A stretch of DNA of 64,000 nt from Saccharopolyspora gloriosae. Lineage in GTDB: Bacteria > Actinomycetota > Actinomycetes > Mycobacteriales > Pseudonocardiaceae. The DNA is taken from positions 1,985,501 to 2,049,500 of the forward strand of contig NZ_JACHIV010000001.1 of assembly GCF_014203325.1 (NCBI RefSeq), written 5' to 3'. The first letter of the stretch is position 1. Every line of letters begins with the position of its first letter. Positions 1 through 64,000 of the stretch are shown piece after piece. The notes beneath the pieces are model-generated. The model saw only the letters and a program-made list of their open reading frames with translations, was not told where the DNA came from and made no database searches. The position numbers and the translations under genes were made by a program.

Positions 1-3000
1 CTGATGCGCGCGGAACTGGACCGGCCGGTGGACTTGGCGACCGGCCCGCTGTTCGGGGCGGAGGTGCTGCGCATCGCCGACGACCGGCACCTGCTGTTCC
101 AGTGGGTGCACCACATCGCGCTCGACGGCGTCGGCATGACGCTGTTCTCCCAACGGGTCTCGGAGATCTACGCGCACCGCGTCGCGGGTGAGCCCGTGCC
201 CGCCTGCCGCTGGGCGTCGTCGGCCGCGCTGCTGTCCGAAGAGGACGAGTACCGCCGCGGCGCCGAGTTCGACGCGGACCGGCGGTGGTGGCAGGACCGG
301 CTCGCGGACGGCCCCGGGTTCCTGAGCATGGCGGCGCGTCCGGCCGCGGCCTCGGCGCAGTCGCTGCGGTCGAGCGCCGTCCTGGACGAGTCGGAGTTCG
401 CCGGGATGCGCTCCGCCGCGCAACGGCTCGGGCAGCGCTGGTCAAGGCTGGTCGTGGCGGCCACTGCGCTGCACACCCACGCGGTGACGGGCAGCCGGGA
501 CGTCGTGCTGAGCCTGCCGGTGCCGGGCCGGGCCACCGAGCTCAGCCGCACCGTGCCGTCGATGTCGGCGAACGTGCTGCCGCTGCGGCTGCACGTCGAC
601 CCGGCCGCCACCGCCGGCGAGTTCGTCGAGCAGGTCGCCGCCGAGGTCGCCGGGGTGCAACGCCACCAGCGGTACCGGGGCGAGCGGTTGCGCCGCGAAC
701 TCGGCTATCCCGAGGACGGCCGGGTGTTCTTCGGGCCGGTGGTGAACATCCAGAAGTTCGCCTACGGCCTGCGCTTCGGCGACTGCTCGGCGAGCGTGCA
801 CAACGTGCAGGCCCCGCCGTCGGAGGACTTCTCCGTGGTCGCCTACGACCGGGGTGACGGGGAGCTGCGGTTCGACTTCGACGCGAATCCCGCCAACCAC
901 GACGAGCAGCTGCTCGCGGCGGCTCGGGACCGGTTCCAGCGGTTGCTGCGACAGCTGGTGGACGCCCCGGCCGACACTCCGCTGGGCCGGTTCGAGGCGA
1001 TTTCCCGGCAGCAGCGCGCGGAAGTGCTCGCGGCCGGGGCCGGCGCACCGGCGGAACCGATTGCGCGCAACGCGATCGCGCTGTTCGCCGAGCAGGTGCG
1101 CGACCGGCCGGACTCGGTCTCGGTGACCTCGGCCGCCACCGGAGAGCGGTTGACCTACCGCGAACTCGACGCCCGCTCCGCCGCGCTGGCCGCCCGGTTG
1201 GTCGCGGCCGGGGTGGGCGCGGAGTCGCCGGTGGGACTGCTGGTGGAGCGGTCCGCGGACCTGGTGGTGGCGGTGCTGGCCGTGACTCGCGCGGGCGCGG
1301 CCTACGTGCCGCTGCACCGGGGCGACGCGCCCGACCGGCTGCGCACCATCGCGGACACCGCCCGGATCGAGCTGCTGCTCACCGACGTGGCGACCGACGA
1401 CTTCGCCGCGTGGTTCCGGGAACGGGGCCGGGTGCTCGACCTCGCCGAGCCCGCACCGGCGGCGCCGTCGGCGGAGGCCGCGGACCCCGTGCCGGAGCGG
1501 CTCGCGTGCGTGATGTTCACGTCCGGCTCCACCGGCGTGCCCAAGGGCGTCGCGATCACCCACGACAACCTGGTGCGGCTGGCCGCCGACCGGTGGTGGG
1601 CCGAAGGCGGCGCCCAGCGGGTGCTGCTGCACTCGCCGCACGCCTTCGACGCGTTGACCTTGGAGCTGTGGGTGCCGCTGCTCACCGGGGGAGAGGTGGT
1701 GCTGGCTCCGCCGGACGCCGCCGACCTCGGCGTGCTCGGCGAGACCGTCGCCGCCCACGGCATCACCGGGTTGTGGCTGACGGCGGGCCTGTTCGACGCG
1801 CTCAGCGAGGAGAACCCGGCTTGCCTGACCGGGGTGCGCCAGGTGTGGACCGGCGGTGACGTCGTCTCACCCGCCGCGGTGCGCCGGGTGCAGGACGCCG
1901 TGCCGGGGCTGACCGTGATCAACGGCTACGGGCCGACGGAGACGACGGTGTTCGCGACCCGGCAGCCCGTGCCGCCCGGTGCCGCGCTCGACGAGGTGAC
2001 GGTGCCGATCGGGGCGCCGCTGGACGGCAAGCGGGTGCACCTGCTCGACGACGCGCTGCGGCCGGTGCCGCCGGGCGTCGTCGGCGAGGTGTACCTGGCG
2101 GGCGCCGGGGTGGCGCGCGGCTACGTCGGCGCGCCGGGGGCGACGGCGCACCGGTTCGTGGCCTGCCCGTCGGGCCCGCCGGGCGAGCGGATGTACCGCA
2201 CCGGCGACCTGGCCCGGTGGAACTCCGCGGGGCTGCTGGAGTTCGCGGGACGCGCCGACGGCCAGGTGAAGCTGCGCGGCTACCGCATCGAGCTCGGTGA
2301 GATCGACGCCGCGCTGCGCGGTGCGCCCGGGGTGCGGCAGGTCGCGACGGTGCTGCGCGAGGACCGCCCCGGTCGGCGGCGGATCGTGAGCTACGTGGTC
2401 GGGGCGGCCGACGTCGTCGCGCTGGCGGCTCGGGCGGAAGCGGCGCTCCCGGCGTTCATGGTGCCCTCGGCGATCGTCCCCGTGGACGAATTGCCGTTGA
2501 CCCGCAACGGGAAGCTGGATCGCGACGCGCTGCCGCCGCCCGCCGGTGCGAGCGCGGAAGTGGCGGCGACGGCGTCCGCGACCGACGCCGAGCAGGTGCT
2601 GCGGAGCCTGGTGGGCGAGGTGCTCGGGCTCGCGGACGTGGCGCCGGAGGCGGACTTCTTCGAGCTCGGCGGCGACAGCATCACGGCGATCCAGTTCGCC
2701 AGCCGGGCACGGCGGGCGGGCTTCGGGATCGGCACCGCCGACGTGTTCCGGCATCCCACTGCCGCCGCGCTGGCCGGACACGCCGGAGCTCCCGCCGCGC
2801 CGGTGCGCCGCGACGCCGCGCCGGACCGGGGGCCGCTGCCGCTGACCCCGATCATGCACTGGTTCCGGGAGCTGGGCGGCTCGGTGGCGGGCTTCGCGCA
2901 GTGCGCGGTGCTGCGGACCCCGGCCGGGTTCGGCGAGGACGCGATGCGCACCGTGCTGCGCGCCGTGGTGGCACAGCACGACATGCTGCGATTACGACTG

Positions 3001-6000
3001 TCGACAGCGGACGGATTGTGGTCGCTGGCGATCGCCGAGGACGCGGAGTGCGAGTTCGAGCGCGAGGACGTGCGCGGCCTGGGGGACGCGCAGCTGCGGG
3101 AGCTCGCCGCCGAGCGCGCCCGCTCGGCGCAAGCGGACCTGGACCCCGCCGCGGGCCGCGTCGTGCGGGCCGTGTGGCTCGACGCCGGTGCCGAGCCGGG
3201 CACGCTGGTGCTGGCCGTGCACCACCTCGCCGTGGACGGGGTGTCCTGGCGCATCCTGCTCGACGACCTGCGCGACGCCGGGCGCGCCGTCGCCGACGGG
3301 CGGGAGCCGCGGCTGGAACCGGTCGGCACGTCCTTCGCGGAGTGGGCGCGCGCCTCGGGTTTGCGGGCGCAGCAAGCGGAAGTGCAGGCGGAACATCCAC
3401 TGTGGAGGGAGCTGGTAGCCGTCTCCGACCCGCCGCTGACCGCACGGCCGCTGTCGCCGGAGGCCGATCTGGAGTTCACCCGCGCGCACCGGTCCCTGAC
3501 GCTGTCCGCCGAGGTCACCGGTGAACTGGTGCACCGCGCTGCCGCGGTGTTCGGCTGCCCGGTGGACACCGTGCTGCTCGCCGCGTTCGCGCTGGCAGTG
3601 ACCGGCCACCCGTGCGCCGGGGACGCGGTGCTGGTGGACGTGGAGCGCCACGGCCGGGAGGAGTTCGCCGACGACCAGGACCTGTCCCGCACCGTCGGCT
3701 GGTTCACCACCCGGTTCCCGGTGCGGTTCGACCTGCGCGGCGCGCGGCCCGAGAGCGCGGGCTGGGACGAACCGGTCGAGCGGGTCCGCGCCGCGCTGGA
3801 TTCGGTGCCGCGCAACGGGATCGGTCACGGCCTGCTGCGCCACCTCAACCCGCAGACCGCGCCGGAGCTGGCCGCTGGGACCCGCCCGCAGCTCGGGTTC
3901 AACTACCTCGGGCGCTTCGACACCGCGGCCGAGCAGGAATGGGGGCCGCAGCCGTGGTCGGGCGTGCTCGGCTCGGCGATGCCGCCGGGCCTGCCGCTGA
4001 CGCACCCGATCGAGCTCGACTCGCTGATCACCGATGGCGCCGACGGCCCGCGGCTGACCGCCAACTGGTCCTGGGCCGGCGAACTCGTGCCGGAGCACGA
4101 GGTCGACGAGCTCGCCCGGCGCTGGTTCGAGGTGCTCACCGAGCTGGCCGCCGAGGCGCGGCACCGCACCGACCGCGACGGCGGCGAGGTGCTGGCGCTG
4201 CCGCCGCTGGCGCAGGGACTGCTGTTCCACTCGCTGTTCGACCGCGACGGCGCCGATCCGTACCTGGTGCAGTTCGGGTTCGAGCTGACCGGCGCGCTCG
4301 ACGCCGCGGCCCTGCGCGGTGCGGTGCACGCGCTGCTGCGCAGGCATCCGCAGCTCACCGCCGGTTTCCGGCACGGCACCGACGGCGTCCCGGTGCAGGT
4401 GTGGCCGTCCCGGTTCGGCGTCGACTGGACCGAGCTCGACGCGCCCGCCGAGGCCGACGTCACCCGCTACCTCGACGCGGACCGCGCCCGCCGCTTCGAC
4501 CTGGCCGAACCGCCGGTGCTGCGCGCCGCGCTGCTGCGCACCGGCCCGGATCGGCACGTGTTCGTGCTGACCACGCACCACATCCTCATCGACGGCTGGT
4601 CGATGCCGATCCTGATCCGGGACATGTTCGCGCTGTACGCGGACGAGCCGCTGCCGGACCCGGTGCCCTACCGCGCTTTCCTGGACTGGATGGCGCGGCA
4701 GGACTCCGCCGCGCACGAGTCCGCGTGGCGCGCGTTCCTGTCCGATGTGGACGAACCGACGCTGGTGGCCGCACCTGGCGCAGGCGATGCGCGGCACGGC
4801 CGGGTGCACCACGAGCTCGACGCCGCCACGACCGAGCGGATCCGGCGGGCCGCACGCGGGCACGGGCTCACCTTCAACACCCTCGTGCAGCTCGCCTGGG
4901 GCGTGCTGCTGGGGTTGTTGACCGGGCGCGACGACGTGGTCTTCGGCGCCACCGTCTCCGGCCGCCCGGCCGAGCTGCCCGGCGTGGAGGACGTCGTCGG
5001 GCTGCTCATCAACACGGTGCCGGTCCGGGTGCGCCTCGGCGCGGACCGCACCGTGGCCGAGGCGCTGGCCGAGCTGCGCGAGCAGCAGCTCGCGGTGCTG
5101 GAGCACCAGCACGTCGACCTGACCCGGCTGCAGGCCATCGCCGGGCACGGCGAGCTGTTCGACACGGTCCTCGTGTTCGAGAACTACCCGCCGGAGCGGG
5201 AGGACGCGCAGCGGCACCTGCGGGAACCGCGGATCACCGACCTGCGGGTGTCCGACGGCACGCACTACCCGCTGTCGCTGATCGTGCTGCCCGGCGACCG
5301 GCTCGGCTTCCGGCTGGACCACCGCGCCGACGTCGCCGACGAACCCGCCGCGCGCCTGCTGCTGCACCGGCTGGGCGCGCTGCTGGAACGGCTCGGCGCG
5401 GCACCGGCCGCGCGGCTGGGCGAGATCGACCTGCTGCTGCCCGGCGAGCACCGCGAACCCGCGCCGCTGCCGGAGGTTCCGGGAGGCGTGCTGACGGAGC
5501 TGTTCGAGCGGCACGCGGCGGCACGCCCGGACGCGCCCGCGGTCTCCTGCGGGCAGCGGCGGCTCACCTACGGCGAGCTCAACGCGCGGGCGAACCGGCT
5601 CGCGCGGGAGCTGACGTCGCGCGGCGCGGGACCGGGGCGGCTGGTGGCGCTGGCGCTACCGCGCGGCACCGAACTCGTGGTCGCGCTGCTGGCGGTGCTG
5701 AAGTCCGGCGCGGGCTACCTGCCGCTGGACCCGGCGTACCCGGCGGAGCGGTTGCGCGCCACGCTGGCCGACGCGGATCCGCGGCTGGTGCTGGCGGTGC
5801 GGGACACGGCCGATGCGCTGCCCGCGGAGGCGGCGCCGCTGGTGCTCGACGACGCGGCGGTCGCGGCGGCCGTGGACGTGCGGGCCGGCGGCGACCTCGC
5901 GGTCCCGATCGGGCCGGGCGACACCGCCTACGTCATCTACACCTCCGGGTCGACCGGCGCGCCGAAGGGCGTGGTCGTCACGCACGACAACGTGCACCGG

Positions 6001-9000
6001 CTGCTGGAGGTCACCGACCGGCACTTCGGATTCGCCGCGGACGACGTGCACACCCTGTTCCACTCCTACGCGTTCGACATGTCGGTGTGGGAGCTGTGGG
6101 CCGCGCTCGGGCGCGGCGGGCGGCTCGTCGTGGTGCCGTTCGAGGTGAGCCGGGCGCCGGGGGAGTTCCGGGCGCTGCTGGAGCGCGAGCGGGTCACCGC
6201 GCTGTCGCAGACCCCGTCGGCGTACTACCAGCTCGTCGAGGCCGGTGCCGAGCCGGAGTCGGTGCGCAGCGTGGTGCTGGCGGGCGAGGCGCTGGACCCG
6301 GCGCGCGTCCGGGACCGGATCGCGGCGGACGCGCCGCGCGTGATCAACATGTACGGGATCACCGAGACCACCGTGCACACCACGTACGCGGAACTGCGCG
6401 ATCCGGCGGAGACGCGCAGCGTCGTCGGCACCGGGCTCGACGACCTGCGGCTGCACCTGCTCGACCGCGCGCTGCGGCCGGTGCCGCCGGGGTGCCCCGG
6501 TGAGCTCTACGTCGCGGGTCGCGGCGTGGCGCGCGGCTACCTCGGGCGCCCCGGGCTCACCGCGAGCCGGTTCGTGGCCGACCCGTTCGGGCCGCCCGGC
6601 ACCCGGATGTACCGGTCCGGCGACCTGGCCCGGTTCCTGCCGGACGGCTCGCTGGAATACCTGGGTCGCGTCGACCAGCAGGTGCAGGTGCGCGGGTTCC
6701 GCATCGAACCGTCCGAGGTCGAGCACGTCCTGGAGCAGCACGAGTCCGTCGCCCGAGCCGTGGTGCTCGCCCGCGAGGACGACGCGGGCGGGCCGCGCCT
6801 GGTGGCCTACGTGGTGCTCGCGGCGCAGGTCGAACCGGCGGTGCTGCTCGACCACGCGGCGGCCGTGTTGCCGCGGCACATGGTGCCGTCGTTCGTGCTG
6901 CCGATCGGCGAGATCCCGTTGACGCCCAACGGGAAGCTGGACCGCCGCGCGCTGCCGAGCCCGGTGTCCGGGCGGGCGCCGGGACGACCGCCGAGCACCC
7001 CGGCGGAGCGGTTCCTGTGCGAGGCGTTCGCCGCGACGCTGGGCGTGCCCGGCATCGGGGTGGAGGAGGGGTTCTTCGACAGCGGCGGGCATTCGCTGCT
7101 GGCCACCCAGCTGATCAACCGGATCCGCTCCGGGCTGGGCGTCGAGCTCGACATCCGCACCCTGTTCGACGCGCCGACGGTGGCCGAGCTGGCCCGCCGC
7201 ATCGCCGACCGGGCCGAGGCGACCCGGCCGCGGCTGCGCGCGGGCAGGCGTCCCGAACGCGTCCCGCTCTCACCCGCGCAACGCCGGTTGTGGTTCATCA
7301 GCGGGTTCGACGAGTTCGGCGCCACCTACAACCTGCGGTTCGCCCACCGGATCCGCGGTGAGCTGGACCCGGACGTGCTGCGGGAGGCGTGGCGGGACGT
7401 GGTGGCCCGCCACGAGGTGCTGCGCACCGTGGTCGCGGAAGCGGAAGACGGCCCGTGGCAACGGGTTCTGCCCGCGGAGTCGCTGCGCTTCGAGCACGTC
7501 GAGGTGTCCGGGCAGGAGCTGGCGCAGCGGTTGGACGCCGACTCCGCGCACCGCTTCGACCTGGCGGCGGAACCGCCGCTGCGCGTCACCCTCTACACCT
7601 CCGCTCCCGGCGAGCACGTGCTGCTGATCCTGCTGCACCACATCGCCGCCGACGGCTCCTCGTTCGCCCCGCTGAGCCGCGACCTGTCCCGCGCCTACCG
7701 CGCGCGGACCGGCGGTGCTGCTCCACAGTGGACGTCGGATCCGGTGCAGTACGCCGATTTCACGCTGTGGCAGCGGGACATCGGCACCGACCACCAGATC
7801 GAGCACTGGACGCGGGCGCTCAAGGGCGCCCCGGAGCAGTTGGCGCTGCCTGCCGACCACCCGCGTCCGACGGCCTCCGCGCACGTCGGGGAGACCGTCG
7901 AGATCGAGTTCGACGCCGGCCTGCACGCGGCGGCGACTCGGCTCGCCCACGACCACGACGCCAGCCTGTTCATGGTGCTGCACGCCGCGCTCGCGGTCCT
8001 GCTGCACCGCCACGGGGCCGGTGCCGACCTGCCCATCGGCACCCCCGTCGCCGGCCGGGGCGACGACGCGCTGCACGACGCGGTCGGCTGCTTCGTGAAC
8101 ACCGTGGTGCTGCGCGCGGACCTGTCCGGGCAGCCCTCCTTCGGCGAGCTGCTGCGGCGGATCCGGTCGGTGGACCTGGACGCGTTCGACCACCAGGACC
8201 TGCCGTTCGAGCGGCTCGTCGAAGTGCTGCGCCCGGCGCGTTCGCTGGCGCACCACCCGATCTTCCAGGTGATGCTGGCCTTCCAGGACACCCCGCCCAC
8301 CGAGTTCGACCTGCCCGGCGCGACCGTCGAATCCCTGTCGCTGCACGGTTCCTCCTCGCGGATGGACCTGCTGTGGAGCCTGCGTCCCGACCACGACGAG
8401 CGCGGCGCGCCCGCCGGGATCGGCGGCGTGCTGGAGTACGACGCGGAGCTGTTCACCCCGGCCACCGCGCGGGCGCTCATCGGCCGCCTGGAACGGCTGC
8501 TGCGCGCCGCCACCGCCGAACCGCGGCGGTGCATCGCCGAGCTGCCGGTGCTCACCGAGGCCGAAGGCGCCGCACTGGCGCTCCAGGCGAAGCGCACCGC
8601 ACGGGAGGTGCCGGAGGGCACGACGCACGCGCTGTTCGCCGCCCAGGTCGCCCGCGCGCCGGAGGCGGTGGCGCTGATCCACGGCGATCGGGAGCTGACC
8701 TACCGGCAGGTCGCCGAACGGGTCGACCGGATCGCCGCGGAACTCACCGCGCGCGGCGCCGGGCCGGGCCGGCTCGTCGCGCTCGGCCTGCGCCGCGAAC
8801 CCGACCTGCTCGCGGCGATGCTCGCGGTGACCGCCGTCGGTGCCGCCTACCTGCCCTACGACCCGGACCTCCCGCGTCGGCGGATCGCGGACGTGCTCGC
8901 CGACGCGCGCCCGGCCCTCGTCGTCACGCACGACGACACCGGAGCGCTCACCTGCGAGGACGGCCCCGATGAGCCGGGTCCGGTGCCGCCCGGCACCGCG

Positions 9001-11058
9001 TACGTGATCTACACGTCGGGCTCCACGGGCAGGCCGAAGGGCGTGGTCGTGCCGCACGACGCGGTGCTCAACCTGCTGTGCTCGCTGCGCGAACGGCTGC
9101 ACCTCGGACCGCACGACCGGGTCCTGGCGACCGCGCCCGCCGGGTTCGACATGTCGGTGCCGGAGCTGTACCTGGGTGTGGTCACCGGTGCCGCGGTGGT
9201 GCTCGCCGGACGGGACTTCACCCGCGACCCCGCGCTGCTGCTCGACCTCGTCGACCGGCACGAGGTGCGCGCGATGCAGGCCACGCCGTCGCTGTGGCAC
9301 GCGCTGCTCGCGCAACGACCGCGGGACCTGCGCGGCGTGCGGGCCGTGATCGGCGGCGAGTTCGTGCCCGGCCCGCTGGCGGAGCGGCTCGGCGAGCTCG
9401 GCTGCGAGGTGATCGCCTGCTACGGCCCCACCGAGACCACGGTGTGGTCCACCGCGCACCAGGTGGAAGGGGCGCAACCGGCGGCGGTGCCGCTCGGGAA
9501 CCCGCTGTGGAACACCGGTTGCCACGTGCTCGACCGGTGGCTCAACCCGGTGCCGCCCGGAGTCGTCGGCGAGCTCTACCTCGCCGGGCGCGGCGTGGCC
9601 ACCGGCTACCTGCACCGCACCGCGCTCACCGCGCACCGGTTCGTCGCGGACCCGTTCGGGCCGCCCGGAACCCGCATGTACCGCACCGGCGACCTCGCCT
9701 CCCGCGACGGGGACGGCGTGCTGCGCTTCCACGGCCGCGACGACGACCAGATCAAGATCCGCGGCCACCGGGTGGAACTCGGCGAGATCGAGGCGGTGCT
9801 CACCGAACATCCGCAGGTGCGGGCGGCGGCCGTCGCGGTGCACGACCACGACGCCCACGACCGCAGGCTCGTCGGGCACCTGGTGGCGCCCGGCGCGGAC
9901 CTGGACTCGGTGCGCGCGCACCTGGCGGACCGGCTGCCCGCCTACATGGTCCCGTCCCGGCTGCTGACCACTCCGGAACTCCCGTTGTCGCACAACGGAA
10001 AACTGCTGCGTGACCGGCTGCCCGACCCCGGCCGGGAGGTGGTCGAACCCGAACCGGCCGGAACGGCGGCGCAGCAGGCGATGTGCGCGGTGTTCGCCGA
10101 CGTGCTCGGCGTGGCGCGGGTCGGGCACCGGGACAACTTCTTCGCGCTCGGCGGGCACTCGCTGCTCGCGGTGCGCCTGGTGGACCGCGTCGAAGCGGAG
10201 TTCGGCGTCCGGCCGCACATCCGCGACGTGTTCGCCGCCGCCACCCCCGCCGACCTGGAACGGGTGCTCGGCACCGCCGGGCCCGCCGGTCACCTGGTGC
10301 CGCTGCGCACCGGGGGCGACGCGCCACCGGTCGTCTGCGTGCATCCGCTGAGCGGCCTGGCCTGGCTGTACTCGGGGCTGCTGGCGCACCTCGACCCCGC
10401 GCACCCGGTGTACGGGTTGCAGGGGCTCGGTGCGGGCGGAGTGGCGGACCTGCCGGGCGACGTCGACGCGATGGCCGAGCGCTACCTCGCCGAACTCCGG
10501 GAGGTGCACCCGGAAGGACCGTACCACCTGGTGGGCTGGTCGTTCGGCGGGCTGGTGGCGCACGCGATGGCGGCGCGGCTCGGAACCGAGGCCGGGCAGC
10601 TGTGCCTCATCGATCCGCCGCTCGGCGGCGGAGCCACCGACGACGACTCGCTCGACCTGCAGCGGATCCACCGCGTGCTGCTCACCTCCATCGGCCGCGA
10701 CGACGACGTGCCGCACTCGTTCGCCGAGGTGTCGGCCGCGCTGCGCCAGGAGGGCAGCGCGCTCGCCGAACTCACCGAGCAGGACATCGCCGACCTCGTC
10801 GAGGTGTCCCGGCACAACGCGAGCCTGCTGCCCGGACACCGTCCCGGTCACCACACCGGCCCGACCGTCCACATCGGAACCCCGGACGGCCCGGGTCCGC
10901 AGCGCTGGCGCCCGCACCTGGACGGGCCGTTCACGACGTACCGGCTCGACCACCCGCACCACCTGGTCATGCAACCGCGCCACGTCGGCGAACTCGGCGC
11001 GATCCTGCGCGACCACCTGCGCGAGCACACCGAACACGAGGAGGACCGGCGGTCATGA
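1..11058 (+). CDS. Nonribosomal peptide synthetase, terminal three modules plus thioesterase (5' end outside window)
   Basis: The frame is open from the first base, so the N-terminus is missing. Visible order by residue (counted from base 4): partial condensation domain (HHIALDGVG near 36); adenylation A1 (360-850); carrier (FFELGGDSI near 886); epimerization ([10 protein letters not shown] near 1073, FNYLG near 1300); condensation (HHILIDGWS near 1526); A2 (1833-2330); carrier (FFDSGGHSL near 2357); condensation (HHIAADGSS near 2546); A3 (2877-3330); carrier (FFALGGHSL near 3379); thioesterase (GWSFGG near 3511). Specificity residues read by eye are DALWWGGVFK (A1, valine-like), DMWSVAMVHK (A2, perhaps threonine-like) and DMPQIGCVWK (A3, perhaps glycine-like); these are tentative. 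The epimerization domain implies the first of the three residues is D-configured. The thioesterase makes this the chain-terminating subunit. The stop overlaps the mbtH start (ATGA). Product unknown. Confidence 0.96.
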
Positions 11059-11276
11059 CCAACCCGTTCGACGACGAGGACGGCACTTTCCTGGTGCTGC
11101 GCAACACCGAACTCCAGCACTCCCTGTGGCCCGCGTTCGCCGAGGTCCCCGCCGGATGGGACGTCGTGCTCGACGGCGCTACCCGCGAAGCCGCGCTGCA
11201 CTACGTCGAAACCCACTGGACGGACCTCCGGCCTGCGTCCCTTGAACGGCCTGCGTCCGTGGAAGGGCTCGCATAG
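11055..11276 (+). CDS. mbtH: MbtH-like NRPS accessory protein
   Basis: A 73-residue protein of typical MbtH size. It shows the family signatures NPFDDEDG at the N-terminus, [13 protein letters not shown] in the middle and [11 protein letters not shown] at the C-terminal side, with the conserved tryptophans in place. MbtH-like proteins bind NRPS adenylation domains and support their folding and activity. The ATG overlaps the NRPS stop codon as ATGA, so the two are translationally coupled and the partner is almost certainly the upstream synthetase. A dispersed palindromic repeat begins five bases after the stop. Confidence 0.95.
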
Positions 11277-11281
11277 GGGTG

Positions 11282-11440
11282 GGGTGGCGGAACCTCAGCG
11301 TTCTTCTCGCTGCGGGATCTTTTTCCCGAGTGGCTCCGCCACGAGGGAAAAAGCCGTCCTCGCGAGAAGAACGCTGAGAACCCGCTGGTGGTCGATCTGC
11401 GTGCGTGGTCACTGCTCAGCGGCTTCGCCGCTGACAGGAC
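11282..11440 (+). repeat. Dispersed palindromic element, copy 1 (159-bp form)
   Basis: One of six related elements in the window. The outer stem arms are CTCAGCGTTCTTCTCGC (11294-11310) and its perfect complement at 11362-11378. Between them lies an inner near-palindrome at 11320-11352 that starts with five T and ends with five A. Beyond the outer arm is a third hairpin, CAGCGGC-TTC-GCCGCTG, ending in GACAGGAC. The element sits directly after mbtH in the same orientation. It has no coding potential of its own. Confidence 0.9.
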
Positions 11441-11510
11441 GAAGGAATGAAGGCCTGCTTCGGCTTGACGAGGCTGAGAACGACGGCTATTCGAAACGAG
11501 GTGTTCCGCG

Positions 11511-13349
11511 ATGTCGTACCTGCCCGAGCTGGCGGCGTTGCCCGCCGGGGCGCGGGTCGTCATCCGGCTGCCCAACGGTCCTGAGCTCGCGTCCGCGCTG
11601 CTGGCCTGCTTCGACCGCGAGCTCGTCGCGGTCCCGCTGGCGCCGCGCGGAACCGACCCCGCCGAGATCGTGCGGCGGGTCCGGGCGAGCGCCGTGGTGG
11701 AGCAGGTCGGCGGCGAAGTGGAGGCGCGTGCCACGGGCCTCCCCCTGGAGCACCCGGACGCGGCGGGCCTGGCGTTCATCATGTTCACCTCCGGTTCCAC
11801 CGGGAGACCGAAAGGCGTCCGGCTCAGCCGTCGCGCGGTGCTCGGCAACGCCGCGAAAACCGCCGTGCTGCACGGGATCTCACCGGACCGCCCACACGGG
11901 ACATGCCTGCCGCTGTACCACTGCAACGCGCTGGTGATGTCGCTGCTCGGCACGCACCAGACCGGGGCGCCGCTGGTGCTGCACTCGCGGTTCGACCCGG
12001 CCGGGTACTTCGCCGCGCTCGCCGCGGGCGGAGCGCGCACCGCGTCGATCGTCCCGGCGCTGCTCGCGGACCTGCTCGACGCCGCACCCGACTGGCCCCC
12101 GGAACTCGACTACCTCATCACCGCCGCCGCACCGCTGACCGGCGACCTCGTTCGCCGCTTCCACCGGACCTACGGCCCACGGCTGCGGCAAGGCTACGGG
12201 CTCACCGAAGCCGTCAACTTCAGCTTCACCACGCCCCTGCTGGACGCGGCCGGATTCTCCGCGCAATACCTGGACCGGTTCCCGCCGGTCGGGCAAGCCC
12301 TGCCGGACACGGAACTGCGGCTGGAATCCGGCGAAGTGCAGATCCGCACCCCCGACCTGATGGACGGCTACTGGGAAGACCCGGCCGCCACCGCCGAAGC
12401 CGTCACCGACGACGGCTGGCTGCGCACCGGCGACCTCGGCGAACTGCGCGACGGGCTGCTCGTGCTGCACGGGCGCACCAAGGAACGGATCAACCGGGGC
12501 GGCGAGAAGCACTACCCGCTGGAAGTCGAACGCGGCTGGCGCGCCGACGGCCTCACCGGGCGCTTCGCCGCCGTCGGCGTCGCCGAACCCGCGCTGGGCC
12601 AAGAGATCGGCCTCGTCACCGACGACGCGGAAGTGGGCGCCGTCCAAGACCTCTGCGAACGGACCGCGCTGCGCCCCGCGGCGCTGCGGTTCGGCGGATA
12701 CCGCGCCACCGCCACCGGAAAGCCGCAGCGATCCAAGATGGGAGCCACGCTCGCCGCCCGGCGGCTCGCCCCCGGGCGCTACGAACGGCTGCTGCAGCAC
12801 GCCGCCGTCGCCGCCCGCCGGATGCACGCCGCCGCGCCCGGAACCGACGAGCTCGCCGCACTCGCCGCGCTCGCCCCGCCGACCGCGACGGCCGAAGACG
12901 ACGTGGCGTTCGCCGCCGTCGACTTCGTCCGCGAGCACTGGACGAGCCCCGACAGCGCCGAACTGGCAGCGGCGAAATCCGTGTGGCGCGCCAAGCTCGC
13001 CGCCGCCTGGCCGCTGTCGGCCCACGTCGAACTCGCCGCGGAAGTCGCCGCGGCCGAAGGCGCCCCCGCCGTGGCCGTCCCGTTCGGCGAAGAGACCACC
13101 ATCGAAGACGGGCGGCTGCTGGTGCTGCCGCACGCCACCGGAACCACCACCGGCCAAGTGCCCTGGGCGCTCGGTCCCGTGTGGACGTTCCTCACCGACG
13201 GCAGGACCGGCCACCGGGTGAACCGGTGGAGCAGGCTGCGCCGGCTCCGGCACGACGGACACGCCCTCGTCGGCTGCTCCGTGCTGCGCGCCGGACGGCA
13301 CGACCTCGGCGGCGTCATCTGGGCCCGCCCGACCCAGCAGGAGGAATGA
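11511..13349 (+). CDS. Adenylate-forming (acyl-CoA synthetase/AMP-ligase) protein with unusual C-terminal extension
   Basis: 612 residues. The central ANL-superfamily signature is clear: [11 protein letters not shown] near residues 88-98, YGLTEAVNF near 228, TGDLG near 309 and the A10-type lysine motif GKPQRSKM near 404-411. The part before the nucleotide-binding motif is about 100 residues shorter than in ordinary acyl-CoA synthetases. About 200 residues follow the ANL core that I do not recognise (Ala/Glu-rich, ending ARPTQQEE). There is no carrier domain. It should activate a carboxylic acid as an acyl-adenylate; the acceptor (CoA, a carrier protein or an amine) is not evident. ACGAGG lies about ten bases before the ATG. 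The stop region overlaps the cupin ribosome-binding site, so the two form an operon, possibly part of the NRPS cluster. Confidence 0.85.
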   Translation: MSYLPELAALPAGARVVIRLPNGPELASALLACFDRELVAVPLAPRGTDPAEIVRRVRASAVVEQVGGEVEARATGLPLEHPDAAGLAFIMFTSGSTGRPKGVRLSRRAVLGNAAKTAVLHGISPDRPHGTCLPLYHCNALVMSLLGTHQTGAPLVLHSRFDPAGYFAALAAGGARTASIVPALLADLLDAAPDWPPELDYLITAAAPLTGDLVRRFHRTYGPRLRQGYGLTEAVNFSFTTPLLDAAGFSAQYLDRFPPVGQALPDTELRLESGEVQIRTPDLMDGYWEDPAATAEAVTDDGWLRTGDLGELRDGLLVLHGRTKERINRGGEKHYPLEVERGWRADGLTGRFAAVGVAEPALGQEIGLVTDDAEVGAVQDLCERTALRPAALRFGGYRATATGKPQRSKMGATLAARRLAPGRYERLLQHAAVAARRMHAAAPGTDELAALAALAPPTATAEDDVAFAAVDFVREHWTSPDSAELAAAKSVWRAKLAAAWPLSAHVELAAEVAAAEGAPAVAVPFGEETTIEDGRLLVLPHATGTTTGQVPWALGPVWTFLTDGRTGHRVNRWSRLRRLRHDGHALVGCSVLRAGRHDLGGVIWARPTQQEE

Positions 13350-13351
13350 GC

Positions 13352-13906
13352 ATGGCACGGCGCGACGACCACCCCCTGGAGATCGCCACCTGGGCGAAGA
13401 ACTCCATCACCGACGACCACACCGACCTCCGCGTCGACCACGGCGGGCTCGACGTCCCGCTGCACGGCACCGTCTCGGCCACCGGACGCGAACTCGCCAC
13501 CAACGGCGAGATCGGCGCCGACCTCATCCGGTTACCCGCAGGCCAAGGATTCGTGCCCCACACCCACCCCGGCCACCACGTGCTCACCGTGGTCGCCGGA
13601 GTCGGCACCATCACCTACGGCGGCCGGATCCACGAAACGCAAGCAGGGCAGACCTTCCTCGTCGAAGGCTCCATCCCGCACGCGGTGGGAGCCATCACCG
13701 ACCACCTCATCGTCGCCGTCGGCGCCCCGCACAAGCGCATCGACTCCAGCGACCGCATGACCCCCGTGCCCTACGAGGAGATCATCGCCGACGACGGCGA
13801 CCTCACCTGCCTGCTGTGCGACAAGACCGCAGGCGCACCGCGCTACCTGCACTCCCTGGACTGTCCCCACTGCCCTTGTCGCGAGTGCGCTGGGTTGCCT
13901 GATTGA
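13352..13906 (+). CDS. Cupin-domain protein with Cys-rich C-terminus
   Basis: 184 residues. A single cupin barrel is indicated by VPHTHPGHHVLTVVAGVG and the later SIPHAVGAI segment, giving a cluster of histidines that could bind a metal. The C-terminus carries CLLC and, after about 17 residues, CPHCPCREC, which looks like a zinc- or cluster-binding knuckle and is not usual for simple cupins. I chose the ATG at 13352 because AGGAGG lies seven bases upstream; the ATG at 13346 would put that site almost against the start. It follows the adenylate-forming gene with no gap, so the two probably act in one pathway. The reaction is unknown. Confidence 0.82.
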   Translation: MARRDDHPLEIATWAKNSITDDHTDLRVDHGGLDVPLHGTVSATGRELATNGEIGADLIRLPAGQGFVPHTHPGHHVLTVVAGVGTITYGGRIHETQAGQTFLVEGSIPHAVGAITDHLIVAVGAPHKRIDSSDRMTPVPYEEIIADDGDLTCLLCDKTAGAPRYLHSLDCPHCPCRECAGLPD

Positions 13907-13929
13907 GCGGTCGTTTCGGGTGTGTGGTC

Positions 13930-14036
13930 GGGTGGCGGAACCTCAGTGCCTTCCTCGCTGCGGGATCTTTTTCCCTAGTGGCTCCGCCACGAGGGAAAAA
14001 GCTGTCCTCGCGAGGAAGGCACTGAGAACCCGTGGG
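13930..14036 (+). repeat. Dispersed palindromic element, copy 2 (core)
   Basis: Same core as copy 1. The outer arms are CTCAGTGCCTTCCTCGC (13942-13958) and its perfect complement at 14010-14026. The inner near-palindrome reads CCCTAGTGGC where most copies read CCCGAGTGGC. It starts 24 bases after the cupin stop, in the gene's orientation, and continues into the alternative tail described in the next feature. Confidence 0.9.
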
Positions 14037-14200
14037 GGTCGGCTTTTCGACGTGGGCTATTCGCTGCGCGAATACAGGCACGGCCTTCGGCCGCCAGGCA
14101 GGCTTGCTTCGCCGCCCAGAGCACGGCTTCGCCGCGAGGCAGGCTGGGGTCGCAGTTCTAACGATGGTTTTGCCGTGAGGCAGGTTTGCTTCCCTCGGCA
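14037..14200 (+). repeat. Alternative tail of palindromic element (small-hairpin type)
   Basis: This replaces the CAGCGGC-TTC-GCCGCTG tail of the 159-bp form. It begins near GGTCGGCTTTTCGACGTGGG, contains the small palindrome TATTCGC-TGC-GCGAATA, then a run of short hairpins of the types GGCC-TTC-GGCC and GGC-TTC-GCC separated by GCAGGC-like spacers. The same tail follows copy 6 near 62 kb. Together with copy 2 it fills the gap between the converging cupin and GGCT-like genes; no gene is seen here. Confidence 0.75.
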
Positions 14201-14218
14201 ACAGCTGACCGGCGCGCC

Positions 14219-14851
14219 TCACGTCGTGAGGGCTGCGATCTCCGCTGTGCTCCACCGGCCCCGTGCGCCGGGCAGTGCCGCGAGGTACCGGGCCGCTGTG
14301 GCGGTGTCCCAGGCCTGGCCTGCGCGCAAGCCGCCGAGCAGCATCCGCAGGTACGCGGCCGACGGCGCCACCAGCGGCACGTCCGCGCTCGACCAGGGCG
14401 CGGTGAACGTCAGCACCGGGAGCCCGTCGAGGTCGCCCACGCGCAGCACGGTCTCGTAGCGCCCCGGACCGAGCACGTCCCGCCCGGAGCGCAAGACCTC
14501 CCGCAGGTCGAGATCGGTGCCCGGGTCGCGGTACATCTCCTGCACGACGACGTCGGCGAACTGGCCGGGCGTCACCAGGTACGCGCGCAACGCGGCCGAA
14601 CCGTCCAGCGCAGGATCGAGGAACGCGCGGCCACCGCCCCACACCGGTGACTCCGTCGCGAAGTACACGCCACCCGCGACGCGGAACCCCGCGGTGCGCC
14701 GCGGCGGGCGAGGATCGCGGCAGCCGGGGCAGGCACGGTGCCCGCCGGGCGGGACGCCGCCTTCGAGGTAGCAGCGGAACCGGTCGGCGTGCATGTTCGA
14801 GCCGTAGCTCGCGTACCAGACCAGATCGTGTTCGGACTGATCGAGCGACAT
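14219..14851 (-). CDS. Gamma-glutamylcyclotransferase-like protein
   Basis: 210 residues starting MSLDQSEHD. The N-terminal YASYGSNM motif is the hallmark of the GGCT/BtrG-like fold, in which this loop binds the gamma-glutamyl group. Further along, AGGVYFATES and YLVTPGQFADVV fit the same fold. The protein is longer than minimal GGCT proteins and has CPGCRDPRPPRR between the YGSN loop and the next strand. I chose the ATG at 14851; longer readings of the frame run through the divergent PPOX-type gene. The substrate cannot be read from the sequence. The gene faces copy 2 of the repeat at its 3' end. Confidence 0.75.
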   Translation of the reverse strand: MSLDQSEHDLVWYASYGSNMHADRFRCYLEGGVPPGGHRACPGCRDPRPPRRTAGFRVAGGVYFATESPVWGGGRAFLDPALDGSAALRAYLVTPGQFADVVVQEMYRDPGTDLDLREVLRSGRDVLGPGRYETVLRVGDLDGLPVLTFTAPWSSADVPLVAPSAAYLRMLLGGLRAGQAWDTATAARYLAALPGARGRWSTAEIAALTT

Positions 14852-14932
14852 CCCGCCATGATCGCGCACTCGGCCCCGCCGCACGTGCGACGATCGCCGC
14901 TGAATCGAATCCACCCGCGAGGAGGCGGCGCC

Positions 14933-15328
14933 ATGGAACTGCCCGAAGGCCTGCTGGACCTGCTCTGCAAGCCGAGCCCGTGCTTCGTCGCCACCGCGAT
15001 GCCCGACGGCGCGCCGCAGCTCACCCAGACCTGGTGCGACACCGACGGCGACCACGTCCTGATCAACACGGTGGAAGGCGCGCAGAAGGTGCGCAACCTC
15101 CGCCGCGACCCGCGAGTCGCCGTGAACGTCACCGACCCGGAGAGCTCCGCCCGCTACTACGCGCTGCGCGGCCGGACCGTGGACATCCGCCACGACGGCG
15201 CCGTGGAGCACATCCACGAGCTCTCGCACCGCTACCTGGGCATGCCGTACCCGTGGTTCGGCGGCGAACGCGAAGAAGACCGGCTACTGGTCCGAATCCG
15301 AGTCGACAGCCTCAGTTTTGTGGGGTGA
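14933..15328 (+). CDS. PPOX-class (pyridoxamine 5'-phosphate oxidase fold) protein, probably F420-dependent
   Basis: 131 residues, the usual length for the small split-barrel flavin or deazaflavin-binding family. The order CFVATAMPDGAPQLTQTW, then VLINTVEGAQKVRNLRRDPRVAV, then YYALRGRTVDI is typical of actinobacterial PPOX-class F420-dependent proteins. Such proteins reduce or oxidise small molecules with F420 or FMN; the substrate is unknown. GAGGAGG lies about nine bases before the ATG. It diverges from the GGCT-like gene across about 80 bp, which must hold both promoters, and copy 3 of the palindromic element follows 26 bases after its stop. Confidence 0.8.
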   Translation: MELPEGLLDLLCKPSPCFVATAMPDGAPQLTQTWCDTDGDHVLINTVEGAQKVRNLRRDPRVAVNVTDPESSARYYALRGRTVDIRHDGAVEHIHELSHRYLGMPYPWFGGEREEDRLLVRIRVDSLSFVG

Positions 15329-15354
15329 GTCGGGGTCGTTCTGCGTTGGTGGTC

Positions 15355-15513
15355 GGGTGGCGGAACCTCAGTCGGTCTCTCGCTGCGGGATGTTTTTCCC
15401 GAGTGGCTCCGCCACGAGGGAAAAAGCCGTCCTAGCGAGAGACCGACTGAGAACCCGCGGGTGGTCCATTCGCGTGCGTGGTCACCGCTCAGCGGCTTCG
15501 CCGCTGACAGGAC
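15355..15513 (+). repeat. Dispersed palindromic element, copy 3 (159-bp form)
   Basis: Outer arms CTCAGTCGGTCTCTCGC (15367-15383) and its perfect complement at 15435-15451. The inner T5...A5 palindrome and the CAGCGGC-TTC-GCCGCTG tail ending GACAGGAC are present. It follows the PPOX-type gene in the same orientation and lies between two converging genes. It is exactly as long as copies 1, 4 and 5. Confidence 0.9.
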
Positions 15514-15571
15514 ACTGCTGAAAAGCCGCTCTGCGAGCGGGTTTTCCGGTGTGGGGCTGTGGGTTGAGTGA

Positions 15572-16933
15572 TCACGGGGTGCTGGTGGCGGGTTCGGGGG
15601 TCGGGATGTCGTGGGTTTCCGGGGGTGGGCGGCGGAACAGGTCGGTGCGGTAGGCGAGGTAGGCGGTGCCGAGGACCAGCCAGCTGAGACCGAGCGTCAG
15701 CGCCGCCGGGTCCAGGTTCACCAGCAGCCACAGGTCGATCAGCGCTCCGATGCCGGGCAGCAGCACGTGCGACCACCACGGCAGCCGCCTTCCTCCCTTG
15801 CGCTCGCGCAGGAACAGGCCGATCACGCTCAGGTTGACCGCGGTGAACGCGACGAACGCGCCGAAGTTGATGAACGACGTGGACGTTGAGACGTCGAGGA
15901 ACATCGCGACGAGCCCGATCGCGCCGGTGAGCGCGAGGTTCACGGCGGGAGTGCGGAACCTCGGGTGCACCCGGCCGAACAGCCTGCGCGGCAGCACGTC
16001 GTCGCGGCCCATCGCGAACAGCAACCGCGCCGCCCCGGCCTGCGCGGCCAGGCCCGAGGCGAACTGCGCGACGACCAGGCCCGCCAGCAGCAGCGCCGCG
16101 ACGGCGTCCCCGGCGATGGTGCGCGCGATCTCGAAGACCGCCGAATCCGGTGCGGCGAAAGCGGATCCGGGGTGCGCCAGCTGCGTCGAGTAGGCGACGA
16201 CCACGAAGATGCCGCCGCCGATGAGCGTGATGAGCAGGATCGCGCGCGGCATCGTCCGGCGCGGATCCACCGTCTCCTCGGTGAGCGTGGTGACCGCGTC
16301 GAACCCGAGGAACGAGTACGCCGCCAGCGCCGCCCCGGCCGACACGCCCGCGGCGGTGGTGGCCGGGTTCAGGAACGGCTCGCCGCTCAGCAGCGCCCCG
16401 GCCCCGCCGAGCTCGAACACGTGGCGCAACGACAGCAGCACGAAGATCGCGATGACGAGCACCTGGAAGGCCATCAGCGCGTAGTTCGCCTTGTCCGCGA
16501 CCTTGATCCCGAGCACGTTCAAGCAGGTGGTGGCCGCGATGAACGCCACGATCCACATCCAGAACGGCACCGCGGGGAACTGCGCCTGCAGGTAGGTGCC
16601 GCCGAGCAGCCAGATCACCATCGGCAGGAAGAAGTAGTCCAGCAGCACCGCCCAGCCCACGAGGAACCCGGCGCGGGAATCCAAGGTGCGGCGCGCGTAG
16701 GTGTAGGCGGAACCGGCGACGGGGTGCGCGGCGGCCATCTTCCCGTAGCTGTGCGCGGTGAACAGCATCGCCACCATCGCCAGCAGGTAGGCCGTCGGCA
16801 CCGAGCCGCTGGTCTCCTCCGCGACGACGCCGAAGGTGCCGAGCACGATCATCGGCGCCATGTAGGCCACGCCGAACAGGACTACCGACCGCAGCCGGAG
16901 CGACCGGTGCAGGGCGGGGGCGGATTCGGGCAT
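15572..16933 (-). CDS. APC-family amino acid/polyamine permease
   Basis: 453 residues with about 12 hydrophobic segments and a short cytoplasmic N-terminus (MPESAPALHRSLRLRS). GVAYMAPMIVLGTFGVVAEETSG in the first membrane segment and the later SFLGFDAVTTLTEETVDPRRTMPRAI are characteristic of APC-superfamily transporters (PuuP and related uptake systems). It would import an amino acid, polyamine or similar amine. AGGAG lies about seven bases before the ATG. Eight bases separate it from the upstream nitrilase-type hydrolase, so the two form an operon, suggesting the transported compound is an amide or carbamoyl amine. The divergent GntR regulator probably controls both. Confidence 0.88.
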   Translation of the reverse strand: MPESAPALHRSLRLRSVVLFGVAYMAPMIVLGTFGVVAEETSGSVPTAYLLAMVAMLFTAHSYGKMAAAHPVAGSAYTYARRTLDSRAGFLVGWAVLLDYFFLPMVIWLLGGTYLQAQFPAVPFWMWIVAFIAATTCLNVLGIKVADKANYALMAFQVLVIAIFVLLSLRHVFELGGAGALLSGEPFLNPATTAAGVSAGAALAAYSFLGFDAVTTLTEETVDPRRTMPRAILLITLIGGGIFVVVAYSTQLAHPGSAFAAPDSAVFEIARTIAGDAVAALLLAGLVVAQFASGLAAQAGAARLLFAMGRDDVLPRRLFGRVHPRFRTPAVNLALTGAIGLVAMFLDVSTSTSFINFGAFVAFTAVNLSVIGLFLRERKGGRRLPWWSHVLLPGIGALIDLWLLVNLDPAALTLGLSWLVLGTAYLAYRTDLFRRPPPETHDIPTPEPATSTP

Positions 16934-16941
16934 CGGGGCTC

Positions 16942-17817
16942 CTAGCTGTTCGCCGGGCCGGCGGGACGCCAGCGGCGCGGATCGAGGTGGCCGTCGTAGA
17001 GCGGAAGTGCGATCGGGACGTCGGAATCGGTGAACTGGTCCCACATCCGGTTGAGCCCGGCGGTGCCGTCGGCGCGCACCCGCCGCACCTCGTCGAGGTC
17101 GACGGTGGCGGCGAGCGTCGCGGCGGCGGGGCCCTCCGCCCGCGCGAGCACGTGGCCTTCGGGGCCGACGAGCAGGCTGTCGCCGGTGCCGACCGGTCCG
17201 GCGACGTTCGCGCTGGCCACGAAGACCTGGTTGGTGATCGCGTGCGCGCGGGCCAGCACGAGTTCCTGCTCCCGGTCGGCGGTCGTGGTTTGCACCGGGT
17301 TGAGGACGAGTTCGGCGCCCAGCCACGCCAGGTGCCGCGCCACTTCGGGGAACCAGGCGTCGTAGCAGATGCTGAACCCGAGCCGGCCGAAACCGGGCGC
17401 GTCGAACACGACGAACCGGTCGCCGGGGTCGTAGGGCTCGTAGGGCCGCCACGGGAAGACCTTGCGGTACCAGGAGATCAGCTCGCCGCGCGGCGAGAAC
17501 GCCAGTGCCGTGTTGAACAGCTCGCCCCGGTCGCCGCGTTCGCAGACGCTGCCCGGGACCAGCCAGATCCCGAGGTCACCGGCGAGTTCGGCGAGCCGCC
17601 GGGTGCGTTCGCCGTGCAGCGGTTCGGCGGCCGCCGCCAGCTCGGCGTCGCGGTCCGGCCCGGTGGCTCCGCACAGGTGCAGCTCCGGGTACAGCACCAG
17701 TCGCGTTCCGGGGTGCTCGGCCAGCAGGTCCCGCACCTGAGCGGCGAACTCGTCGGGCGCAGCGGTCGCGGCCAGCGGCGGTTGCTGCGCCAGCGCGAGC
17801 GGCATCGGTCGGGACAT
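16942..17817 (-). CDS. Carbon-nitrogen hydrolase (nitrilase superfamily)
   Basis: 291 residues from MSRPMPLAL. The Glu-Lys-Cys triad is visible: Glu in LVLYPELHLCG, Lys in SWYRKVFPW and Cys in FSICYDAWFPE. Members hydrolyse amides, N-carbamoyl compounds or nitriles. The substrate is not evident. The ATG at 17817 was chosen over a longer frame reaching 17907, which would run across the promoter region shared with the GntR gene; 17805 is another possible start. It is the first gene of a two-gene operon with the permease, so the pair likely takes up and hydrolyses one class of compound. Confidence 0.87.
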   Translation of the reverse strand: MSRPMPLALAQQPPLAATAAPDEFAAQVRDLLAEHPGTRLVLYPELHLCGATGPDRDAELAAAAEPLHGERTRRLAELAGDLGIWLVPGSVCERGDRGELFNTALAFSPRGELISWYRKVFPWRPYEPYDPGDRFVVFDAPGFGRLGFSICYDAWFPEVARHLAWLGAELVLNPVQTTTADREQELVLARAHAITNQVFVASANVAGPVGTGDSLLVGPEGHVLARAEGPAAATLAATVDLDEVRRVRADGTAGLNRMWDQFTDSDVPIALPLYDGHLDPRRWRPAGPANS

Positions 17818-17958
17818 CGGTTCTCGCTTCCTCGCGATGGCCGGGTGGCGCCGGGGCGGCGCCGACTGCGATGCGAAGAAAATAGGGCAGAGCGACCGCG
17901 GAAACAAGAGTGCTCATTTTGACCAGTTTGCGCCTGACGTGCCGTTATGGTGGTTCCC
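17818..17958. promoter_or_regulatory. Divergent promoter region between hydrolase and GntR genes
   Basis: This 141-bp gap separates two genes read away from each other and is locally AT-richer (GAAGAAAATAGGG near 17876 and CTCATTTTGACC near 17913). It must hold both promoters and probably the GntR operator; I cannot pick the operator with confidence. Confidence 0.45.
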
Positions 17959-18702
17959 ATGGCAAGCGAACACTCCGGCGAGCCCACCGGGGCCGCGCTG
18001 TCGTCGGCCGCGCTCTCCGGCATCCGGCGGCTGTCCGCGGTCGACACGGTGCGCGCCCGCATCTCCCTCGCGGTCGACCTGGGTCTGCTCGAACCGGGGG
18101 AGTGGCTGCCGGGCAACGCGCCGATCGCCGCCGCGCTCGACGTCTCCGAGATCACGGTGCGCCGGGCGCTGGTCGCGCTGTGCCACGACGGCGTGCTGGA
18201 ACGCCGCCGAGGCCGGGGCGGCGGGACCCGCGTGGTGGCCGAGCCGGCGCGCAGCGCGGTCCGGGAGACCGACGCCTACCGCGCGGCGGCCGAGGAGGTG
18301 CACCGGCTCATCGACCGGCGCCTGGTCCTGGAGTGCGGCATCGCGCACCTGGCCGCCCGCGCCGCCGGCGAGCAGCCGCTGGCGGAGCTGGAGCGGCTGA
18401 CCGCGCTCATGGACCGGGCCGCGGACTGGGCGGAGTTCCACCGGCTCGACGAGGAATTCCACCGCGCCGTCGCCGCCGCGACGGGGATCGACACCGGCGA
18501 CTACGACCTGGTGCTGCGCGACCTCTACCGCTACTACCTGCCGTACCCGGTGGACTACCTGCGCGGCTCGAACCGGGAGCACCACGAGCTCGTCGCCGCG
18601 CTGCGCACCCGCGACGCCGCCACCGCGGCCGACGTCGCCCACCGCCACGTCACGACCCTGCACGGGGCGATGTTCGTCGGGTTGGAGGCGCCGCCGGGTT
18701 GA
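17959..18702 (+). CDS. GntR/FadR-type transcriptional regulator
   Basis: 247 residues. The N-terminal winged helix carries the GntR recognition pattern (WLPGNAPIAAALDVSEITVRRALVAL) and the C-terminal part is an all-helical FCD-like domain with histidines and acidic residues (EFHRLDEEFHRAV, HRHVTTLHG) that in the family bind a metal and a carboxylate effector. It is divergent from the hydrolase/permease operon, which it most likely regulates. The start is uncertain: ATG at 17959 or the ATG at 17947, neither with a strong ribosome-binding site. Confidence 0.85.
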   Translation: MASEHSGEPTGAALSSAALSGIRRLSAVDTVRARISLAVDLGLLEPGEWLPGNAPIAAALDVSEITVRRALVALCHDGVLERRRGRGGGTRVVAEPARSAVRETDAYRAAAEEVHRLIDRRLVLECGIAHLAARAAGEQPLAELERLTALMDRAADWAEFHRLDEEFHRAVAAATGIDTGDYDLVLRDLYRYYLPYPVDYLRGSNREHHELVAALRTRDAATAADVAHRHVTTLHGAMFVGLEAPPG

Positions 18703-18712
18703 GTGCGCCCGG

Positions 18713-19096
18713 TCAGTCCGGGCGGGCGTTGCGGGCGGCTTCGTTCGCCTTCGTCGTCGCGAACAACAGGTGCAGCACTTGCAGGGCGAGGCCCGCCAGG
18801 CCCGCCACGAGCGCGACCCAGGGCTCGACTCCCCACCAGATCTGCAGGACCAGCAGCACCGCCGTCAGCGCGGCGGCGGCGTACCCGGTGCGCGCCGCCG
18901 TCCGCAACGAGTCTCCGGCGGCGCGGTGGCCCGCCAGCCAGGCGGCGTCCGACGCCTTCGTTGCCTTCGTCCGGATGCCGAACAGGGGGTTGCGGCCCAT
19001 TTCCCCGCTCGCGGTCTTGTCCCGCACCACGTCCAGCACGAACGACACGATCACCAGGCTCACCGCGCACACCCCGGGCGCCACAGCATCTTCCAC
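18713..19096 (-). CDS. SdpI-family membrane protein
   Basis: 127 residues with three or four hydrophobic segments. The signature GRNPLFGIRTKATKASDAAW matches the SdpI/YhfL family, whose best-known member SdpI protects Bacillus from its own SDP toxin. The GTG at 19096 was chosen because GAGGGGG lies seven bases upstream; a longer frame to 19177 lacks this. It is on the same strand as the lanthipeptide operon and starts 108 bp after the ABC permease stop. It may be an extra self-protection protein of that cluster, or an unrelated neighbour. Confidence 0.72.
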   Translation of the reverse strand: MEDAVAPGVCAVSLVIVSFVLDVVRDKTASGEMGRNPLFGIRTKATKASDAAWLAGHRAAGDSLRTAARTGYAAAALTAVLLVLQIWWGVEPWVALVAGLAGLALQVLHLLFATTKANEAARNARPD

Positions 19097-19204
19097 AGCC
19101 GATCCCCCTCGTGCTCGGTGCCCGATCTCCCCAGAACGGACTCGCGCACTCGAACGGACCGCGGCTCCGGTCGTCAACCGGTCCGAGCACGTTCACCGGC
19201 CCGG

Positions 19205-20098
19205 TCAACCGGTTCTGGCGAAGCGACGGCCGATCACGACCAGCGCCAGCGCCGAGAACGCCAGCACCACGGCCATCTCCACGAGCGGCGGCACCGGCGT
19301 GCCTCCCCACTCGACCGGCGTGAAGATCAGCGTCGACTGCGGCGCGCCGAGCTGCCCGAGGATGGTGTGGCGCATCGCGTCCACCGCGTAGGTCAGCGGG
19401 TTCACCAGGGTCAGCGAAGCCATCCAACCGGGCATCGCGCTGATCGGGAACATCATGCCGGACAGGAAGACCAGCGGCGTGATCAGCACGGAGAGCACCG
19501 TGTTGAACGTCTGCACCCGTTTGATCAGCACCGCCACGGCGGCGGCGAGCACGGTCATCGACAGCGCGGCGATCGAGACCTCGACGACGAGCATCGCGAA
19601 CAGCGCGGGGTGGTACGGCACGCCGACCAGGCCCGCGGTGAGCAGCACGACGGCGCTCTGCGCGGTCGCCACCGTGGCGCCGCCCAGGCACTTGCCGAGC
19701 AGCAGCGTGCCGCGGAACACCGGCGCGGCCAGCATCTCCCGCATGAACCCGGTCTGGCGGTCCCACACGATCGACGCGCCGACGGAGATCGCCGGCGCCT
19801 GCGCGGCCATCACGAGCACACCGGGGAACAGGAACAGCATGTAGTCGCTCGCGGCCCGCGCGCCGCCGCCCGCGTCGGCGAACAACCGGGACAACCCGAC
19901 CCCGAGCACGTACAGGAACAGGAACGGCGGCAGCAGCGACACCGCCACTCTGGTGCGGTCCCGCAGGAAGTGCAGCACTTCGCGGCGCCACACCATGCTC
20001 CCGGCGCGCCATTCGTTCGCCAGCCGACCGCGCGGCTCGGTGTCCTGTTCGGACGGACGGGACGCGGGTGCGCGGCGGGGTGGTGCGGTGCGGGTCAA
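19205..20098 (-). CDS. cinH: ABC-2 type permease of lanthipeptide exporter (CinH-like)
   Basis: 297 residues with six hydrophobic segments after a polar N-terminus. FLYVLGVGLSRLF, SIVWDRQTGFMREMLAAPV and PLVFLSGMMFPISAMPGW are typical of DrrB/ABC-2 permeases. With the adjacent ATPase it forms a two-part exporter; it lacks a C39 peptidase domain, so it exports but does not cleave the leader. I chose a TTG start at 20098 because GAGGAG sits seven bases upstream; a GTG at 20161 in the same frame would overlap the ATPase gene. Position and order match cinH in the cinnamycin cluster. Confidence 0.88.
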   Translation of the reverse strand: MTRTAPPRRAPASRPSEQDTEPRGRLANEWRAGSMVWRREVLHFLRDRTRVAVSLLPPFLFLYVLGVGLSRLFADAGGGARAASDYMLFLFPGVLVMAAQAPAISVGASIVWDRQTGFMREMLAAPVFRGTLLLGKCLGGATVATAQSAVVLLTAGLVGVPYHPALFAMLVVEVSIAALSMTVLAAAVAVLIKRVQTFNTVLSVLITPLVFLSGMMFPISAMPGWMASLTLVNPLTYAVDAMRHTILGQLGAPQSTLIFTPVEWGGTPVPPLVEMAVVLAFSALALVVIGRRFARTG

Positions 20099-20144
20099 CG
20101 CGAACTCCTCGGGTCGCCGTGGACGGATTCCGGTGGTGCGGCGC

Positions 20145-21122
20145 TCATCCGGCGGGCACACCGGGGGCGTCGCGGATGGCGCGGCCGGTGTAGTGCAGGA
20201 ACACCTCGTCCAGGCTGGGGCGGGTCACGGTCACCTCGAAGATCGGCACGTCCAGTCCGGAGCACAGCACCGGCACGAACCGCGCGCCGTCGGCGACCTG
20301 CACCTGCACGCCGCCGTCGATCGCGGTGGCCGCCAGGTCGAAGCGGTCGCGCAGCACCCGCACCGCGGCGGCGTCGTCGTCGGTGCGCAGCGCGATGCGA
20401 TCGGCGCCGATGACGGACTTCAACTCCGCCGGAGTCCCCTGCGCGACGATCCGGCCCTCGTCGATGATCGCGATCCGGTCGCACTGCTCCGCCTCGTCGA
20501 GGTAGTGCGTGGTGAGGAAGACCGTGGTGGCCTCCTGCTCGGCGATCCGCCGCAGGTAGGTCCAGATCTCCGCGCGGGTCTGCGGATCCAGGCCGACGGT
20601 CGGTTCGTCCAGGAACAGCACGCGCGGCCGGTGCAGGAGCCCGCGGGCGATCTCCAGCCGCCGCCGCATCCCCCCGGAGAACGTCGCGACCCGATCGTCG
20701 CGCCGTTCGCGCAGCCCGACCAGGTCCAGCATCGACGCCACGCGTTCGGCCACGACCGCCCGCGGCATCCCGTACAGGTCGGCGTGGAAGGTCAGGTTCT
20801 CCGCCGTGGTCAGGTCGGTGTCCAGCGTCGACTCCTGGAAGACCAGCCCGAGCCTGCGGCGCACCTGGTGACCGTCGCGGACCACGTCGTACCCGGCGAT
20901 CTCGATGCGCCCGGAGTCCGGCCGGACCAAGGTGCACATCATCGCGATCGTGGTGGACTTGCCCGCCCCGTTCGGCCCGAGGAAGCCGAACGTCTCACCG
21001 CGCCGCACCGTGATGTCCACGCCGCGCACGGCGTGCACGCCCCGGTAGGACTTGTGCACGTCGCGCGCCAGGACCGCGGGCGCGTCAGCGGAGCGGTCCT
21101 CACCTCGCCGGAGTCGTCGCAC
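20145..21122 (-). CDS. cinT: ABC transporter ATPase (CinT-like, DrrA type)
   Basis: 325 residues. Walker A GPNGAGKST near residue 49, ABC signature FSGGMRRRLEIARGL, Walker B VLFLDEPTVGLDP and the switch histidine in FLTTHYLDEAEQ are all present. The C-terminal extension is the DrrA type. It powers export together with the permease encoded next. GTG start with GAGGAG five bases upstream. Its start is nine bases after the hydroxylase stop, inside one operon running from 25997 to about 19205. In a cinnamycin-type cluster it exports the modified peptide and may contribute to immunity. Confidence 0.92.
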   Translation of the reverse strand: MRRLRRGEDRSADAPAVLARDVHKSYRGVHAVRGVDITVRRGETFGFLGPNGAGKSTTIAMMCTLVRPDSGRIEIAGYDVVRDGHQVRRRLGLVFQESTLDTDLTTAENLTFHADLYGMPRAVVAERVASMLDLVGLRERRDDRVATFSGGMRRRLEIARGLLHRPRVLFLDEPTVGLDPQTRAEIWTYLRRIAEQEATTVFLTTHYLDEAEQCDRIAIIDEGRIVAQGTPAELKSVIGADRIALRTDDDAAAVRVLRDRFDLAATAIDGGVQVQVADGARFVPVLCSGLDVPIFEVTVTRPSLDEVFLHYTGRAIRDAPGVPAG

Positions 21123-21131
21123 GGGGGCTCC

Positions 21132-22034
21132 TCACTCGTCGCGGAGGCCGGTGAGGCGGCTCCGCCAGTCCTCGGGGACCACGAAGCCGAAGCTCCACCG
21201 GTGGCGTTCGGTCGGGTTGACGATGCAGTGCCAGAACAGCTTGTCCGGGTCCTGCTCGGCCTTGAAGAACCGCACGATCCGGCGGCGTTCCCGCAGCGTC
21301 ACGAGCTCACCGGTCCGCGGGTTCTGGTAGCGGAAGAACGAGGTCGCGCCGCCGTCGGGGAAGTCGTCGTCCAGGTCCACCACGTACATCCGCCAGCCGG
21401 GCTGGTCCTCGTTGGTGTGCCAGAGCCGGTAGCTGCGCGGTGGGTACCACATGGCGCCGGAGAGCCGGACCTCGTCGCCGAAGACCCCTTCCAGCAGGCG
21501 GATCGCGTTCGTCTTCGCCTCGAAGTAGTCCTGGTAGCCGGGATGCTCGACGTGCTCGTCGAGGTTCACCAGGTGGAAGTCCCGCCGCGGCGCGTCCGCG
21601 TCGGCCGGGTCGCGCCAGTGCGCCGCCATCATCTGCCGATGCCATGCCTGGAAAGCCGGGTCGGCGGGGGACTGAGACGTCGACTCCAGGTCCTCGGCGC
21701 GGAACCGGGCGTGGAACGCGCCCATGTCCACCGGGGGCCGCACCTTCAACCGGGGCAGCTCGTCGATCAGGCCCGCCAGTTCCGGCACCGCCGCCAAGTC
21801 GTACTCGTGGTGGTAGAAGGCGGTTTCCGCGGGTGGCGCGGGAGCCGGCGCGGGTTCGGCGGTGGCCGCGAACGTGGCGGAACCCCGGGCGAGCTCCGGG
21901 GCGGTGAAGTCGAACCCGTGCCTGCCGCCGAGCGCGATGATCTCGTTCATCCCGGTGACGGCCTTGAGCTGCTGGGCGAGTTCGGGGCGGTCCTGGGTCG
22001 CCTGCAGGAAGTCCACGCAGGATTCGACGGACAT
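21132..22034 (-). CDS. cinX: CinX-like lanthipeptide hydroxylase with N-terminal Nif11-type domain
   Basis: 300 residues. Residues 1-50 read like a Nif11 domain (SVESCVDFLQ, PELAQQLKAV, FDFTAPEL), a module best known as a RiPP leader. An Ala/Pro linker (50-70) precedes the second domain, in which H206, E209/D210, H269 and R279 are plausible Fe(II)/2-oxoglutarate oxygenase ligands (WHTNED; FWHC; RHRWSF). In the cinnamycin pathway CinX hydroxylates the beta carbon of Asp15; the predicted core here keeps that Asp in CDG. Position between lanM and the exporter matches cinX. The function is inferred from order and motifs; the metal-binding pattern is not the simplest HxD type, so the ligands need checking. 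Confidence 0.82.
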   Translation of the reverse strand: MSVESCVDFLQATQDRPELAQQLKAVTGMNEIIALGGRHGFDFTAPELARGSATFAATAEPAPAPAPPAETAFYHHEYDLAAVPELAGLIDELPRLKVRPPVDMGAFHARFRAEDLESTSQSPADPAFQAWHRQMMAAHWRDPADADAPRRDFHLVNLDEHVEHPGYQDYFEAKTNAIRLLEGVFGDEVRLSGAMWYPPRSYRLWHTNEDQPGWRMYVVDLDDDFPDGGATSFFRYQNPRTGELVTLRERRRIVRFFKAEQDPDKLFWHCIVNPTERHRWSFGFVVPEDWRSRLTGLRDE

Positions 22035-22067
22035 GACGGACTCCTTCGTGCCGATTCGGGTGGGACG

Positions 22068-25000
22068 TCAGGGGCGGTCCGGCGGTGGATCGAGCAGCAG
22101 CACCGACGGGATCCGATCCGGATGCGCGATGCGCAGGAAGTGCATGCCGTAGCCGGCGATGCCCAGCATCAGGCCGGGGAAGAAGTCGGCGCTGTGCTCG
22201 CCGAGCCCGTGCTCGGCGTCGTCCAGCGACCGCCACATCTCCCGCACCTGCACGTTCGCCTCCAGCTGAAACGCGGGTTCGCCGCGCAGCCGCGCGTAGC
22301 GGACCAGCAGTTCCGAGTTGCCGGCCGTGCCGTGGCACAACGTGTGGTTGCGCAGCCGGGAGAAGTTGCGCAGGGTCGCGGCCAGCGCGTGGCGGGCCTC
22401 CCGCAGCAGCGCGTCGTCGTCCCCGCCGAGCAGCGACCACGCCGCGATGCGGGTCAGCCCGATGCCCGCCGCCCCGTTGCACCAGGCGTTGGAGAAGTGG
22501 TGGCCGTTCTTGGCGACCTGCCCGGTGTTCGTGCGCAGGTCGTACCAGTCCTGCTCGGTGGCGTCGAAGTGCCGCGCCTCGTAGGCGAACGCGCGCCTGC
22601 CGGCCGCGACGTAGTCCTCGCGGCCGGTGCGCGTGCCCAGCAGGACCAGCGCCCAGCCGATGCCGCCCGCGCCGTGGGCGAGGCCGGTCAGGTCGTCGCG
22701 CACGTTCTCCGGGGTGTTCGACGGCCAGCTCAGCACGTCGCCGCGCTCCCGCGCGTGGCGCAGCACGTGCGCGGCGCAGTGGTGCGCCAGGTCGACGGCC
22801 TTCTCCCCGAGCACCGGGCGCAGCTCCAGCAGCACCGGGATCAGCCCGGCGGCGCCGTGCAGCACGTCGAGGTGGTCGTCGGCGTCGACCAGCTCGGGCA
22901 CGTCCGCGCTCAGCCGCACCGCCTCCTCCGCCAGCTCCTGCTCGCCCCACAGCCGGTGCAGGTGGGTGAGCAGGTAGAGCCGTCCCCCGACGTCGGCGAA
23001 GGCTCCGGGCCGCTGCTGCCCGGAGTCGAGCGCGTGCCGCAGCGCGCGTCGCGCGGCGTGCCGGAACTCGGGGCGCGGGACCAGGTCGTCGAGGTAGGCG
23101 AGGAACAGCGCCACCCCGGCCGAGCCCTGGTACAGGTCGCCTTCGATGTCGACGGCCTCCATCTCGGCCCCGTCGCGCCGGAACGACGTCCACGGCGCGG
23201 GAGCCGACGGGTCCCGCAGCATCGCGCACAGCCGTTCGCCGATCCGGGTCGCGTAGTCCAGCGCGGTCGTCACGAACGCCGGGCTGCTGATCTCGCCGGT
23301 GGACAGGCTCGCCGCGATGTAACGGGCCTGCTGCGCCCGGTTGCGCGGCGTCAGGTGCCGGATTCGCCGCGCGGCGTGCTCCAGCGGGGAGCGGGCCAGC
23401 GCGGACGGCACCGCGTCGGCGTGGTCGTGCACGAGGTCCGCGCCGTGCACCGGCGCCGTGAAGATCGGCACGTCCAGCCGCCACATCGACGTGGTCTCCC
23501 GGTCGGCGAGCACGCCGTCCTGGTCCCAGGTGCGGGGGAAGGTGCGCACCGTGTTCAGCAGCAGGTCCACTTCCAGCGGTTCCGCGAGGCTCTTGGGGTG
23601 CTGCGCGGTCAGCAGCAGCTGCGCGTAGATCTGGGTGCTCCAGTTGAGGAACCGGACGTGGGCGCCCTCGAAAGCCTGCGACAGCAGGACGATCGCCTCG
23701 TCGGCGTGCTGCTCCAGCCATTCGTGCACGCGGTCGAAACCGTCCATGATGGACTCGATGTGGTCGTGCGGGTCCACCAGCTCCCCGTCGAGGAACACCC
23801 GGTTCGCGCCGCTGAGCTCGACCTGCACGCCCGTGACGTTCTCCACCGTGGCCGCGAAGCTGAGCCGCTGCTCGCTGATCCGCGGCACCGGCATCGGCAT
23901 CTCGTAGCTCTCGCCGCCGGTGTAGCCGCTGAGTCGCATCTGCTCCGGTCCGCCTGCGTCCGCGCGCGGCCACTCCAGCAGCCCGGTGCGGAACACGGAG
24001 TCCTGCATCGTCCCGCCCGCGCCGTCACGACCGGGCGGGGATGCGCCGAACACCGTCTCGCCGTCGCACACGAACGCGTGGCCGTCGGCGACGACGATGT
24101 TCTCGAAGTGCAGGTCGCTGCCGCCGAGCACGTAGAACAGCGCCAGGTAGCCGCCGAGCTCCCGGTACACCTGCGCGGCGTCCGCCGCGGTGGCGACCTC
24201 GTTGCGCCCCAACGGGATCGCGGCCTCGTAGCCGTACCCGTCGTGGGCGAGCACGGGACGCGTCGCGAACGCCACGACGTCGCGCTCGCGCAGCCGGTCC
24301 AGCACCACTTGCAGGCCCGCCTCGGAACGCAGGCAGCGCGGCTTGCAGTAGAAGGTGCCGGTACCGCCGTCGTCGAGGGCGGCCGTCACCACCGCCACGC
24401 TGCGTCCGCCCGCGTGGTAGTCCGAGGTGCCCAGGCGCACCGAGCGGAACTCGGTGACGACCCGGCCGAAGAACTCCGCGCCGATCCGCTCGGCGTCGGT
24501 GGCGAGCCGGCCGAACAGCTCGGCGCCGTAGTCGGCCAGCAGGTCCGTGAGGTGCGCGAGCCAGCGCCCCAGCACCGGGTACTTCAGGAAGAACGCGTGG
24601 TACGACGCCGCATCGCCGAACGCCGCGTCGAGGTAGGCGAGGTACCCGGCCTCGCCGGACTGCTCCCGGTCGAGCCCGTGCCGCGCCCGGTGCACGTTCG
24701 CCTCGGCTTCCACCGTCCACGCCAGCGCGAGGGCGAACCGGTCGTGCAGGTGGCGTTGCAGGTCGTCGATCAGCCCGTCGCCGATCGAGCCCGGCAGCCC
24801 GGCGCGGGCCGCCGCCAGCCGCCGCCCGAGTTCGACGAGGAAAGGTTCGCAGGCCGTGGCGAGCCTGCCGTAGTACACGTCGACCTGCCGCCAGGTCGCG
24901 CGGGCGTCGGACCGCGCCGGGTCCCATCCGAGCACGGCCGCCCGGTAGGTCGGCAACCAGTCCCGGTGCAGTTCGTCGAGCAGCTCCCGCACCTCCGCCG

Positions 25001-25277
25001 CGGCCTGGTCCGGGGCCGATTCGAAGCGGCGGTAGGCGGTGAGCGCGTCCACGAGCTGCTCGCGGTCGTGGCGCTGGGGCTTCGCGCAGTGCTGCGCCTC
25101 CTGCTCGAACTTGTCCGCGAGCCGCCCGGCCAGGTGCTCCAGGCGCCACCGCTCGACGGGATCGGACAGCGGCTCGTCCTGCGGACGACCGCGGGCGCGC
25201 AGCGCCGCGACCACGCGCAGCCGCTCGCTCAGCGTGGCCGCGCGGGCCGCCAGATCGAGTGCACGGTCGGTCTGCAT
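22068..25277 (-). CDS. cinM: Class II lanthionine synthetase LanM (CinM-like)
   Basis: 1069 residues, normal for LanM. The N-terminal dehydratase (about 130-530) has the kinase-like motif LHFENIVVADGHAFVCDGE near 390. The C-terminal cyclase (about 650-1069) keeps the LanC zinc ligands: Cys933 in WCNGAAGIG, Cys981-His982 in LCHGTAGN, plus GAGGIGWALVLLG. It should phosphorylate and eliminate Ser/Thr of the precursor core and then add the three cysteines to form lanthionine and methyllanthionine rings. GGACAGGAG lies four bases before the ATG at 25277; the longer frame overlapping the precursor gene is not used. It follows the precursor after a strong hairpin. Confidence 0.96.
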   Translation of the reverse strand: MQTDRALDLAARAATLSERLRVVAALRARGRPQDEPLSDPVERWRLEHLAGRLADKFEQEAQHCAKPQRHDREQLVDALTAYRRFESAPDQAAAEVRELLDELHRDWLPTYRAAVLGWDPARSDARATWRQVDVYYGRLATACEPFLVELGRRLAAARAGLPGSIGDGLIDDLQRHLHDRFALALAWTVEAEANVHRARHGLDREQSGEAGYLAYLDAAFGDAASYHAFFLKYPVLGRWLAHLTDLLADYGAELFGRLATDAERIGAEFFGRVVTEFRSVRLGTSDYHAGGRSVAVVTAALDDGGTGTFYCKPRCLRSEAGLQVVLDRLRERDVVAFATRPVLAHDGYGYEAAIPLGRNEVATAADAAQVYRELGGYLALFYVLGGSDLHFENIVVADGHAFVCDGETVFGASPPGRDGAGGTMQDSVFRTGLLEWPRADAGGPEQMRLSGYTGGESYEMPMPVPRISEQRLSFAATVENVTGVQVELSGANRVFLDGELVDPHDHIESIMDGFDRVHEWLEQHADEAIVLLSQAFEGAHVRFLNWSTQIYAQLLLTAQHPKSLAEPLEVDLLLNTVRTFPRTWDQDGVLADRETTSMWRLDVPIFTAPVHGADLVHDHADAVPSALARSPLEHAARRIRHLTPRNRAQQARYIAASLSTGEISSPAFVTTALDYATRIGERLCAMLRDPSAPAPWTSFRRDGAEMEAVDIEGDLYQGSAGVALFLAYLDDLVPRPEFRHAARRALRHALDSGQQRPGAFADVGGRLYLLTHLHRLWGEQELAEEAVRLSADVPELVDADDHLDVLHGAAGLIPVLLELRPVLGEKAVDLAHHCAAHVLRHARERGDVLSWPSNTPENVRDDLTGLAHGAGGIGWALVLLGTRTGREDYVAAGRRAFAYEARHFDATEQDWYDLRTNTGQVAKNGHHFSNAWCNGAAGIGLTRIAAWSLLGGDDDALLREARHALAATLRNFSRLRNHTLCHGTAGNSELLVRYARLRGEPAFQLEANVQVREMWRSLDDAEHGLGEHSADFFPGLMLGIAGYGMHFLRIAHPDRIPSVLLLDPPPDRP

Positions 25278-25314
25278 CGAACTCCTGTCCGGCGATCGGA
25301 GGCGGGCGAGGAAA

Positions 25315-25340
25315 CGCGGTGAGCCCGGAGGCTCACCGCG
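25315..25340 (-). terminator. Hairpin between precursor and lanM (attenuator or processing site)
   Basis: A perfect 11-bp inverted repeat, CGCGGTGAGCC and GGCTCACCGCG, with a four-base loop, starting nine bases after the precursor stop. There is no T-run. Such hairpins in lanthipeptide operons commonly let the precursor be made in excess over the synthetase; that role here is an inference. Confidence 0.8.
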
Positions 25341-25348
25341 CCGGTGCT

Positions 25349-25585
25349 CTACTTGGTGGAGCCGTCGCACAGGATCGTGGCCGGGCCCGAGCTGCACGTG
25401 GAGGCGCAGGCGAAGATCTCGGTGGCGGCGACCCCCTCGGTCCAGAAGTCGAGCGTCTCCTGGTCGATGCGCTCGACCGCGTCGGGCAGGTCACCCGGGG
25501 TGACGCCGAACGCGGCCGGGTTCTCGATCAGCGCGGTGCGGAACTCGGCATCGATGACGGCTTGGCGCAGAATGGTGTCGGACAT
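25349..25585 (-). CDS. cinA: Cinnamycin/duramycin-type lanthipeptide precursor
   Basis: 78 residues: a 59-residue acidic leader ending TEIFA and a 19-residue core, CASTCSSGPATILCDGSTK (25408-25352). Cinnamycin is CRQSCSFGPFTFVCDGNTK. Identical are Cys1, Cys5, Ser6, Gly8, Pro9, Thr11, Cys14, Asp15, Gly16, Thr18 and Lys19; position 4 is Thr instead of Ser. By analogy the rings are Cys1-Thr18, Thr4-Cys14 and Cys5-Thr11, with a Ser6-Lys19 lysinoalanine and 3-hydroxy-Asp15. Phe7, Phe10 and Phe12 are replaced by Ser, Ala and Ile. Ser3, Ser7 and Ser17 are extra sites that might be dehydrated. Cleavage is predicted after FA, as in the AFA end of the cinnamycin leader; no dedicated protease gene is seen nearby. 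Confidence 0.96.
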   Translation of the reverse strand: MSDTILRQAVIDAEFRTALIENPAAFGVTPGDLPDAVERIDQETLDFWTEGVAATEIFACASTCSSGPATILCDGSTK

Positions 25586-25625
25586 GACTTCCTCCTGAAC
25601 ATCGGCTTTCTCGGACTGCTTGCGA

Positions 25626-25997
25626 TCATTCGGATGGTTCAGCGCGCAACCGGGCGACCAGCGAGATGCCCAGTTGTTGTTCGACGTTCTTCAATTCCAC
25701 GAGCGCCGGGCTCATGTTCTCGTCCTTGTTCTGCCAGGCGACCACCTCCTTCTCGTTCGCGGGCAGGTCTGCGTGCATCCACAGCGACTCCATCCATTCC
25801 TTCGTGGAGAAGGGATGCAGGTCGGTGACCGGCCGGAGCCGGGACAACATCGGTTCCTCGTGCAGGGCGAGGGCGAGCTCCAGCACCTCGCGCAACTTCC
25901 CGTCAGGGGGCAGCAACGAGCAGAACAAGACGAGTTCCTGGATCTGCCGGATCGCGTCGACTTCCGGGTAGATGGTCGGAACATCCGAGTGCTTCAT
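25626..25997 (-). CDS. cinorf7: Cinorf7/DurN-like lysinoalanine-forming protein
   Basis: 123 residues, soluble, acidic, with no recognisable enzyme motif. Length, position immediately before the precursor (40-bp gap) and context match Cinorf7 of the cinnamycin cluster and DurN of the duramycin cluster, small proteins that promote addition of Lys19 to dehydroalanine-6. Both residues are present in the core encoded next. It is the first gene of the operon. The assignment rests on context and size; I could not align it to DurN residue by residue. Confidence 0.82.
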   Translation of the reverse strand: MKHSDVPTIYPEVDAIRQIQELVLFCSLLPPDGKLREVLELALALHEEPMLSRLRPVTDLHPFSTKEWMESLWMHADLPANEKEVVAWQNKDENMSPALVELKNVEQQLGISLVARLRAEPSE

Positions 25998-26170
25998 CGA
26001 CGGTTCCCATTCCGGTCGGAGGCCAGTGGGAACAACGCTAGGAGGAACCGGTTGCAGTCCGCCTTCAATCCTGTTTCACCGCACGACGCCCGAGGTGCAA
26101 GAAAGGTCGATCCCCCACCGAGAACCAGTCCTCGCCCCCGATTCCAGGCGAGCAATGCTTTTTGATCATT
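25998..26170 (-). promoter_or_regulatory. Promoter region of the lanthipeptide operon
   Basis: This gap precedes the first gene of the six-gene operon. It contains a 7-bp inverted repeat, GTTCCCA (26003-26009) and TGGGAAC (26027-26033), just before the start codon, that could be a regulator site or a 5'-leader hairpin. No clear -35/-10 pair stands out. The SARP and response regulator encoded nearby are the likely controllers. Confidence 0.45.
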
Positions 26171-26329
26171 GTCCTGTCAGCGGCGAAGCCGCTGAGCAGT
26201 GACCACCAGAGCAACCGGCACCGCCGCGGGTTCTCAGGTGCTTCCTCGCGAGGACGGCTTTTTCCCTCGTGGCGGAGCCACTCGGGAAAAAGATCCCGCA
26301 GCGAGGAAGCACCTGAGGTTCCGCCACCC
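26171..26329 (-). repeat. Dispersed palindromic element, copy 4 (159-bp form, reverse strand)
   Basis: Read on the minus strand, the outer arms are CTCAGGTGCTTCCTCGC (26317-26301) and its perfect complement (26249-26233). The inner T5...A5 palindrome and the CAGCGGC-TTC-GCCGCTG tail are present. It begins 37 bases after the stop of the response-regulator gene, in that gene's orientation, so it separates the regulator operon from the biosynthetic operon. Confidence 0.9.
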
Positions 26330-26366
26330 GAACCCCTGCTCAAGCCGAGACCGACAGCAGGCGGGC

Positions 26367-27011
26367 TCAGTTCTCGGCCAGCCAGGCGCAGAGGGCTGCT
26401 TGGACGCGGTTGCCCACTTCGAGCGCGGCGAGGATGCGGCTCACGTGCGCCTTCACGGTGCTCTCCCGCATCCCGAGGGCGGTCGCGATCTCGGCGTTGC
26501 CGCCGCCCGCAGCCAGCTCGGCCAGCACTTCGCGTTCCCGCGAGGTGAGCCGGTCGATCTTCGCGCGCGCCGCGGCGGCTTCCGCGCCGGTGTCGCGGTG
26601 GTAGTGGTCGACGAGCCTGCGCGCCGCCGCCGGGTGCAGCATCGCCTGCCCGTGCGCGACGACCCGCACGGCGCGCACGATCTCGGCGGGTTCGCTGTCC
26701 TTGAGCAGGAATCCGGCCGCGCCCGCGGCGAGCGCGCCGTGGACGTACTCGTCGAGGTCGAACGTCGTCAACGTGACGACCTGCGGCGGATCGGGCAGCG
26801 CGCGCAGCTTCCCGGTGGCCTGGATGCCGTCCATGCGCGGCATCCGCACGTCCATCAGCACGACGTCGACCCGGTGGGCGGTAGCCTGCTCGACCGCTTC
26901 GAGCCCGTCGCCGGCCTGGGCGACGACGTCGATGTCGGGGGCGTCGTCGAGGATGTCGGCGAGCGCGAGGCGCACCAGCGTGTCGTCGTCGACGATCAAC
27001 GTGCGGATCAT
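26367..27011 (-). CDS. NarL/LuxR-type response regulator (CinR-like)
   Basis: 214 residues. Receiver domain with the acidic pocket VDDD and phospho-acceptor Asp54 (VVLMDVRMP), Thr and Lys switch residues (TTFD; LLKDSEP), and a C-terminal LuxR helix-turn-helix (LTSREREVLAELAAGGGNAEIATALGM). It is activated by the sensor kinase encoded directly upstream; the start codon overlaps the kinase stop. The cinnamycin cluster also contains a two-component system (CinRK), so this is the probable counterpart. Confidence 0.9.
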   Translation of the reverse strand: MIRTLIVDDDTLVRLALADILDDAPDIDVVAQAGDGLEAVEQATAHRVDVVLMDVRMPRMDGIQATGKLRALPDPPQVVTLTTFDLDEYVHGALAAGAAGFLLKDSEPAEIVRAVRVVAHGQAMLHPAAARRLVDHYHRDTGAEAAAARAKIDRLTSREREVLAELAAGGGNAEIATALGMRESTVKAHVSRILAALEVGNRVQAALCAWLAEN

Positions 27012-28171
27012 GTCCCCTCCGGGGAGTGGTCGCCGGCCGGGATGCGCGCGCTCAGCCGCCAGCCGCCCGCGCCGGACGGCCCGTGCTCCAGCGTTCCGTG
27101 CAGCGCGTCCACGCGCTCCGCCAAGCCGAGCAGGCCGTGCCCGCCCGGTTCCCGGCGCGAGCCGGGATCGCCCGCCGTGTTCTCCACGTCCACTGTGGAC
27201 TCCGGCGGGCCGTGCTCCACCCGCACCCGCACGCTCGATCCCGGAGCGTGCTTGCGCGCGTTGGTCAACGCCTCCTGCACCACGCGGTAGATCGCGAGCC
27301 GGTGGCTGAACGGCAGCGCGGTCGCGGCGCCCCGGATCTCCGCCTCCACCTGCTGGCCCGCCGCGCGCGCCTCGTCCAGCAGCACCGGCAGCTCCCGCAG
27401 CTGCCGCGGTCCCGGAGCGCCCTCGGTCTCCGGGGCGCGCAGCCCGCCGAGCACGTCGCGCAGGTCCCGCAACGCGTCCGTGGAGGTGGCCCGCAGCAGA
27501 TCGATGCGATCGGCGACCTGCGGGGGCAGGTCCGCCGAATGCCGTTGCAATGCGCCGGTGTGCAACGCCAGCACGCTCAGCGAGTGCGCCAGGGCGTCGT
27601 GCAGTTCGGAGGCGACGCGGATCCGCTCGGCCATCCGGGCGTGCTCGGCCCGCAGCTCCCGCTCCACCCGCAGCTGTTCGACCTGCGCGGTCATGCTCGT
27701 CAGCAGCCGCCTGCGGCTGCCCGCCCACATCCCCAGCGCCACCACCGCGACCAGCAGCAGCACCGGCCCGTACGAACGGGTGCTCCACAGCGATTGCTGC
27801 GGCTGCCCCAGGAAGTTCCCCGCCATGGCCGCCGCCGCGCACACCGCCGCCGCCACCAGCCTGCCGCGGGAGGCGAACGAGAACAGCACCACCACCAGCG
27901 GCAGCACCGCGCCCAGCGCCGCCGCGAGCGCCGTCGCCAGCACGGCGGGCACGGCCGGGTACCTCGTGCGCCACGCGAGCGCGGCCGTGGTCAGCACCGC
28001 CGCACCGACCTGCGGGCTGAGCACGGTGCCTCCCGCGACCACGTACCCCTCCTGCGCGGACAGCAGGCCTACCGCCAGCAGCAGCGCCGCCTCGGCCCAC
28101 GGCCGGAGCGGACGTTCGGTCCCGTCCACCGCGCACCTCCCGCCGCGTCCGCGGTCATGACGGTCGAGCAT
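27008..28171 (-). CDS. Sensor histidine kinase, NarX/DesK type (CinK-like)
   Basis: 387 residues from MLDRHDRGRG. About four to five membrane segments (residues 27-150) without an obvious large extracellular domain, then a HisKA_3 dimerisation helix with phospho-acceptor His191 (ELHDALAHSLSVLALHTGAL) and an ATPase domain (VVQEALTNARKHAPG; GHGLLGLAERV). A kinase that senses within the membrane would suit detection of a lipid-targeting peptide or of membrane change; that is inference. The start is not certain, since a GTG about 15 codons later is also possible. It diverges from the methyltransferase gene. Confidence 0.88.
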   Translation of the reverse strand: MLDRHDRGRGGRCAVDGTERPLRPWAEAALLLAVGLLSAQEGYVVAGGTVLSPQVGAAVLTTAALAWRTRYPAVPAVLATALAAALGAVLPLVVVLFSFASRGRLVAAAVCAAAAMAGNFLGQPQQSLWSTRSYGPVLLLVAVVALGMWAGSRRRLLTSMTAQVEQLRVERELRAEHARMAERIRVASELHDALAHSLSVLALHTGALQRHSADLPPQVADRIDLLRATSTDALRDLRDVLGGLRAPETEGAPGPRQLRELPVLLDEARAAGQQVEAEIRGAATALPFSHRLAIYRVVQEALTNARKHAPGSSVRVRVEHGPPESTVDVENTAGDPGSRREPGGHGLLGLAERVDALHGTLEHGPSGAGGWRLSARIPAGDHSPEGT

Positions 28172-28200
28172 AGAAATCAGCCGACCCCCTACTTTCGTAC

Positions 28201-28223
28201 CGGTCGCCGTGTCCGAGCGACCG
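28201..28223. promoter_or_regulatory. Inverted repeat between divergent kinase and methyltransferase genes
   Basis: CGGTCGC (28201-28207) and GCGACCG (28217-28223), 7-bp arms with nine bases between, in the 89-bp gap between two divergent genes. Size and position suit a response-regulator operator controlling the resistance genes and the two-component operon; no direct evidence. Confidence 0.4.
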
Positions 28224-28260
28224 ATGCCGATTCGGCCACCGCGCCCTACCGTGGGCGAAC

Positions 28261-28938
28261 GTGGCCCAGATCCAGACACCGAACACCAGAGCCGGATGGC
28301 TGAACTTCTCCCGCGAGGCCGTCCGCAGCTTCCACACGACCGGCGCGTTCGCGCCGAGCAGCGCCCGCCTGGCCGCCCGGCTCGCCGCACCGCTCGCGCC
28401 GCCGCAGCAGCGGAACCCGGCGCGCGTGCTGGAAGTCGGCGCGGGCAGCGGTGTCGTGACCCGAGCGCTTGCCCGGCGGCTCGGCCCCGCCGACCGGCTC
28501 GACGTGGTCGAGGTCAACCCCCGCTTCGTGCGGATGCTCGCCGAGTCGCTGCGCACCGACTTCGCGCTCTCGGCGGCGTCGGACCGCATCCGGCTGCACG
28601 AGCGGTCGATCCTCGACGCGGAGCTGGAACCCCGCTACGACGTCGTCGTCTCCGGATTGCCGTTCACGAACTTCGACCCGGCCGTGGTGCGGTCGATGCT
28701 GCAACGCCACGTCGACCTCCTGGTGCCGGGTGGGGACCTGACGTTCTTCGGCTACCTCGGCACCCAGCGGGCGCGGACCGCGTTCGCCGGTCGCGCCGAA
28801 GCGCGGCGGCACCGCGGGGCGGTGGCGGTCGAACGCGAGTTCATCGACCGCTACGGCCTCGGCCGGGCGACGGTCTGGCGCAACCTGCCGCCCGCGCACG
28901 TCTGGCACCTGCGCGCGCCGAGCCCGGAGCAGACCTGA
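28261..28938 (+). CDS. Phospholipid (phosphatidylethanolamine) N-methyltransferase-like protein, probable immunity
   Basis: 225 residues. The start FSREAVRSFHTTGAFAPSS matches the membrane-binding N-terminal helix and TGA-PSS motif of PmtA-type phosphatidylethanolamine N-methyltransferases; VLEVGAGSGVVTRAL (about 55-69) is SAM motif I and VVEVNPRFV is motif II. Cinnamycin and duramycin kill by binding phosphatidylethanolamine, and the cinnamycin producer is reported to protect itself by methylating this lipid with a cluster-encoded enzyme (Cinorf10). A gene of this family beside a cinnamycin-type cluster is therefore a strong immunity candidate. GTG start; the stop overlaps the DedA start (TGATG). 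Confidence 0.85.
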   Translation: MAQIQTPNTRAGWLNFSREAVRSFHTTGAFAPSSARLAARLAAPLAPPQQRNPARVLEVGAGSGVVTRALARRLGPADRLDVVEVNPRFVRMLAESLRTDFALSAASDRIRLHERSILDAELEPRYDVVVSGLPFTNFDPAVVRSMLQRHVDLLVPGGDLTFFGYLGTQRARTAFAGRAEARRHRGAVAVEREFIDRYGLGRATVWRNLPPAHVWHLRAPSPEQT

Positions 28939-29573
28939 TGCCCGCCCCGGCCGAGTGGCTCGCGCAGCTGCCGCCGCTGACCGCGTACGGGCTGCTCGCG
29001 GGCCTGGTGTTCGTCGAGGGCGTCCTCGTGGTCAGCCCGTTCGTGCCGACCTTGGGGCCGTTGCTGGTCGCGGGAGCGCTCGCGTACTCCGGCGCGCTCG
29101 ACCTGTGGCTGGTGGTGCTGTTCGCCGCCCTCGGCGCGGTCTGCGGCGACGCCCTGGGCTTCTACACCGGGCTGCGGCTCGGGCCACGGCTGCGTTCCAC
29201 CCGCGTCGCCCGCCGCGCGCACCGGGCGTGGGACCGGGCGAGCGACCTGTTCCGCCGCCACGGCGGCCCCGCGCTCATCCCGTGCCGCTTCGTCCCGCTG
29301 GTCCGGTCCGCGGCACCGCACCTGGTGGGCGCCTCCGGCATGCCGTACCGGCGGATGGCGCCCTACAGCGCGCTTGCCGCGGTGCTGTGGACGTGCGGCG
29401 AAGGCGGTGTCGGCTACCTCGTCGGCGCCTCCTACACCGGCCTGTCCGGGGTGTTCGGCGTGGTGCCGGTGGTCGCGGCCGTGGTCGTGGCGCTGGGCAT
29501 CGTGCTCTGGCGGCGTCGCCGTCGCCGCGAGCGGCACGAGGACCCGCGGGCGGAAGCCGAGCCGGTGTCGTAG
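28938..29573 (+). CDS. DedA-family membrane protein
   Basis: 211 residues with several hydrophobic segments. The DedA/VTT pattern is clear: LVFVEGVLVVSPFVPTLGP, GDALGFYTGLRLG, FRRHGGPALIPCRFVPLVRSAAP and a basic tail. DedA proteins move phospholipids or undecaprenyl phosphate between membrane leaflets; one Bacillus member affects exposure of phosphatidylethanolamine. It is translationally coupled to the methyltransferase, so here it may move modified or unmodified phosphatidylethanolamine and add to self-protection. That role is inferred. It ends two bases from the end of the SARP gene. Confidence 0.88.
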   Translation: MPAPAEWLAQLPPLTAYGLLAGLVFVEGVLVVSPFVPTLGPLLVAGALAYSGALDLWLVVLFAALGAVCGDALGFYTGLRLGPRLRSTRVARRAHRAWDRASDLFRRHGGPALIPCRFVPLVRSAAPHLVGASGMPYRRMAPYSALAAVLWTCGEGGVGYLVGASYTGLSGVFGVVPVVAAVVVALGIVLWRRRRRRERHEDPRAEAEPVS

Positions 29574-29575
29574 CA

Positions 29576-30370
29576 CTACGGTGCGGGCACTCGGCATTCG
29601 GTGAGCGCCCGCTCGTCGTCGCGCAGGATCGCCAGGTGCAGCGCGCGCACTTCCGCGCTCGGGTCCACGCCGAACTCGTCGCGGATCCGCACCGTCAGTT
29701 CGCCGTAGGCCATCAGCGCCTCCACCCGACGGCCGCAGCGGTACAGCGCGAGCATGAACTGCCGCCAGAACGGTTCGTGGAAGGGGTGCTCGAAGGTCAG
29801 CGCGCGCAGTTCCGCGACGAGTTCGTCGTGGCGCCCCATGGCGAGGGACAGCGCCGCGCGGCGTTCCAGCGCCCACATCCACTGCTCGTTGAGCCGGGGG
29901 ACGACCTCGCGGTGCAGCGAGTCCGAAGCGACGTCCGGCAGCACCCGGCCGCGCCACAGGGCCAGCGCCGCGCGCAGCGCCTCGGATTCCCGGGCAGGGT
30001 CGCCCGAGCGGGCCGCCGCCCGCGCGGAGCCCAGCAGCTCGGTGAACCGGGCGAGGTCGAGGTTCTCCGGCGGCAGCTCGATCATGTACCCGGCGTGCGA
30101 GGTGCGGATCAGTTCGGCCGCCGGTCCGAACGGGTCCTTCATCGCGTGCCGGAGCCGGGTCAGGCAGGTGTGCAGCGCGCGTCGCGGCCGGTGCGGCGGG
30201 GTGGCGTCCCAGATCCGGTCGACCAGTTCCTCCACGGACACGACCTGGTTGAACTTGACGAGCAGGGCCGCGAGCAGCACGCGTTGCCTGCCGCCGGGGA
30301 CCGGGAGCCCGCGGCCTCCGACCTGCACCGACAGCGGTCCGAGCACGTGGAACGACAGCGACCGGTTCAC
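29576..30370 (-). CDS. SARP-family transcriptional activator (CinR1-like)
   Basis: 264 residues. N-terminal OmpR-type winged helix (SFHVLGPLSVQVGG; LAALLVKFNQVVSVEELVDRIW; ALHTCLTRLRHAM) followed by a bacterial transcriptional activator domain (residues about 100-245). The GTG at 30370 was chosen because GGGGAGG lies six bases upstream and SARPs usually start near this point; a GTG at 30397 is in frame. SARPs activate antibiotic gene clusters from direct repeats near promoters. The cinnamycin cluster also has one (CinR1), which supports including this gene in the cluster. Confidence 0.9.
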   Translation of the reverse strand: MNRSLSFHVLGPLSVQVGGRGLPVPGGRQRVLLAALLVKFNQVVSVEELVDRIWDATPPHRPRRALHTCLTRLRHAMKDPFGPAAELIRTSHAGYMIELPPENLDLARFTELLGSARAAARSGDPARESEALRAALALWRGRVLPDVASDSLHREVVPRLNEQWMWALERRAALSLAMGRHDELVAELRALTFEHPFHEPFWRQFMLALYRCGRRVEALMAYGELTVRIRDEFGVDPSAEVRALHLAILRDDERALTECRVPAP

Positions 30371-30945
30371 CTCGAACCTCCCCAGTGTGGCGTCCACCGA
30401 CCGCCTGCTCGCGGCCGCTCGCCGGCCGTGCGGTGAGTTCCGGCGCGCCGCGGTCGCCGTGGAATGCGCCGGGCCGGGCCGGAATTGGATCGCCTCTTTC
30501 TAGCACCGTTGTTCAGGGCGCGGCAATGGAATTGTCCGATGTTCGGCGAAGTGCGGATTCGAGGATCGATGCTTCCTTTGCAGCTCGTATTTGCAATGGT
30601 GTCGAGCGATGCTTCGCCGATCGTGAAAGTGGCAAATTATCCACGTTTATGAGAAGTGATCACTCGGCGTGGCGGGGCCTTGTTCCTTCGTTGGGGTGAA
30701 TATCGTCGGCAACCCGGCGAGTCCGGCGGTCCGGTTTGTCGCGCTTGTTTCTCATGTCCAGGATATGCTGCCTGAACTGCGAAAAGAACAAATCGGACGA
30801 CGCGGGTGGGGATTCGGCTCGAATTCGCGCGGTGGCTCTCGATTCGCTCGAAGGGGGAACTAGGGTGGCCCCCGAGACCTGGAGATCAGTTGCTCCGCGA
30901 GGGCTCGGGGATCGCTCGGGCCGGCGGCGAGAAGCAGGTAGAGGG
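30371..30945. other. Long intergenic region between SARP and MFS genes
   Basis: 575 bp read away from on both sides, so it holds two promoters. The middle part (about 30530-30660) is clearly AT-richer than the surroundings, with CAGCTCGTATTTGCAATGG and GGCAAATTATCCACG. The octamer GATGCTTC occurs twice (near 30569 and 30608). The MFS frame stays open back to 30736, but codon quality there is poor. No convincing small gene is seen. Confidence 0.5.
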
Positions 30946-32379
30946 GTGTTCGCCTTGTCAGGGGATGGCTCGTCCGACGCGAATTCGGGCGAATTTTCTG
31001 TATCGGACGTGACGGTCACCGAACCGAACGTGATTCGGCGCGCGGTCGGTGCGGCTGCCATCGGCAACGTCACGGAGTGGTTCGACTTCGGCGTCTACTC
31101 CTACTTGGCGGTGAAGATCGAGGGAGTGTTCTTCACCGGCCTGTCACCGACGATGGGCACGATCGCGACGCTGGGGACCTTCGCGGCGGCGTTCCTGGTG
31201 CGCCCGTTCGGAGGCCTGTTCTTCGGGCCGCTCGGTGACCGGATCGGCAGGCAGAAGGTGCTGTCGCTGACCGTGATCATGATGGCGATCAGCACGTTCA
31301 TCATCGGCATCCTGCCCGACTACCACGCCATCGGTGTCGCGGCACCGATGCTGTTGTTGCTGGCCAGGCTGCTGCAAGGCTTCTCCACCGGTGGCGAGTA
31401 CGGCGGGGCGATGGCGTTCATCGCCGAGTACGCGCCGGACCGCAGGCGCGGATTCCTGTGCAGCTTCCTGGAGTTCGGCACGCTGACCGGCTACGCGCTC
31501 GGCGCCACGTTCGCGACGGTGCTGGAGGCCACGCTCTCCGAGGACGCCCTGCTCAGCTGGGGCTGGCGCATCCCGTTCCTGATCGCGGGCCCGATCGGCG
31601 GCGTCGGGTTGTACCTGCGGATGAAGCTGGAGGAGACCCCGGCGTTCGCGAAGATCGCCGCGGAGTCCGAGGGCCGCGAGGGCAACCAGACGCTGAGCGA
31701 GTTCCGCAAGATCTTCATCAACCACTGGCCCGCGATGCTGGTGTGCGGCGGGATCGTGCTGGTCTTCAACGTCACCAACTACATGCTGACCAGCTACATG
31801 CCGACCTACCTCACCCAGACGCTGCCGCAGCACGGGCACGCGGGCACGCCCAGCGTGGTCTCCGAGGTGCTGCAGATCCTCGTGCTGCTGGCGTCGATGG
31901 TGCTGATCACGTTCGTGGGGCGGCTCAGCGACAAGATCGGGCGCAAACCGGTGCTCTACACGGGCTGCGTGCTGCTGGTGGTGCTGTCCATCCCGGCGAT
32001 CATGCTGCTGAAGATCGGTGGCACGGTGGCGACCTTCGGCGGCCTGCTGCTGATGGGGTTGATGCTGCTGTGCTTCAACTCCACGTGTCCGTCGGTGCTG
32101 CCCGCGCTGTTCCCGACCGACATCCGCTACGGCGGGCTGTCGATCGCGTTCAACATCGCGGTGTCGCTGTTCGGCGGCACGACGGCGACGGTGGTGGCGA
32201 GCTTGATCGCGCTGACCGGCAACATCGACATCCCCGCCTACTACCTGATGGGGGCCGGGGTGATCGGCGCGGTCGCCGTGTACTTCGCGAAGGAGACCGC
32301 GGGCAAGCGCCTGCCCGGTTCGCCCCCGGCCGCCGTGGACCACGCGGAGGCCGAGCGACTGGTCGCCGCCCAGAAGTAA
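30946..32379 (+). CDS. MFS transporter of the metabolite:H+ symporter (ProP-like) family
   Basis: 477 residues from a GTG at 30946, or longer if an upstream start is used. Twelve membrane segments; the ProP/MHS signatures GNVTEWFDFGVYSYLA, RPFGGLFFGPLGDRIGRQ and LLQGFSTGGEYGGAMAFIAEYAPDRRRG are clear. ProP-like symporters import proline, betaine, citrate or similar compounds with protons. A second MFS motif, VGRLSDKIGRKP, starts the C-terminal half. The true start is unsettled because no strong ribosome-binding site is seen; the GTG at about 31008 is another option. A strong hairpin follows the stop, so it is a single-gene unit. Confidence 0.86.
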   Translation: MFALSGDGSSDANSGEFSVSDVTVTEPNVIRRAVGAAAIGNVTEWFDFGVYSYLAVKIEGVFFTGLSPTMGTIATLGTFAAAFLVRPFGGLFFGPLGDRIGRQKVLSLTVIMMAISTFIIGILPDYHAIGVAAPMLLLLARLLQGFSTGGEYGGAMAFIAEYAPDRRRGFLCSFLEFGTLTGYALGATFATVLEATLSEDALLSWGWRIPFLIAGPIGGVGLYLRMKLEETPAFAKIAAESEGREGNQTLSEFRKIFINHWPAMLVCGGIVLVFNVTNYMLTSYMPTYLTQTLPQHGHAGTPSVVSEVLQILVLLASMVLITFVGRLSDKIGRKPVLYTGCVLLVVLSIPAIMLLKIGGTVATFGGLLLMGLMLLCFNSTCPSVLPALFPTDIRYGGLSIAFNIAVSLFGGTTATVVASLIALTGNIDIPAYYLMGAGVIGAVAVYFAKETAGKRLPGSPPAAVDHAEAERLVAAQK

Positions 32380-32393
32380 CCCGACCGGAACGA

Positions 32394-32431
32394 CCGAAGG
32401 GGCCCGTCGCGCGTGCGACGGGCCCCTTCGG
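32394..32431 (+). terminator. Strong terminator hairpin after the MFS gene
   Basis: Arms of 17 bp, CCGAAGGGGCCCGTCGC and its perfect complement, with a four-base loop, 14 bases after the stop codon. There is no T-tract, as is common in actinobacteria. Confidence 0.9.
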
Positions 32432-32504
32432 CGTCGGCACCCGTCGGAAAGCGGTGCCGCCTGCTAGGGCGGGGACGTGTCCGGAAGCCGTCCCTGCGGT
32501 GGGC

Positions 32505-32612
32505 TCAGCGGGGGGTGGCGCGCAGGACCGAGCGGGTCCAGGCGGTGATGGCGCCTGCGATCGAGAACAGTCCGAGCGCTTCGACCGACAGCGCGACGAT
32601 GATGTGGTTCAT
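32505..32612 (-). CDS. Small single-span membrane protein
   Basis: 35 residues: a short MNH start, a hydrophobic stretch (IIVALSVEALGLFSIAGAI) long enough to cross the membrane, then a basic tail (TRSVLRATPR). CAGGAG lies about eight bases before the ATG, which supports translation. No family recognised. It could be a small regulatory or subunit peptide, and lies alone between the MFS terminator and the CoA-transferase promoter. Confidence 0.5.
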   Translation of the reverse strand: MNHIIVALSVEALGLFSIAGAITAWTRSVLRATPR

Positions 32613-32855
32613 CCGGAACTCCTGTGACAACGCGACGTGATCATGTCCGGGAAACGTCGTGAAGGCTGATCGAGGCGACCTGCCGCCTCTCGTTGCCACT
32701 GCTCGACCCATCTCCCGCCCGGTGCATCGCTGCGCTCGACCTGTGTATTTCAAGCGACCGGGAAGTCGATGTGTGAGTCGGGTCACCTGATCGCGGGCGC
32801 CTTCTCCCGGTGGTTCGCGGCGGTTGACCGCGCCTTCGATGTGCTCGTACGGTTA

Positions 32856-32889
32856 TGCCGTCACAAACAGGCTGTGCCGCATGACGGCA
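32856..32889. promoter_or_regulatory. Inverted repeat upstream of CoA-transferase gene
   Basis: TGCCGTCA (32856-32863) and TGACGGCA (32882-32889), perfect 8-bp arms separated by 18 bases, ending 17 bases before the CoA-transferase start. A likely operator; the nearest candidate regulator is the IclR-type protein encoded at 34886-35659. Confidence 0.5.
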
Positions 32890-32906
32890 CGGATCGGCGG
32901 GCAACG

Positions 32907-34100
32907 ATGACGTTCGCGCTGGAGAACCTGACCGTGCTCGACCTGACCCAGGTCATGGCCGGGCCCTACTGCTGCCAACTGCTCGGCGACCTCGGCGCCG
33001 ACGTGATCAAAGTGGAGCCGGTCGGCCGGGGCGACGCGACCCGCCAGGCGACCGGGCACCGGCTGCCGCACGGCGAGAGCGCCGCCTTCCTCGCGGTGAA
33101 CCGGAACAAGCGCGGCATCGCGCTGGACCTCAAGTCCGAGGCCGGGCGGGAGACCTTCTACCGCCTGGTGGACGAGGCCGACGTCGTGGTGGAGAGCTTC
33201 CGGCCGGGCGTGGCGGCCCGGCTCGGCGTGGACTACCCGACGCTGCGCGAGCGCAACGAGCGGATCGTCTACGCGTCCATCTCCGGTTTCGGCCAGACGG
33301 GTCCGTATTCGCAGCGCGCCGGTTACGACCTGATCGCCCAGGCGATGTCGGGGATCATGAGCGTGACCGGGGACGCGGGCGGTCCGCCCACCAAATCCGG
33401 GGTGCCCGTCGCGGACCTGTCCGCCGGGCTGTTCTGCGCGGTCGGCATCCTCAGCGCCTGCCTGTCCCGTGCGGCCACCGGCCGGGGCCAGGCCGTGGAC
33501 ACCTCGCTCTACGACGCCGCGCTGGCGTTGTCGATCTGGGAGACCTCCGAGCTGTGGGCCACCGGCCGGGCGCCGGGCAGGCTGGGCTCGGCGCACCGGG
33601 TGAACGCGCCGTACGAGGCGCTGCCCACCCGCGACGGCCACCTCACGATCGGCGCGAACAACGAACGCCTGTGGCAGCGGCTGTGCGCGGTGCTGGAACG
33701 GCCGGAACTCCCGGCCGACGAGCGGTTCGCCACGAACACCGATCGGGTGCGCCACCGCGTGGAGCTGGCGGGCGAACTCGCCCGGACGCTGCGCACCCGC
33801 GACACCGAGGAGTGGGCGGAGCTGCTGCTGGAAGCGGGCGTCCCGGTCGGGCCGATCCGCGACTACGCGCAGTCCTGCGCCGATCCGCACACCCTCGCCC
33901 GCGAGATGGTCCTGGAACTGGAGCACCCGACCGAAGGCACCGTCCGATCGCTGGGCGTGCCGGTGAAGCTCAGCGGCACCCCCGCCGGAGTGCGCCGGGT
34001 CGCGCCGGGACTGGGGGAGCACACCGACGAACTGCTGCGCGCCACCGGGCGCTCCGACGAGGAGATCCGGGCGCTGCGAGCCGAAGGAGCCGTGGAATGA
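32907..34100 (+). CDS. Family III CoA-transferase (CaiB/BaiF type)
   Basis: 397 residues. Begins LTVLDLTQVMAGPYCCQLLGDLGADVIKVE, the family III hallmark, with the catalytic Asp expected in PTKSGVPVADLSAGLFC (the conserved Asp-Leu region). It transfers CoA between acids without a ping-pong Glu of families I and II. Substrates are not evident; the coupled enoyl-CoA hydratase/isomerase points to an unsaturated or hydroxy acid. The stop overlaps the next start (ATGA). An inverted repeat just upstream suggests regulated expression. Confidence 0.9.
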   Translation: MTFALENLTVLDLTQVMAGPYCCQLLGDLGADVIKVEPVGRGDATRQATGHRLPHGESAAFLAVNRNKRGIALDLKSEAGRETFYRLVDEADVVVESFRPGVAARLGVDYPTLRERNERIVYASISGFGQTGPYSQRAGYDLIAQAMSGIMSVTGDAGGPPTKSGVPVADLSAGLFCAVGILSACLSRAATGRGQAVDTSLYDAALALSIWETSELWATGRAPGRLGSAHRVNAPYEALPTRDGHLTIGANNERLWQRLCAVLERPELPADERFATNTDRVRHRVELAGELARTLRTRDTEEWAELLLEAGVPVGPIRDYAQSCADPHTLAREMVLELEHPTEGTVRSLGVPVKLSGTPAGVRRVAPGLGEHTDELLRATGRSDEEIRALRAEGAVE

Positions 34101-34870
34101 CCGGGCAGCTGCGCACCGAGTTCACCGGGACCGTCGCCACCGCCACCTTCGACCGGCCCGCGGCGCGCAACGCGATGACCTGGGAGATGTACGACGGGCT
34201 CGCCGAGTTCTGCGAGCGCGTCGCCGCCGATCCGCGGGTGCGGGTCGCGGTGCTGCGCGGGGCGGGCGGCAAGGCCTTCGTCGCGGGCACCGACATCGCC
34301 CAGTTCCGCGATTTCCGCACCGGCGCGGACGGGCACGAGTACGAGCGCCGCATCGACGCGGTGGTGGACGCGGTGGAGCGGATCCCGGTGCCGACGATCG
34401 CGGTGATCGACGGCTACGCGACCGGCGGCGGGCTCACCCTCGCCGCGTCGTGCGATCTGCGGATCTGCTCGCAGCGCGCGAAGTTCGGGCTGCCCATCGC
34501 CCGGACCGTCGGCAACTGCCTGTCGATGCGCAACTACGCGCGCCTGGTGAGCCTGATCGGAGCCGGACGCGCGATGCACTTGATCTGCACGGCCGGGTTC
34601 ATCGGCGCGGAGCAGGCCGAACGCGCCGGCCTGGCCTCCGAGGTGCTGGCGGAGTCCGAATTGGACGGACGGGTCGCGGAGCTGTGCGCGCAGCTCGCCG
34701 ACCAGGCGCCGCTGACGATGCGAGCGAGCAAGGAGGCGATCCGCAGGCTGCGGGAGCACGCGCTGCCCTCCGGCGACGACCTCGTCGAATCCTGCTACGG
34801 CAGCGAGGACTTCCGCGAAGGGGTGCGCGCGTTCACCGAGAAGCGCCGCCCGCAGTGGCGTGGCCGGTGA
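34097..34870 (+). CDS. Enoyl-CoA hydratase/isomerase family protein
   Basis: 257 residues, normal crotonase length. The N-terminal ATFDRPAARNAMTWEMY, the first oxyanion-hole segment KAFVAGTDIAQF and the second IDGYATGGGLTLAASCDLRI are present. In place of the usual catalytic glutamate pair I see no clear match (FGLPIARTVGN), so hydratase versus isomerase or lyase activity is open. Coupled to the upstream CoA-transferase, which would supply its acyl-CoA substrate. Confidence 0.87.
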   Translation: MTGQLRTEFTGTVATATFDRPAARNAMTWEMYDGLAEFCERVAADPRVRVAVLRGAGGKAFVAGTDIAQFRDFRTGADGHEYERRIDAVVDAVERIPVPTIAVIDGYATGGGLTLAASCDLRICSQRAKFGLPIARTVGNCLSMRNYARLVSLIGAGRAMHLICTAGFIGAEQAERAGLASEVLAESELDGRVAELCAQLADQAPLTMRASKEAIRRLREHALPSGDDLVESCYGSEDFREGVRAFTEKRRPQWRGR

Positions 34871-34885
34871 TGGCCGGTGGGTGGT

Positions 34886-35659
34886 TCAACGAGGATCCAC
34901 CGCCGGTCGGTGTCCCAGTGTCGCGCTGACCCTGGCCGCGGCCTCGACGACCAGCGCGCCGTAGCGCTCCCGCAGTTCCGGTGTGATCCGGTCGGCGGGA
35001 GCGGAGATGGACAGGCCCGCGATCGGTTCCCCGGTGTCGTCGAAGACGGCCGCCGCGACCGCCGCGATGTCCGCGCGCCACTCGGCGAAGTTCGCCGCGT
35101 ACCCGAGCTCGGCCACCCGGTCGAGCTCGGTGGAGAACTCCGACCAGTCGACGATGGTGTTGTCGGTGTAGCGCGCCAGGTCCTCGCCGACGATCCGCCG
35201 CGCCGACTCGCGCGGCATGCCCGCCAGCATCGCCTTGCCGTTGGACGAGCCGTGCAACGGCACGGTGCTGCCCAGCGGCAGCACGGCCCGGATGGGGTGC
35301 TCGGTCTCGATCCGCTCGATGAGCACGGCGTGATCACCTTCGCGCACCATCAGGTGCGCGGTCTCGCCGGTCTCCCGGCGCAGCTCGTGCATGACCGCGG
35401 TGGCCGCGTCCCGCACGCCGATGTCGGACACGGCGTGCTGGCCCACTTGGAACGCGCGGGTCGTGAGCACCCAGCGGGTCACGTCGGCGCCGTCCGGGCA
35501 GATCCAGCCCGCGGTCCACAGCGTCCGGAGCGCGCGCTGCACGGTGCTCTTCGGCATCCGCAGCCTGCGGGCGAGTTCGCCGACTCCGGCGGGCTGGGTG
35601 TGCGCGACCTCTTCGAGCACCCGGAAAGCGGAGAGCACGGTGCGCATTCCTTCGCTCAT
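34886..35659 (-). CDS. IclR-family transcriptional regulator
   Basis: 257 residues. N-terminal winged helix (RTVLSAFRVLEEVAHTQPAGVGELARRLRMPKSTVQRALRTL) and C-terminal effector domain with GSTVPLHGSSNGKAMLAGM, typical of IclR proteins. IclR-type proteins often sense carboxylic acids or glyoxylate-related compounds. It converges on the hydratase gene and lies 54 bases after the MatC-like gene on the same strand; it may control the neighbouring carrier, aminotransferase and CoA-transferase genes. Confidence 0.9.
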   Translation of the reverse strand: MSEGMRTVLSAFRVLEEVAHTQPAGVGELARRLRMPKSTVQRALRTLWTAGWICPDGADVTRWVLTTRAFQVGQHAVSDIGVRDAATAVMHELRRETGETAHLMVREGDHAVLIERIETEHPIRAVLPLGSTVPLHGSSNGKAMLAGMPRESARRIVGEDLARYTDNTIVDWSEFSTELDRVAELGYAANFAEWRADIAAVAAAVFDDTGEPIAGLSISAPADRITPELRERYGALVVEAAARVSATLGHRPAVDPR

Positions 35660-35713
35660 ACCGGCAGTTTATCCGGTTCGGCCCGCCGAGCCGCTGCTCG
35701 GCGGGCCACCGGA

Positions 35714-37033
35714 TCACAGCCAGCCGGGCAGCACGAACAGCGCGCAGGCCACCACGGGGCCGACGGCGATCATGCTCATGCCCCAGGCCATCAGCTTCCG
35801 GAACACGCCGTCGCGCAGTTCCGGCGGGGAGCTCGCGACGACCAGGGCTCCGCTGGTGGAGAACGGCGAGGAGTCCACCACGGACGACGCCACGGTCAGC
35901 GCGATGATCAGGCCCATGGTGCCGACCTGACCGGTCAGCAGGAACGGCACCGCGAGCGGGATGAGCGCGCCGAGGATGCCGGTGGTGGAGGCGAACGCGG
36001 ACACCGCCGCGCCGATCAGGCAGATCACGAAGGCCGCCAGCAGCGGAACGCCGATGCCCGCCACGCCGTCGCCGAGGAATTCGATGGTGCCGATGCGTTC
36101 CATCATGCTCACGTACGTCACCACCCCGCAGATCAGCAGCACCGTCGGCCAGGCCACCTGGCCCACGCACGCGGTGGTGGTCCGCGGGAAGATCACGCAC
36201 AGCACGGTGGCGATGCTCAGCGACAGCAGCCCGACGTCGAATTCGAGCGCGAGCGCGCCGATCGCGAGCACGATCAATCCGGTCAGCGTCAGCGCCCGCT
36301 GCGCGTTGAGCGCGGTGACTTCGGTGATGGTGGCCGTTCCGGAAGCGGTGATCGTAGTGGTCCCGGCACCGCCGGACGGTTCTTCCTCGATTCGGACGGG
36401 CGGTTCGGATTCGGTTTCGACTTTTCGGTGCAGCAGTTCTCGGCCGCCGAAGATGAAGAAGACGACCACGCTGAGCGCCAGGTTGAACGCGAATTGGCTG
36501 CCCCAGAGCAGCAGCGGGTTCCCGGGAAGTCCGCTGCGTTCGACGACGCCGTTGGTGATGCTGCCGAAAATGCTGATCGGCGAGAAGCCGCCCGCGGTGG
36601 CGCCGTTGATGATGAGCAAGCCCATCAGCATCGGGCTGATCCGGTAGCGCGCCGCGAAGCTCAGCCCGATCGGGGCCATGATCGCCACGGCGCCCGGAAC
36701 CACCGCGCCGACCATGGTCAACAAGCTCGTGACCAGGAACATCACCCAGGGTACGAGGGCGATTCGCCCGCGCACCGCGCGGACTCCGGCGTGGATGAGC
36801 CAGTCCACGGTCCCGTTGCTCTTGGCGATGGCGAACAGGAGGGTGACGCCGACGAGCACCGCGAAGAGGTCGCCGGGAAAACCCGCGAACAGATCATCGG
36901 CACTCTCGCGGATCAGGAATGTGCCGACCAGGAATGTTCCGAGAAATGCCACGGCTCCCATGTTCACCGAGCGCAACGTGGCGATGAGAAATATGAGGAC
37001 AAGACCGATGATGGACCAGATCTGTACGGACAT
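35714..37033 (-). CDS. MatC-like dicarboxylate carrier
   Basis: 439 residues with 11-12 membrane segments. The N-terminus (SVQIWSIIGLVLIFLIATLRSVNMGAVAFLGTFL) resembles the MatC N-terminal domain of malonate/dicarboxylate carriers; later SVVDSSPFSTSGALVV fits the ion-transporter superfamily active segment. A hydrophilic Glu/Thr-rich loop of about 50 residues divides the two halves. GAGGAG lies just before the ATG at 37033. Divergent from the aminotransferase gene, so the two likely share a control region and serve one pathway. Confidence 0.84.
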   Translation of the reverse strand: MSVQIWSIIGLVLIFLIATLRSVNMGAVAFLGTFLVGTFLIRESADDLFAGFPGDLFAVLVGVTLLFAIAKSNGTVDWLIHAGVRAVRGRIALVPWVMFLVTSLLTMVGAVVPGAVAIMAPIGLSFAARYRISPMLMGLLIINGATAGGFSPISIFGSITNGVVERSGLPGNPLLLWGSQFAFNLALSVVVFFIFGGRELLHRKVETESEPPVRIEEEPSGGAGTTTITASGTATITEVTALNAQRALTLTGLIVLAIGALALEFDVGLLSLSIATVLCVIFPRTTTACVGQVAWPTVLLICGVVTYVSMMERIGTIEFLGDGVAGIGVPLLAAFVICLIGAAVSAFASTTGILGALIPLAVPFLLTGQVGTMGLIIALTVASSVVDSSPFSTSGALVVASSPPELRDGVFRKLMAWGMSMIAVGPVVACALFVLPGWL

Positions 37034-37180
37034 GTGACTCCTCGATTCGAGGCGGTCGTCGGCTCGGGGAGGGAGCGGAATCAAATTCCGTGATGCGAGA
37101 TCAACGTCTCGCCGCCGGGGAAGTATGACCCCGGACACAATTGACGGTCAAGAGCTCTGAATAGACCAGGAGAGATTCCG

Positions 37181-38347
37181 ATGGCGCAGCCGATCGGCCG
37201 GCACTTCCTGCAAATTCCCGGCCCCACGAACGTTCCCGACCGCGTTCTCCGCGCGATGTCCGCCCCCACCATCGACCACCGCGGGCCCGAGTTCGCGGCG
37301 CTCACCCGCGAAGTGCTGTCCGCGGTGCGGCCGGTGTTCGGCACCAGCGGGCCGGTGCTGATCTACCCGTCCTCGGGGACCGGGGCGTGGGAGGCCGCGC
37401 TGGTGAACACGCTGAGCCCCGGTGACCGCGTGCTCGCCTTCGAGACCGGCCACTTCGCGACCCTGTGGCGGGAGATGGCCGAGAACCTGGGGCTGCGAGT
37501 CGATTTCATGCCGGGGGACTGGCGGCGCGGCGTCGACCCGGAGGTGGTGCGGCAGCGGCTGGCCGACGACGCCGACCACGAGATCAAGGCCGTGTGCGCC
37601 GTGCACAACGAGACCTCGACGGCGGTCACCAGCCGCATCGAGGAGGTGCGGCGGGCGATCGACGACGCGGCGCACCCGGCGCTGCTGCTGGTGGACACGA
37701 TCTCGTCGCTGGGCTCGGTGGACTTCCGCCACGACGAGTGGGGCGTCGACGTGACGATCTCCTGCTCGCAGAAGGGCCTGATGCTGCCGCCCGGTCTGGG
37801 CTTCAACGCGATCAGCGAGAAGGCGTTGCGCGCGCGGGAATCCGCGACGCTGCCGCGGTCCTATTGGGACTGGGGTCCGATCCTGGCGGCGAACGAGCGC
37901 GGGTTCTTCCACAGCACCCCGGCGACGAACCTGCTCTACGGCCTGCTCGAAGCTCTGCGCATGCTGGAAGAAGAAGGCCTGCCGGAGGTGTTCCGCCGCC
38001 ACCGCCGCCACGCCGCCGCGACCCGCGCGGCCGTGCGCGGCTGGGGCCTGGAGACGTTGTGCCTGGACGAGCGGGAGCATTCGCCCGCGCTGACCGCCGT
38101 GCTGCTGCCGCAGGGCCACGACGCCGACGCGTTCCGGGGGCTGGTGCTCAACCGGTTCAACATGTCGCTGGGCGCGGGCCTGGGCAAGCTCGCGGGCACC
38201 GTGTTCCGCATCGGCCACCTGGGAGATTTCAACGACGTGTCGTTGGCCGGAACGCTCTCCGGGGTGCAGATGGGCTTGGAACTGGCGGGCGTGCCGATCG
38301 ACCAGGGCGGCATCACCGCCGCGCTGCGGGTGCTGGAGGAGGCGTGA
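37181..38347 (+). CDS. Class V aminotransferase, serine-glyoxylate type
   Basis: 388 residues. Opens with HFLQIPGPTNVPDRVL, the glycine-rich start of serine-glyoxylate/alanine-glyoxylate aminotransferases. HRGPEF, SSGTGAWEAAL, the PLP aspartate region LLLVDTISSLGSVDF and the PLP lysine Lys198 in SCSQKGLMLPPG are intact. It would transfer an amino group to glyoxylate to make glycine. ATG start; the AGGAGA ahead of it gives a good ribosome-binding site. Its stop overlaps the start of the flavin dehydrogenase gene, so hydroxyacid oxidation to an oxo acid and transamination may be coupled. Confidence 0.9.
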   Translation: MAQPIGRHFLQIPGPTNVPDRVLRAMSAPTIDHRGPEFAALTREVLSAVRPVFGTSGPVLIYPSSGTGAWEAALVNTLSPGDRVLAFETGHFATLWREMAENLGLRVDFMPGDWRRGVDPEVVRQRLADDADHEIKAVCAVHNETSTAVTSRIEEVRRAIDDAAHPALLLVDTISSLGSVDFRHDEWGVDVTISCSQKGLMLPPGLGFNAISEKALRARESATLPRSYWDWGPILAANERGFFHSTPATNLLYGLLEALRMLEEEGLPEVFRRHRRHAAATRAAVRGWGLETLCLDEREHSPALTAVLLPQGHDADAFRGLVLNRFNMSLGAGLGKLAGTVFRIGHLGDFNDVSLAGTLSGVQMGLELAGVPIDQGGITAALRVLEEA

Positions 38348-41217
38348 TGAGCGACCTGGAACGGCGGCTGAAGGCGGACGTGGCCGGTGAGGTCGAGTTC
38401 GACGACTACACCCGGCACCTGTTCTCCCGCGACGCCAGCATGTACGCGATCACGCCGCTGGGCGTGGTGTTCCCGCGCGACGCCGACGACGTCGCGGCGG
38501 CGGTCGCGGCGGCGGCCGAGCACGGCGTCCCGGTGGTGCCGCGCGGCGCGGGGACCAGCCTCGCGGGCCAGACCGTGGGCCCCGGCATCGTGCTCGACAT
38601 GTCCCGTCACCTGCACCGGATCGTGGAACTGGACCCGGAGGCGCGGACCGCGCGGGTGCAGCCGGGCGTGGTGCAGGACCAGCTCAACCGCGCCGCCGCC
38701 CCGCACGGGCTGATGTTCGGCCCGGACACCTCCACGAGCAATCGCGCCACGCTCGGCGGCATGATCGGCAACAACTCGGCGGGCAGCGGTTCGGTCCGCC
38801 ACGGCATGACGATCGACCACGTCCGGGAGCTGGACGTGGTGCTCTCGGACGCGTCCACGGCCCGGTTCGGACCCGTCGACGACGAGCAGCGGCAGCGGCG
38901 GGCGGCCGGGTCGACGCTCGAAGCGCGGCTGTACCGGGAACTGCCGCGGATCGTCGCCGAGGACGCAGACGCGATCTCCCGCGGTTTTCCCGAGTTCTGG
39001 CGCCGGGCGGGCGGCTACCGCCTGGACCGGCTGGCCGAGCCGACGCCGTTCGACCTCGCCGAGTTCGTGGTGGGTTCGGAGGGCACGCTCGTCGTGGCCA
39101 CCGGCGCGCTGGTGAACCTGGTGCCGAAACCGCGCACCACGGTGATCGCCGTCGGCCACTTCACCTCCACGCAGGCCGCGATCGCCGCCACCGACGACGC
39201 GCTGTCCTGCGACCCGTCCGGTGTGGAGCTGATGGACCGCACCATCCTGGACCTGTCGCGGCAGCGCATCGAGTACGCCTCGCTCGGCACCATCCTCGAA
39301 GGCGATCCGGACGCGCTGCTGTTCGTCAGCTTCACCGGCGACGACGAGGACGAGCTGGTGGGGCGGCTGCGGCGGCTCACCGCGCGGTGGCGCAAGCACG
39401 GGCACGGCTACCACACCTTGGAGGCCGTGACCCCGCAGCAGCAGTCGGCGCTGCTGAAGGTCCGCAAGTCCAGCCTGGGCCTGCTGATGGCGGCGGGCGA
39501 AGGGACGCGCCGTCCGCTGGCGTTCGTCGAGGACACCGCCGTCGACCCGAAGCACCTCCCGGAGTACACCGCGAAGTTCGCGCAGATCCTCGACCGCCAC
39601 GACATGAAGGCCGGCTTCTACGGCCACTGCTCGGTCGGCTGCCTGCACATCCGGCCGTTCGTGGACTTGGCGCGGCCCGGCGAGGTGGAGAAGATGCGGG
39701 CCGTCGCCGAAGAGGTGAAGTCGCTGGTCACCGAGTACGGCGGGGTGAACTCCAGCGAACACGGCGACGGCCTGGCGCGCAGCGAGTTCAACCGGGAGCT
39801 GTTCGGCGAGGAGCTCTACGCCGCGATGTGCCGGGTGAAGCGGCTGTTCGACCCGGCGGGCACCCTCAACCCCGGCAAGATCGTCGAAGCCCCGCCGATG
39901 ACCGAGCACCTGCGCGACGCCGAACAACCGGTGCCGGGACCGTTCCGCACCCGGTTGTCCTTCGACGTCGTCGGCGGGATGCGCGGCGCGGCCGACCGGT
40001 GCATGAACATCGGGTTGTGCCGCAAGAGCTCCAGCGGCGTGATGTGCCCGTCGTACATGGCCACGACCAAGGAAGAAGACGCCACTCGCGGCCGGGCGAA
40101 CGCGCTGGTGAAGGCGCTGTCCGAACCGGACCCGAAGCGCGCGCTCGGCGACGAGCGGCTGCACGAGGTGCTGGACCTCTGCTTGATGTGCAAGGCGTGC
40201 AAGAGCGAATGCCCGCTGGGCGTGGACATGGCCAAGCTCAAGAGCGAAACCCTGTCGCACCACCACGACGAGCACGGGGTGCCGCTGCGCTCTCGGGTGT
40301 TCGGATCGATCCGCGCGCTGAACCGGCTCGGGGCGGCGACGGCTCCGCTGTCGAACCTGCCGGGGCGGATTCCGCTGCTGCGCAAGCTGATGCGGCGAGC
40401 GCTGGGCATCACCGAGCACCGGCCGCTGCCGCGCTTCGAACGCCGCCACCTCGGTTCGTGGTTCCGCGGGCGCCGGGTTCGCGAGCGGGCGCCGCGCGGG
40501 CCGATCCTGTTCCTCGCGGACTCGTTCACCACCTACACCGAACCGGCGATCGGCCGCGCGGCCGTGGAGCTGCTGGAACGCGCGGGCTACGAGGTGCGGC
40601 TCGTCGACGAGGGGTGCTGCGGGCGTTCCAGCCTGTCGAAGGGCCTGGTCGACGACGCGAAGGCCAAGGCGCGCGACCTGGTGTCGCGGCTGGCCGGGTC
40701 GGACGCCCCGATCGTCGGGTGCGAGCCGTCCTGCGTGCTCACCTTGCGCGGCGAGACCTTGTCGCTGCTGCCCGACGACCCGGCCGCCCGCGACGTCGCG
40801 GGCCGGGTGCGCCAGATCGAGGAGGTGCTGTCCGAGGCGATCGACGCGGGCGACCTGGAGCTGTCCGAGGACACCTGGCCGGCGCGGCGGCGAGTGCTGT
40901 TCCACGGGCACTGCCACCAGAAGGCCGAAGTGGGCACGGCCGCGACGGTCGGCCTGCTGCGGCGCATCCCGCAGGCGGCGGTGGAGGAGGTCGACGCCGG
41001 GTGCTGCGGCATGGCCGGGTCGTTCGGCTTCGAGGCCGAGCACTACGAGATGTCGATGACCGTCGGCTCGGACCGGCTCTTCCCGGCGGTGCGCGCGGAA
41101 CCCGCCACGACGATCATCGCGGCCACCGGGGTGTCCTGCCGCCAGCAGATCGCCCACGGCACGCCCCGCGAAGCCCACCACCCTCTGGAACTACTACACG
41201 CATCACTGAAGCGGTGA
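38347..41217 (+). CDS. FAD-linked hydroxyacid dehydrogenase with Fe-S and CCG domains
   Basis: 956 residues, a fusion of the GlcD and GlcF type. Order: FAD-binding PCMH domain (VPRGAGTSLAGQTVGPGIVLD near 60; SNRATLGGMIGNNSAGSGSV near 133), FAD-oxidase C domain (to about 520; SSEHGDGLARSE), two 4Fe-4S motifs (CMNIGLC...CPSY near 555 and CLMCKACKSECP near 615) and two CCG repeats (GCCGRSS near 757; GCCGMAG near 885). Such enzymes oxidise D-lactate, glycolate or D-2-hydroxyglutarate at the membrane and pass electrons to the quinone pool. It is coupled to the aminotransferase; glycolate to glyoxylate to glycine is one consistent reading. Confidence 0.92.
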   Translation: MSDLERRLKADVAGEVEFDDYTRHLFSRDASMYAITPLGVVFPRDADDVAAAVAAAAEHGVPVVPRGAGTSLAGQTVGPGIVLDMSRHLHRIVELDPEARTARVQPGVVQDQLNRAAAPHGLMFGPDTSTSNRATLGGMIGNNSAGSGSVRHGMTIDHVRELDVVLSDASTARFGPVDDEQRQRRAAGSTLEARLYRELPRIVAEDADAISRGFPEFWRRAGGYRLDRLAEPTPFDLAEFVVGSEGTLVVATGALVNLVPKPRTTVIAVGHFTSTQAAIAATDDALSCDPSGVELMDRTILDLSRQRIEYASLGTILEGDPDALLFVSFTGDDEDELVGRLRRLTARWRKHGHGYHTLEAVTPQQQSALLKVRKSSLGLLMAAGEGTRRPLAFVEDTAVDPKHLPEYTAKFAQILDRHDMKAGFYGHCSVGCLHIRPFVDLARPGEVEKMRAVAEEVKSLVTEYGGVNSSEHGDGLARSEFNRELFGEELYAAMCRVKRLFDPAGTLNPGKIVEAPPMTEHLRDAEQPVPGPFRTRLSFDVVGGMRGAADRCMNIGLCRKSSSGVMCPSYMATTKEEDATRGRANALVKALSEPDPKRALGDERLHEVLDLCLMCKACKSECPLGVDMAKLKSETLSHHHDEHGVPLRSRVFGSIRALNRLGAATAPLSNLPGRIPLLRKLMRRALGITEHRPLPRFERRHLGSWFRGRRVRERAPRGPILFLADSFTTYTEPAIGRAAVELLERAGYEVRLVDEGCCGRSSLSKGLVDDAKAKARDLVSRLAGSDAPIVGCEPSCVLTLRGETLSLLPDDPAARDVAGRVRQIEEVLSEAIDAGDLELSEDTWPARRRVLFHGHCHQKAEVGTAATVGLLRRIPQAAVEEVDAGCCGMAGSFGFEAEHYEMSMTVGSDRLFPAVRAEPATTIIAATGVSCRQQIAHGTPREAHHPLELLHASLKR

Positions 41218-41251
41218 GTGCCTGTCTTCGTCTCGGCTTGCGCAGTGGGGC

Positions 41252-41410
41252 GGGTGGCGGAACCTCAGCGTTCTTCTCGCTGCGGGATCTTTTTCCCGAG
41301 TGGCTCCGCCACGAGTGAAAAAGCTGTCCTCGCGAGAAGAACGCTGAGAACCCGCTGCGGTGCCGGTGGGCATGGTGGTCGCTGCTCAGCGGCTTCGCCG
41401 CTGACAGGAC
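41252..41410 (+). repeat. Dispersed palindromic element, copy 5 (159-bp form)
   Basis: Outer arms CTCAGCGTTCTTCTCGC (41264-41280) and its perfect complement (41332-41348), identical to those of copy 1. The inner palindrome has one change (GAGTGAAAAAG). The CAGCGGC-TTC-GCCGCTG tail ends in GACAGGAC. It starts 34 bases after the dehydrogenase stop, in that gene's orientation. The rest of the gap to the next gene (41411-41622) shows no gene and should contain the promoter of the toxin-export operon. Confidence 0.9.
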
Positions 41411-41622
41411 ACAGACCGAGAACGCTGCTCACCAGGGGACGACAAGATCAATGTGCTGCCGTTCGTGGATCATCGGTGGCGCTAGGCTGATCGAGTGATC
41501 GGCGGGCTTTTCGCTCCCCGTGCGAGTGGTTGGTGGGACGCTGGTGATCGAGTTGTCTGCGCCAGCGTTCCTGGGGGAGTGACCGTGTCGAGCGAAGCAC
41601 GTGTGGTTGATCGGGGCGCCGC

Positions 41623-42084
41623 GTGAACGGCGACGTCCTCGACCCGGATGCCGCTCGTGAGCGGCTGGCCGCGTGGCGGGAGCGGGCCGAGCAGGTGGCC
41701 GCCAACACCCAGGCCATGAGCGAGCGGATCAACGAGGTCAAGGTCAGCGCCTCGGACCCGCAGGGCTTGGCGGAGGTCACGGTCGACTCCACGGGTTCGC
41801 TCGTGGACCTGCGCTTGACCGACGAGATCAAGCGCAAGGCCCCGGCCGTCGTCGCCCGAGCGGTCATGACGGCGCTCGGCCTGGCGCGCAACCAGGCCGC
41901 CGACCGCTCCCAGGAGATCGTCACCGACACCCTCGGCGCCGACTCCGCCGCGGGCCGCGAGATCGCGCAGCGCCTCGGCGACCGCCTGCGCAGCGGACCG
42001 GCCGCGGAGGAGCCCGCGACCCCCGCGCGGCGTCCTCCCGACGACGACGAGGACTACGACGTGACCTCGGACTTCCGGAGCTGA
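41623..42084 (+). CDS. YbaB/EbfC-family DNA-binding-like protein
   Basis: 153 residues. The helix-strand pattern AWRERAEQVAANTQAMSERI, then VKVSASDPQGLAEVTVDSTGSLVDLRLTDE matches the YbaB/EbfC fold, with an acidic C-terminal tail (DDDEDYDVTSDF). In actinomycetes such proteins commonly head loci for WXG100-type and polymorphic toxin proteins. GTG start. It is the first gene of an operon with the two type VII-type secreted proteins that follow within two bases. Confidence 0.78.
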   Translation: MNGDVLDPDAARERLAAWRERAEQVAANTQAMSERINEVKVSASDPQGLAEVTVDSTGSLVDLRLTDEIKRKAPAVVARAVMTALGLARNQAADRSQEIVTDTLGADSAAGREIAQRLGDRLRSGPAAEEPATPARRPPDDDEDYDVTSDFRS

Positions 42085-42086
42085 AC

Positions 42087-42401
42087 ATGGGTGACGGTTT
42101 CAACGTCGACGCCGAGAAGCTGCGGGCGCACGCGGGCAAGGTCGAGGCGATCCAGGAGCGGTTCGGCGCGGTGAAATCGGCCAGCGGGCACATCGCGCAG
42201 GACGACCAGGCCTACGGCGTCCTGTGCTCGTGGATCGCCGGCATCCTGGAGGGCAGGCACACCAAGCAGGACGAACTGCTCGCCTACGTCGAGGAGAACC
42301 TCGCGCAGGCCGCGTCCGCGCTGCGCGCCACCGCCGACGACTACGACCGCCGCGAGGACGAGCACGGCCAGAACCTGCGGGCCGCCGGAGGTGGCCTGTG
42401 A
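42087..42401 (+). CDS. EspC-like type VII secretion-associated protein
   Basis: 104 residues, helical, no signal peptide: FNVDAEKLRAHAGKVEAIQERFGAV, then LAYVEENLAQAASALRATADDYDRRED. This matches the EspC/DUF2580 type VII secretion target family, where two long helices form a hairpin and a Y-x-x-x-D/E-type signal lies near the C-terminus (here YDRRED). It is the probable partner of the next protein, whose GTG overlaps its stop. Confidence 0.8.
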   Translation: MGDGFNVDAEKLRAHAGKVEAIQERFGAVKSASGHIAQDDQAYGVLCSWIAGILEGRHTKQDELLAYVEENLAQAASALRATADDYDRREDEHGQNLRAAGGGL

Positions 42402-43099
42402 GCGAGGAATCACTGGTCGCCCCCGTCCAGTCGACGCAGAAGGCGTGGACCGGCGCCGGTACCGCGGAGAGCGTCGAAGGCCTGGTCACGGCGATCCAGA
42501 GCGAGGACTGGGTCAGCGGCGTGCTCTCCGGCGTCGGCGTCGGGCTGGAGGTCGCCTCCGCCGTGCTCGACCCGTTCGGCACTTTGCTGTCCAACGGCCT
42601 GGGCTGGGCGATGGAGCACTTCGAGCCGTTGCGGGAGATGCTCGACGAACTCACCGGCATGCCCGACGTCGTCACCTCCCACGCCAACACGTGGACGAAC
42701 ATGGCCACCGAACTCGCGTCGATGTCCGAGGACCTGAAGTCGGACCTGGAACGGGACCTGCCCGGCTGGGAAGGCCAGGCCGCCGACGCCTACCGCGCCA
42801 TGATGGGCGCGAACGTGGACGCGATAGGGGGCCTGGGCGCGACCTCGGCGGCGATGGCCGCCGCGACCGAAGGCGCGGGCGGCCTGGTGAAGATGACCCG
42901 CGAACTGGTGCGGGACCTGATCGCGGACCTGGTGGCGCGCGTCATCGTGTGGGCCGCGGAGGCGATCTTCGTGGTGACCATCCCGGTAGTGGCCGCGCAG
43001 ATCGCATCCGCCGTGGTCAAGTGGGTCGGGCGGATCACCGGCTACATCGGCGACCTGATCGACAGCCTGACCAACCTCACCAAGCTCGTCGACGGCTGA
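42398..43099 (+). CDS. WXG100-like/PPE-like type VII secreted protein
   Basis: 233 residues. A helical N-terminal half contains a WXG-type turn (PGWEGQAADAYRA near residue 128), then a hydrophobic C-terminal region (LVARVIVWAAEAIFVVTIPVVAAQIASAVV) able to contact membranes. It probably forms a delivery module for the RHS toxin encoded next, as in other actinobacterial polymorphic toxin loci. GTG start overlapping the previous stop. Confidence 0.78.
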   Translation: MSEESLVAPVQSTQKAWTGAGTAESVEGLVTAIQSEDWVSGVLSGVGVGLEVASAVLDPFGTLLSNGLGWAMEHFEPLREMLDELTGMPDVVTSHANTWTNMATELASMSEDLKSDLERDLPGWEGQAADAYRAMMGANVDAIGGLGATSAAMAAATEGAGGLVKMTRELVRDLIADLVARVIVWAAEAIFVVTIPVVAAQIASAVVKWVGRITGYIGDLIDSLTNLTKLVDG

Positions 43100-43222
43100 G
43101 GACACGGCGGGGGCGATCTCGCGAACCTACGGCGCCGCAACGGATTCTCAGGGGGAACCGTTGCGGGCCCGAGCTGAACATCGAATCGGAACTCGTACTG
43201 GGACGACCCGGAGGCGGCGGAA

Positions 43223-46200
43223 GTGGCGAGGAAACCTCACGGCGGCGACGGCGGCGGTGACGCGCCCGGCAGCAGGCCTTCGCAGCGCCACGGGAACATC
43301 GACGCGAGCAGTAGCGTGTCCGGCGCGCAGGACAGCATCCAGCAGTCGGCGCAGGCCGGACGTCCGGGCGGTTCCGGTCCGGCGTCCACCGGCAGCACCA
43401 GCGCGCCGCCCGCGAGCAACGGGCACCAGACCGGACCTGAACTCGGCGGTTCCGGCCCGGACAGCACCAAGCCGTCCGGCGCAGACACCCCGGACGGCCC
43501 GAACGGGACGTCGCCGTCCGGCCGCACCGGCTCGCCGGACGACTCGTCGATCCAGGGAAACAACCGCGGCGCCGACGCCGAACGAGTGCCGGACAAGGAC
43601 AAGAACACCTGCGGTGACCCGATCGACGTCGCCAGCGGCGACATGGTGCTCCCGCAGACGGACGTGGAACTGGCGGGCGTGCTGCCGCTGGTGCTGAACC
43701 GGACGCACCTGTCGTCGTACCGGGTGGGACGGCACTTCGGCCCGAGCTGGTCGTCCACCGCGGACCAGCGGCTCGAGGTCGACGGGAACGAGGTCTCGTT
43801 CGCCGCCGACGACGGCACGCTGCTGTTCTACCCGCTGCCCGCGGACGACTCGCCGGTCCAGCCGCGCACCGGTCCGCGCCGCGCACTGACCCGCACCGCC
43901 GACGGCTTCACGATCACCGACGTCGAGCAGGGCCGCACGCTGCACTTCGGCGTCGGCCTGGGGCGCGCGGTGCTGCCGCTGCTGGCGATCACCGACCGCA
44001 ACGGGCACCGCATCGACTTCGACCGCGACGCGGCCGGAACTCCGCTGGAGATCCGCCACAGCGGCGGCTACCGCATCCGCGTCGACTCTGAAGACGGCCT
44101 GATCACCGCGTTGCACCTGCGGGACGCGGCCGACGGCGAAGACGTTGCGCTGGTGCGCTACGGCTATTCCGGACGGCGGCTCACGGAAGTCACCAACGCC
44201 TCCGGCATGCCGTTGACGTTCACCTACGACGACACGGGCCGGATCACGAGCTGGACCGACCGCAACGGCGCCTGGTACCGCTACGGCTACGACCACGAGG
44301 GCCGCGTCGTGCAGGCCGATGGTTCCGGCGGTTTCTTCAGCGGAAGCATGTCCTATGAGGACGGTGTGACCCGATGGACGAACTCGCTGGGGGAGCAGAC
44401 CGCCTACCACCTCAACGAACGCGGCCAGACGATCCGGGAGGTGAACCCCGCGGGTGACGAGGTCCGTTCCGAGTGGGACGAGTTCGACCGGCTGCTGTCC
44501 CAGACCGATCCGCTCGGGCGCACCGTGCGCTACGACTACGACGAGTCCGGCAACCTGCTGGCCGCGTCCCGCCCCGACGGCTCGCAGACCCGCTTCGAGT
44601 ACAACGAGCTGCGGCTGCCGACGACGGTGATCGCCCCGGACGGCACCGTGTCGCGCCGCGAGTACGACGAGCGCGGCAACCTCACGCGATCGCTCGACGC
44701 GATGGGCGCGGCGACGACCTACGCCTACGACGAGCACGGTCACCTCACGGCCATCACCGACGCGCTGGGCGGAGCACGCCAGGTCGAGACCGATGCGGCC
44801 GGGCTGCCGCTCACGATCACCGACGCCGCAGGTGCGACTACCCGCTACGAACGCGACGGCTTCGGCCGGGCGTCGGCCGTGGTCGATCCGCTCGGCGGCA
44901 CGACCCGCTTCGGTTGGACCGTCGACGGCAAACCCGCGTGGCGCACCCTGCCGGACGGTGCCGCGGAACGGTGGATCTACGACGGCGAAGGCAACCTCCG
45001 CACCCACGTCGACGCGCTCGGCCAGGCCACCCACACCGAAGTCACCCACTTCGACCTGCCCTCGGCGGAAGTGCGGCCCGACGGCACCCGCCTGGAGTTC
45101 GGCTACGACACCGAACTGCGGCTGACCAGCGTCACCAACGAGCAAGGACTCGTCTGGCGCTACGCGTACGACGAAGCCGGGAACCTCGTGCGCGAGACCG
45201 ACTTCAACGGCCGCCAGGTCACCTACCGGCACGACGCGGCCGGGCAGCTGCTGGAACGCACCAACGGCGTCGGCGAGACCACCACGTTCGTGCGTAACGT
45301 CCTCGGCGACGTCATCGAACGCCGCACCCCCGGCGCCACGACCACGTTCACCTACGACCTGGCCGGCCGCCTCGCCGAGGCGAGGGACGGCGACACCCAG
45401 ATCCGCTTCCAGCGCGACGCGACCGGGCGGGTGCTCGCGGAGAGCGTCAACGGCCGCACCGTGCACTCCGCCTACGACGCGCTCGGACGACGGGTGCGGC
45501 GGATGACGCCGTCCGGCGCGGAGAGCGCGTGGGAGTTCAACGCCGCCCACCAGCCCACCGCATTGCACGCGGGCGGCCGAACGCTGCGCTTCGACTACGA
45601 CGCCGCCGGGCACGAGACCTCCCGCGCGCTCGGCGCGAACGCCGTGCTCACCCAGGACTGGGACGCCAACCACCAGCTGCTGTCGCAGCACATCACCGGA
45701 GCCACCGGTCACCAGGTGCAGCAGCGTTCCTACAGCTACCGGGCCGACGGCCTGCTGACCGGCGTCGACGACACCCTCACCGGCCCCCGCACCTTCGAGC
45801 TCGACCGCGCGGGCCGCGTCACCGCGGTGCGCGCCAGCGGCTGGACCGAGCGCTACACCTACGACGCCGCCGGGAACGTCACCGACGCGGCCTGGCCGGT
45901 GCCCGCGGGCTCACCCGACGCCGACTCCGTCGGGGACCGCGAGTACTCCGGCACGCTGGTGCGCCGAGCAGGTTCGGTGCGCTACGAGCACGACGACCAA
46001 GGCCGGATGATCCTGCGCCAGCGCAGGCGGCTGTCGCACAAGCCCGACACCTGGCGCTACTTCTGGGACGCCGACGACCGGCTGACCGGCGTGCTCACAC
46101 CGGACGGTTCCCGCTGGCGCTACCGCTACGACCCGCTGGGCCGCCGCGTCGCCAAGCAGCGCCTCGGGCCCGGCGATCGAATCCTGGAGCAGATCGACTT

Positions 46201-47077
46201 CACCTGGGACGGCGTGGTCCTCGCCGAACAGGCCCACACCGACGGGGTGCCCGGCGGTCTCCAGTTCGCCGACCTGCACGTGACGGTCTGGGACTACGAG
46301 CCCGGCACGTTCCGCCCGCTGGCCCAGCGCGAACGCGCGCCCCTGCGCCACGCGCCCCAGCAGTGGGTGGACCAGCAGTTCTACTCGATCGTCACGGACC
46401 TGGTCGGCTCCCCATCGGAGCTGATCAACGACCAGGGCGGAGTGGCCTGGTTCCACCGCACAACGCTGTGGGGCAACACCCTCGACCACAGCCGCACCGG
46501 CGCCTACACACCACTGCGCTTCCCAGGCCAGTACGCCGACCCGGAAACAGGCCTGAACTACAACTTCCACCGCCACTACGACCCGAGCACGGGACGGTAC
46601 GGCAGTGGGGACCCGCTGGGGTTGGCGGCGGGGCCTAGGCCCCACGGTTATGTATTCAATCCTCAGGCCCTCGTTGACCCCTTGGGGTTGACGGCGGAGG
46701 ATTCTACTAGGTGGGTTGACCCAAACACGATTAACTTTTCCCAGCGCACCATTTCCGGCAATGACTACGCTGAACTGATGCGGCAGAATAAGTGGGATTG
46801 GAATCGGTCTGATGCTGCGCTGCATGTGCTTGAGGTGGACGGGCAGCTGGTAACGTATGACAATCGAAGGCTTGATGCTGCTCGTGAGGTGGGCACTCCA
46901 CTTGTTCCAGTGCAGCAGGTCAACCCCAATGCTCCTCATCCTGACAGCAGTAAGGGGATGACTTGGCAAGAAAAGTTTGAGCAGCGATTCAACGATCGAA
47001 GAAACAAGAAGGCTGGTGGCGTGGTTCCTGACACGGGCCTTCGGGAAAGGCCAGCGAAGCCGGGGTGTAACAAGTGA
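43223..47077 (+). CDS. RHS-repeat polymorphic toxin with C-terminal tip
   Basis: 1284 residues. A polar, low-complexity N-terminus (1-120) has no signal peptide, in keeping with type VII-type export. DUF6531-like entry (DPIDVASGDMVLPQTDVEL near 133), then about 25 YD/RHS repeats (YDYDESGNLLAA and similar), ending in the RHS core boundary RYGSGDPLGLAAG near 1130 and DPLGLTAED near 1152. The last about 130 residues are the toxin tip: INFSQRTISG, KWDWNRSDAALHVLEVDGQLVTYDNRRL, FEQRFNDRRN. It resembles ParB/Srx-like toxin tips, which is tentative. The DNA of the tip is visibly AT-richer, indicating tip exchange. GGAGG precedes the GTG start. Confidence 0.92.
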   Translation: MARKPHGGDGGGDAPGSRPSQRHGNIDASSSVSGAQDSIQQSAQAGRPGGSGPASTGSTSAPPASNGHQTGPELGGSGPDSTKPSGADTPDGPNGTSPSGRTGSPDDSSIQGNNRGADAERVPDKDKNTCGDPIDVASGDMVLPQTDVELAGVLPLVLNRTHLSSYRVGRHFGPSWSSTADQRLEVDGNEVSFAADDGTLLFYPLPADDSPVQPRTGPRRALTRTADGFTITDVEQGRTLHFGVGLGRAVLPLLAITDRNGHRIDFDRDAAGTPLEIRHSGGYRIRVDSEDGLITALHLRDAADGEDVALVRYGYSGRRLTEVTNASGMPLTFTYDDTGRITSWTDRNGAWYRYGYDHEGRVVQADGSGGFFSGSMSYEDGVTRWTNSLGEQTAYHLNERGQTIREVNPAGDEVRSEWDEFDRLLSQTDPLGRTVRYDYDESGNLLAASRPDGSQTRFEYNELRLPTTVIAPDGTVSRREYDERGNLTRSLDAMGAATTYAYDEHGHLTAITDALGGARQVETDAAGLPLTITDAAGATTRYERDGFGRASAVVDPLGGTTRFGWTVDGKPAWRTLPDGAAERWIYDGEGNLRTHVDALGQATHTEVTHFDLPSAEVRPDGTRLEFGYDTELRLTSVTNEQGLVWRYAYDEAGNLVRETDFNGRQVTYRHDAAGQLLERTNGVGETTTFVRNVLGDVIERRTPGATTTFTYDLAGRLAEARDGDTQIRFQRDATGRVLAESVNGRTVHSAYDALGRRVRRMTPSGAESAWEFNAAHQPTALHAGGRTLRFDYDAAGHETSRALGANAVLTQDWDANHQLLSQHITGATGHQVQQRSYSYRADGLLTGVDDTLTGPRTFELDRAGRVTAVRASGWTERYTYDAAGNVTDAAWPVPAGSPDADSVGDREYSGTLVRRAGSVRYEHDDQGRMILRQRRRLSHKPDTWRYFWDADDRLTGVLTPDGSRWRYRYDPLGRRVAKQRLGPGDRILEQIDFTWDGVVLAEQAHTDGVPGGLQFADLHVTVWDYEPGTFRPLAQRERAPLRHAPQQWVDQQFYSIVTDLVGSPSELINDQGGVAWFHRTTLWGNTLDHSRTGAYTPLRFPGQYADPETGLNYNFHRHYDPSTGRYGSGDPLGLAAGPRPHGYVFNPQALVDPLGLTAEDSTRWVDPNTINFSQRTISGNDYAELMRQNKWDWNRSDAALHVLEVDGQLVTYDNRRLDAAREVGTPLVPVQQVNPNAPHPDSSKGMTWQEKFEQRFNDRRNKKAGGVVPDTGLRERPAKPGCNK

Positions 47078-47517
47078 CCAAGATTCAAGATCTGTGGAAC
47101 CAATGGATGCTTCCGATTAGAGATGGCATCTATGGTGCCAGTGGTGAAAGCTTCGCTGCAAGGTTGAGCTTCTCGGGGGGTTCGAAAGTTGAGGTGCTGG
47201 AGGAGTTTAGTCTCGATGAGATGATGGAGAACGACCCCGAGGAGGTGACCTTTATCGATATTACCAATAAGGTGGAGTGGTCTGGGGCGTACTTCTTCGC
47301 GGGGGAAGGGTCGTACGGGTCGGAAGGATTTTTCGGGCGAGAAACATCCGATGGTGAACTGATGTGGGTTGCCTATTTTGAAGAAGGTAATCCATTTCGG
47401 GATATCGAAGTTCGCGACGGCGTGGTCGGGTTTACCTCGACCGCGGGTTTTACGGTATACGCCGATGCTGATTCGGTCAGATTTCGTCCCGTGTCCGTTG
47501 ATGAAGGGTCGGCCTGA
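47074..47517 (+). CDS. Probable immunity protein for the RHS toxin
   Basis: 147 residues, acidic, with no recognised domain: VEVLEEFSLDEMMENDPEEV and WSGAYFFAGEGSYGSEGFFGRE. The GTG overlaps the toxin stop (GTGA), and the gene shares the AT-richer composition of the toxin tip. Immediate position and acidity are typical of immunity proteins that neutralise the upstream toxin tip. The function is inferred from position only. Confidence 0.72.
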   Translation: MTKIQDLWNQWMLPIRDGIYGASGESFAARLSFSGGSKVEVLEEFSLDEMMENDPEEVTFIDITNKVEWSGAYFFAGEGSYGSEGFFGRETSDGELMWVAYFEEGNPFRDIEVRDGVVGFTSTAGFTVYADADSVRFRPVSVDEGSA

Positions 47518-47803
47518 TGAAGTTCGGGCGGCCCGACCTGTCGGTCGATGTGCAGGGGTGATCGTGGGACACCGCTGCCACGCACCTGGTGCAGCGGTGT
47601 TCGGTGGGTGGGTTGTTGAGGAGGCGGCGGTGTACCGGGCCGGTGAGGAAGTGGCCGCAGGCGCAGGGGATTCGGAACGTTTCGTAGTGCGCGGGCACCA
47701 GGTGCCATCCGGTTTCCAGGACCGAGGTCATCCACGTGCAGCCCGCTACCGGGTGGTGGTCGGGGAGCGGGACGACTGATCCGCACCGGTCATGAACCGG
47801 CAT
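47477..47803 (-). CDS. Small Cys/His-rich protein
   Basis: 108 residues. Contains CACGHFLTGPVHR and HRCTRC, which together could bind zinc. The family appears beside XRE/DUF397 regulators in actinomycetes, but I cannot name it. Its 3' end overlaps the immunity gene on the other strand by about 40 bases and its start overlaps the end of the next small gene, suggesting a translationally coupled pair. A shorter start at MTSVLETG is possible. Confidence 0.5.
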   Translation of the reverse strand: MPVHDRCGSVVPLPDHHPVAGCTWMTSVLETGWHLVPAHYETFRIPCACGHFLTGPVHRRLLNNPPTEHRCTRCVAAVSHDHPCTSTDRSGRPNFIRPTLHQRTRDEI

Positions 47804-47996
47804 CGCCGTCGCTCCGGGCGAGGGCGGCGAGCGCTTCGTGGATTCGTTCGCACTTGGTCGCGTCCACGGCGGCCCGGTACGGCTGGCGGCAGTAGTAGCA
47901 GGTGCGGATCGTCCGTTCCAGCGGTGTCCAGTCGGACGTCTCCGCCGCGTCCGCGCGGTGTTCGATCATTGATTCGGGTGGGTCGTGACGTTGCAT
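47790..47996 (-). CDS. Small protein with CxxC knuckle
   Basis: 68 residues. RTCYYCRQPYRAAVDATKCERIHEAL looks like a small treble-clef or zinc-knuckle (Cys-X2-Cys, then Cys and His). It lies first in a two-gene unit with the preceding small protein and is divergent from the XRE regulator. No function can be assigned. Confidence 0.5.
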   Translation of the reverse strand: MQRHDPPESMIEHRADAAETSDWTPLERTIRTCYYCRQPYRAAVDATKCERIHEALAALARSDGDAGS

Positions 47997-48200
47997 TGCT
48001 CAGCCCCCTGCTCGGTCAGGTGAATCCGCGACGCCACTTCCGCTGCGACCGGGCCGTTGCCGAATCCGCTGGTAGCTTCGCTCCGTTTTGGTAATGGCGA
48101 TCTTCGTAGGAGCATGGTGATCGCCTCAACCGAGTTGCCGGCTGCGCAGCGGGTGAACGTCGGGCGAGCGCCGTGCGGACGAGAACCGGGGAGTGAGCAG

Positions 48201-49040
48201 GTGGCAGCGACTCCGAAAGCACGTGCGCTGGGCATCGCCGTGCGCAAGATCCGCAACGAACGCCAGGTGACGTTGCGCGAGTTAGGGGAGCGGATCGGAC
48301 GCCACTCCGGCGAGATCTCGCGTTGGGAGAACGGGGAGCGCCCGTTCACGCCGGAGCGGGTTGCGCAGATCCTCGGGGCGTTGGACGTCAACGGGACGCG
48401 ATTCCAGGAGATCGTGTCGCTGGCTTACGAGACGAAGAACCCGCCGTGGGTGGCGACGGCGTTGCCCGAGCGGGAGCAGCAGCTGTCGGCCTTGATCGAC
48501 TTCGAGCAGGCCGCGACGCGGATCACCGAGGTCTCTCCGTTGCTGGTGCCGGGCTTGTTGCAGGAAGCGGGATACATTCGGGCGATCATGGGAGCGGGCG
48601 GAGTGCCGTCGAGCGAGGTGTCGGCGCGGGTCGCGCTGCGACTGGGGCGCCGCGAAGTGCTCACGCGAACCGATCCGGTGACCATGCGGGCGTTCCTCGG
48701 CGAGGCCGTGCTGCACCAGATCGTCGGCGACGCCGGGACCATGGCGGCGCAGCTGCGGCATCTGGTCGACAGCGCACGGCGCCCGAACGTCGAGCTGCGC
48801 GTGGTTCCGTTCCGCAGCGGCTGGCAACCGGCGCTGGAAGGCGCGTTCACACTGCTCGAATCGGAGGTGTCCACCCCGATCGTGCAGTTGGAGAACCGCC
48901 GTTCCACCTTGTTCCTGCACGAGGACGACGACATCAGGGCGTACCGCCAGGCCGTTGATCACCTGGACGACATCGCCCTCGGTGCGGCGGAAACGAGCAG
49001 AGCCATGGCCCGACGGATCCAGAGTCTGGAGCGAATGTGA
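48201..49040 (+). CDS. XRE-family regulator with DUF5753 domain
   Basis: 279 residues. N-terminal helix-turn-helix (LGIAVRKIRNERQVTLRELGERIGRHSGEISRWENGER) and a C-terminal DUF5753 region (PLLVPGLLQEAGYIRAIM; RALLQ-like MRAFLGEAVLHQIVG). This is a very common actinomycete regulator type, usually paired with a DUF397 protein. The GTG at 48201 has GGGGAG seven bases upstream, so I prefer it to longer readings. Targets unknown; some such pairs behave like toxin-antitoxin-like or developmental switches. Confidence 0.88.
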   Translation: MAATPKARALGIAVRKIRNERQVTLRELGERIGRHSGEISRWENGERPFTPERVAQILGALDVNGTRFQEIVSLAYETKNPPWVATALPEREQQLSALIDFEQAATRITEVSPLLVPGLLQEAGYIRAIMGAGGVPSSEVSARVALRLGRREVLTRTDPVTMRAFLGEAVLHQIVGDAGTMAAQLRHLVDSARRPNVELRVVPFRSGWQPALEGAFTLLESEVSTPIVQLENRRSTLFLHEDDDIRAYRQAVDHLDDIALGAAETSRAMARRIQSLERM

Positions 49041-49219
49041 TGAGCGAACAACGCCGGTGGCTGAAGTCCAGCCGGAGTCAAAACGGCTCCGCGTGCGTGG
49101 AGGTGTCGGCGGATCTCCGCTTGGTGCGGGATTCGAAGGACCCATCAGGTCCGGTCTTACGCGTCGACGTGCCCGCGTTCACGGAGGCGGTCAAGCGAGG
49201 TCGTTTCGACCGCCGATGA
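49040..49219 (+). CDS. DUF397 protein
   Basis: 59 residues: RRWLKSSRSQNGSACVEV, then VRDSKDP and a short C-terminal helix (FTEAVKRGRF), the full DUF397 signature. It is coupled to the XRE regulator (start overlaps its stop; the GTG at 49037 is an equal alternative). The pair is characteristic of actinobacteria, and the small protein probably modulates the regulator. Confidence 0.85.
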   Translation: MSEQRRWLKSSRSQNGSACVEVSADLRLVRDSKDPSGPVLRVDVPAFTEAVKRGRFDRR

Positions 49220-49237
49220 TCCGGGGCAGAGTCGCGC

Positions 49238-49264
49238 GCCCGGAACCCGCTGAGAGTTCCGGGC
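49238..49264. terminator. Bidirectional hairpin between converging genes
   Basis: GCCCGGAAC and GTTCCGGGC, perfect 9-bp arms with a nine-base loop, centred between the DUF397 stop and the stop of the small membrane protein on the other strand. Confidence 0.75.
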
Positions 49265-49272
49265 CCACCGCC

Positions 49273-49542
49273 TCAGTCCTCGCCCGATGTCCACGGGAAT
49301 ACGTAGGACATCGCGAACCCGAGCAGTCCAGTGACTCCGGCCGCGATGGTCGTCGGCGCGCCGAGCAGGTCGACCGCGCCGGACACCAGGGCGGCGTTGC
49401 CGATGACGATGCCAACGGCTTGGACGAGGACCAGCGCGACGCCGAGCACCAGGAACACGACGAGGCAGACCTTGAAAACCGGCATGCTGATCCGCTGCGC
49501 GAGGGCGCGGGCGGTGCCGGGCTGGTGGGATTCGTTCGACAT
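49273..49542 (-). CDS. Small membrane protein of TRAP-like transporter operon
   Basis: 89 residues with two hydrophobic segments (FKVCLVVFLVLGVALVLVQAVGIVIGNAAL and a second near the C-terminus). It starts 14 bases after the TRAP-type permease stop, so it belongs to that operon. A normal TRAP small subunit is longer and has four spans; this may be a reduced substitute, which is conjecture. The start MSNESHQP is preferred. Confidence 0.7.
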   Translation of the reverse strand: MSNESHQPGTARALAQRISMPVFKVCLVVFLVLGVALVLVQAVGIVIGNAALVSGAVDLLGAPTTIAAGVTGLLGFAMSYVFPWTSGED

Positions 49543-49556
49543 GGTTTCCCTTTCGC

Positions 49557-50900
49557 TCAGGCGGGAACGGGGAGCAGGCCGGTCGCGACGAGCACTCCGA
49601 TGGCCAGGATCGGCAGCACGAACCAGAGGATGAGCCGCAGGAACGTGCGGGACGGATCGACGCCGGCGATGCCGGTGGCGATGTAGATCGGCGCGGCACC
49701 GGGCGGGGAGGCCCCCTCGGTCGAGGCGAAGATGAGGATGGCGGTGGCCGCGGCGGCCGGGGGTGCTCCGGCGGCGGTCAGGGCGCTGAAGGCGACGCCG
49801 CCGACCGCGGCGATGGTGGCGGTTCCGGTCAGCGGCGCCGCGATCACGACGAGCAGCAGCCCCACCACCGAGGCGACGATCCACAGCGGAGCCTCGAAGC
49901 CTTCCATGATGGTGGTGAGCTGCGCGACCAGTCCCAGCTCGCCGAGGCTGGCCGCCGCAGCGAACGCGAACAGCAGGGTGGCGCCGATGACCGCGTAGCG
50001 CGAAGCCATGTTGCCGAGGTACGTGCTCCACTCGCGTCCCGTGCGAGGCAGCCGCCGCCACGCCACGAGCAGCGTCGCGAGGATGGTGAGCACCGGGATC
50101 CACACGATGACGCTGATGTCGTCGGCCGCGTCGCCGACGCGGGATTCCAGGAATCGCACGCCGAAATCGAGCGTCAGCACGACCGGGATGGCGATGCCCG
50201 CGTACACCAGCAGCGAGCTGAAACCCTGCTTCAGCGCGACCCGCAACGGCGCGATGTCCTCCCCGGAGATCTTCGCGATCTGGAACCGGCGGACCCAGAT
50301 GAACACCACGACGAACCGGTACAGCACCGTCCACAACCCACCGGCGAAGGCCGCGACGATGAGCTGGTCCGCGCTGAGCACCGGCGCCACCGCCGCCGAA
50401 CCCAGCAGCAGGAACATCGACGAGCTCGGCGGGATGGAGATCCCCAGCCCGGCGTTGCCCGCGACCAGCGACGCCGCCAGATCGGGCCGCCACCGCGACC
50501 GGATCATCCACGGGATCGTCACCGACCCGACGGAGGCGGCGATGCCGGAGCCCGATCCGGCGGGGCCGCCGAGCAGGGCCGCCGCCGATGTCGACACGTA
50601 CGCGGAACCTCCCCGGAGCCTGCCGAACACCGAGTTGAGCAATGTGACCTGCCGGTCGATGAGGCCGAGCTCGGTCATCAGGTAGCCCATGAACACGAAC
50701 GCCAGGGCAGCGAACACCACCTCCTCGGAGAGGGCTTCGTCCAGCCCCGCGCTCGCGAGCTCCAGCGCGTCGCCGCCGCCGAACAGGCACACGGCGACGA
50801 ATCCGACGAGCATCGCTTCGCCGATGTTGCGCTTCAGGACGGTGTTCCAGACGACGATGATCGCGATGTAGGTGATGAGTGCCCACACTGCTACGCCCAC
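49557..50900 (-). CDS. TRAP-type large permease subunit (DctM-like)
   Basis: 447 residues, about 12 membrane segments. GGPAGSGSGIAASVGSVTIPWM and NAGLGISIPPSSSMFLL are the two glycine/serine-rich reentrant motifs of DctM-type permeases. These import C4/C5 dicarboxylates and related acids with sodium. No periplasmic binding protein (DctP) or standard DctQ is in the window. GTG start with AAGGAG nine bases upstream. It lies downstream of a CitE-like lyase and a CoA-transferase, which suggests a dicarboxylate substrate. Confidence 0.82.
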   Translation of the reverse strand: MGVAVWALITYIAIIVVWNTVLKRNIGEAMLVGFVAVCLFGGGDALELASAGLDEALSEEVVFAALAFVFMGYLMTELGLIDRQVTLLNSVFGRLRGGSAYVSTSAAALLGGPAGSGSGIAASVGSVTIPWMIRSRWRPDLAASLVAGNAGLGISIPPSSSMFLLLGSAAVAPVLSADQLIVAAFAGGLWTVLYRFVVVFIWVRRFQIAKISGEDIAPLRVALKQGFSSLLVYAGIAIPVVLTLDFGVRFLESRVGDAADDISVIVWIPVLTILATLLVAWRRLPRTGREWSTYLGNMASRYAVIGATLLFAFAAAASLGELGLVAQLTTIMEGFEAPLWIVASVVGLLLVVIAAPLTGTATIAAVGGVAFSALTAAGAPPAAAATAILIFASTEGASPPGAAPIYIATGIAGVDPSRTFLRLILWFVLPILAIGVLVATGLLPVPA

Positions 50901-51009
50901 GACGAGCTCCTTCGAATCGTTGCGGGGTCACCGGGAAGGTGAGCTGATCGGACGGGCGCGTCGTCGGGACCTGCGACGGCGGCGCCGGACTTCGGTGGCC
51001 GGCTCCGGC

Positions 51010-51846
51010 TCAGCCGCGTTCGGCGAGCCGGTCCGCGAGCGCGAGGGTGCTGCGGGCCTTGGCGATGATGGGCGCGTCGACGAACCGCCCGTCGGGCAGT
51101 GCCAGCGCGCCCTCGCCGCCGTGCTGCTCGGCCGCCGCGACGACCTCACCGGCGCGGGCGATCTCCTCGGGTGTCGGGCGGAACGCGGCCCGGATGGTGG
51201 GGACTTGGCGGGGATGGATCGCGGAGCGGCCGAACATGCCGAGGGATCTGCCGTGCGCGCAGGACGCCCGCAGTCCCGCCTCGTCGTGGACGTCCGCGTG
51301 CACCGACATCGCGACCGGGGGCAGGCCGGCCGCTGCTGCGGCCAGCACCAGCCGCAACCGGAGGTGGTCGAAGGCGCGTTGGTCCGTGATGGACAGTTCC
51401 GCCGCGAGATCCTGCTCGCCGAGCCCGACACCGGCGACCCTCGGGTGCGCGCAGATCGCCGCCGCGTCGGTGAGGCCGCGTGCCGATTCCAGCAGCGCCT
51501 GCACCGGTGTCGGCCGGTCGCCGAAAGCCTCGTCGACGACGGCGAGATCCCGTACGCCGTGGATCTTCGGGACCCGCACCGCGTCCAGGCCCGGCAGTTC
51601 GGCGAGCGCGGCGAGGTCCGCCCGACCGCGTTCCGTCGCCGGATCGTTGATCCGCACGTGCAGTTCGGGACCTGACCTGCGTTCGGCCAGGTGAGCGCAC
51701 ACGTTCTCGCGCGCCACGTCCTTGCGGTCGGCGCCGACCGCGTCCTCCAAGTCGAGGATCACGATGTCGGCGCCGCTGGCCGCGGCCTTGCCGAACCGCT
51801 CCGGACGATCACCGGGCACGTAGAGGGAGCACACCGGCGGCGTCAT
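51010..51846 (-). CDS. CitE/HpcH-type CoA-ester lyase
   Basis: 278 residues. LYVPGDRPERFGKAAASGADIVILDLEDAV is the classic CitE-like start, with the metal-binding acidic residues in DLEDAV and ALLESARGL. FGRSAIHPRQV near the C-terminus is also conserved. Such enzymes cleave citramalyl-CoA, malyl-CoA or methylmalyl-CoA. The start overlaps the CoA-transferase stop, so the transferase would activate the acid and this enzyme would split the CoA ester, for example (S)-citramalyl-CoA to acetyl-CoA and pyruvate. Confidence 0.88.
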   Translation of the reverse strand: MTPPVCSLYVPGDRPERFGKAAASGADIVILDLEDAVGADRKDVARENVCAHLAERRSGPELHVRINDPATERGRADLAALAELPGLDAVRVPKIHGVRDLAVVDEAFGDRPTPVQALLESARGLTDAAAICAHPRVAGVGLGEQDLAAELSITDQRAFDHLRLRLVLAAAAAGLPPVAMSVHADVHDEAGLRASCAHGRSLGMFGRSAIHPRQVPTIRAAFRPTPEEIARAGEVVAAAEQHGGEGALALPDGRFVDAPIIAKARSTLALADRLAERG

Positions 51847-53030
51847 GCCACGACCCCGCTCTCCCGCAGCTCGGCGATGCGCTTCGCGGAGTAGGACAGC
51901 TCCGCCAGCACGTCGTCGGTGTGCCGTCCCAGCGGTGGGCCGAGCCAGCGCACTTCGCCGGGCGTGTCGGACAGCCGGAACAGCACGTTCTGCACGGTGG
52001 TGGCGCCCAGTTCGTCGTCGTCGAGTTCGACGAAGGTCTGCAACGCCTCGTACTGCGGGTCCTGCGCGATGTCCGAGACGTCGTAGACGAGCGCGATCGC
52101 GGCCTGGGCCTGCTCGAACGAGTCGATCACCTCGTCGGCGTCGCGTTCGGCGATCCAGGTGGCGACGGCCGAGTCCAGCTCCTCGACGTGTTCCACGCGC
52201 CCGCGTCCGTGCTGGAACCACGGTTGTTCGGCGAGGTCCGGCCGTCCGACGAGGTGCATGACGCGTTCGGCGATGGCCTGCGCGCTGGTGGAGACCGCGA
52301 CCCAACGGCCGTCGCGGGTGCGGTAGGTGTTGCGCGGAGCGTTGCTGCTGGATCGGTTGCCGGTCCGCGGCGGGATGGTGCCGAGCATCTTGTACGCGGT
52401 CATCTGCGGACCGAGGATGCTCACGATCGGCTCGATGATGGCCATGTCGATGACTTGGCCGCGCCCGGTCTCGTCCCTGGCCCGCAGCGCGACCATGATC
52501 GCGTAGGACATGGCGAGCCCGGCGATCCCGTCGGCCATCGCCAACGGCGGCAGTACCGGTGGCCCGTCCGGTTCGCCGGTGGATGCGGCGAACCCGCTCA
52601 TCGCTTCGGCGAGCGTGCCGAAGCCCGGCTGCCGCGACATCGGGCCGTGCTGGCCGAACCCGGTCATCCGGGCGACCACGAGCCGCGGGTTGATCGCTTG
52701 GAGGTCGGCGGGGGACAGCCCCCACCGTTCCAGCGTTCCTGGCCGGAAGTTCTCGATGAGCACGTCGGCGTCGGCGCAGAGTTCGCGGATGATCAGCTGG
52801 CCTTCGGTGGTGGAGAGGTTCACGGCGGCGGTCCGCTTGTTGCGCGCCAGGGTCTTCCACCAAAGACCGACGCCATCGGCAGATGCGCCGTGGCCGCGCG
52901 CCGGGTCGCCGCGGGTCGGGTGCTCGATCTTGATCACGTCGGCGCCGAAGTCCGCGAGCAGCATCGCGGCGGACGGCCCGGCGAACAGGGTCGCGGCGTC
53001 GATGACGCGTAATCCGGTGAGGCTGGTCAT
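51843..53030 (-). CDS. Family III CoA-transferase
   Basis: 395 residues. LRVIDAATLFAGPSAAMLLADFGADVIKIEHPTRGDPARG and ENFRPGTLERWGL are family III signatures. The family includes mesaconyl-CoA and related C5-acid transferases, which suits the coupled CitE-like lyase. First gene of its operon; its promoter overlaps a pair of operator-like repeats (53039-53062). Confidence 0.88.
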   Translation of the reverse strand: MTSLTGLRVIDAATLFAGPSAAMLLADFGADVIKIEHPTRGDPARGHGASADGVGLWWKTLARNKRTAAVNLSTTEGQLIIRELCADADVLIENFRPGTLERWGLSPADLQAINPRLVVARMTGFGQHGPMSRQPGFGTLAEAMSGFAASTGEPDGPPVLPPLAMADGIAGLAMSYAIMVALRARDETGRGQVIDMAIIEPIVSILGPQMTAYKMLGTIPPRTGNRSSSNAPRNTYRTRDGRWVAVSTSAQAIAERVMHLVGRPDLAEQPWFQHGRGRVEHVEELDSAVATWIAERDADEVIDSFEQAQAAIALVYDVSDIAQDPQYEALQTFVELDDDELGATTVQNVLFRLSDTPGEVRWLGPPLGRHTDDVLAELSYSAKRIAELRESGVVA

Positions 53031-53038
53031 GGAGATGT

Positions 53039-53062
53039 AACTTATAAGATGCAACTTGTAAG
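53039..53062. promoter_or_regulatory. Tandem GntR operator-like repeats overlapping a promoter
   Basis: AACTTATAAG (53039-53048) and AACTTGTAAG (53053-53062), nearly identical and each centred on a palindrome (CTTATAAG). On the minus strand TTGACT followed by TAAGTT 16 bases on forms a plausible sigma-70-type promoter for the CoA-transferase gene that the repeats cover. The divergent GntR regulator is the obvious ligand. Confidence 0.68.
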
Positions 53063-53166
53063 TCAAGGGTTGTTCGTGGTCGAACCGGGAGCGCTCGGGC
53101 AGGTGCGGGAGACTGGTCGTCCGTTTCCCGACACGAAGGATGGCGATGCAGTCAGGAGAACCGGCA

Positions 53167-53817
53167 GTGAACCGGCCACCGATGAGCAAGGCGGACTACG
53201 TCTACGACGTGCTGCTGGGCGAGCTGCGCAACGCCAGCATTCCGGGCGGCACGCCGTTGAAGGCGAACTCCATCGCCGAACGCCTCGGTGTCTCGATCAC
53301 TCCGGTGCGGGAGGCGTTGCGGCGCCTGGAGAAGGACCGCCTGATCAGCTACGAGAGCCACCACGGCGCCACCGTGATCGACCTCAGCGACGACGCGTTG
53401 CGGGAGTTCTACGATGTGCGGGCCGTCGTCGAGGGGCTCGGCGCCAAGCTCGCCGCGGAGCGGATCACCGCGGAGCAGCTCGACGAACTCCGCCGCGTGC
53501 ACCGCTCGATGCTCGACGACGCGGCTCGGGAACGCCACGACCTGCTCGGCGAGCAGAGCCGCCGCTTCCACCTGCTGATCACCGACATCGGTGGACCGGC
53601 GTTCCTGGGGCGGCAGGCTCGGGCCATCCGGAACAGCTACCCGGTGCCCGCGGGGGCGTCGCTGTGGCTGGAACCGGTGCGCGCGCAGGGACACCTCGAC
53701 GCGCACCAGCAGATCATCGACGCGTTCGCCGATCGGGACGGCTACACCGCCGAGCGGATCATGATCGAGCACGTCCGCTTCAGCGGCAGGTACCGCGCCG
53801 ACCGCGACGTCGGCTGA
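53167..53817 (+). CDS. GntR/FCD-type transcriptional regulator
   Basis: 216 residues from a GTG with AGGAG eight bases upstream; ATGs at 53140 and 53146 are alternatives. Winged helix (LKANSIAERLGVSITPVREALRRLEKDRLISYESHHGATV) and FCD domain (EFYDVRAVVEGLGAKLAAERIT; RRFHLLITDIGG; HLDAHQQIIDAF). FCD regulators bind carboxylates. It is divergent from the CoA-transferase/lyase/permease operon, whose promoter contains two repeats, so it probably represses that operon until substrate appears. Confidence 0.85.
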   Translation: MNRPPMSKADYVYDVLLGELRNASIPGGTPLKANSIAERLGVSITPVREALRRLEKDRLISYESHHGATVIDLSDDALREFYDVRAVVEGLGAKLAAERITAEQLDELRRVHRSMLDDAARERHDLLGEQSRRFHLLITDIGGPAFLGRQARAIRNSYPVPAGASLWLEPVRAQGHLDAHQQIIDAFADRDGYTAERIMIEHVRFSGRYRADRDVG

Positions 53818-53959
53818 ACCGGCGAGCGACGTCGGGCGGGAAGAGGTCGGCGGTCGTTCGGCGTCGGGTAGCGGCCTTTCGGCCGAGGTTCCGCTCGGGC
53901 CGGGCCAGGCATGCTGGCATGCGTCCCACCGGCCCGTCGTCGCAGGGAGTTGGCTCGTA

Positions 53960-54358
53960 GTGCCGCGTTCGTTCTCGGTCGTCCTCAAGGCGCTTCTCGG
54001 CGTGGTGGTGCTGTGCGTCGTCGTTCTGGTGGTGGTCGGGCCGTCGTCGGTGGCGTTGCACGAGGAAGTGCTGCACGCGGAGCGCTCGCAGGATGCCGGG
54101 GTGACCTACGAGTACGGCGGGTCGCGGTACTCCAGCGATCTGTACCTGCTGCGGATTCTGCGGCCGACCGGTGTCGAGTACGAGTTGCACCTGGGGCCGC
54201 ACGCCGAGGTCTCCTACTACCCGGTGGAGGTCGGCTTCGGGGCGGCCGATGAGCCGCGAATTCACGACGTCCGGTGGCTGCCCGATGGTGTCCGGGTGCT
54301 CTTCGCGTCGGGGGAGGCGTTGGAAGTGCCCGCCGACAACTTCCGCAGTGTTCGTTGA
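53960..54358 (+). CDS. Hypothetical membrane-anchored protein
   Basis: 132 residues. One N-terminal hydrophobic segment (VVLKALLGVVVLCVVVLVVVG) acts as anchor or signal; the rest is a small soluble domain with Tyr-rich strands (YEYGGSRYSSDLYLLRI) and a C-terminal LFASGEALEVPADNF. No family recognised. GTG start. It is followed 11 bases later by the phosphatase-like gene, so the two may be co-expressed. Confidence 0.65.
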   Translation: MPRSFSVVLKALLGVVVLCVVVLVVVGPSSVALHEEVLHAERSQDAGVTYEYGGSRYSSDLYLLRILRPTGVEYELHLGPHAEVSYYPVEVGFGAADEPRIHDVRWLPDGVRVLFASGEALEVPADNFRSVR

Positions 54359-54369
54359 GGGATGGTGCC

Positions 54370-54804
54370 ATGACGAACACCTGGCCGTCCGCCGGTGCGG
54401 GAGTTCTGCCGCTGCCCTCGGGAAAGCTCGTTCGCGGACGCGGGCTGCGGAACCCGCTGCCCGCGGGGCCGATGCCCGATTTCGCGCTGCACCTGCTCGG
54501 TCGCCGTCCTGAACCGGCGGAGTGGGAGAGCCGTTGGGTGCGCTGGCCCGACTTCCGGCTTCCGCTGGACCGGTGGGACTTCGCCGATGCCTTGCGCGAC
54601 TTGCTGGAGCGGGCGAGTGCCGAACGCGTCGAAGTCGCCTGCGGGGGCGGTGTCGGGCGGACGGGAACCGCGCTCGCATGCCTCGCCGTGCTCGACGGCG
54701 TTCCGCGCGCGGACGCGGTCGGCTACGTTCGGCGCCACTACTCGCCGCGCGCCGTAGAAACTCCGTGGCAGCGGAGGTTCGTGCGCCGCTGGAGCGCGAG
54801 TTGA
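54370..54804 (+). CDS. Protein-tyrosine/dual-specificity phosphatase-like protein
   Basis: 144 residues. VACGGGVGRTGTALACLAVL contains the Cys-X5-Arg phosphatase loop (C-GGGVG-R-T), with Ala instead of the usual His before the Cys. An upstream acidic residue in LDRWDFADAL may be the general acid. Active phosphatase is likely but the missing His is unusual and could lower activity. ATG start; lies just after a membrane-anchored hypothetical protein. Confidence 0.72.
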   Translation: MTNTWPSAGAGVLPLPSGKLVRGRGLRNPLPAGPMPDFALHLLGRRPEPAEWESRWVRWPDFRLPLDRWDFADALRDLLERASAERVEVACGGGVGRTGTALACLAVLDGVPRADAVGYVRRHYSPRAVETPWQRRFVRRWSAS

Positions 54805-54821
54805 CAGCGCTACACCGTGCG

Positions 54822-55607
54822 TCAGCGCGAGTCGGTCAGGAAGTCCACGACCAGGGGTGAGGCGATGTCGCGGAACTCGTCGAAGTAGGCGTGGCGGGCT
54901 CCCGGCAGAACGTGCTTGGTGGCATGGGGAATTCGCTCCTCCAAGAGGTCGGCGTTGACGACGGGGGCGAAGCGGTCGGCGTGGCCGTGCAAGATCAAGG
55001 TGCGGGACTGGATCTCCGACAGGTGGTCCCAGGCGTCGTGCCGGGCGCTGACCCGCAGGTGCAGGCGGGTGGCTCCCGGCGTCATCGACGGGTCGCCGAG
55101 GACGGTGCTCTGCTCCGGCGTGCCGGTCCACGCGTCGGTGTACATCAGCTCGAACAGCGCGCGCCGGCGTTGCGCCGGGTCGGGGTTCATCAACGAGCGG
55201 CGCACCTGCTGGTCCCGCTCGACCGCGTGCGCGCCTCCGGGCGTGGTGCACCCGAGCACCAACCGGTCCACCAACTCCGGACGGTCCACGGCGAGCCACT
55301 GCGCGATGCGTCCGCCCATCGACGTGCCGTAGACGTGGGCGTGCGAGTGACCGGCCTCGTGCAGCACCGCGGCGGCGTCCGCGGCGAAGGACCTGGTCGT
55401 CCAGTCGGCCTCCGGTGCCGACGTGGCCCCGGTGCCCCGGTAGTCGAAGGTGATGGTGCGGAACCGGTCCTCGAAGTCCGAGCGCACCCCGTCCCACCAG
55501 CGTTGCGAGTTCGCCTGCCCCTGTAGCAGGAGCAGTGCGGGGCCGTCTTGGTTCCCCTCGACGCGGTAGCCGAGCCGGGCGCCGTCGGTGGTGGTGAACT
55601 CGCTCAT
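54822..55607 (-). CDS. Alpha/beta hydrolase
   Basis: 261 residues from MSEFTTTDG. Nucleophile elbow YGTSMGGRIAQWLA (Ser near 97), acid in LILHGHADRFAP and catalytic His in GARHAYFDEF. The oxyanion strand LLLLQGQANSQRWW is typical. Close to 3-oxoadipate enol-lactonase/esterase-like hydrolases. Substrate unknown. The gene lies between the phosphatase-like gene (converging) and the hydratase gene on the same strand. Confidence 0.85.
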   Translation of the reverse strand: MSEFTTTDGARLGYRVEGNQDGPALLLLQGQANSQRWWDGVRSDFEDRFRTITFDYRGTGATSAPEADWTTRSFAADAAAVLHEAGHSHAHVYGTSMGGRIAQWLAVDRPELVDRLVLGCTTPGGAHAVERDQQVRRSLMNPDPAQRRRALFELMYTDAWTGTPEQSTVLGDPSMTPGATRLHLRVSARHDAWDHLSEIQSRTLILHGHADRFAPVVNADLLEERIPHATKHVLPGARHAYFDEFRDIASPLVVDFLTDSR

Positions 55608-55624
55608 GGCGGCAGTATCGTCCT

Positions 55625-56476
55625 TCACCCGAAGCCGACCGTGGCCCGGGCGTGCACGGTGTCGGGGTCGCTTCGCACCGAGAGCTCGGCCTCGTCGGCG
55701 GGATCGCCCACCACCAGCACGGGATCTCCGGCGAACACGGGTCTTCGAAGCCGGTAGTCCACATTGGACACAGGGCGATCCGGGATGCCGCGCCGGGCGA
55801 GTTCGGTCATCAGCAGGACCAGGATCGGGCCGTGCACGACCAGATCCGGGTAGGACTCGACCTCGCGCGCGTACGGCGCGTCGTAGTGGATGCGGTGCGA
55901 GTTCGCCGTCAGCGCGCTGAACCGGAACAGCCGCACCGGGTCACCGGTGAACGACTGCTGCCACGCCGCGTCGGAGGTCGGAAGCCGGTGCGGTCGCGCC
56001 ACTTCCGGGGTCTTCGCCGTGCTTTCGCCGCTGCGGTAGACGTAGTCCTGCTCCTCGGTCAGGCGCAGGTCGCCCCCTTGGCGGTACTCGCTGCGCACGG
56101 TCACGAACGCCATCTCGCCCGAGCGGCCGGTCTTCACCGCGACGGCGCCCAGCGACCGCGTCCGCTCGGCGGGGACGCCCACGGTGAGCGGGCGGGTGAC
56201 GGTGAGCCTGCCGCCCGCGAACATCCGCCGGCGATCGGGAACGGGCGGCAGGAAGTGCCCGGCCGCGGGATGTCCGTCGTCCCCGAGCTCGCCGTGCGGT
56301 GGCCAGTCCAGGAAGTACGCCCAGTGCCACAGCGCGGGCAGTTCGTCGCCCTCGGCGAAACCGTCGCCGGTCTCCAGGACCGCGGCGAGCGCGCCCGCCG
56401 GTTCGGGTGGCATCGGGTCCATCTCCACGACCGGTCGCGGAGCCCATCCTCGGAGGTGATCGTCGAGGTTCGACAT
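55625..56476 (-). CDS. HTD2/FAS1-like hydratase (mesaconyl-C4-CoA or itaconyl-CoA hydratase type)
   Basis: 283 residues, a double hotdog without the usual MaoC HxxD in canonical place but with LFRFSALTANSHRIHYD and YPDLVVHGPILVLLM, the signature of HTD2-like dehydratases and mesaconyl-C4-CoA hydratases. The N-terminal half (ALWHWAYFLDWPP; GRLTVTRPLTVG) is also diagnostic of this group. It would hydrate an unsaturated C5 acyl-CoA to citramalyl-CoA. With the CoA-transferase and CitE-like lyase 2.6 kb away this completes a route to acetyl-CoA and pyruvate. The alternative is a fatty-acid-type dehydratase. Confidence 0.78.
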   Translation of the reverse strand: MSNLDDHLRGWAPRPVVEMDPMPPEPAGALAAVLETGDGFAEGDELPALWHWAYFLDWPPHGELGDDGHPAAGHFLPPVPDRRRMFAGGRLTVTRPLTVGVPAERTRSLGAVAVKTGRSGEMAFVTVRSEYRQGGDLRLTEEQDYVYRSGESTAKTPEVARPHRLPTSDAAWQQSFTGDPVRLFRFSALTANSHRIHYDAPYAREVESYPDLVVHGPILVLLMTELARRGIPDRPVSNVDYRLRRPVFAGDPVLVVGDPADEAELSVRSDPDTVHARATVGFG

Positions 56477-56548
56477 CGGTGCTCCTCTCGGTGCGCGACG
56501 CGCATTTCGATCGGTGCCGCCCGGCGCTCAGGGGAGCGGCCGATGCGT

Positions 56549-56742
56549 GATTCCGCCGTACAAATGACCCGGCAAGCTTGTGGTTCTGGGTGCGCGGGTG
56601 TCAACGCTTCGGCGATGCGGAGTGCTGGATACACCCTGATCAAGTGATTTTCCATTTATGCGGCCGAAAACGGGCATCGGCCATCGATCCAGTTGACCGC
56701 ATCGGGTCATTGACCCGTCGTCGGATTCCGCCGTACAAATGA
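56549..56742. promoter_or_regulatory. Repeat-rich control region between hydratase and acyl-CoA dehydrogenase genes
   Basis: A 19-bp exact direct repeat, GATTCCGCCGTACAAATGA, occurs at 56549-56567 and 56724-56742. Just before the second copy lies a 15-bp palindrome, CGGGTCATTGACCCG (56703-56717). The region sits between divergent genes and most likely holds two regulated promoters. The repeats may be paired operator half-sites or duplicated promoter elements; the regulator could be the GntR/UTRA protein at 58082. Confidence 0.6.
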
Positions 56743-56798
56743 GCTGCGGCGCCGCCGACCTGCGCGCCCCACGCCGTCAGCCGGGCAGGAGCGAGATC

Positions 56799-57965
56799 AT
56801 GAGCACGCTGGACGTCCTGGACCCCGACGAGCGGCTGATCCTCGACACGGTCCGGGACTTCGTCGACAAGGACGTCAAACCCGTCGCGCGGGAGCTCGAA
56901 CACGCCGACACCTACCCGGAGGCGCTGATCGAGCAGATGAAGAGCCTCGGCATCTTCGGTCTCGCCATTCCGGACGAGCACGGCGGCACACCGGTGTCCA
57001 CGGCGTGCTACGTGCTCATCACCGAAGAGCTGGCGCGCGGATGGATGAGCCTGGCCGGGGCGATGGGCGGGCACACCGTCGTTTCGAAGCTGCTGCTGCA
57101 CTTCGGCACCGAGCAGCAGCGCCGCCACTACCTGCCGCGGATGGCCACCGGCGAGATCCGCGCGACCATGGCGTTGACCGAACCCGGCGGCGGGTCCGAC
57201 CTGCAGGCCATGAGCACGCACGCCCGGCGCGACGGGGACGGCTACTCCGTCAACGGGTCCAAGACGTGGATCACGAACTCGCGGCGATCCCAGCTGATCG
57301 CGTTGCTGTGCAAGACGAATCCGGACGCCGATCCCGCGCACCGGGGCATCTCGATCCTGCTGGTGGAGCACGGTCCGGGCCTGACCGTTTCCCGGGACCT
57401 GCCGAAGCTGGGCTACAAGGGAGTGGAGAGCTGCGAGCTGTCCTTCACCGACTACCGCGCCCCTGCCGACGCGGTGCTCGGCGGGGTCGAGGGCGGGGGT
57501 TTCGCGCAGATGATGAAAGGACTGGAGACGGGCCGCATCCAGGTCGCCTCCCGCGCGCTGGGCGTGGGCCGGGCCGCGCTGGAGGATGCGCTGCGCTACG
57601 CCCAGGAGCGGGAGAGCTTCGGCAAACCGATCTGGAAGCACCAGTCCATCGGGAACCTGCTCGCCGACATGGCCACCAAACTCACCGCGGCCCGCCAGCT
57701 CACCCTCCACGCGGCGCGGGAGGCCGATGCGGGCCGCCGGGTGGACATGGAAGCGGGCATGGCGAAGCTGTGCGCGTCCGAGACGGCGATGGAGATCGCG
57801 CTGAACGCGGTGCGGGTGCACGGCGGTTACGGCTACTCCACCGAATTCGACGTGGAGCGCTACTTCCGCGACGCTCCCCTGATGATCGTGGGGGAGGGGA
57901 CCAACGAGATCCAGCGCAACGTGATCGTCTCGCAGCTGGTGTCGCGCGGCGGCCTGGACGCGTGA
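56799..57965 (+). CDS. Acyl-CoA dehydrogenase
   Basis: 388 residues from MSTLDVLD, with CAGGAG upstream. TMALTEPGGGSDLQAMSTHA and TWITNSRRS (FAD binding), YAQERESFGKPIWKHQSI, GGYGYSTEFDVERYFRD and GEGTNEIQRNVI are family signatures; the catalytic Glu is in VGEGTNEIQ. It oxidises an acyl-CoA to the 2-enoyl-CoA with an electron-transfer flavoprotein. The substrate is open; a short branched or dicarboxylic acyl-CoA (such as methylsuccinyl-CoA) would fit the divergent hydratase. Divergent from the hydratase gene across a region with repeats. Confidence 0.93.
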   Translation: MSTLDVLDPDERLILDTVRDFVDKDVKPVARELEHADTYPEALIEQMKSLGIFGLAIPDEHGGTPVSTACYVLITEELARGWMSLAGAMGGHTVVSKLLLHFGTEQQRRHYLPRMATGEIRATMALTEPGGGSDLQAMSTHARRDGDGYSVNGSKTWITNSRRSQLIALLCKTNPDADPAHRGISILLVEHGPGLTVSRDLPKLGYKGVESCELSFTDYRAPADAVLGGVEGGGFAQMMKGLETGRIQVASRALGVGRAALEDALRYAQERESFGKPIWKHQSIGNLLADMATKLTAARQLTLHAAREADAGRRVDMEAGMAKLCASETAMEIALNAVRVHGGYGYSTEFDVERYFRDAPLMIVGEGTNEIQRNVIVSQLVSRGGLDA

Positions 57966-58004
57966 GCGGCCCGGGAGGTCGGCTCGACGAGCCGGGTGAT
58001 CGCG

Positions 58005-58030
58005 GGGGTTTTCGCCGTCGGCGAAGGGAA
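58005..58030 (+). terminator. Possible terminator after acyl-CoA dehydrogenase
   Basis: Stem TTCGCC-GTC-GGCGAA at 58011-58025 flanked by TT on one side and GGGAAAA on the other, 45 bases after the stop. A smaller palindrome, GGCTCG-A-CGAGCC (57981-57993), lies just before it. Weak stems, so moderate confidence. Confidence 0.4.
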
Positions 58031-58081
58031 AACGCCGGTTGAACCGGGTGGGTTCCACGGGTGGAAGGGGAGGTGACGGGC

Positions 58082-58834
58082 GTGGCGGCAGCGGGTGCGG
58101 ATGGCCGCGAGAGCGCCTACTCGCGGCTCGAACGCGAGCTGCGCGCCGCCATCCTGCGGCGCGAATATCCCGAAGGCACCCGGTTGCCCACGGAGGCCGA
58201 GCTCGCCGAGGACCACCGGGTGAGCCGCCAGACGGTGCGCCGCGCCTTCCAGGACCTCGTGGCCGAGGGCATGGTGCACCGGGTCCCGGGGCGCGGCACG
58301 TTCGCGTCGCCGCGCGACGAGCAGTACCTGCGCCAGTTCGGTTCCGTCGACGACCTGATGGGCTTGTCCCTGGACGCCACGATGATGCTGGTGGCGCCGT
58401 TGCGGAGGCAGATCGATCTGGACGCCGCGGGCAGGCTGCGGGTGCGGACCGACCGGGTGCACACGCTGTCGTTCCTGCGGTTGCACGACGAAGTGCCGTT
58501 CTGCCTCACCACCGTGTACCTCCCGCCGGCGGTGGGATCACTGCTGGAATCGGTACCGGAGCTGACCGAAGTGGGCGCCCGCAGCGAGGTGACGATCATC
58601 GGACTGCTCGACGAGCGGATGGCCGACCCGATCGCGGAAGCCGAGCAGAGCATCACCGTCGGCCACGCCTCGTCGACCGTGGCCGAGCACCTGCGGTGCG
58701 AACCGCGTCGCGACCTGCTGCGGATCGACCGGATCTACCACGACACGGCGGGTGTGCCCGTGGAGCTCGCGGTGAGCCACTTCCTCCCCGAGCACTACTC
58801 CTACCGGGTGCACCTCCGCCGCACGCTCCGCTGA
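58082..58834 (+). CDS. GntR-family regulator with UTRA domain
   Basis: 250 residues from a GTG with GGGGAGG eight bases upstream; a GTG at 58061 is a longer option. N-terminal winged helix (RLPTEAELAEDHRVSRQTVRRAFQDLVAEGMVHRVPGRGTFAS) and a C-terminal UTRA ligand-binding domain (ETTVYLP-like LTTVYLPPAVG; AEQSITVGHAS; RIYHDTAGVPVELAVSHFLPEHYSY). HutC-type proteins sense small metabolites. It follows the acyl-CoA dehydrogenase on the same strand and may control it and the divergent hydratase through the repeats at 56549-56742. Confidence 0.87.
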   Translation: MAAAGADGRESAYSRLERELRAAILRREYPEGTRLPTEAELAEDHRVSRQTVRRAFQDLVAEGMVHRVPGRGTFASPRDEQYLRQFGSVDDLMGLSLDATMMLVAPLRRQIDLDAAGRLRVRTDRVHTLSFLRLHDEVPFCLTTVYLPPAVGSLLESVPELTEVGARSEVTIIGLLDERMADPIAEAEQSITVGHASSTVAEHLRCEPRRDLLRIDRIYHDTAGVPVELAVSHFLPEHYSYRVHLRRTLR

Positions 58835-58895
58835 ACCCGCATTCGGCCGCTGCGCACCGAGCCCGTCGTGGGCCGGTGCGGTACCGCGCGGAGCC

Positions 58896-59291
58896 TCAGG
58901 CTTCGATCCAGTTGTGCGTGCGGGCGAGGTCGGTGAGCTTGCGGCGCACTTGCAGGATCTGCGCGGCGGTCAGGGTGGGGACCGCGTCCAGCAGTGCTTC
59001 GGTGAGTTCGGTGCGGAATTCGAGCACCGACAGCACGTCGCACAGGCCGTCGTCGTCGTGGTCCCGGCGCGGCCGGCCTTCCGGTTCGGCGTCCAGCAGC
59101 CGCACGTTCGAGGCCTTCAGGCCGCGGTCGCCGGCTTCGATCGCGAACTCGACGCGGGCCCCCGGCCGGAACTGCTGCTTGGCCTCTTGGATGTCGTTCG
59201 CGTGCACGAAGACGTCTTCGCCGCCGTCGTCGGGCGCGAGGAAGCCGTAACCACGATCGTCGTCGAACCGGACGACCTTGCCGTTCACCAT
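58896..59291 (-). CDS. Cold-shock-domain protein with C-terminal extension
   Basis: 131 residues from MVNGKVVRF, with a G-rich site eight bases upstream; an ATG five codons earlier is an alternative. The first about 65 residues are a cold-shock domain: GKVVRFDDDRGYGFLAPDDGGEDVFVHANDI keeps the RNP1 (GYGFL) and RNP2 (VFVH) nucleic-acid contacts. The rest (SVLEFRTELTEALLDAVPTLTAAQILQVRRKLTDLART) is a helical tail common in actinobacterial CspB/CspC-like proteins. Likely an RNA chaperone. Confidence 0.9.
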   Translation of the reverse strand: MVNGKVVRFDDDRGYGFLAPDDGGEDVFVHANDIQEAKQQFRPGARVEFAIEAGDRGLKASNVRLLDAEPEGRPRRDHDDDGLCDVLSVLEFRTELTEALLDAVPTLTAAQILQVRRKLTDLARTHNWIEA

Positions 59292-59481
59292 CGAGTGAAC
59301 CCCCATGAGTCGGTTGCAGAGCTGAACTGGTGCCGGTTGGCATAGTAATGACGCGCTCGCGACGGGCGGGAGTCGGCTCGTCCGATCGGCCGCCGAGGAT
59401 GGTCCGTGCGGCAGACGACCTTCGTCATCGGTCCACAGTAGATTGATGCGGGTCCGGGCTCGGGGGAACGAGCCGCGAATG

Positions 59482-59500
59482 AGATCAGCAATGCTGATCT
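59482..59500. promoter_or_regulatory. 19-bp palindrome upstream of the MarR gene (operator candidate)
   Basis: AGATCAGCA-A-TGCTGATCT, perfect 9-bp arms around a single base, 59 bases before the MarR start and in the gap to the divergent cold-shock gene. Length and symmetry are typical of MarR operators, so autoregulation is likely. Confidence 0.72.
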
Positions 59501-59559
59501 GTTCGTGGACTGTGCTGGTCGTGCAGGTGATGCGGATGCGTCCGTTCGGAGGTGACATC

Positions 59560-60063
59560 ATGGCGCGGGTGAGCAGCCAACCAGAGCGGTCCGGTCCGGT
59601 GGACGAGGCGGATGCCGCGCTCCCGCATCCACCGTTGACGCTGTACCTCGTCAAGAGGCTGGAGCTGGTGATCCGGGCGCTGATGGACGACGCGCTGCGC
59701 CCGCTCGGGTTGACCACGTTGCAGTACACGGCGTTGACCGTGCTGCAGAACAAGGGTTCGCTGTCGTCGGCCCAGCTGGCCCGCCGCTCGTTCCTGCGTC
59801 CGCAGACCATGCACGAAATGGTGCTGACCCTGGAGAAGCGCGGTCTGATCGCGCGCGGGCAGGACGAGGCGAACAAGCGGGTGCTGCTCGCGTCGCTGAC
59901 CGATGCCGGGTCGCGGTTGCTCGCCGAGTGCGCGCCCGCGGTGCTGGAGTTGGAGGCCGAGCTGCTGGCCGACCTCAGTCCGGGGCAGCGCGAAACGTTC
60001 CGGGAAGGGCTGGAGCACGGCATCGCCACGCTCGCCGCGGTCTCCGAGGCTCGGCGGGCCTGA
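59560..60063 (+). CDS. MarR-family regulator of hydroxycinnamate genes
   Basis: 167 residues from MARVSSQPE with GGAGG eight bases upstream. Winged helix: LGLTTLQYTALTVLQNKGSLSSAQLARRSFLRPQTMHEMVLTLEKRGLIARGQDEANKRVLLASLTDAG. MarR proteins such as FerR/CouR control ferulate and p-coumarate genes by binding the CoA thioester. It precedes the aldehyde dehydrogenase on the same strand, and the CoA ligase and hydratase lie close by, so it is probably the pathway regulator. Confidence 0.87.
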   Translation: MARVSSQPERSGPVDEADAALPHPPLTLYLVKRLELVIRALMDDALRPLGLTTLQYTALTVLQNKGSLSSAQLARRSFLRPQTMHEMVLTLEKRGLIARGQDEANKRVLLASLTDAGSRLLAECAPAVLELEAELLADLSPGQRETFREGLEHGIATLAAVSEARRA

Positions 60064-60208
60064 GCGGCGCGTCGGCAGGCGGCGGCGCATCGCCCGCGCG
60101 TGCCGCGCAGGAATCCGGATCTTGATGTCCGGTGACGCCTTGTCCTCCGCGTCCCGATGTAACATTATCAGGAACCCTGAGCCTCCAAGTGGCGAACGGG
60201 AGCGGATC

Positions 60209-61669
60209 ATGGGATTGCTGCAGGACGCGGACTGGACCGGCCGGATCTTCACCGACGGCTGGCGAGCAGGCACCGGCGGTCCGCCGCACCAGGCGATCGA
60301 ACCGGCCACCGGCACCGTGCTGGCCGAAGTCGGACAGGCGAGCGCGCACGACGCCCTCGACGCCGCGCGCCGCGCCGAACAGGCACAACGGGACTGGGCC
60401 GCGACACCCGCGTTCGAACGCGCCGCCGTGCTCTCCCGCGCGGCCGTCCTGTTCGAGCAGCACGCCGCCGAAATCGGCGACTGGATCGTGCGCGAATCCG
60501 GCTCCACCCGGTTCAAAGCCGGCATCGAAACGAATGCCGCCACCGCCGAAAGCACCGAAGCCGCCGCGCTCGCCTCCGCGCCGCACGGCGAACTGCTGCA
60601 CTCGCCGATGCCCCGGTTCAGCGTGCAACGCCGCGTCCCCGCAGGCGTCGTCTCGGTGATCTCCCCGTTCAACTTCCCGTTGATCCTCTCCATCCGGTCG
60701 GTGGCACCGGCATTGGCACTGGGCAACGCGGTCCTGCTCAAACCCGACCCGCGCACCGCGGTCTGCGGCGGAGTCGTGATCGCTCGCATCTTCGAAGAAG
60801 CCGGACTGCCGCCGGGCGTGCTGCAACTGCTGCCGGGCGGAATCGAAGTCGGCAGCGCCCTGATCGACGCGCCGCAAGTGCGCGTCGTGTCCTTCACCGG
60901 ATCCACCCCCGCAGGCCGGGCCATCGGCGCGCAAGCGGCGAAGACGTTCACCCGCACGCACCTCGAACTCGGCGGCAACAGCGCGCTGATCGTGCTCGAC
61001 GACGTGGACGTGGCGGCAGCGGCGTCCTGCGGCGCGTTCGGCAACTTCATCCACTCCGGACAGGTCTGCATGGCCGTGGGCAGGCACCTGGTGCACGAAT
61101 CGATCTACGAGGAGTACGTCGACGTGCTGGGCCGCAAAGCCGACGCGCTGCGGGTCGGCGACGGCTACCGGGACGACGTGCAGCTCGGCCCCATCATCGA
61201 CGGCGAGCAGCTCGACCACGCGAAGGACCTCGTCGACCGCAGCGTCGCCGCCGGAGCCCGGCTCGTCGCGGGCGGCACCCACGAAGGGCTGTTCTACCGG
61301 CCGACGGTCCTCGCCGACTGCACCTCCGACACCCCGGCCTACGCCGAAGAGGTGTTCGGGCCCGTCGCCAGCGTGCGCCCGTTCTCCGACGTGGACGAAG
61401 CGGTCGCACTCGCCGCCGACAGCGAATTCGGCCTGAGCCTCGGCGTGCTCGGCAACGACCTCGCCACGGCGATGTCCATCGCCGACCGCATCCCGTCCGG
61501 ACAGGTGCACATCAACGACCAGACCGTCAACGACGACGCCAACGCGCCGTTCGGCGGAGTCAGGGCGTCCGGCTCGTCCAGAGTCGGCGGGCCGCACGCG
61601 AACGCGGAAGCCTTCACCGAAACCCAATGGGTCACCCTCAGGCCCACCGCACCCACGTATCCGTTCTGA
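60209..61669 (+). CDS. vdh: Aldehyde dehydrogenase, vanillin/benzaldehyde dehydrogenase type
   Basis: 486 residues. Catalytic Cys287 in SGQVCMAVGRH, general base Glu in LELGGNSALIVLDD, the FNFP segment and the NAD loop SFTGSTPAGRAIG are intact. ISPFNFPLILSIRSVAPALALGNAVLLKPDPRT and the VHINDQTVNDDANAPFGG region are typical of vanillin/benzaldehyde dehydrogenases. With the CoA ligase and hydratase-lyase downstream it would oxidise vanillin or p-hydroxybenzaldehyde to the acid. Preceded by the MarR gene with a 145-bp gap that should contain its promoter. Confidence 0.88.
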   Translation: MGLLQDADWTGRIFTDGWRAGTGGPPHQAIEPATGTVLAEVGQASAHDALDAARRAEQAQRDWAATPAFERAAVLSRAAVLFEQHAAEIGDWIVRESGSTRFKAGIETNAATAESTEAAALASAPHGELLHSPMPRFSVQRRVPAGVVSVISPFNFPLILSIRSVAPALALGNAVLLKPDPRTAVCGGVVIARIFEEAGLPPGVLQLLPGGIEVGSALIDAPQVRVVSFTGSTPAGRAIGAQAAKTFTRTHLELGGNSALIVLDDVDVAAAASCGAFGNFIHSGQVCMAVGRHLVHESIYEEYVDVLGRKADALRVGDGYRDDVQLGPIIDGEQLDHAKDLVDRSVAAGARLVAGGTHEGLFYRPTVLADCTSDTPAYAEEVFGPVASVRPFSDVDEAVALAADSEFGLSLGVLGNDLATAMSIADRIPSGQVHINDQTVNDDANAPFGGVRASGSSRVGGPHANAEAFTETQWVTLRPTAPTYPF

Positions 61670-61709
61670 CCCTGGTTCGGCTTGGTGCGTGGGCGGGTTG
61701 TGGAGGTGA

Positions 61710-61837
61710 GTTCGGCTTGGCGTGCGGGGTCGGGTTTTTGAGCCGGGCCCGGTTTGGGCGTGTGGCTGGGCTTTGGAGTCTTGTTCGGCTTGGCGTATGG
61801 CGTCGGGTTTTAGAGCCTTCCCCGGTTGGGCGTGTGG
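61710..61837 (+). repeat. Imperfect 55-bp direct repeat, two units
   Basis: Unit 1 (61710-61765) and unit 2 (61783-61837) both begin GTTCGGCTTGGCGT and end GGGCGTGTGG, with a few substitutions and small indels. A third partial start (GGTTCGGCTTGGTGCG) lies at 61675. The stretch is G/T-biased and non-coding, between the aldehyde dehydrogenase stop and the sixth palindromic element. Confidence 0.6.
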
Positions 61838-61902
61838 TTGCTGTGGTGCGTGGAATGCCGGGTTTACTGATTGCTTCCACGGCTGGTGTTGCTGGGGTGT
61901 CC

Positions 61903-62007
61903 GGGTAGCGGAACCTCAGTCTGTCTCTCGCTGCGGGATCTTTTTCCCGAGTGGCTCCGCCACGAGGGAAAAAGCTGTCCTCGCGAGAGACCGACTGAGA
62001 ACCCGCC
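61903..62007 (+). repeat. Dispersed palindromic element, copy 6 (core)
   Basis: Outer arms CTCAGTCTGTCTCTCGC (61915-61931) and GCGAGAGACCGACTGAG (61983-61999), complementary except for one base; it is the only copy with a mismatch in this stem. The inner T5...A5 palindrome matches the consensus. The tail is the small-hairpin type seen also after copy 2. It lies 3' of the aldehyde dehydrogenase, in the same orientation, but farther from the stop (233 bases). Confidence 0.9.
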
Positions 62008-62230
62008 GGTGGTCGGCTTTTGGACGTGGGCTATTCGCTGCGCGAATACAGGCACGGCCTTCGGCCGCAAGGCAGGCTGGCTTCGCCGCCCAAGGCACGG
62101 CTACGCCGCGGGGCACGGCCTTCGGCCGCAAGGCACGGCTTCGCCGCTAGACACTGCTTCGCCGCTAGACACGGCTTCGCCGCTAGACACGGCTTCGCCG
62201 CTAGACACGGCTTCGCCGCTGGGCGGGGTG
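62008..62230 (+). repeat. Small-hairpin tail with five-unit 18-bp tandem array
   Basis: Begins like the copy 2 tail (GGTGGTCGGCTTTTGGACG, then TATTCGC-TGC-GCGAATA), then short GGC-TTC-GCC or GGCC-TTC-GGCC hairpins every about 20 bases. From 62132 to 62221 five 18-bp units follow head to tail, consensus GACACGGCTTCGCCGCTA; each forms a mini hairpin. The units are a multiple of three bases and read as LDTASP repeats in one frame, but no gene context supports translation. Confidence 0.8.
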
Positions 62231-62296
62231 GCTTTGCTGTCCTGAGTGTGGGTTCGGCTTGAGGTGGCGGCTTTGTCGTCTTGGGGAGCTGGTCGG

Positions 62297-63799
62297 TCAG
62301 TCGCCGTGGAGGTCTCGGACTTCTGCTTTGCGGATCTTGCCGGAGCCCGTGGTGGGGAGGTGGTCGGCGAAGCGGACCGAGCGGGGGACCTTGTAGCCCG
62401 CGAGCCTGCCGCGCAGGTACTCCAGCAGGGCTGCGGGGTCGATGGTGGTGCCGGGGGCGGGTACTACGACGGCGCGGCCCACCTCGCCCCACTTGGCGTC
62501 CGGGACCCCGATCACCGCGCAGGCCGCGACGCCGGGGAAGCCGTGGACGGCGTTCTCCACCTCGGCGGGGTGCACGTTCTCGCCGCCGGAGATGAACATG
62601 TCCTTGAGGCGGTCGACGATGTAGACGTAGCCGTCCGCGTCGACCGTGGCCACGTCACCGGAGTGGAACCAGCCGTCGCGCAGCACCTCGGCCGTCTCGG
62701 CGGGCAGGCCCCAGTAGCCGGGCATCACGTTCGGGCCGCTGACCAGGACCTCACCGTGCTCGCGCGGGTCGACGTCGCGGCCGGACTCGCCGACGACGCG
62801 CACGTCGGTGAAGAACGACGGCACCCCGGCCGAGCCGATCTTGCCGGTGGCGTGCTCGCGGTCCAGCAGCAGCGCCCCGGGTGCGGTCTCGGTCATGCCG
62901 TAGCCCTGCACGAAGCTCAGCCCGCGCTCCAGGTAGCGGCGGATCGTCGCGGTCGGCACCGGGGAACCGCCGCACAGCAAGGTGCGCACTCCCGACAGGT
63001 CCGTGTCGAGCCAGCGCTCGTGCGCGGCGAGCGCGTCGTACATCGCGGGCACGCCGAACATCAACGTCACCCGCTCGCGCTCGATCGCGGCCAGCGCCGC
63101 CGCCGGGTCGAAGGACGAGTGCAGGACCACCGTGCCGCCCTTGAGCAGCGTGGGCAGGCACACCATGCCCAGCGCGGCGGCGTGGAACAGCGGAGCGGCG
63201 ACCAGCGCGCACTCGTCGGCGGCCAGGTCGGTTTCGACCAGCACGTTCACGCAGTTCCAGGTGAGGTTCCCGTGCGTGAGCACCACGCCCTTGGCGCGGC
63301 CGGTGGAACCCGAGGTGTACATGATCAGGCACGGATCGTCGGTGCCCACCGGCAAGTCCACCCGTTCCGCCGGGGTGTCGGCGCCGAGTCCGATCTCGCC
63401 GTCGGCGGCCACCGCGACCGGGCGGGCGCGAGTGGTGAGCGCGGCGACCGTCGCGGCGTGCTCGGAGGTGTGGATCAGGAGGGTAGCGCCGGAATCGTCG
63501 AGCACGTGCTCGATCTCCGGTGCGGTCAGCCGGAAGTTCACCGGCACGAACACCGCCCCCGTCGAGCCGCACGCGAACAGGACTTCCAGGTACGCGGGAT
63601 GGTTCGGTCCCAAGTAGGCGACCCGGTCGCCGGGGCGCACCCCCGCCGCCCGCAGGCCGTGCGCGAGGCGCCGCACCCGGACGTCGAGCTCGGCGTAGGT
63701 GGTGGACCTGCCGTCGTGGCGCAGCGCGGTCCGGTGCGGCGTCATCCTCGCCCGCCGAACGGGCCAGGAGCCGAGACCCTGGTTTCGCAACGGGTTCAC
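62297..63799 (-). CDS. fcs: Acyl-CoA synthetase, feruloyl-CoA synthetase type
   Basis: 500 residues. [17 protein letters not shown] (P-loop), GYGMTETAPG, HSGDVATVDADGYVYIVDRLKDMFISGGENVHPAEVE and the C-terminal catalytic Lys in TTGSGKIRKAEV are all intact. The actinobacterial feruloyl-CoA synthetases have this length and layout. It activates a hydroxycinnamate with CoA and ATP for the hydratase-lyase encoded immediately upstream. GTG start. Specificity for ferulate is inferred from the neighbouring genes; a medium-chain fatty acid ligase is the alternative. Confidence 0.87.
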   Translation of the reverse strand: MNPLRNQGLGSWPVRRARMTPHRTALRHDGRSTTYAELDVRVRRLAHGLRAAGVRPGDRVAYLGPNHPAYLEVLFACGSTGAVFVPVNFRLTAPEIEHVLDDSGATLLIHTSEHAATVAALTTRARPVAVAADGEIGLGADTPAERVDLPVGTDDPCLIMYTSGSTGRAKGVVLTHGNLTWNCVNVLVETDLAADECALVAAPLFHAAALGMVCLPTLLKGGTVVLHSSFDPAAALAAIERERVTLMFGVPAMYDALAAHERWLDTDLSGVRTLLCGGSPVPTATIRRYLERGLSFVQGYGMTETAPGALLLDREHATGKIGSAGVPSFFTDVRVVGESGRDVDPREHGEVLVSGPNVMPGYWGLPAETAEVLRDGWFHSGDVATVDADGYVYIVDRLKDMFISGGENVHPAEVENAVHGFPGVAACAVIGVPDAKWGEVGRAVVVPAPGTTIDPAALLEYLRGRLAGYKVPRSVRFADHLPTTGSGKIRKAEVRDLHGD

Positions 63800-63903
63800 C
63801 TTTCGCCGGGCGTCCGCCGGACGCGGACCGCGGTCTCCTGGGACGATCTCGCGCCGGGCCTCGGCGGGCGAGACCCGGCGCGGTGAATTTCCGCCGAGCG
63901 GCG

Positions 63904-64000
63904 CTACTTCTCCGGGTCGAAGGTGCTCAGGCCCGGCCGGTAGGTCTTGTCGTCCAGGAACTGGCTGAGGCCCTTCGCGCGGGCTCCGGCCTGGTCGGCG
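63904..64000 (-). CDS. ech: Hydroxycinnamoyl-CoA hydratase-lyase (C-terminal end only)
   Basis: Only the last 32 codons lie in the window; the gene continues past base 64000. The end, with KGLSQFLDDKTYRPGL and a short FDPEK tail, resembles the C-terminus of p-hydroxycinnamoyl-CoA hydratase-lyases (typically KQFLDDKSIKPGL). These convert feruloyl-CoA to vanillin and acetyl-CoA. The stop is 104 bases before the CoA ligase start, so the two form an operon. Identity depends on the short visible end plus context. Confidence 0.72.
   Translation of the reverse strand, partial: ADQAGARAKGLSQFLDDKTYRPGLSTFDPEK

Follow-up and report, generated by a model that had tools for sequence, protein, structure and literature searches.

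Lantibiotics of the cinnamycin family have been described as used or tried as phosphatidylethanolamine (PE)-directed agents, and duramycin is reported to have reached phase II in cystic fibrosis. A review attributes PE recognition by cinnamycin to hydroxy-Asp15 and to backbone contacts of residues 10-13. Within the genus Saccharopolyspora, the kyamicin (kya) cluster was described from Saccharopolyspora spp. KY3, KY7, and KY21 (PMC6974636), and a cluster in Saccharopolyspora sp. NFXS83 has already been named kyamicin (PMC10145562). As published, kya comprises the 11 genes N, A, M, X, T, H, R, K, L, orf11, and R1, whereas the cinnamycin cluster has the additional genes Y, Z, orf8, and orf9 (PMC6974636).

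We analyzed a 64,000-nucleotide stretch of the Saccharopolyspora gloriosae chromosome (the window). It carries what is apparently a complete cinnamycin-family lantibiotic gene set in which all frames are open; the genes are the same 11 as in kya, and, as in kya, Y, Z, orf8, and orf9 are absent. Judged from the sequence and by analogy, the locus is very probably a kya orthologue that would make a 19-residue, PE-binding lantibiotic from which the host would be protected by methylation of its own PE. The genes, their orthology and order, the conserved bridge residues, and the promoter boxes are established in the window, where the features are as follows:

19205..20161, minus: lanH, membrane subunit of ABC-2 type (PF01061, 3e-27; start codon uncertain)
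20145..21122, minus: lanT, ABC transporter ATPase (TIGR01188 drrA, 335.4 bits)
21132..22034, minus: lanX, predicted Asp15 hydroxylase with N-terminal Nif11 (Nif11 1.4e-11, orthology, Foldseek)
22068..25277 (start about 25277), minus: lanM, class II lanthipeptide synthetase, 1069 aa (TIGR03897, DUF4135, LANC_like)
25313..25342, minus: lanA/lanM intergenic hairpin at the position of the cinnamycin attenuator (folding and shuffles)
25349..25585, minus: lanA precursor, 78 aa, a 59-aa leader and the 19-aa core CASTCSSGPATILCDGSTK (NF033431, PF19398)
25626..25997, minus: lanN, DurN/CinN/KyaN-type lysinoalanine protein (PF19375, 5.9e-39; PDB 6c0g lysinoalanine synthase, 3.3e-50)
26035..26079, minus: lanN-A-M promoter, SARP-type boxes GTGAAAC, TTGAAGG, and CTGCAAC with an 11-bp period, then TAGCGT (sequence reading)
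26141..26350, plus: dispersed palindromic element, outside the pathway, in the interval from lanR to the lanN promoter
26367..27011, minus: lanR, response regulator, receiver plus LuxR-type HTH (PF00072, 4.3e-26; PF00196, 1e-15)
about 27008..28171, minus: lanK, HisKA_3 sensor histidine kinase (start uncertain; PF07730, 3.6e-15)
28261..28938, plus: lanL, probable PE N-methyltransferase for self-immunity (methyltransferase domain, orthology)
28938..29573, plus: orf11 homologue, DedA/VTT-domain membrane protein (PF09335, 1.7e-16)
29576..30397, minus: lanR1, SARP activator (start codon uncertain; BTAD, 2.3e-40)

The original prediction had called this a complete cinnamycin/duramycin-type cluster at 19205-30370. 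Family models and gene order agree with completeness and with the family; the closest known cluster, however, is kyamicin, from the same genus, and the SARP frame reaches 30397, not 30370. The two-part exporter, two-component system, DedA protein, and SARP named in that prediction are each recovered by the domain matches above (those of lanR being residues 376 onward of ORF P0001), and the small protein it placed ahead of the precursor is DurN. The features of a class II cinnamycin-type system are present, namely, a family precursor, a 19-residue bridged core, a LanM that groups with the family, a lysinoalanine protein, and a LanX orthologue.

LanM scored 514.9 bits against TIGR03897 and contains WCNGAAG and LCHGTAG, which we take to be the zinc-ligand motifs; the ligands had been predicted to be intact. 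In a LanM tree, the window protein fell with the cinnamycin family, as 15 cinnamycin-type LanMs lay on one side of a branch (support 100/99) and the four Saccharopolyspora copies grouped together (98/100), with two very long outgroup rows and 27 of 500 label shuffles equally clustered. LanX begins with a Nif11 domain (residues 1 to 48), and its remainder has an oxygenase-like fold in a structural model, with prolyl-hydroxylase-like Foldseek matches of weak TM-score, in keeping with the fusion that had been proposed. LanX orthologues aligned from 11 named loci are 49 to 95% identical, and all 12 LanX proteins carry the Nif11-oxygenase form; thus, the fusion is the ordinary LanX of the family, and the idea that it is peculiar to this cluster was ruled out. 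LanL had been described as a PmtA-like methyltransferase. Its best named profile matches fall far under their cut-offs (OlsG, 50.9 bits against 350; PmtA, 44.5 bits against 250), but it is 73% identical to the copy in G003, a presumed kya carrier, and 73 to 91% identical across congeners, and the NFXS83 copy is given as 73% identical to KyaL (PMC10145562). On this orthology, and not on profile scores, LanL is a probable CinL/KyaL-type PE N-methyltransferase.

The precursor matched NF033431 (cinnamycin_RiPP) at 109.1 bits in a profile search (cut-off, 35) and the DurB-like family PF19398 at 7e-31, and the leader and core were found letter for letter as predicted. For comparison, 31 distinct cores were drawn from 65 loci (L009 to L073), many of which represent one genome more than once; the 19-mer pattern is present in 61 of these, and L018, L030, L040, and L068, which lack it, were not counted. 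C1, S/T4, C5, S/T6, T11, C14, D15, S/T18, and K19 are kept in every distinct core, that of the window included. The earlier description of the core as divergent is therefore apt at non-bridging positions and not at bridge-forming ones. Its sole unique residue is Ala10, found in no other of the 31. Here the core departs from the motif CxxxCSxGPFTxxCDGxTK, given in one paper as common to five compounds; Phe10 is missing from 11 of the 31 family cores, so it is not a defining feature. Three further cores in the set are aromatic free. No core identical to that of the window occurred among the 61 family loci, and a search of the text (figure content apart) of open PMC papers found no match to it. 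The locus would thus add a new member to the group, as predicted, but with 31 distinct cores collected, the group is not small.

By analogy with kyamicin and cinnamycin, from which we infer every chemical step, the PE target, and the immunity, LanM would dehydrate Thr4, Ser6, Thr11, and Thr18 and close methyllanthionines 1-18, 4-14, and 5-11, LanX would hydroxylate Asp15, and LanN would form the Dha6-Lys19 link. The leader would be cleaved after ...EIFA and the peptide exported by LanTH to bind the PE of rival bacteria. The mature product is predicted to be C70H112N20O26S3, with a calculated [M+2H]2+ of 873.3682 (deoxy form, 865.3708). With Phe7, Phe10, and Phe12 all absent, it would probably bind membranes less strongly than cinnamycin does. 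Sensing of the product by LanR/K would turn on LanL, which would methylate the host's own PE, and the SARP is proposed to act on the promoter at about 26035-26079 and so to drive lanN-A-M-X.

In an alignment with three congeners, the SARP boxes prove to be intact; a generic promoter scan of 25200-26420 found no sigma-70 site. The lanA-lanM hairpin has a 13-bp stem (-38 kcal/mol; z, -3.46) that was equalled by 1 of 200 shuffles. It was unflagged in a terminator scan, where terminator-like sites were no more numerous than in shuffles, and no Rfam family reached its gathering score in the window. Copies of the dispersed hairpin element differ from one another in their stem segments, yet the segments remain complementary, perfectly so in 35 of 44. 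At the same place, NFXS83 has only a short degenerate piece, GCGGAACCTCAG...GCTGCGGGATC, and no full copy. This element inside the cluster may deserve separate study.

Could the peptide serve another purpose? A cinnamycin-type peptide whose Ser7/Ala10/Ile12/Leu13 face is no longer mainly PE directed, and which has another lipid partner or a signaling role, would fit the uniqueness of Ala10 and the fact that it is the only amino acid difference from the NFXS83 precursor (a two-base change beside 8 synonymous ones). It would also fit the reported weakness of kyamicin relative to cinnamycin (MIC of 128 µg/ml, versus 16 for cinnamycin and 32 µg/ml for duramycin). However, the PE-methyltransferase orthologue is kept in congeners at the identities given above, Asp15 and LanX are retained, and aromatic-free cores are known elsewhere in the family. 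Moreover, since PE is reportedly recognized through hydroxy-Asp15 and contacts of residues 10-13 that are backbone ones, Phe10 would not be needed; kyamicin, which already lacks Phe7, is reported to be active nonetheless. We therefore regard this reading as quite unlikely.

Loss of function is another reading, in which the frames are intact and expression or activity is gone. Kyamicin strains are reported to be silent in 13 media (PMC6974636), so the window cluster may be silent too; a relic would also be consistent with the dispersed repeat 60 bp upstream of the SARP boxes and with the two of six congeners that have no match. It is very unlikely, given that every frame is open, the SARP boxes are intact, LanM and the precursor are 94% and 99% identical to those of NFXS83, and lanA shows 8 synonymous changes to 1 amino acid change. 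Finally, that LanM and the precursor come from a different lanthipeptide family and merely resemble cinnamycin's is scarcely credible: nothing spoke for it, and it is contradicted by the NF033431, PF19398, and PF19375 matches, by the LanM tree, and by LanM identities of 49 to 94% to 14 cinnamycin-type LanMs, against 28% and 26% for two further LanMs of Kutzneria. A PE-binding, kyamicin-type lantibiotic thus remains our preferred reading.

Cinnamycin-type clusters were found in four of six congeners examined, and a DurN scan of genome contigs returned 13 loci; no DurN relatives were found in viral contigs and no precursor relatives in plasmids. Family tallies from overlapping sets were 5/60, 4/6, 6/394, 5/390, 40/341 (33 above cut-off), and 2/396; 11 places of the 40/341 tally that have no locus, and L116 of the 2/396 tally, stand outside the family study. 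MFS and CoA-transferase neighbors occur at all three congeneric loci; G002 and G003, unlike NFXS83, also have the GntR, CN-hydrolase, and APC neighbors. Neither G004 nor G005, the congeners that lack the cluster, yielded an identifiable empty site: within the 19-kb stretches, the CoA-transferase orthologue is accompanied by none of the other tested neighbors.

Among the known systems, duramycin, duramycin B and C, cinnamycin B, mathermycin, and coerumycin belong to the family according to their published descriptions. The cinnamycin cluster of Streptomyces cinnamoneus shares the order of N, A, M, X, T, and H, as the gene-order comparison proposed earlier now bears out, with orthologues 55 to 71% identical (LanM, 61%); the bridge positions of the two cores are identical, and 8 of 19 residues differ. 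G003 carries counterparts of all 11 window genes in unchanged order, with proteins 68 to 90% identical. Its core yields the published formula and m/z of kyamicin exactly by calculation, and its LanM has 1065 aa, as does KyaM; from this we infer that G003 carries kya. The window core differs from that of G003 at 4 of 19 residues (A7S, F10A, F12I, and A13L), so the predicted product is not identical to kyamicin as a compound. The nearest relative is NFXS83, with cluster proteins 91 to 99% and nucleotides 93 to 95% identical; the three window genes next to lanH on its outer side have no match there. The NFXS83 core has Phe10 where the window has Ala10 and is otherwise equal, and this natural pair would allow a direct test of Phe10 in PE binding and antibacterial potency. 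It is unlikely that F10A, together with Ser7, Ile12, and Leu13, makes the window product a natural aromatic-free cinnamycin-type peptide of altered lipid preference; if it does, the NFXS83 and window peptides are a one-residue natural experiment on how membrane lipids are read by this family. Apart from the Phe10/Ala10 pair, the window adds one more sequence to a well-described group. What appears to be new here is the peptide core, whereas the kind of system and the cluster type are already known.

The precursor gene of the cluster lies on the single 6.83-Mb contig of the genome and encodes, as originally predicted, a 59-residue leader and a 19-residue core.

25349-25585, minus strand: lanA, 78-amino-acid precursor; leader MSDTILRQAVIDAEFRTALIENPAAFGVTPGDLPDAVERIDQETLDFWTEGVAATEIFA, core CASTCSSGPATILCDGSTK

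The precursor scored 109.1 bits against the NCBIfam cinnamycin model (cut-off, 35) and matched the Pfam DurB-like family (7e-31). The small protein predicted ahead of it, encoded upstream on the same strand, proved to be DurN (5.9e-39), which also matched the lysinoalanine synthase in PDB entry 6c0g (3.3e-50). LanM, LanX, LanT, and LanH are encoded downstream, and the anticipated two-component system (response regulator and histidine kinase), methyltransferase, DedA/VTT protein, and SARP are all present on the other flank of the cluster; all cluster reading frames are open. The window also carries the following genes.

4-11058, plus strand: large NRPS with four condensation, three AMP-binding, and three carrier domains and a thioesterase
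11511-13349, plus strand: AMP-binding protein after the NRPS
43223-47077, plus strand: RHS-repeat protein with DUF6531

The proposed cinnamycin-family assignment is supported by both precursor models and by LanM, which groups with cinnamycin-type enzymes and not with a different lanthipeptide family. The window LanM was 49 to 94% identical to 14 cinnamycin-type LanMs, versus 28 and 26% to two other LanMs of one Kutzneria genome. In a LanM tree with two very long outgroup rows and 7 of 14 inner branches open, a branch (100/99) set the 15 cinnamycin-type rows apart, the four Saccharopolyspora rows formed one set (98/100), and the window paired with Saccharopolyspora sp. NFXS83 (100/100); 27 of 500 label shuffles were equally clustered. 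There are two LanM matches in the window's genome, and only the cluster LanM exceeds the family cut-off.

A Nif11 domain was found in all 12 LanX proteins, including that of Streptomyces cinnamoneus, and sits at the LanX start (window 21132-22034; loci L019 to L029 and L031). An AlphaFold model of LanX (pLDDT, 84.1; pTM, 0.83) had prolyl hydroxylases as its best PDB matches (4iw3, E 5e-6; PHD2), at TM-scores of only about 0.3 to 0.45, and is consistent with the predicted Nif11-oxygenase fusion. Pfam oxygenase models matched none of the 12 proteins. HTN, H269, and R279 are invariant in the LanX alignment; HTN stands where the HxD iron motif is expected in this superfamily.

NFXS83 was the nearest relative in the genome-contig scan, with DurN 98% identical, cluster proteins 91 to 99% identical, and DNA 93 to 95% identical. 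The precursor is carried by four of six Saccharopolyspora genomes examined, counting the window's own, and the 11 genes keep an identical order in all three congeneric loci read (NFXS83 and genomes G002 and G003), where MFS and CoA-transferase genes adjoin the cluster as in the window. At the opposite end, the window, G002, and G003 share GntR, CN-hydrolase, and APC genes, none of which had a match in the NFXS83 locus; DNA like window 15001-15371, further out than these genes, lies near the NFXS83 cluster.

Among 31 distinct cores collected from 61 loci, C1, C5, G8, T11, C14, D15, G16, and K19 are invariant. Positions 4, 6, and 18 each carry S or T, with S prevailing at position 6 (29 cores against 2) and T at position 18 (29 against 2). 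At position 10, F occurs in 20 cores, I in 5, L in 4, V in 1, and A only in the window's, one of four cores without an aromatic residue. The window and NFXS83 precursor genes differ by eight synonymous changes and one amino acid change, a two-base change at core position 10 (TTC in NFXS83, GCC in the window). Since both NFXS83 and G003 have F10, the sequences suggest that A10 is derived; one amino acid change is too little for claiming selection. The window core is undescribed in the open PMC text searched and among the family loci compared. Elsewhere in the family, 12 loci (L043 to L045, L047, L048, L050, L051, L054, L057, L060, L061, and L066) have one to four residues between Lys19 and the stop. 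At L018 (genome G253, about 1501-1620, plus strand), a peptide ending in ...LNLDCIRTCISGWTIRCDGATF has cinnamycin-like spacing without the terminal Lys for lysinoalanine; homologues of LanT, LanH, LanR, and LanK are in L040. L068 (G863) joins an unrelated core, ...EIYACPGTHHCIHTHVCRKTY, to a cinnamycin-type leader, and G1025 and G809 each have two cinnamycin-family precursor matches.

The region between lanR and the lanN promoter holds one copy of a dispersed palindromic element, and all six window copies lie outside the ORFs picked by composition.

26141-26350: copy between lanR and the lanN promoter
11276-11440: further copy
13928-14039: further copy
15353-15524: further copy
41231-41411: further copy
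61896-62011: further copy

The element is genus-wide and high-copy, with 462 first-look candidates in the genome (40 scored) and 124 to 433 in congeners (40 scored in each). Across the 45 copies read (6 in the window and 39 of 40 retrieved stretches), the long stem contains a 7-nt segment that occurs in 16 versions, and the opposite arm is perfectly complementary to it in 35 of the 44 copies with equal arms. Re-pairing the arms 2,000 times gave a mean of 3.9 perfect pairs (maximum, 12), a control that, for related copies selected by their similarity, does not yield a probability. In several of the nine misfit copies, the left and right arms each fit other copies, as if they were recombinants; arms were perfect in 9 of 12 copies read at congener loci. 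Judged from these arm comparisons, the hairpin is kept by compensatory changes. The element may be terminator-like, REP/MITE-like, or a structured RNA; it matched no plasmid, phage, or Rfam family, and literature search listings made no mention of it.

Regulation would follow the available descriptions of cinnamycin, with induction via a CinKR-type pair, activation via a CinR1-type SARP, and self-immunity through PE methylation. Upstream of lanN (26079-26035), GTGAAAC, TTGAAGG, and CTGCAAC boxes with an 11-bp period precede TAGCGT, an arrangement conserved in congeners and similar to the one described for cinorf7, with three repeats and TAGTGT; a generic promoter scan of 25200-26420 found no site. 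The lanA-lanM gap contains a hairpin with a 13-bp stem (z, -3.46), not flagged by a generic terminator scan, at a site matching the attenuator described for cinnamycin.

The ring pattern and step order of the peptide would be those of kyamicin, in which, according to a figure legend, Thr4, Ser6, Thr11, and Thr18 are dehydrated, Asp15 is hydroxylated, and Dha6 and Lys19 are joined (PMC6974636). Because cinnamycin, as summarized in a review, holds PE via hydroxy-Asp15 and backbone contacts of residues 10 to 13, loss of the aromatic side chains need not abolish PE binding, by analogy. Against B. subtilis, the reported potency of kyamicin (Ala7) is one-eighth that of cinnamycin, and the window peptide has lost two Phe more.

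The cluster is, by sequence comparison, kyamicin-type and an orthologue of the kyamicin cluster. Its gene set is the one given for kya: N, A, M, X, T, H, R, K, L, orf11, and R1, without Y, Z, orf8, and orf9 (PMC6974636). As the core sequence is not written out in the text of that paper, we infer that G003 is the kyamicin carrier: its core CASTCSAGPFTFACDGSTK computes to C76H108N20O25S3, m/z 899.3551, exactly the published formula and m/z, and differs from cinnamycin at six residues, as stated for kyamicin. The NFXS83 cluster was reported as kyamicin, with identities to Kya proteins that include KyaA 78, KyaN 72, KyaM 74, KyaT 90, KyaL 73, and KyaR1 68% (PMC10145562), close to those between the window and G003 (A 77, N 72, M 75, T 90, L 73, and SARP 68%).
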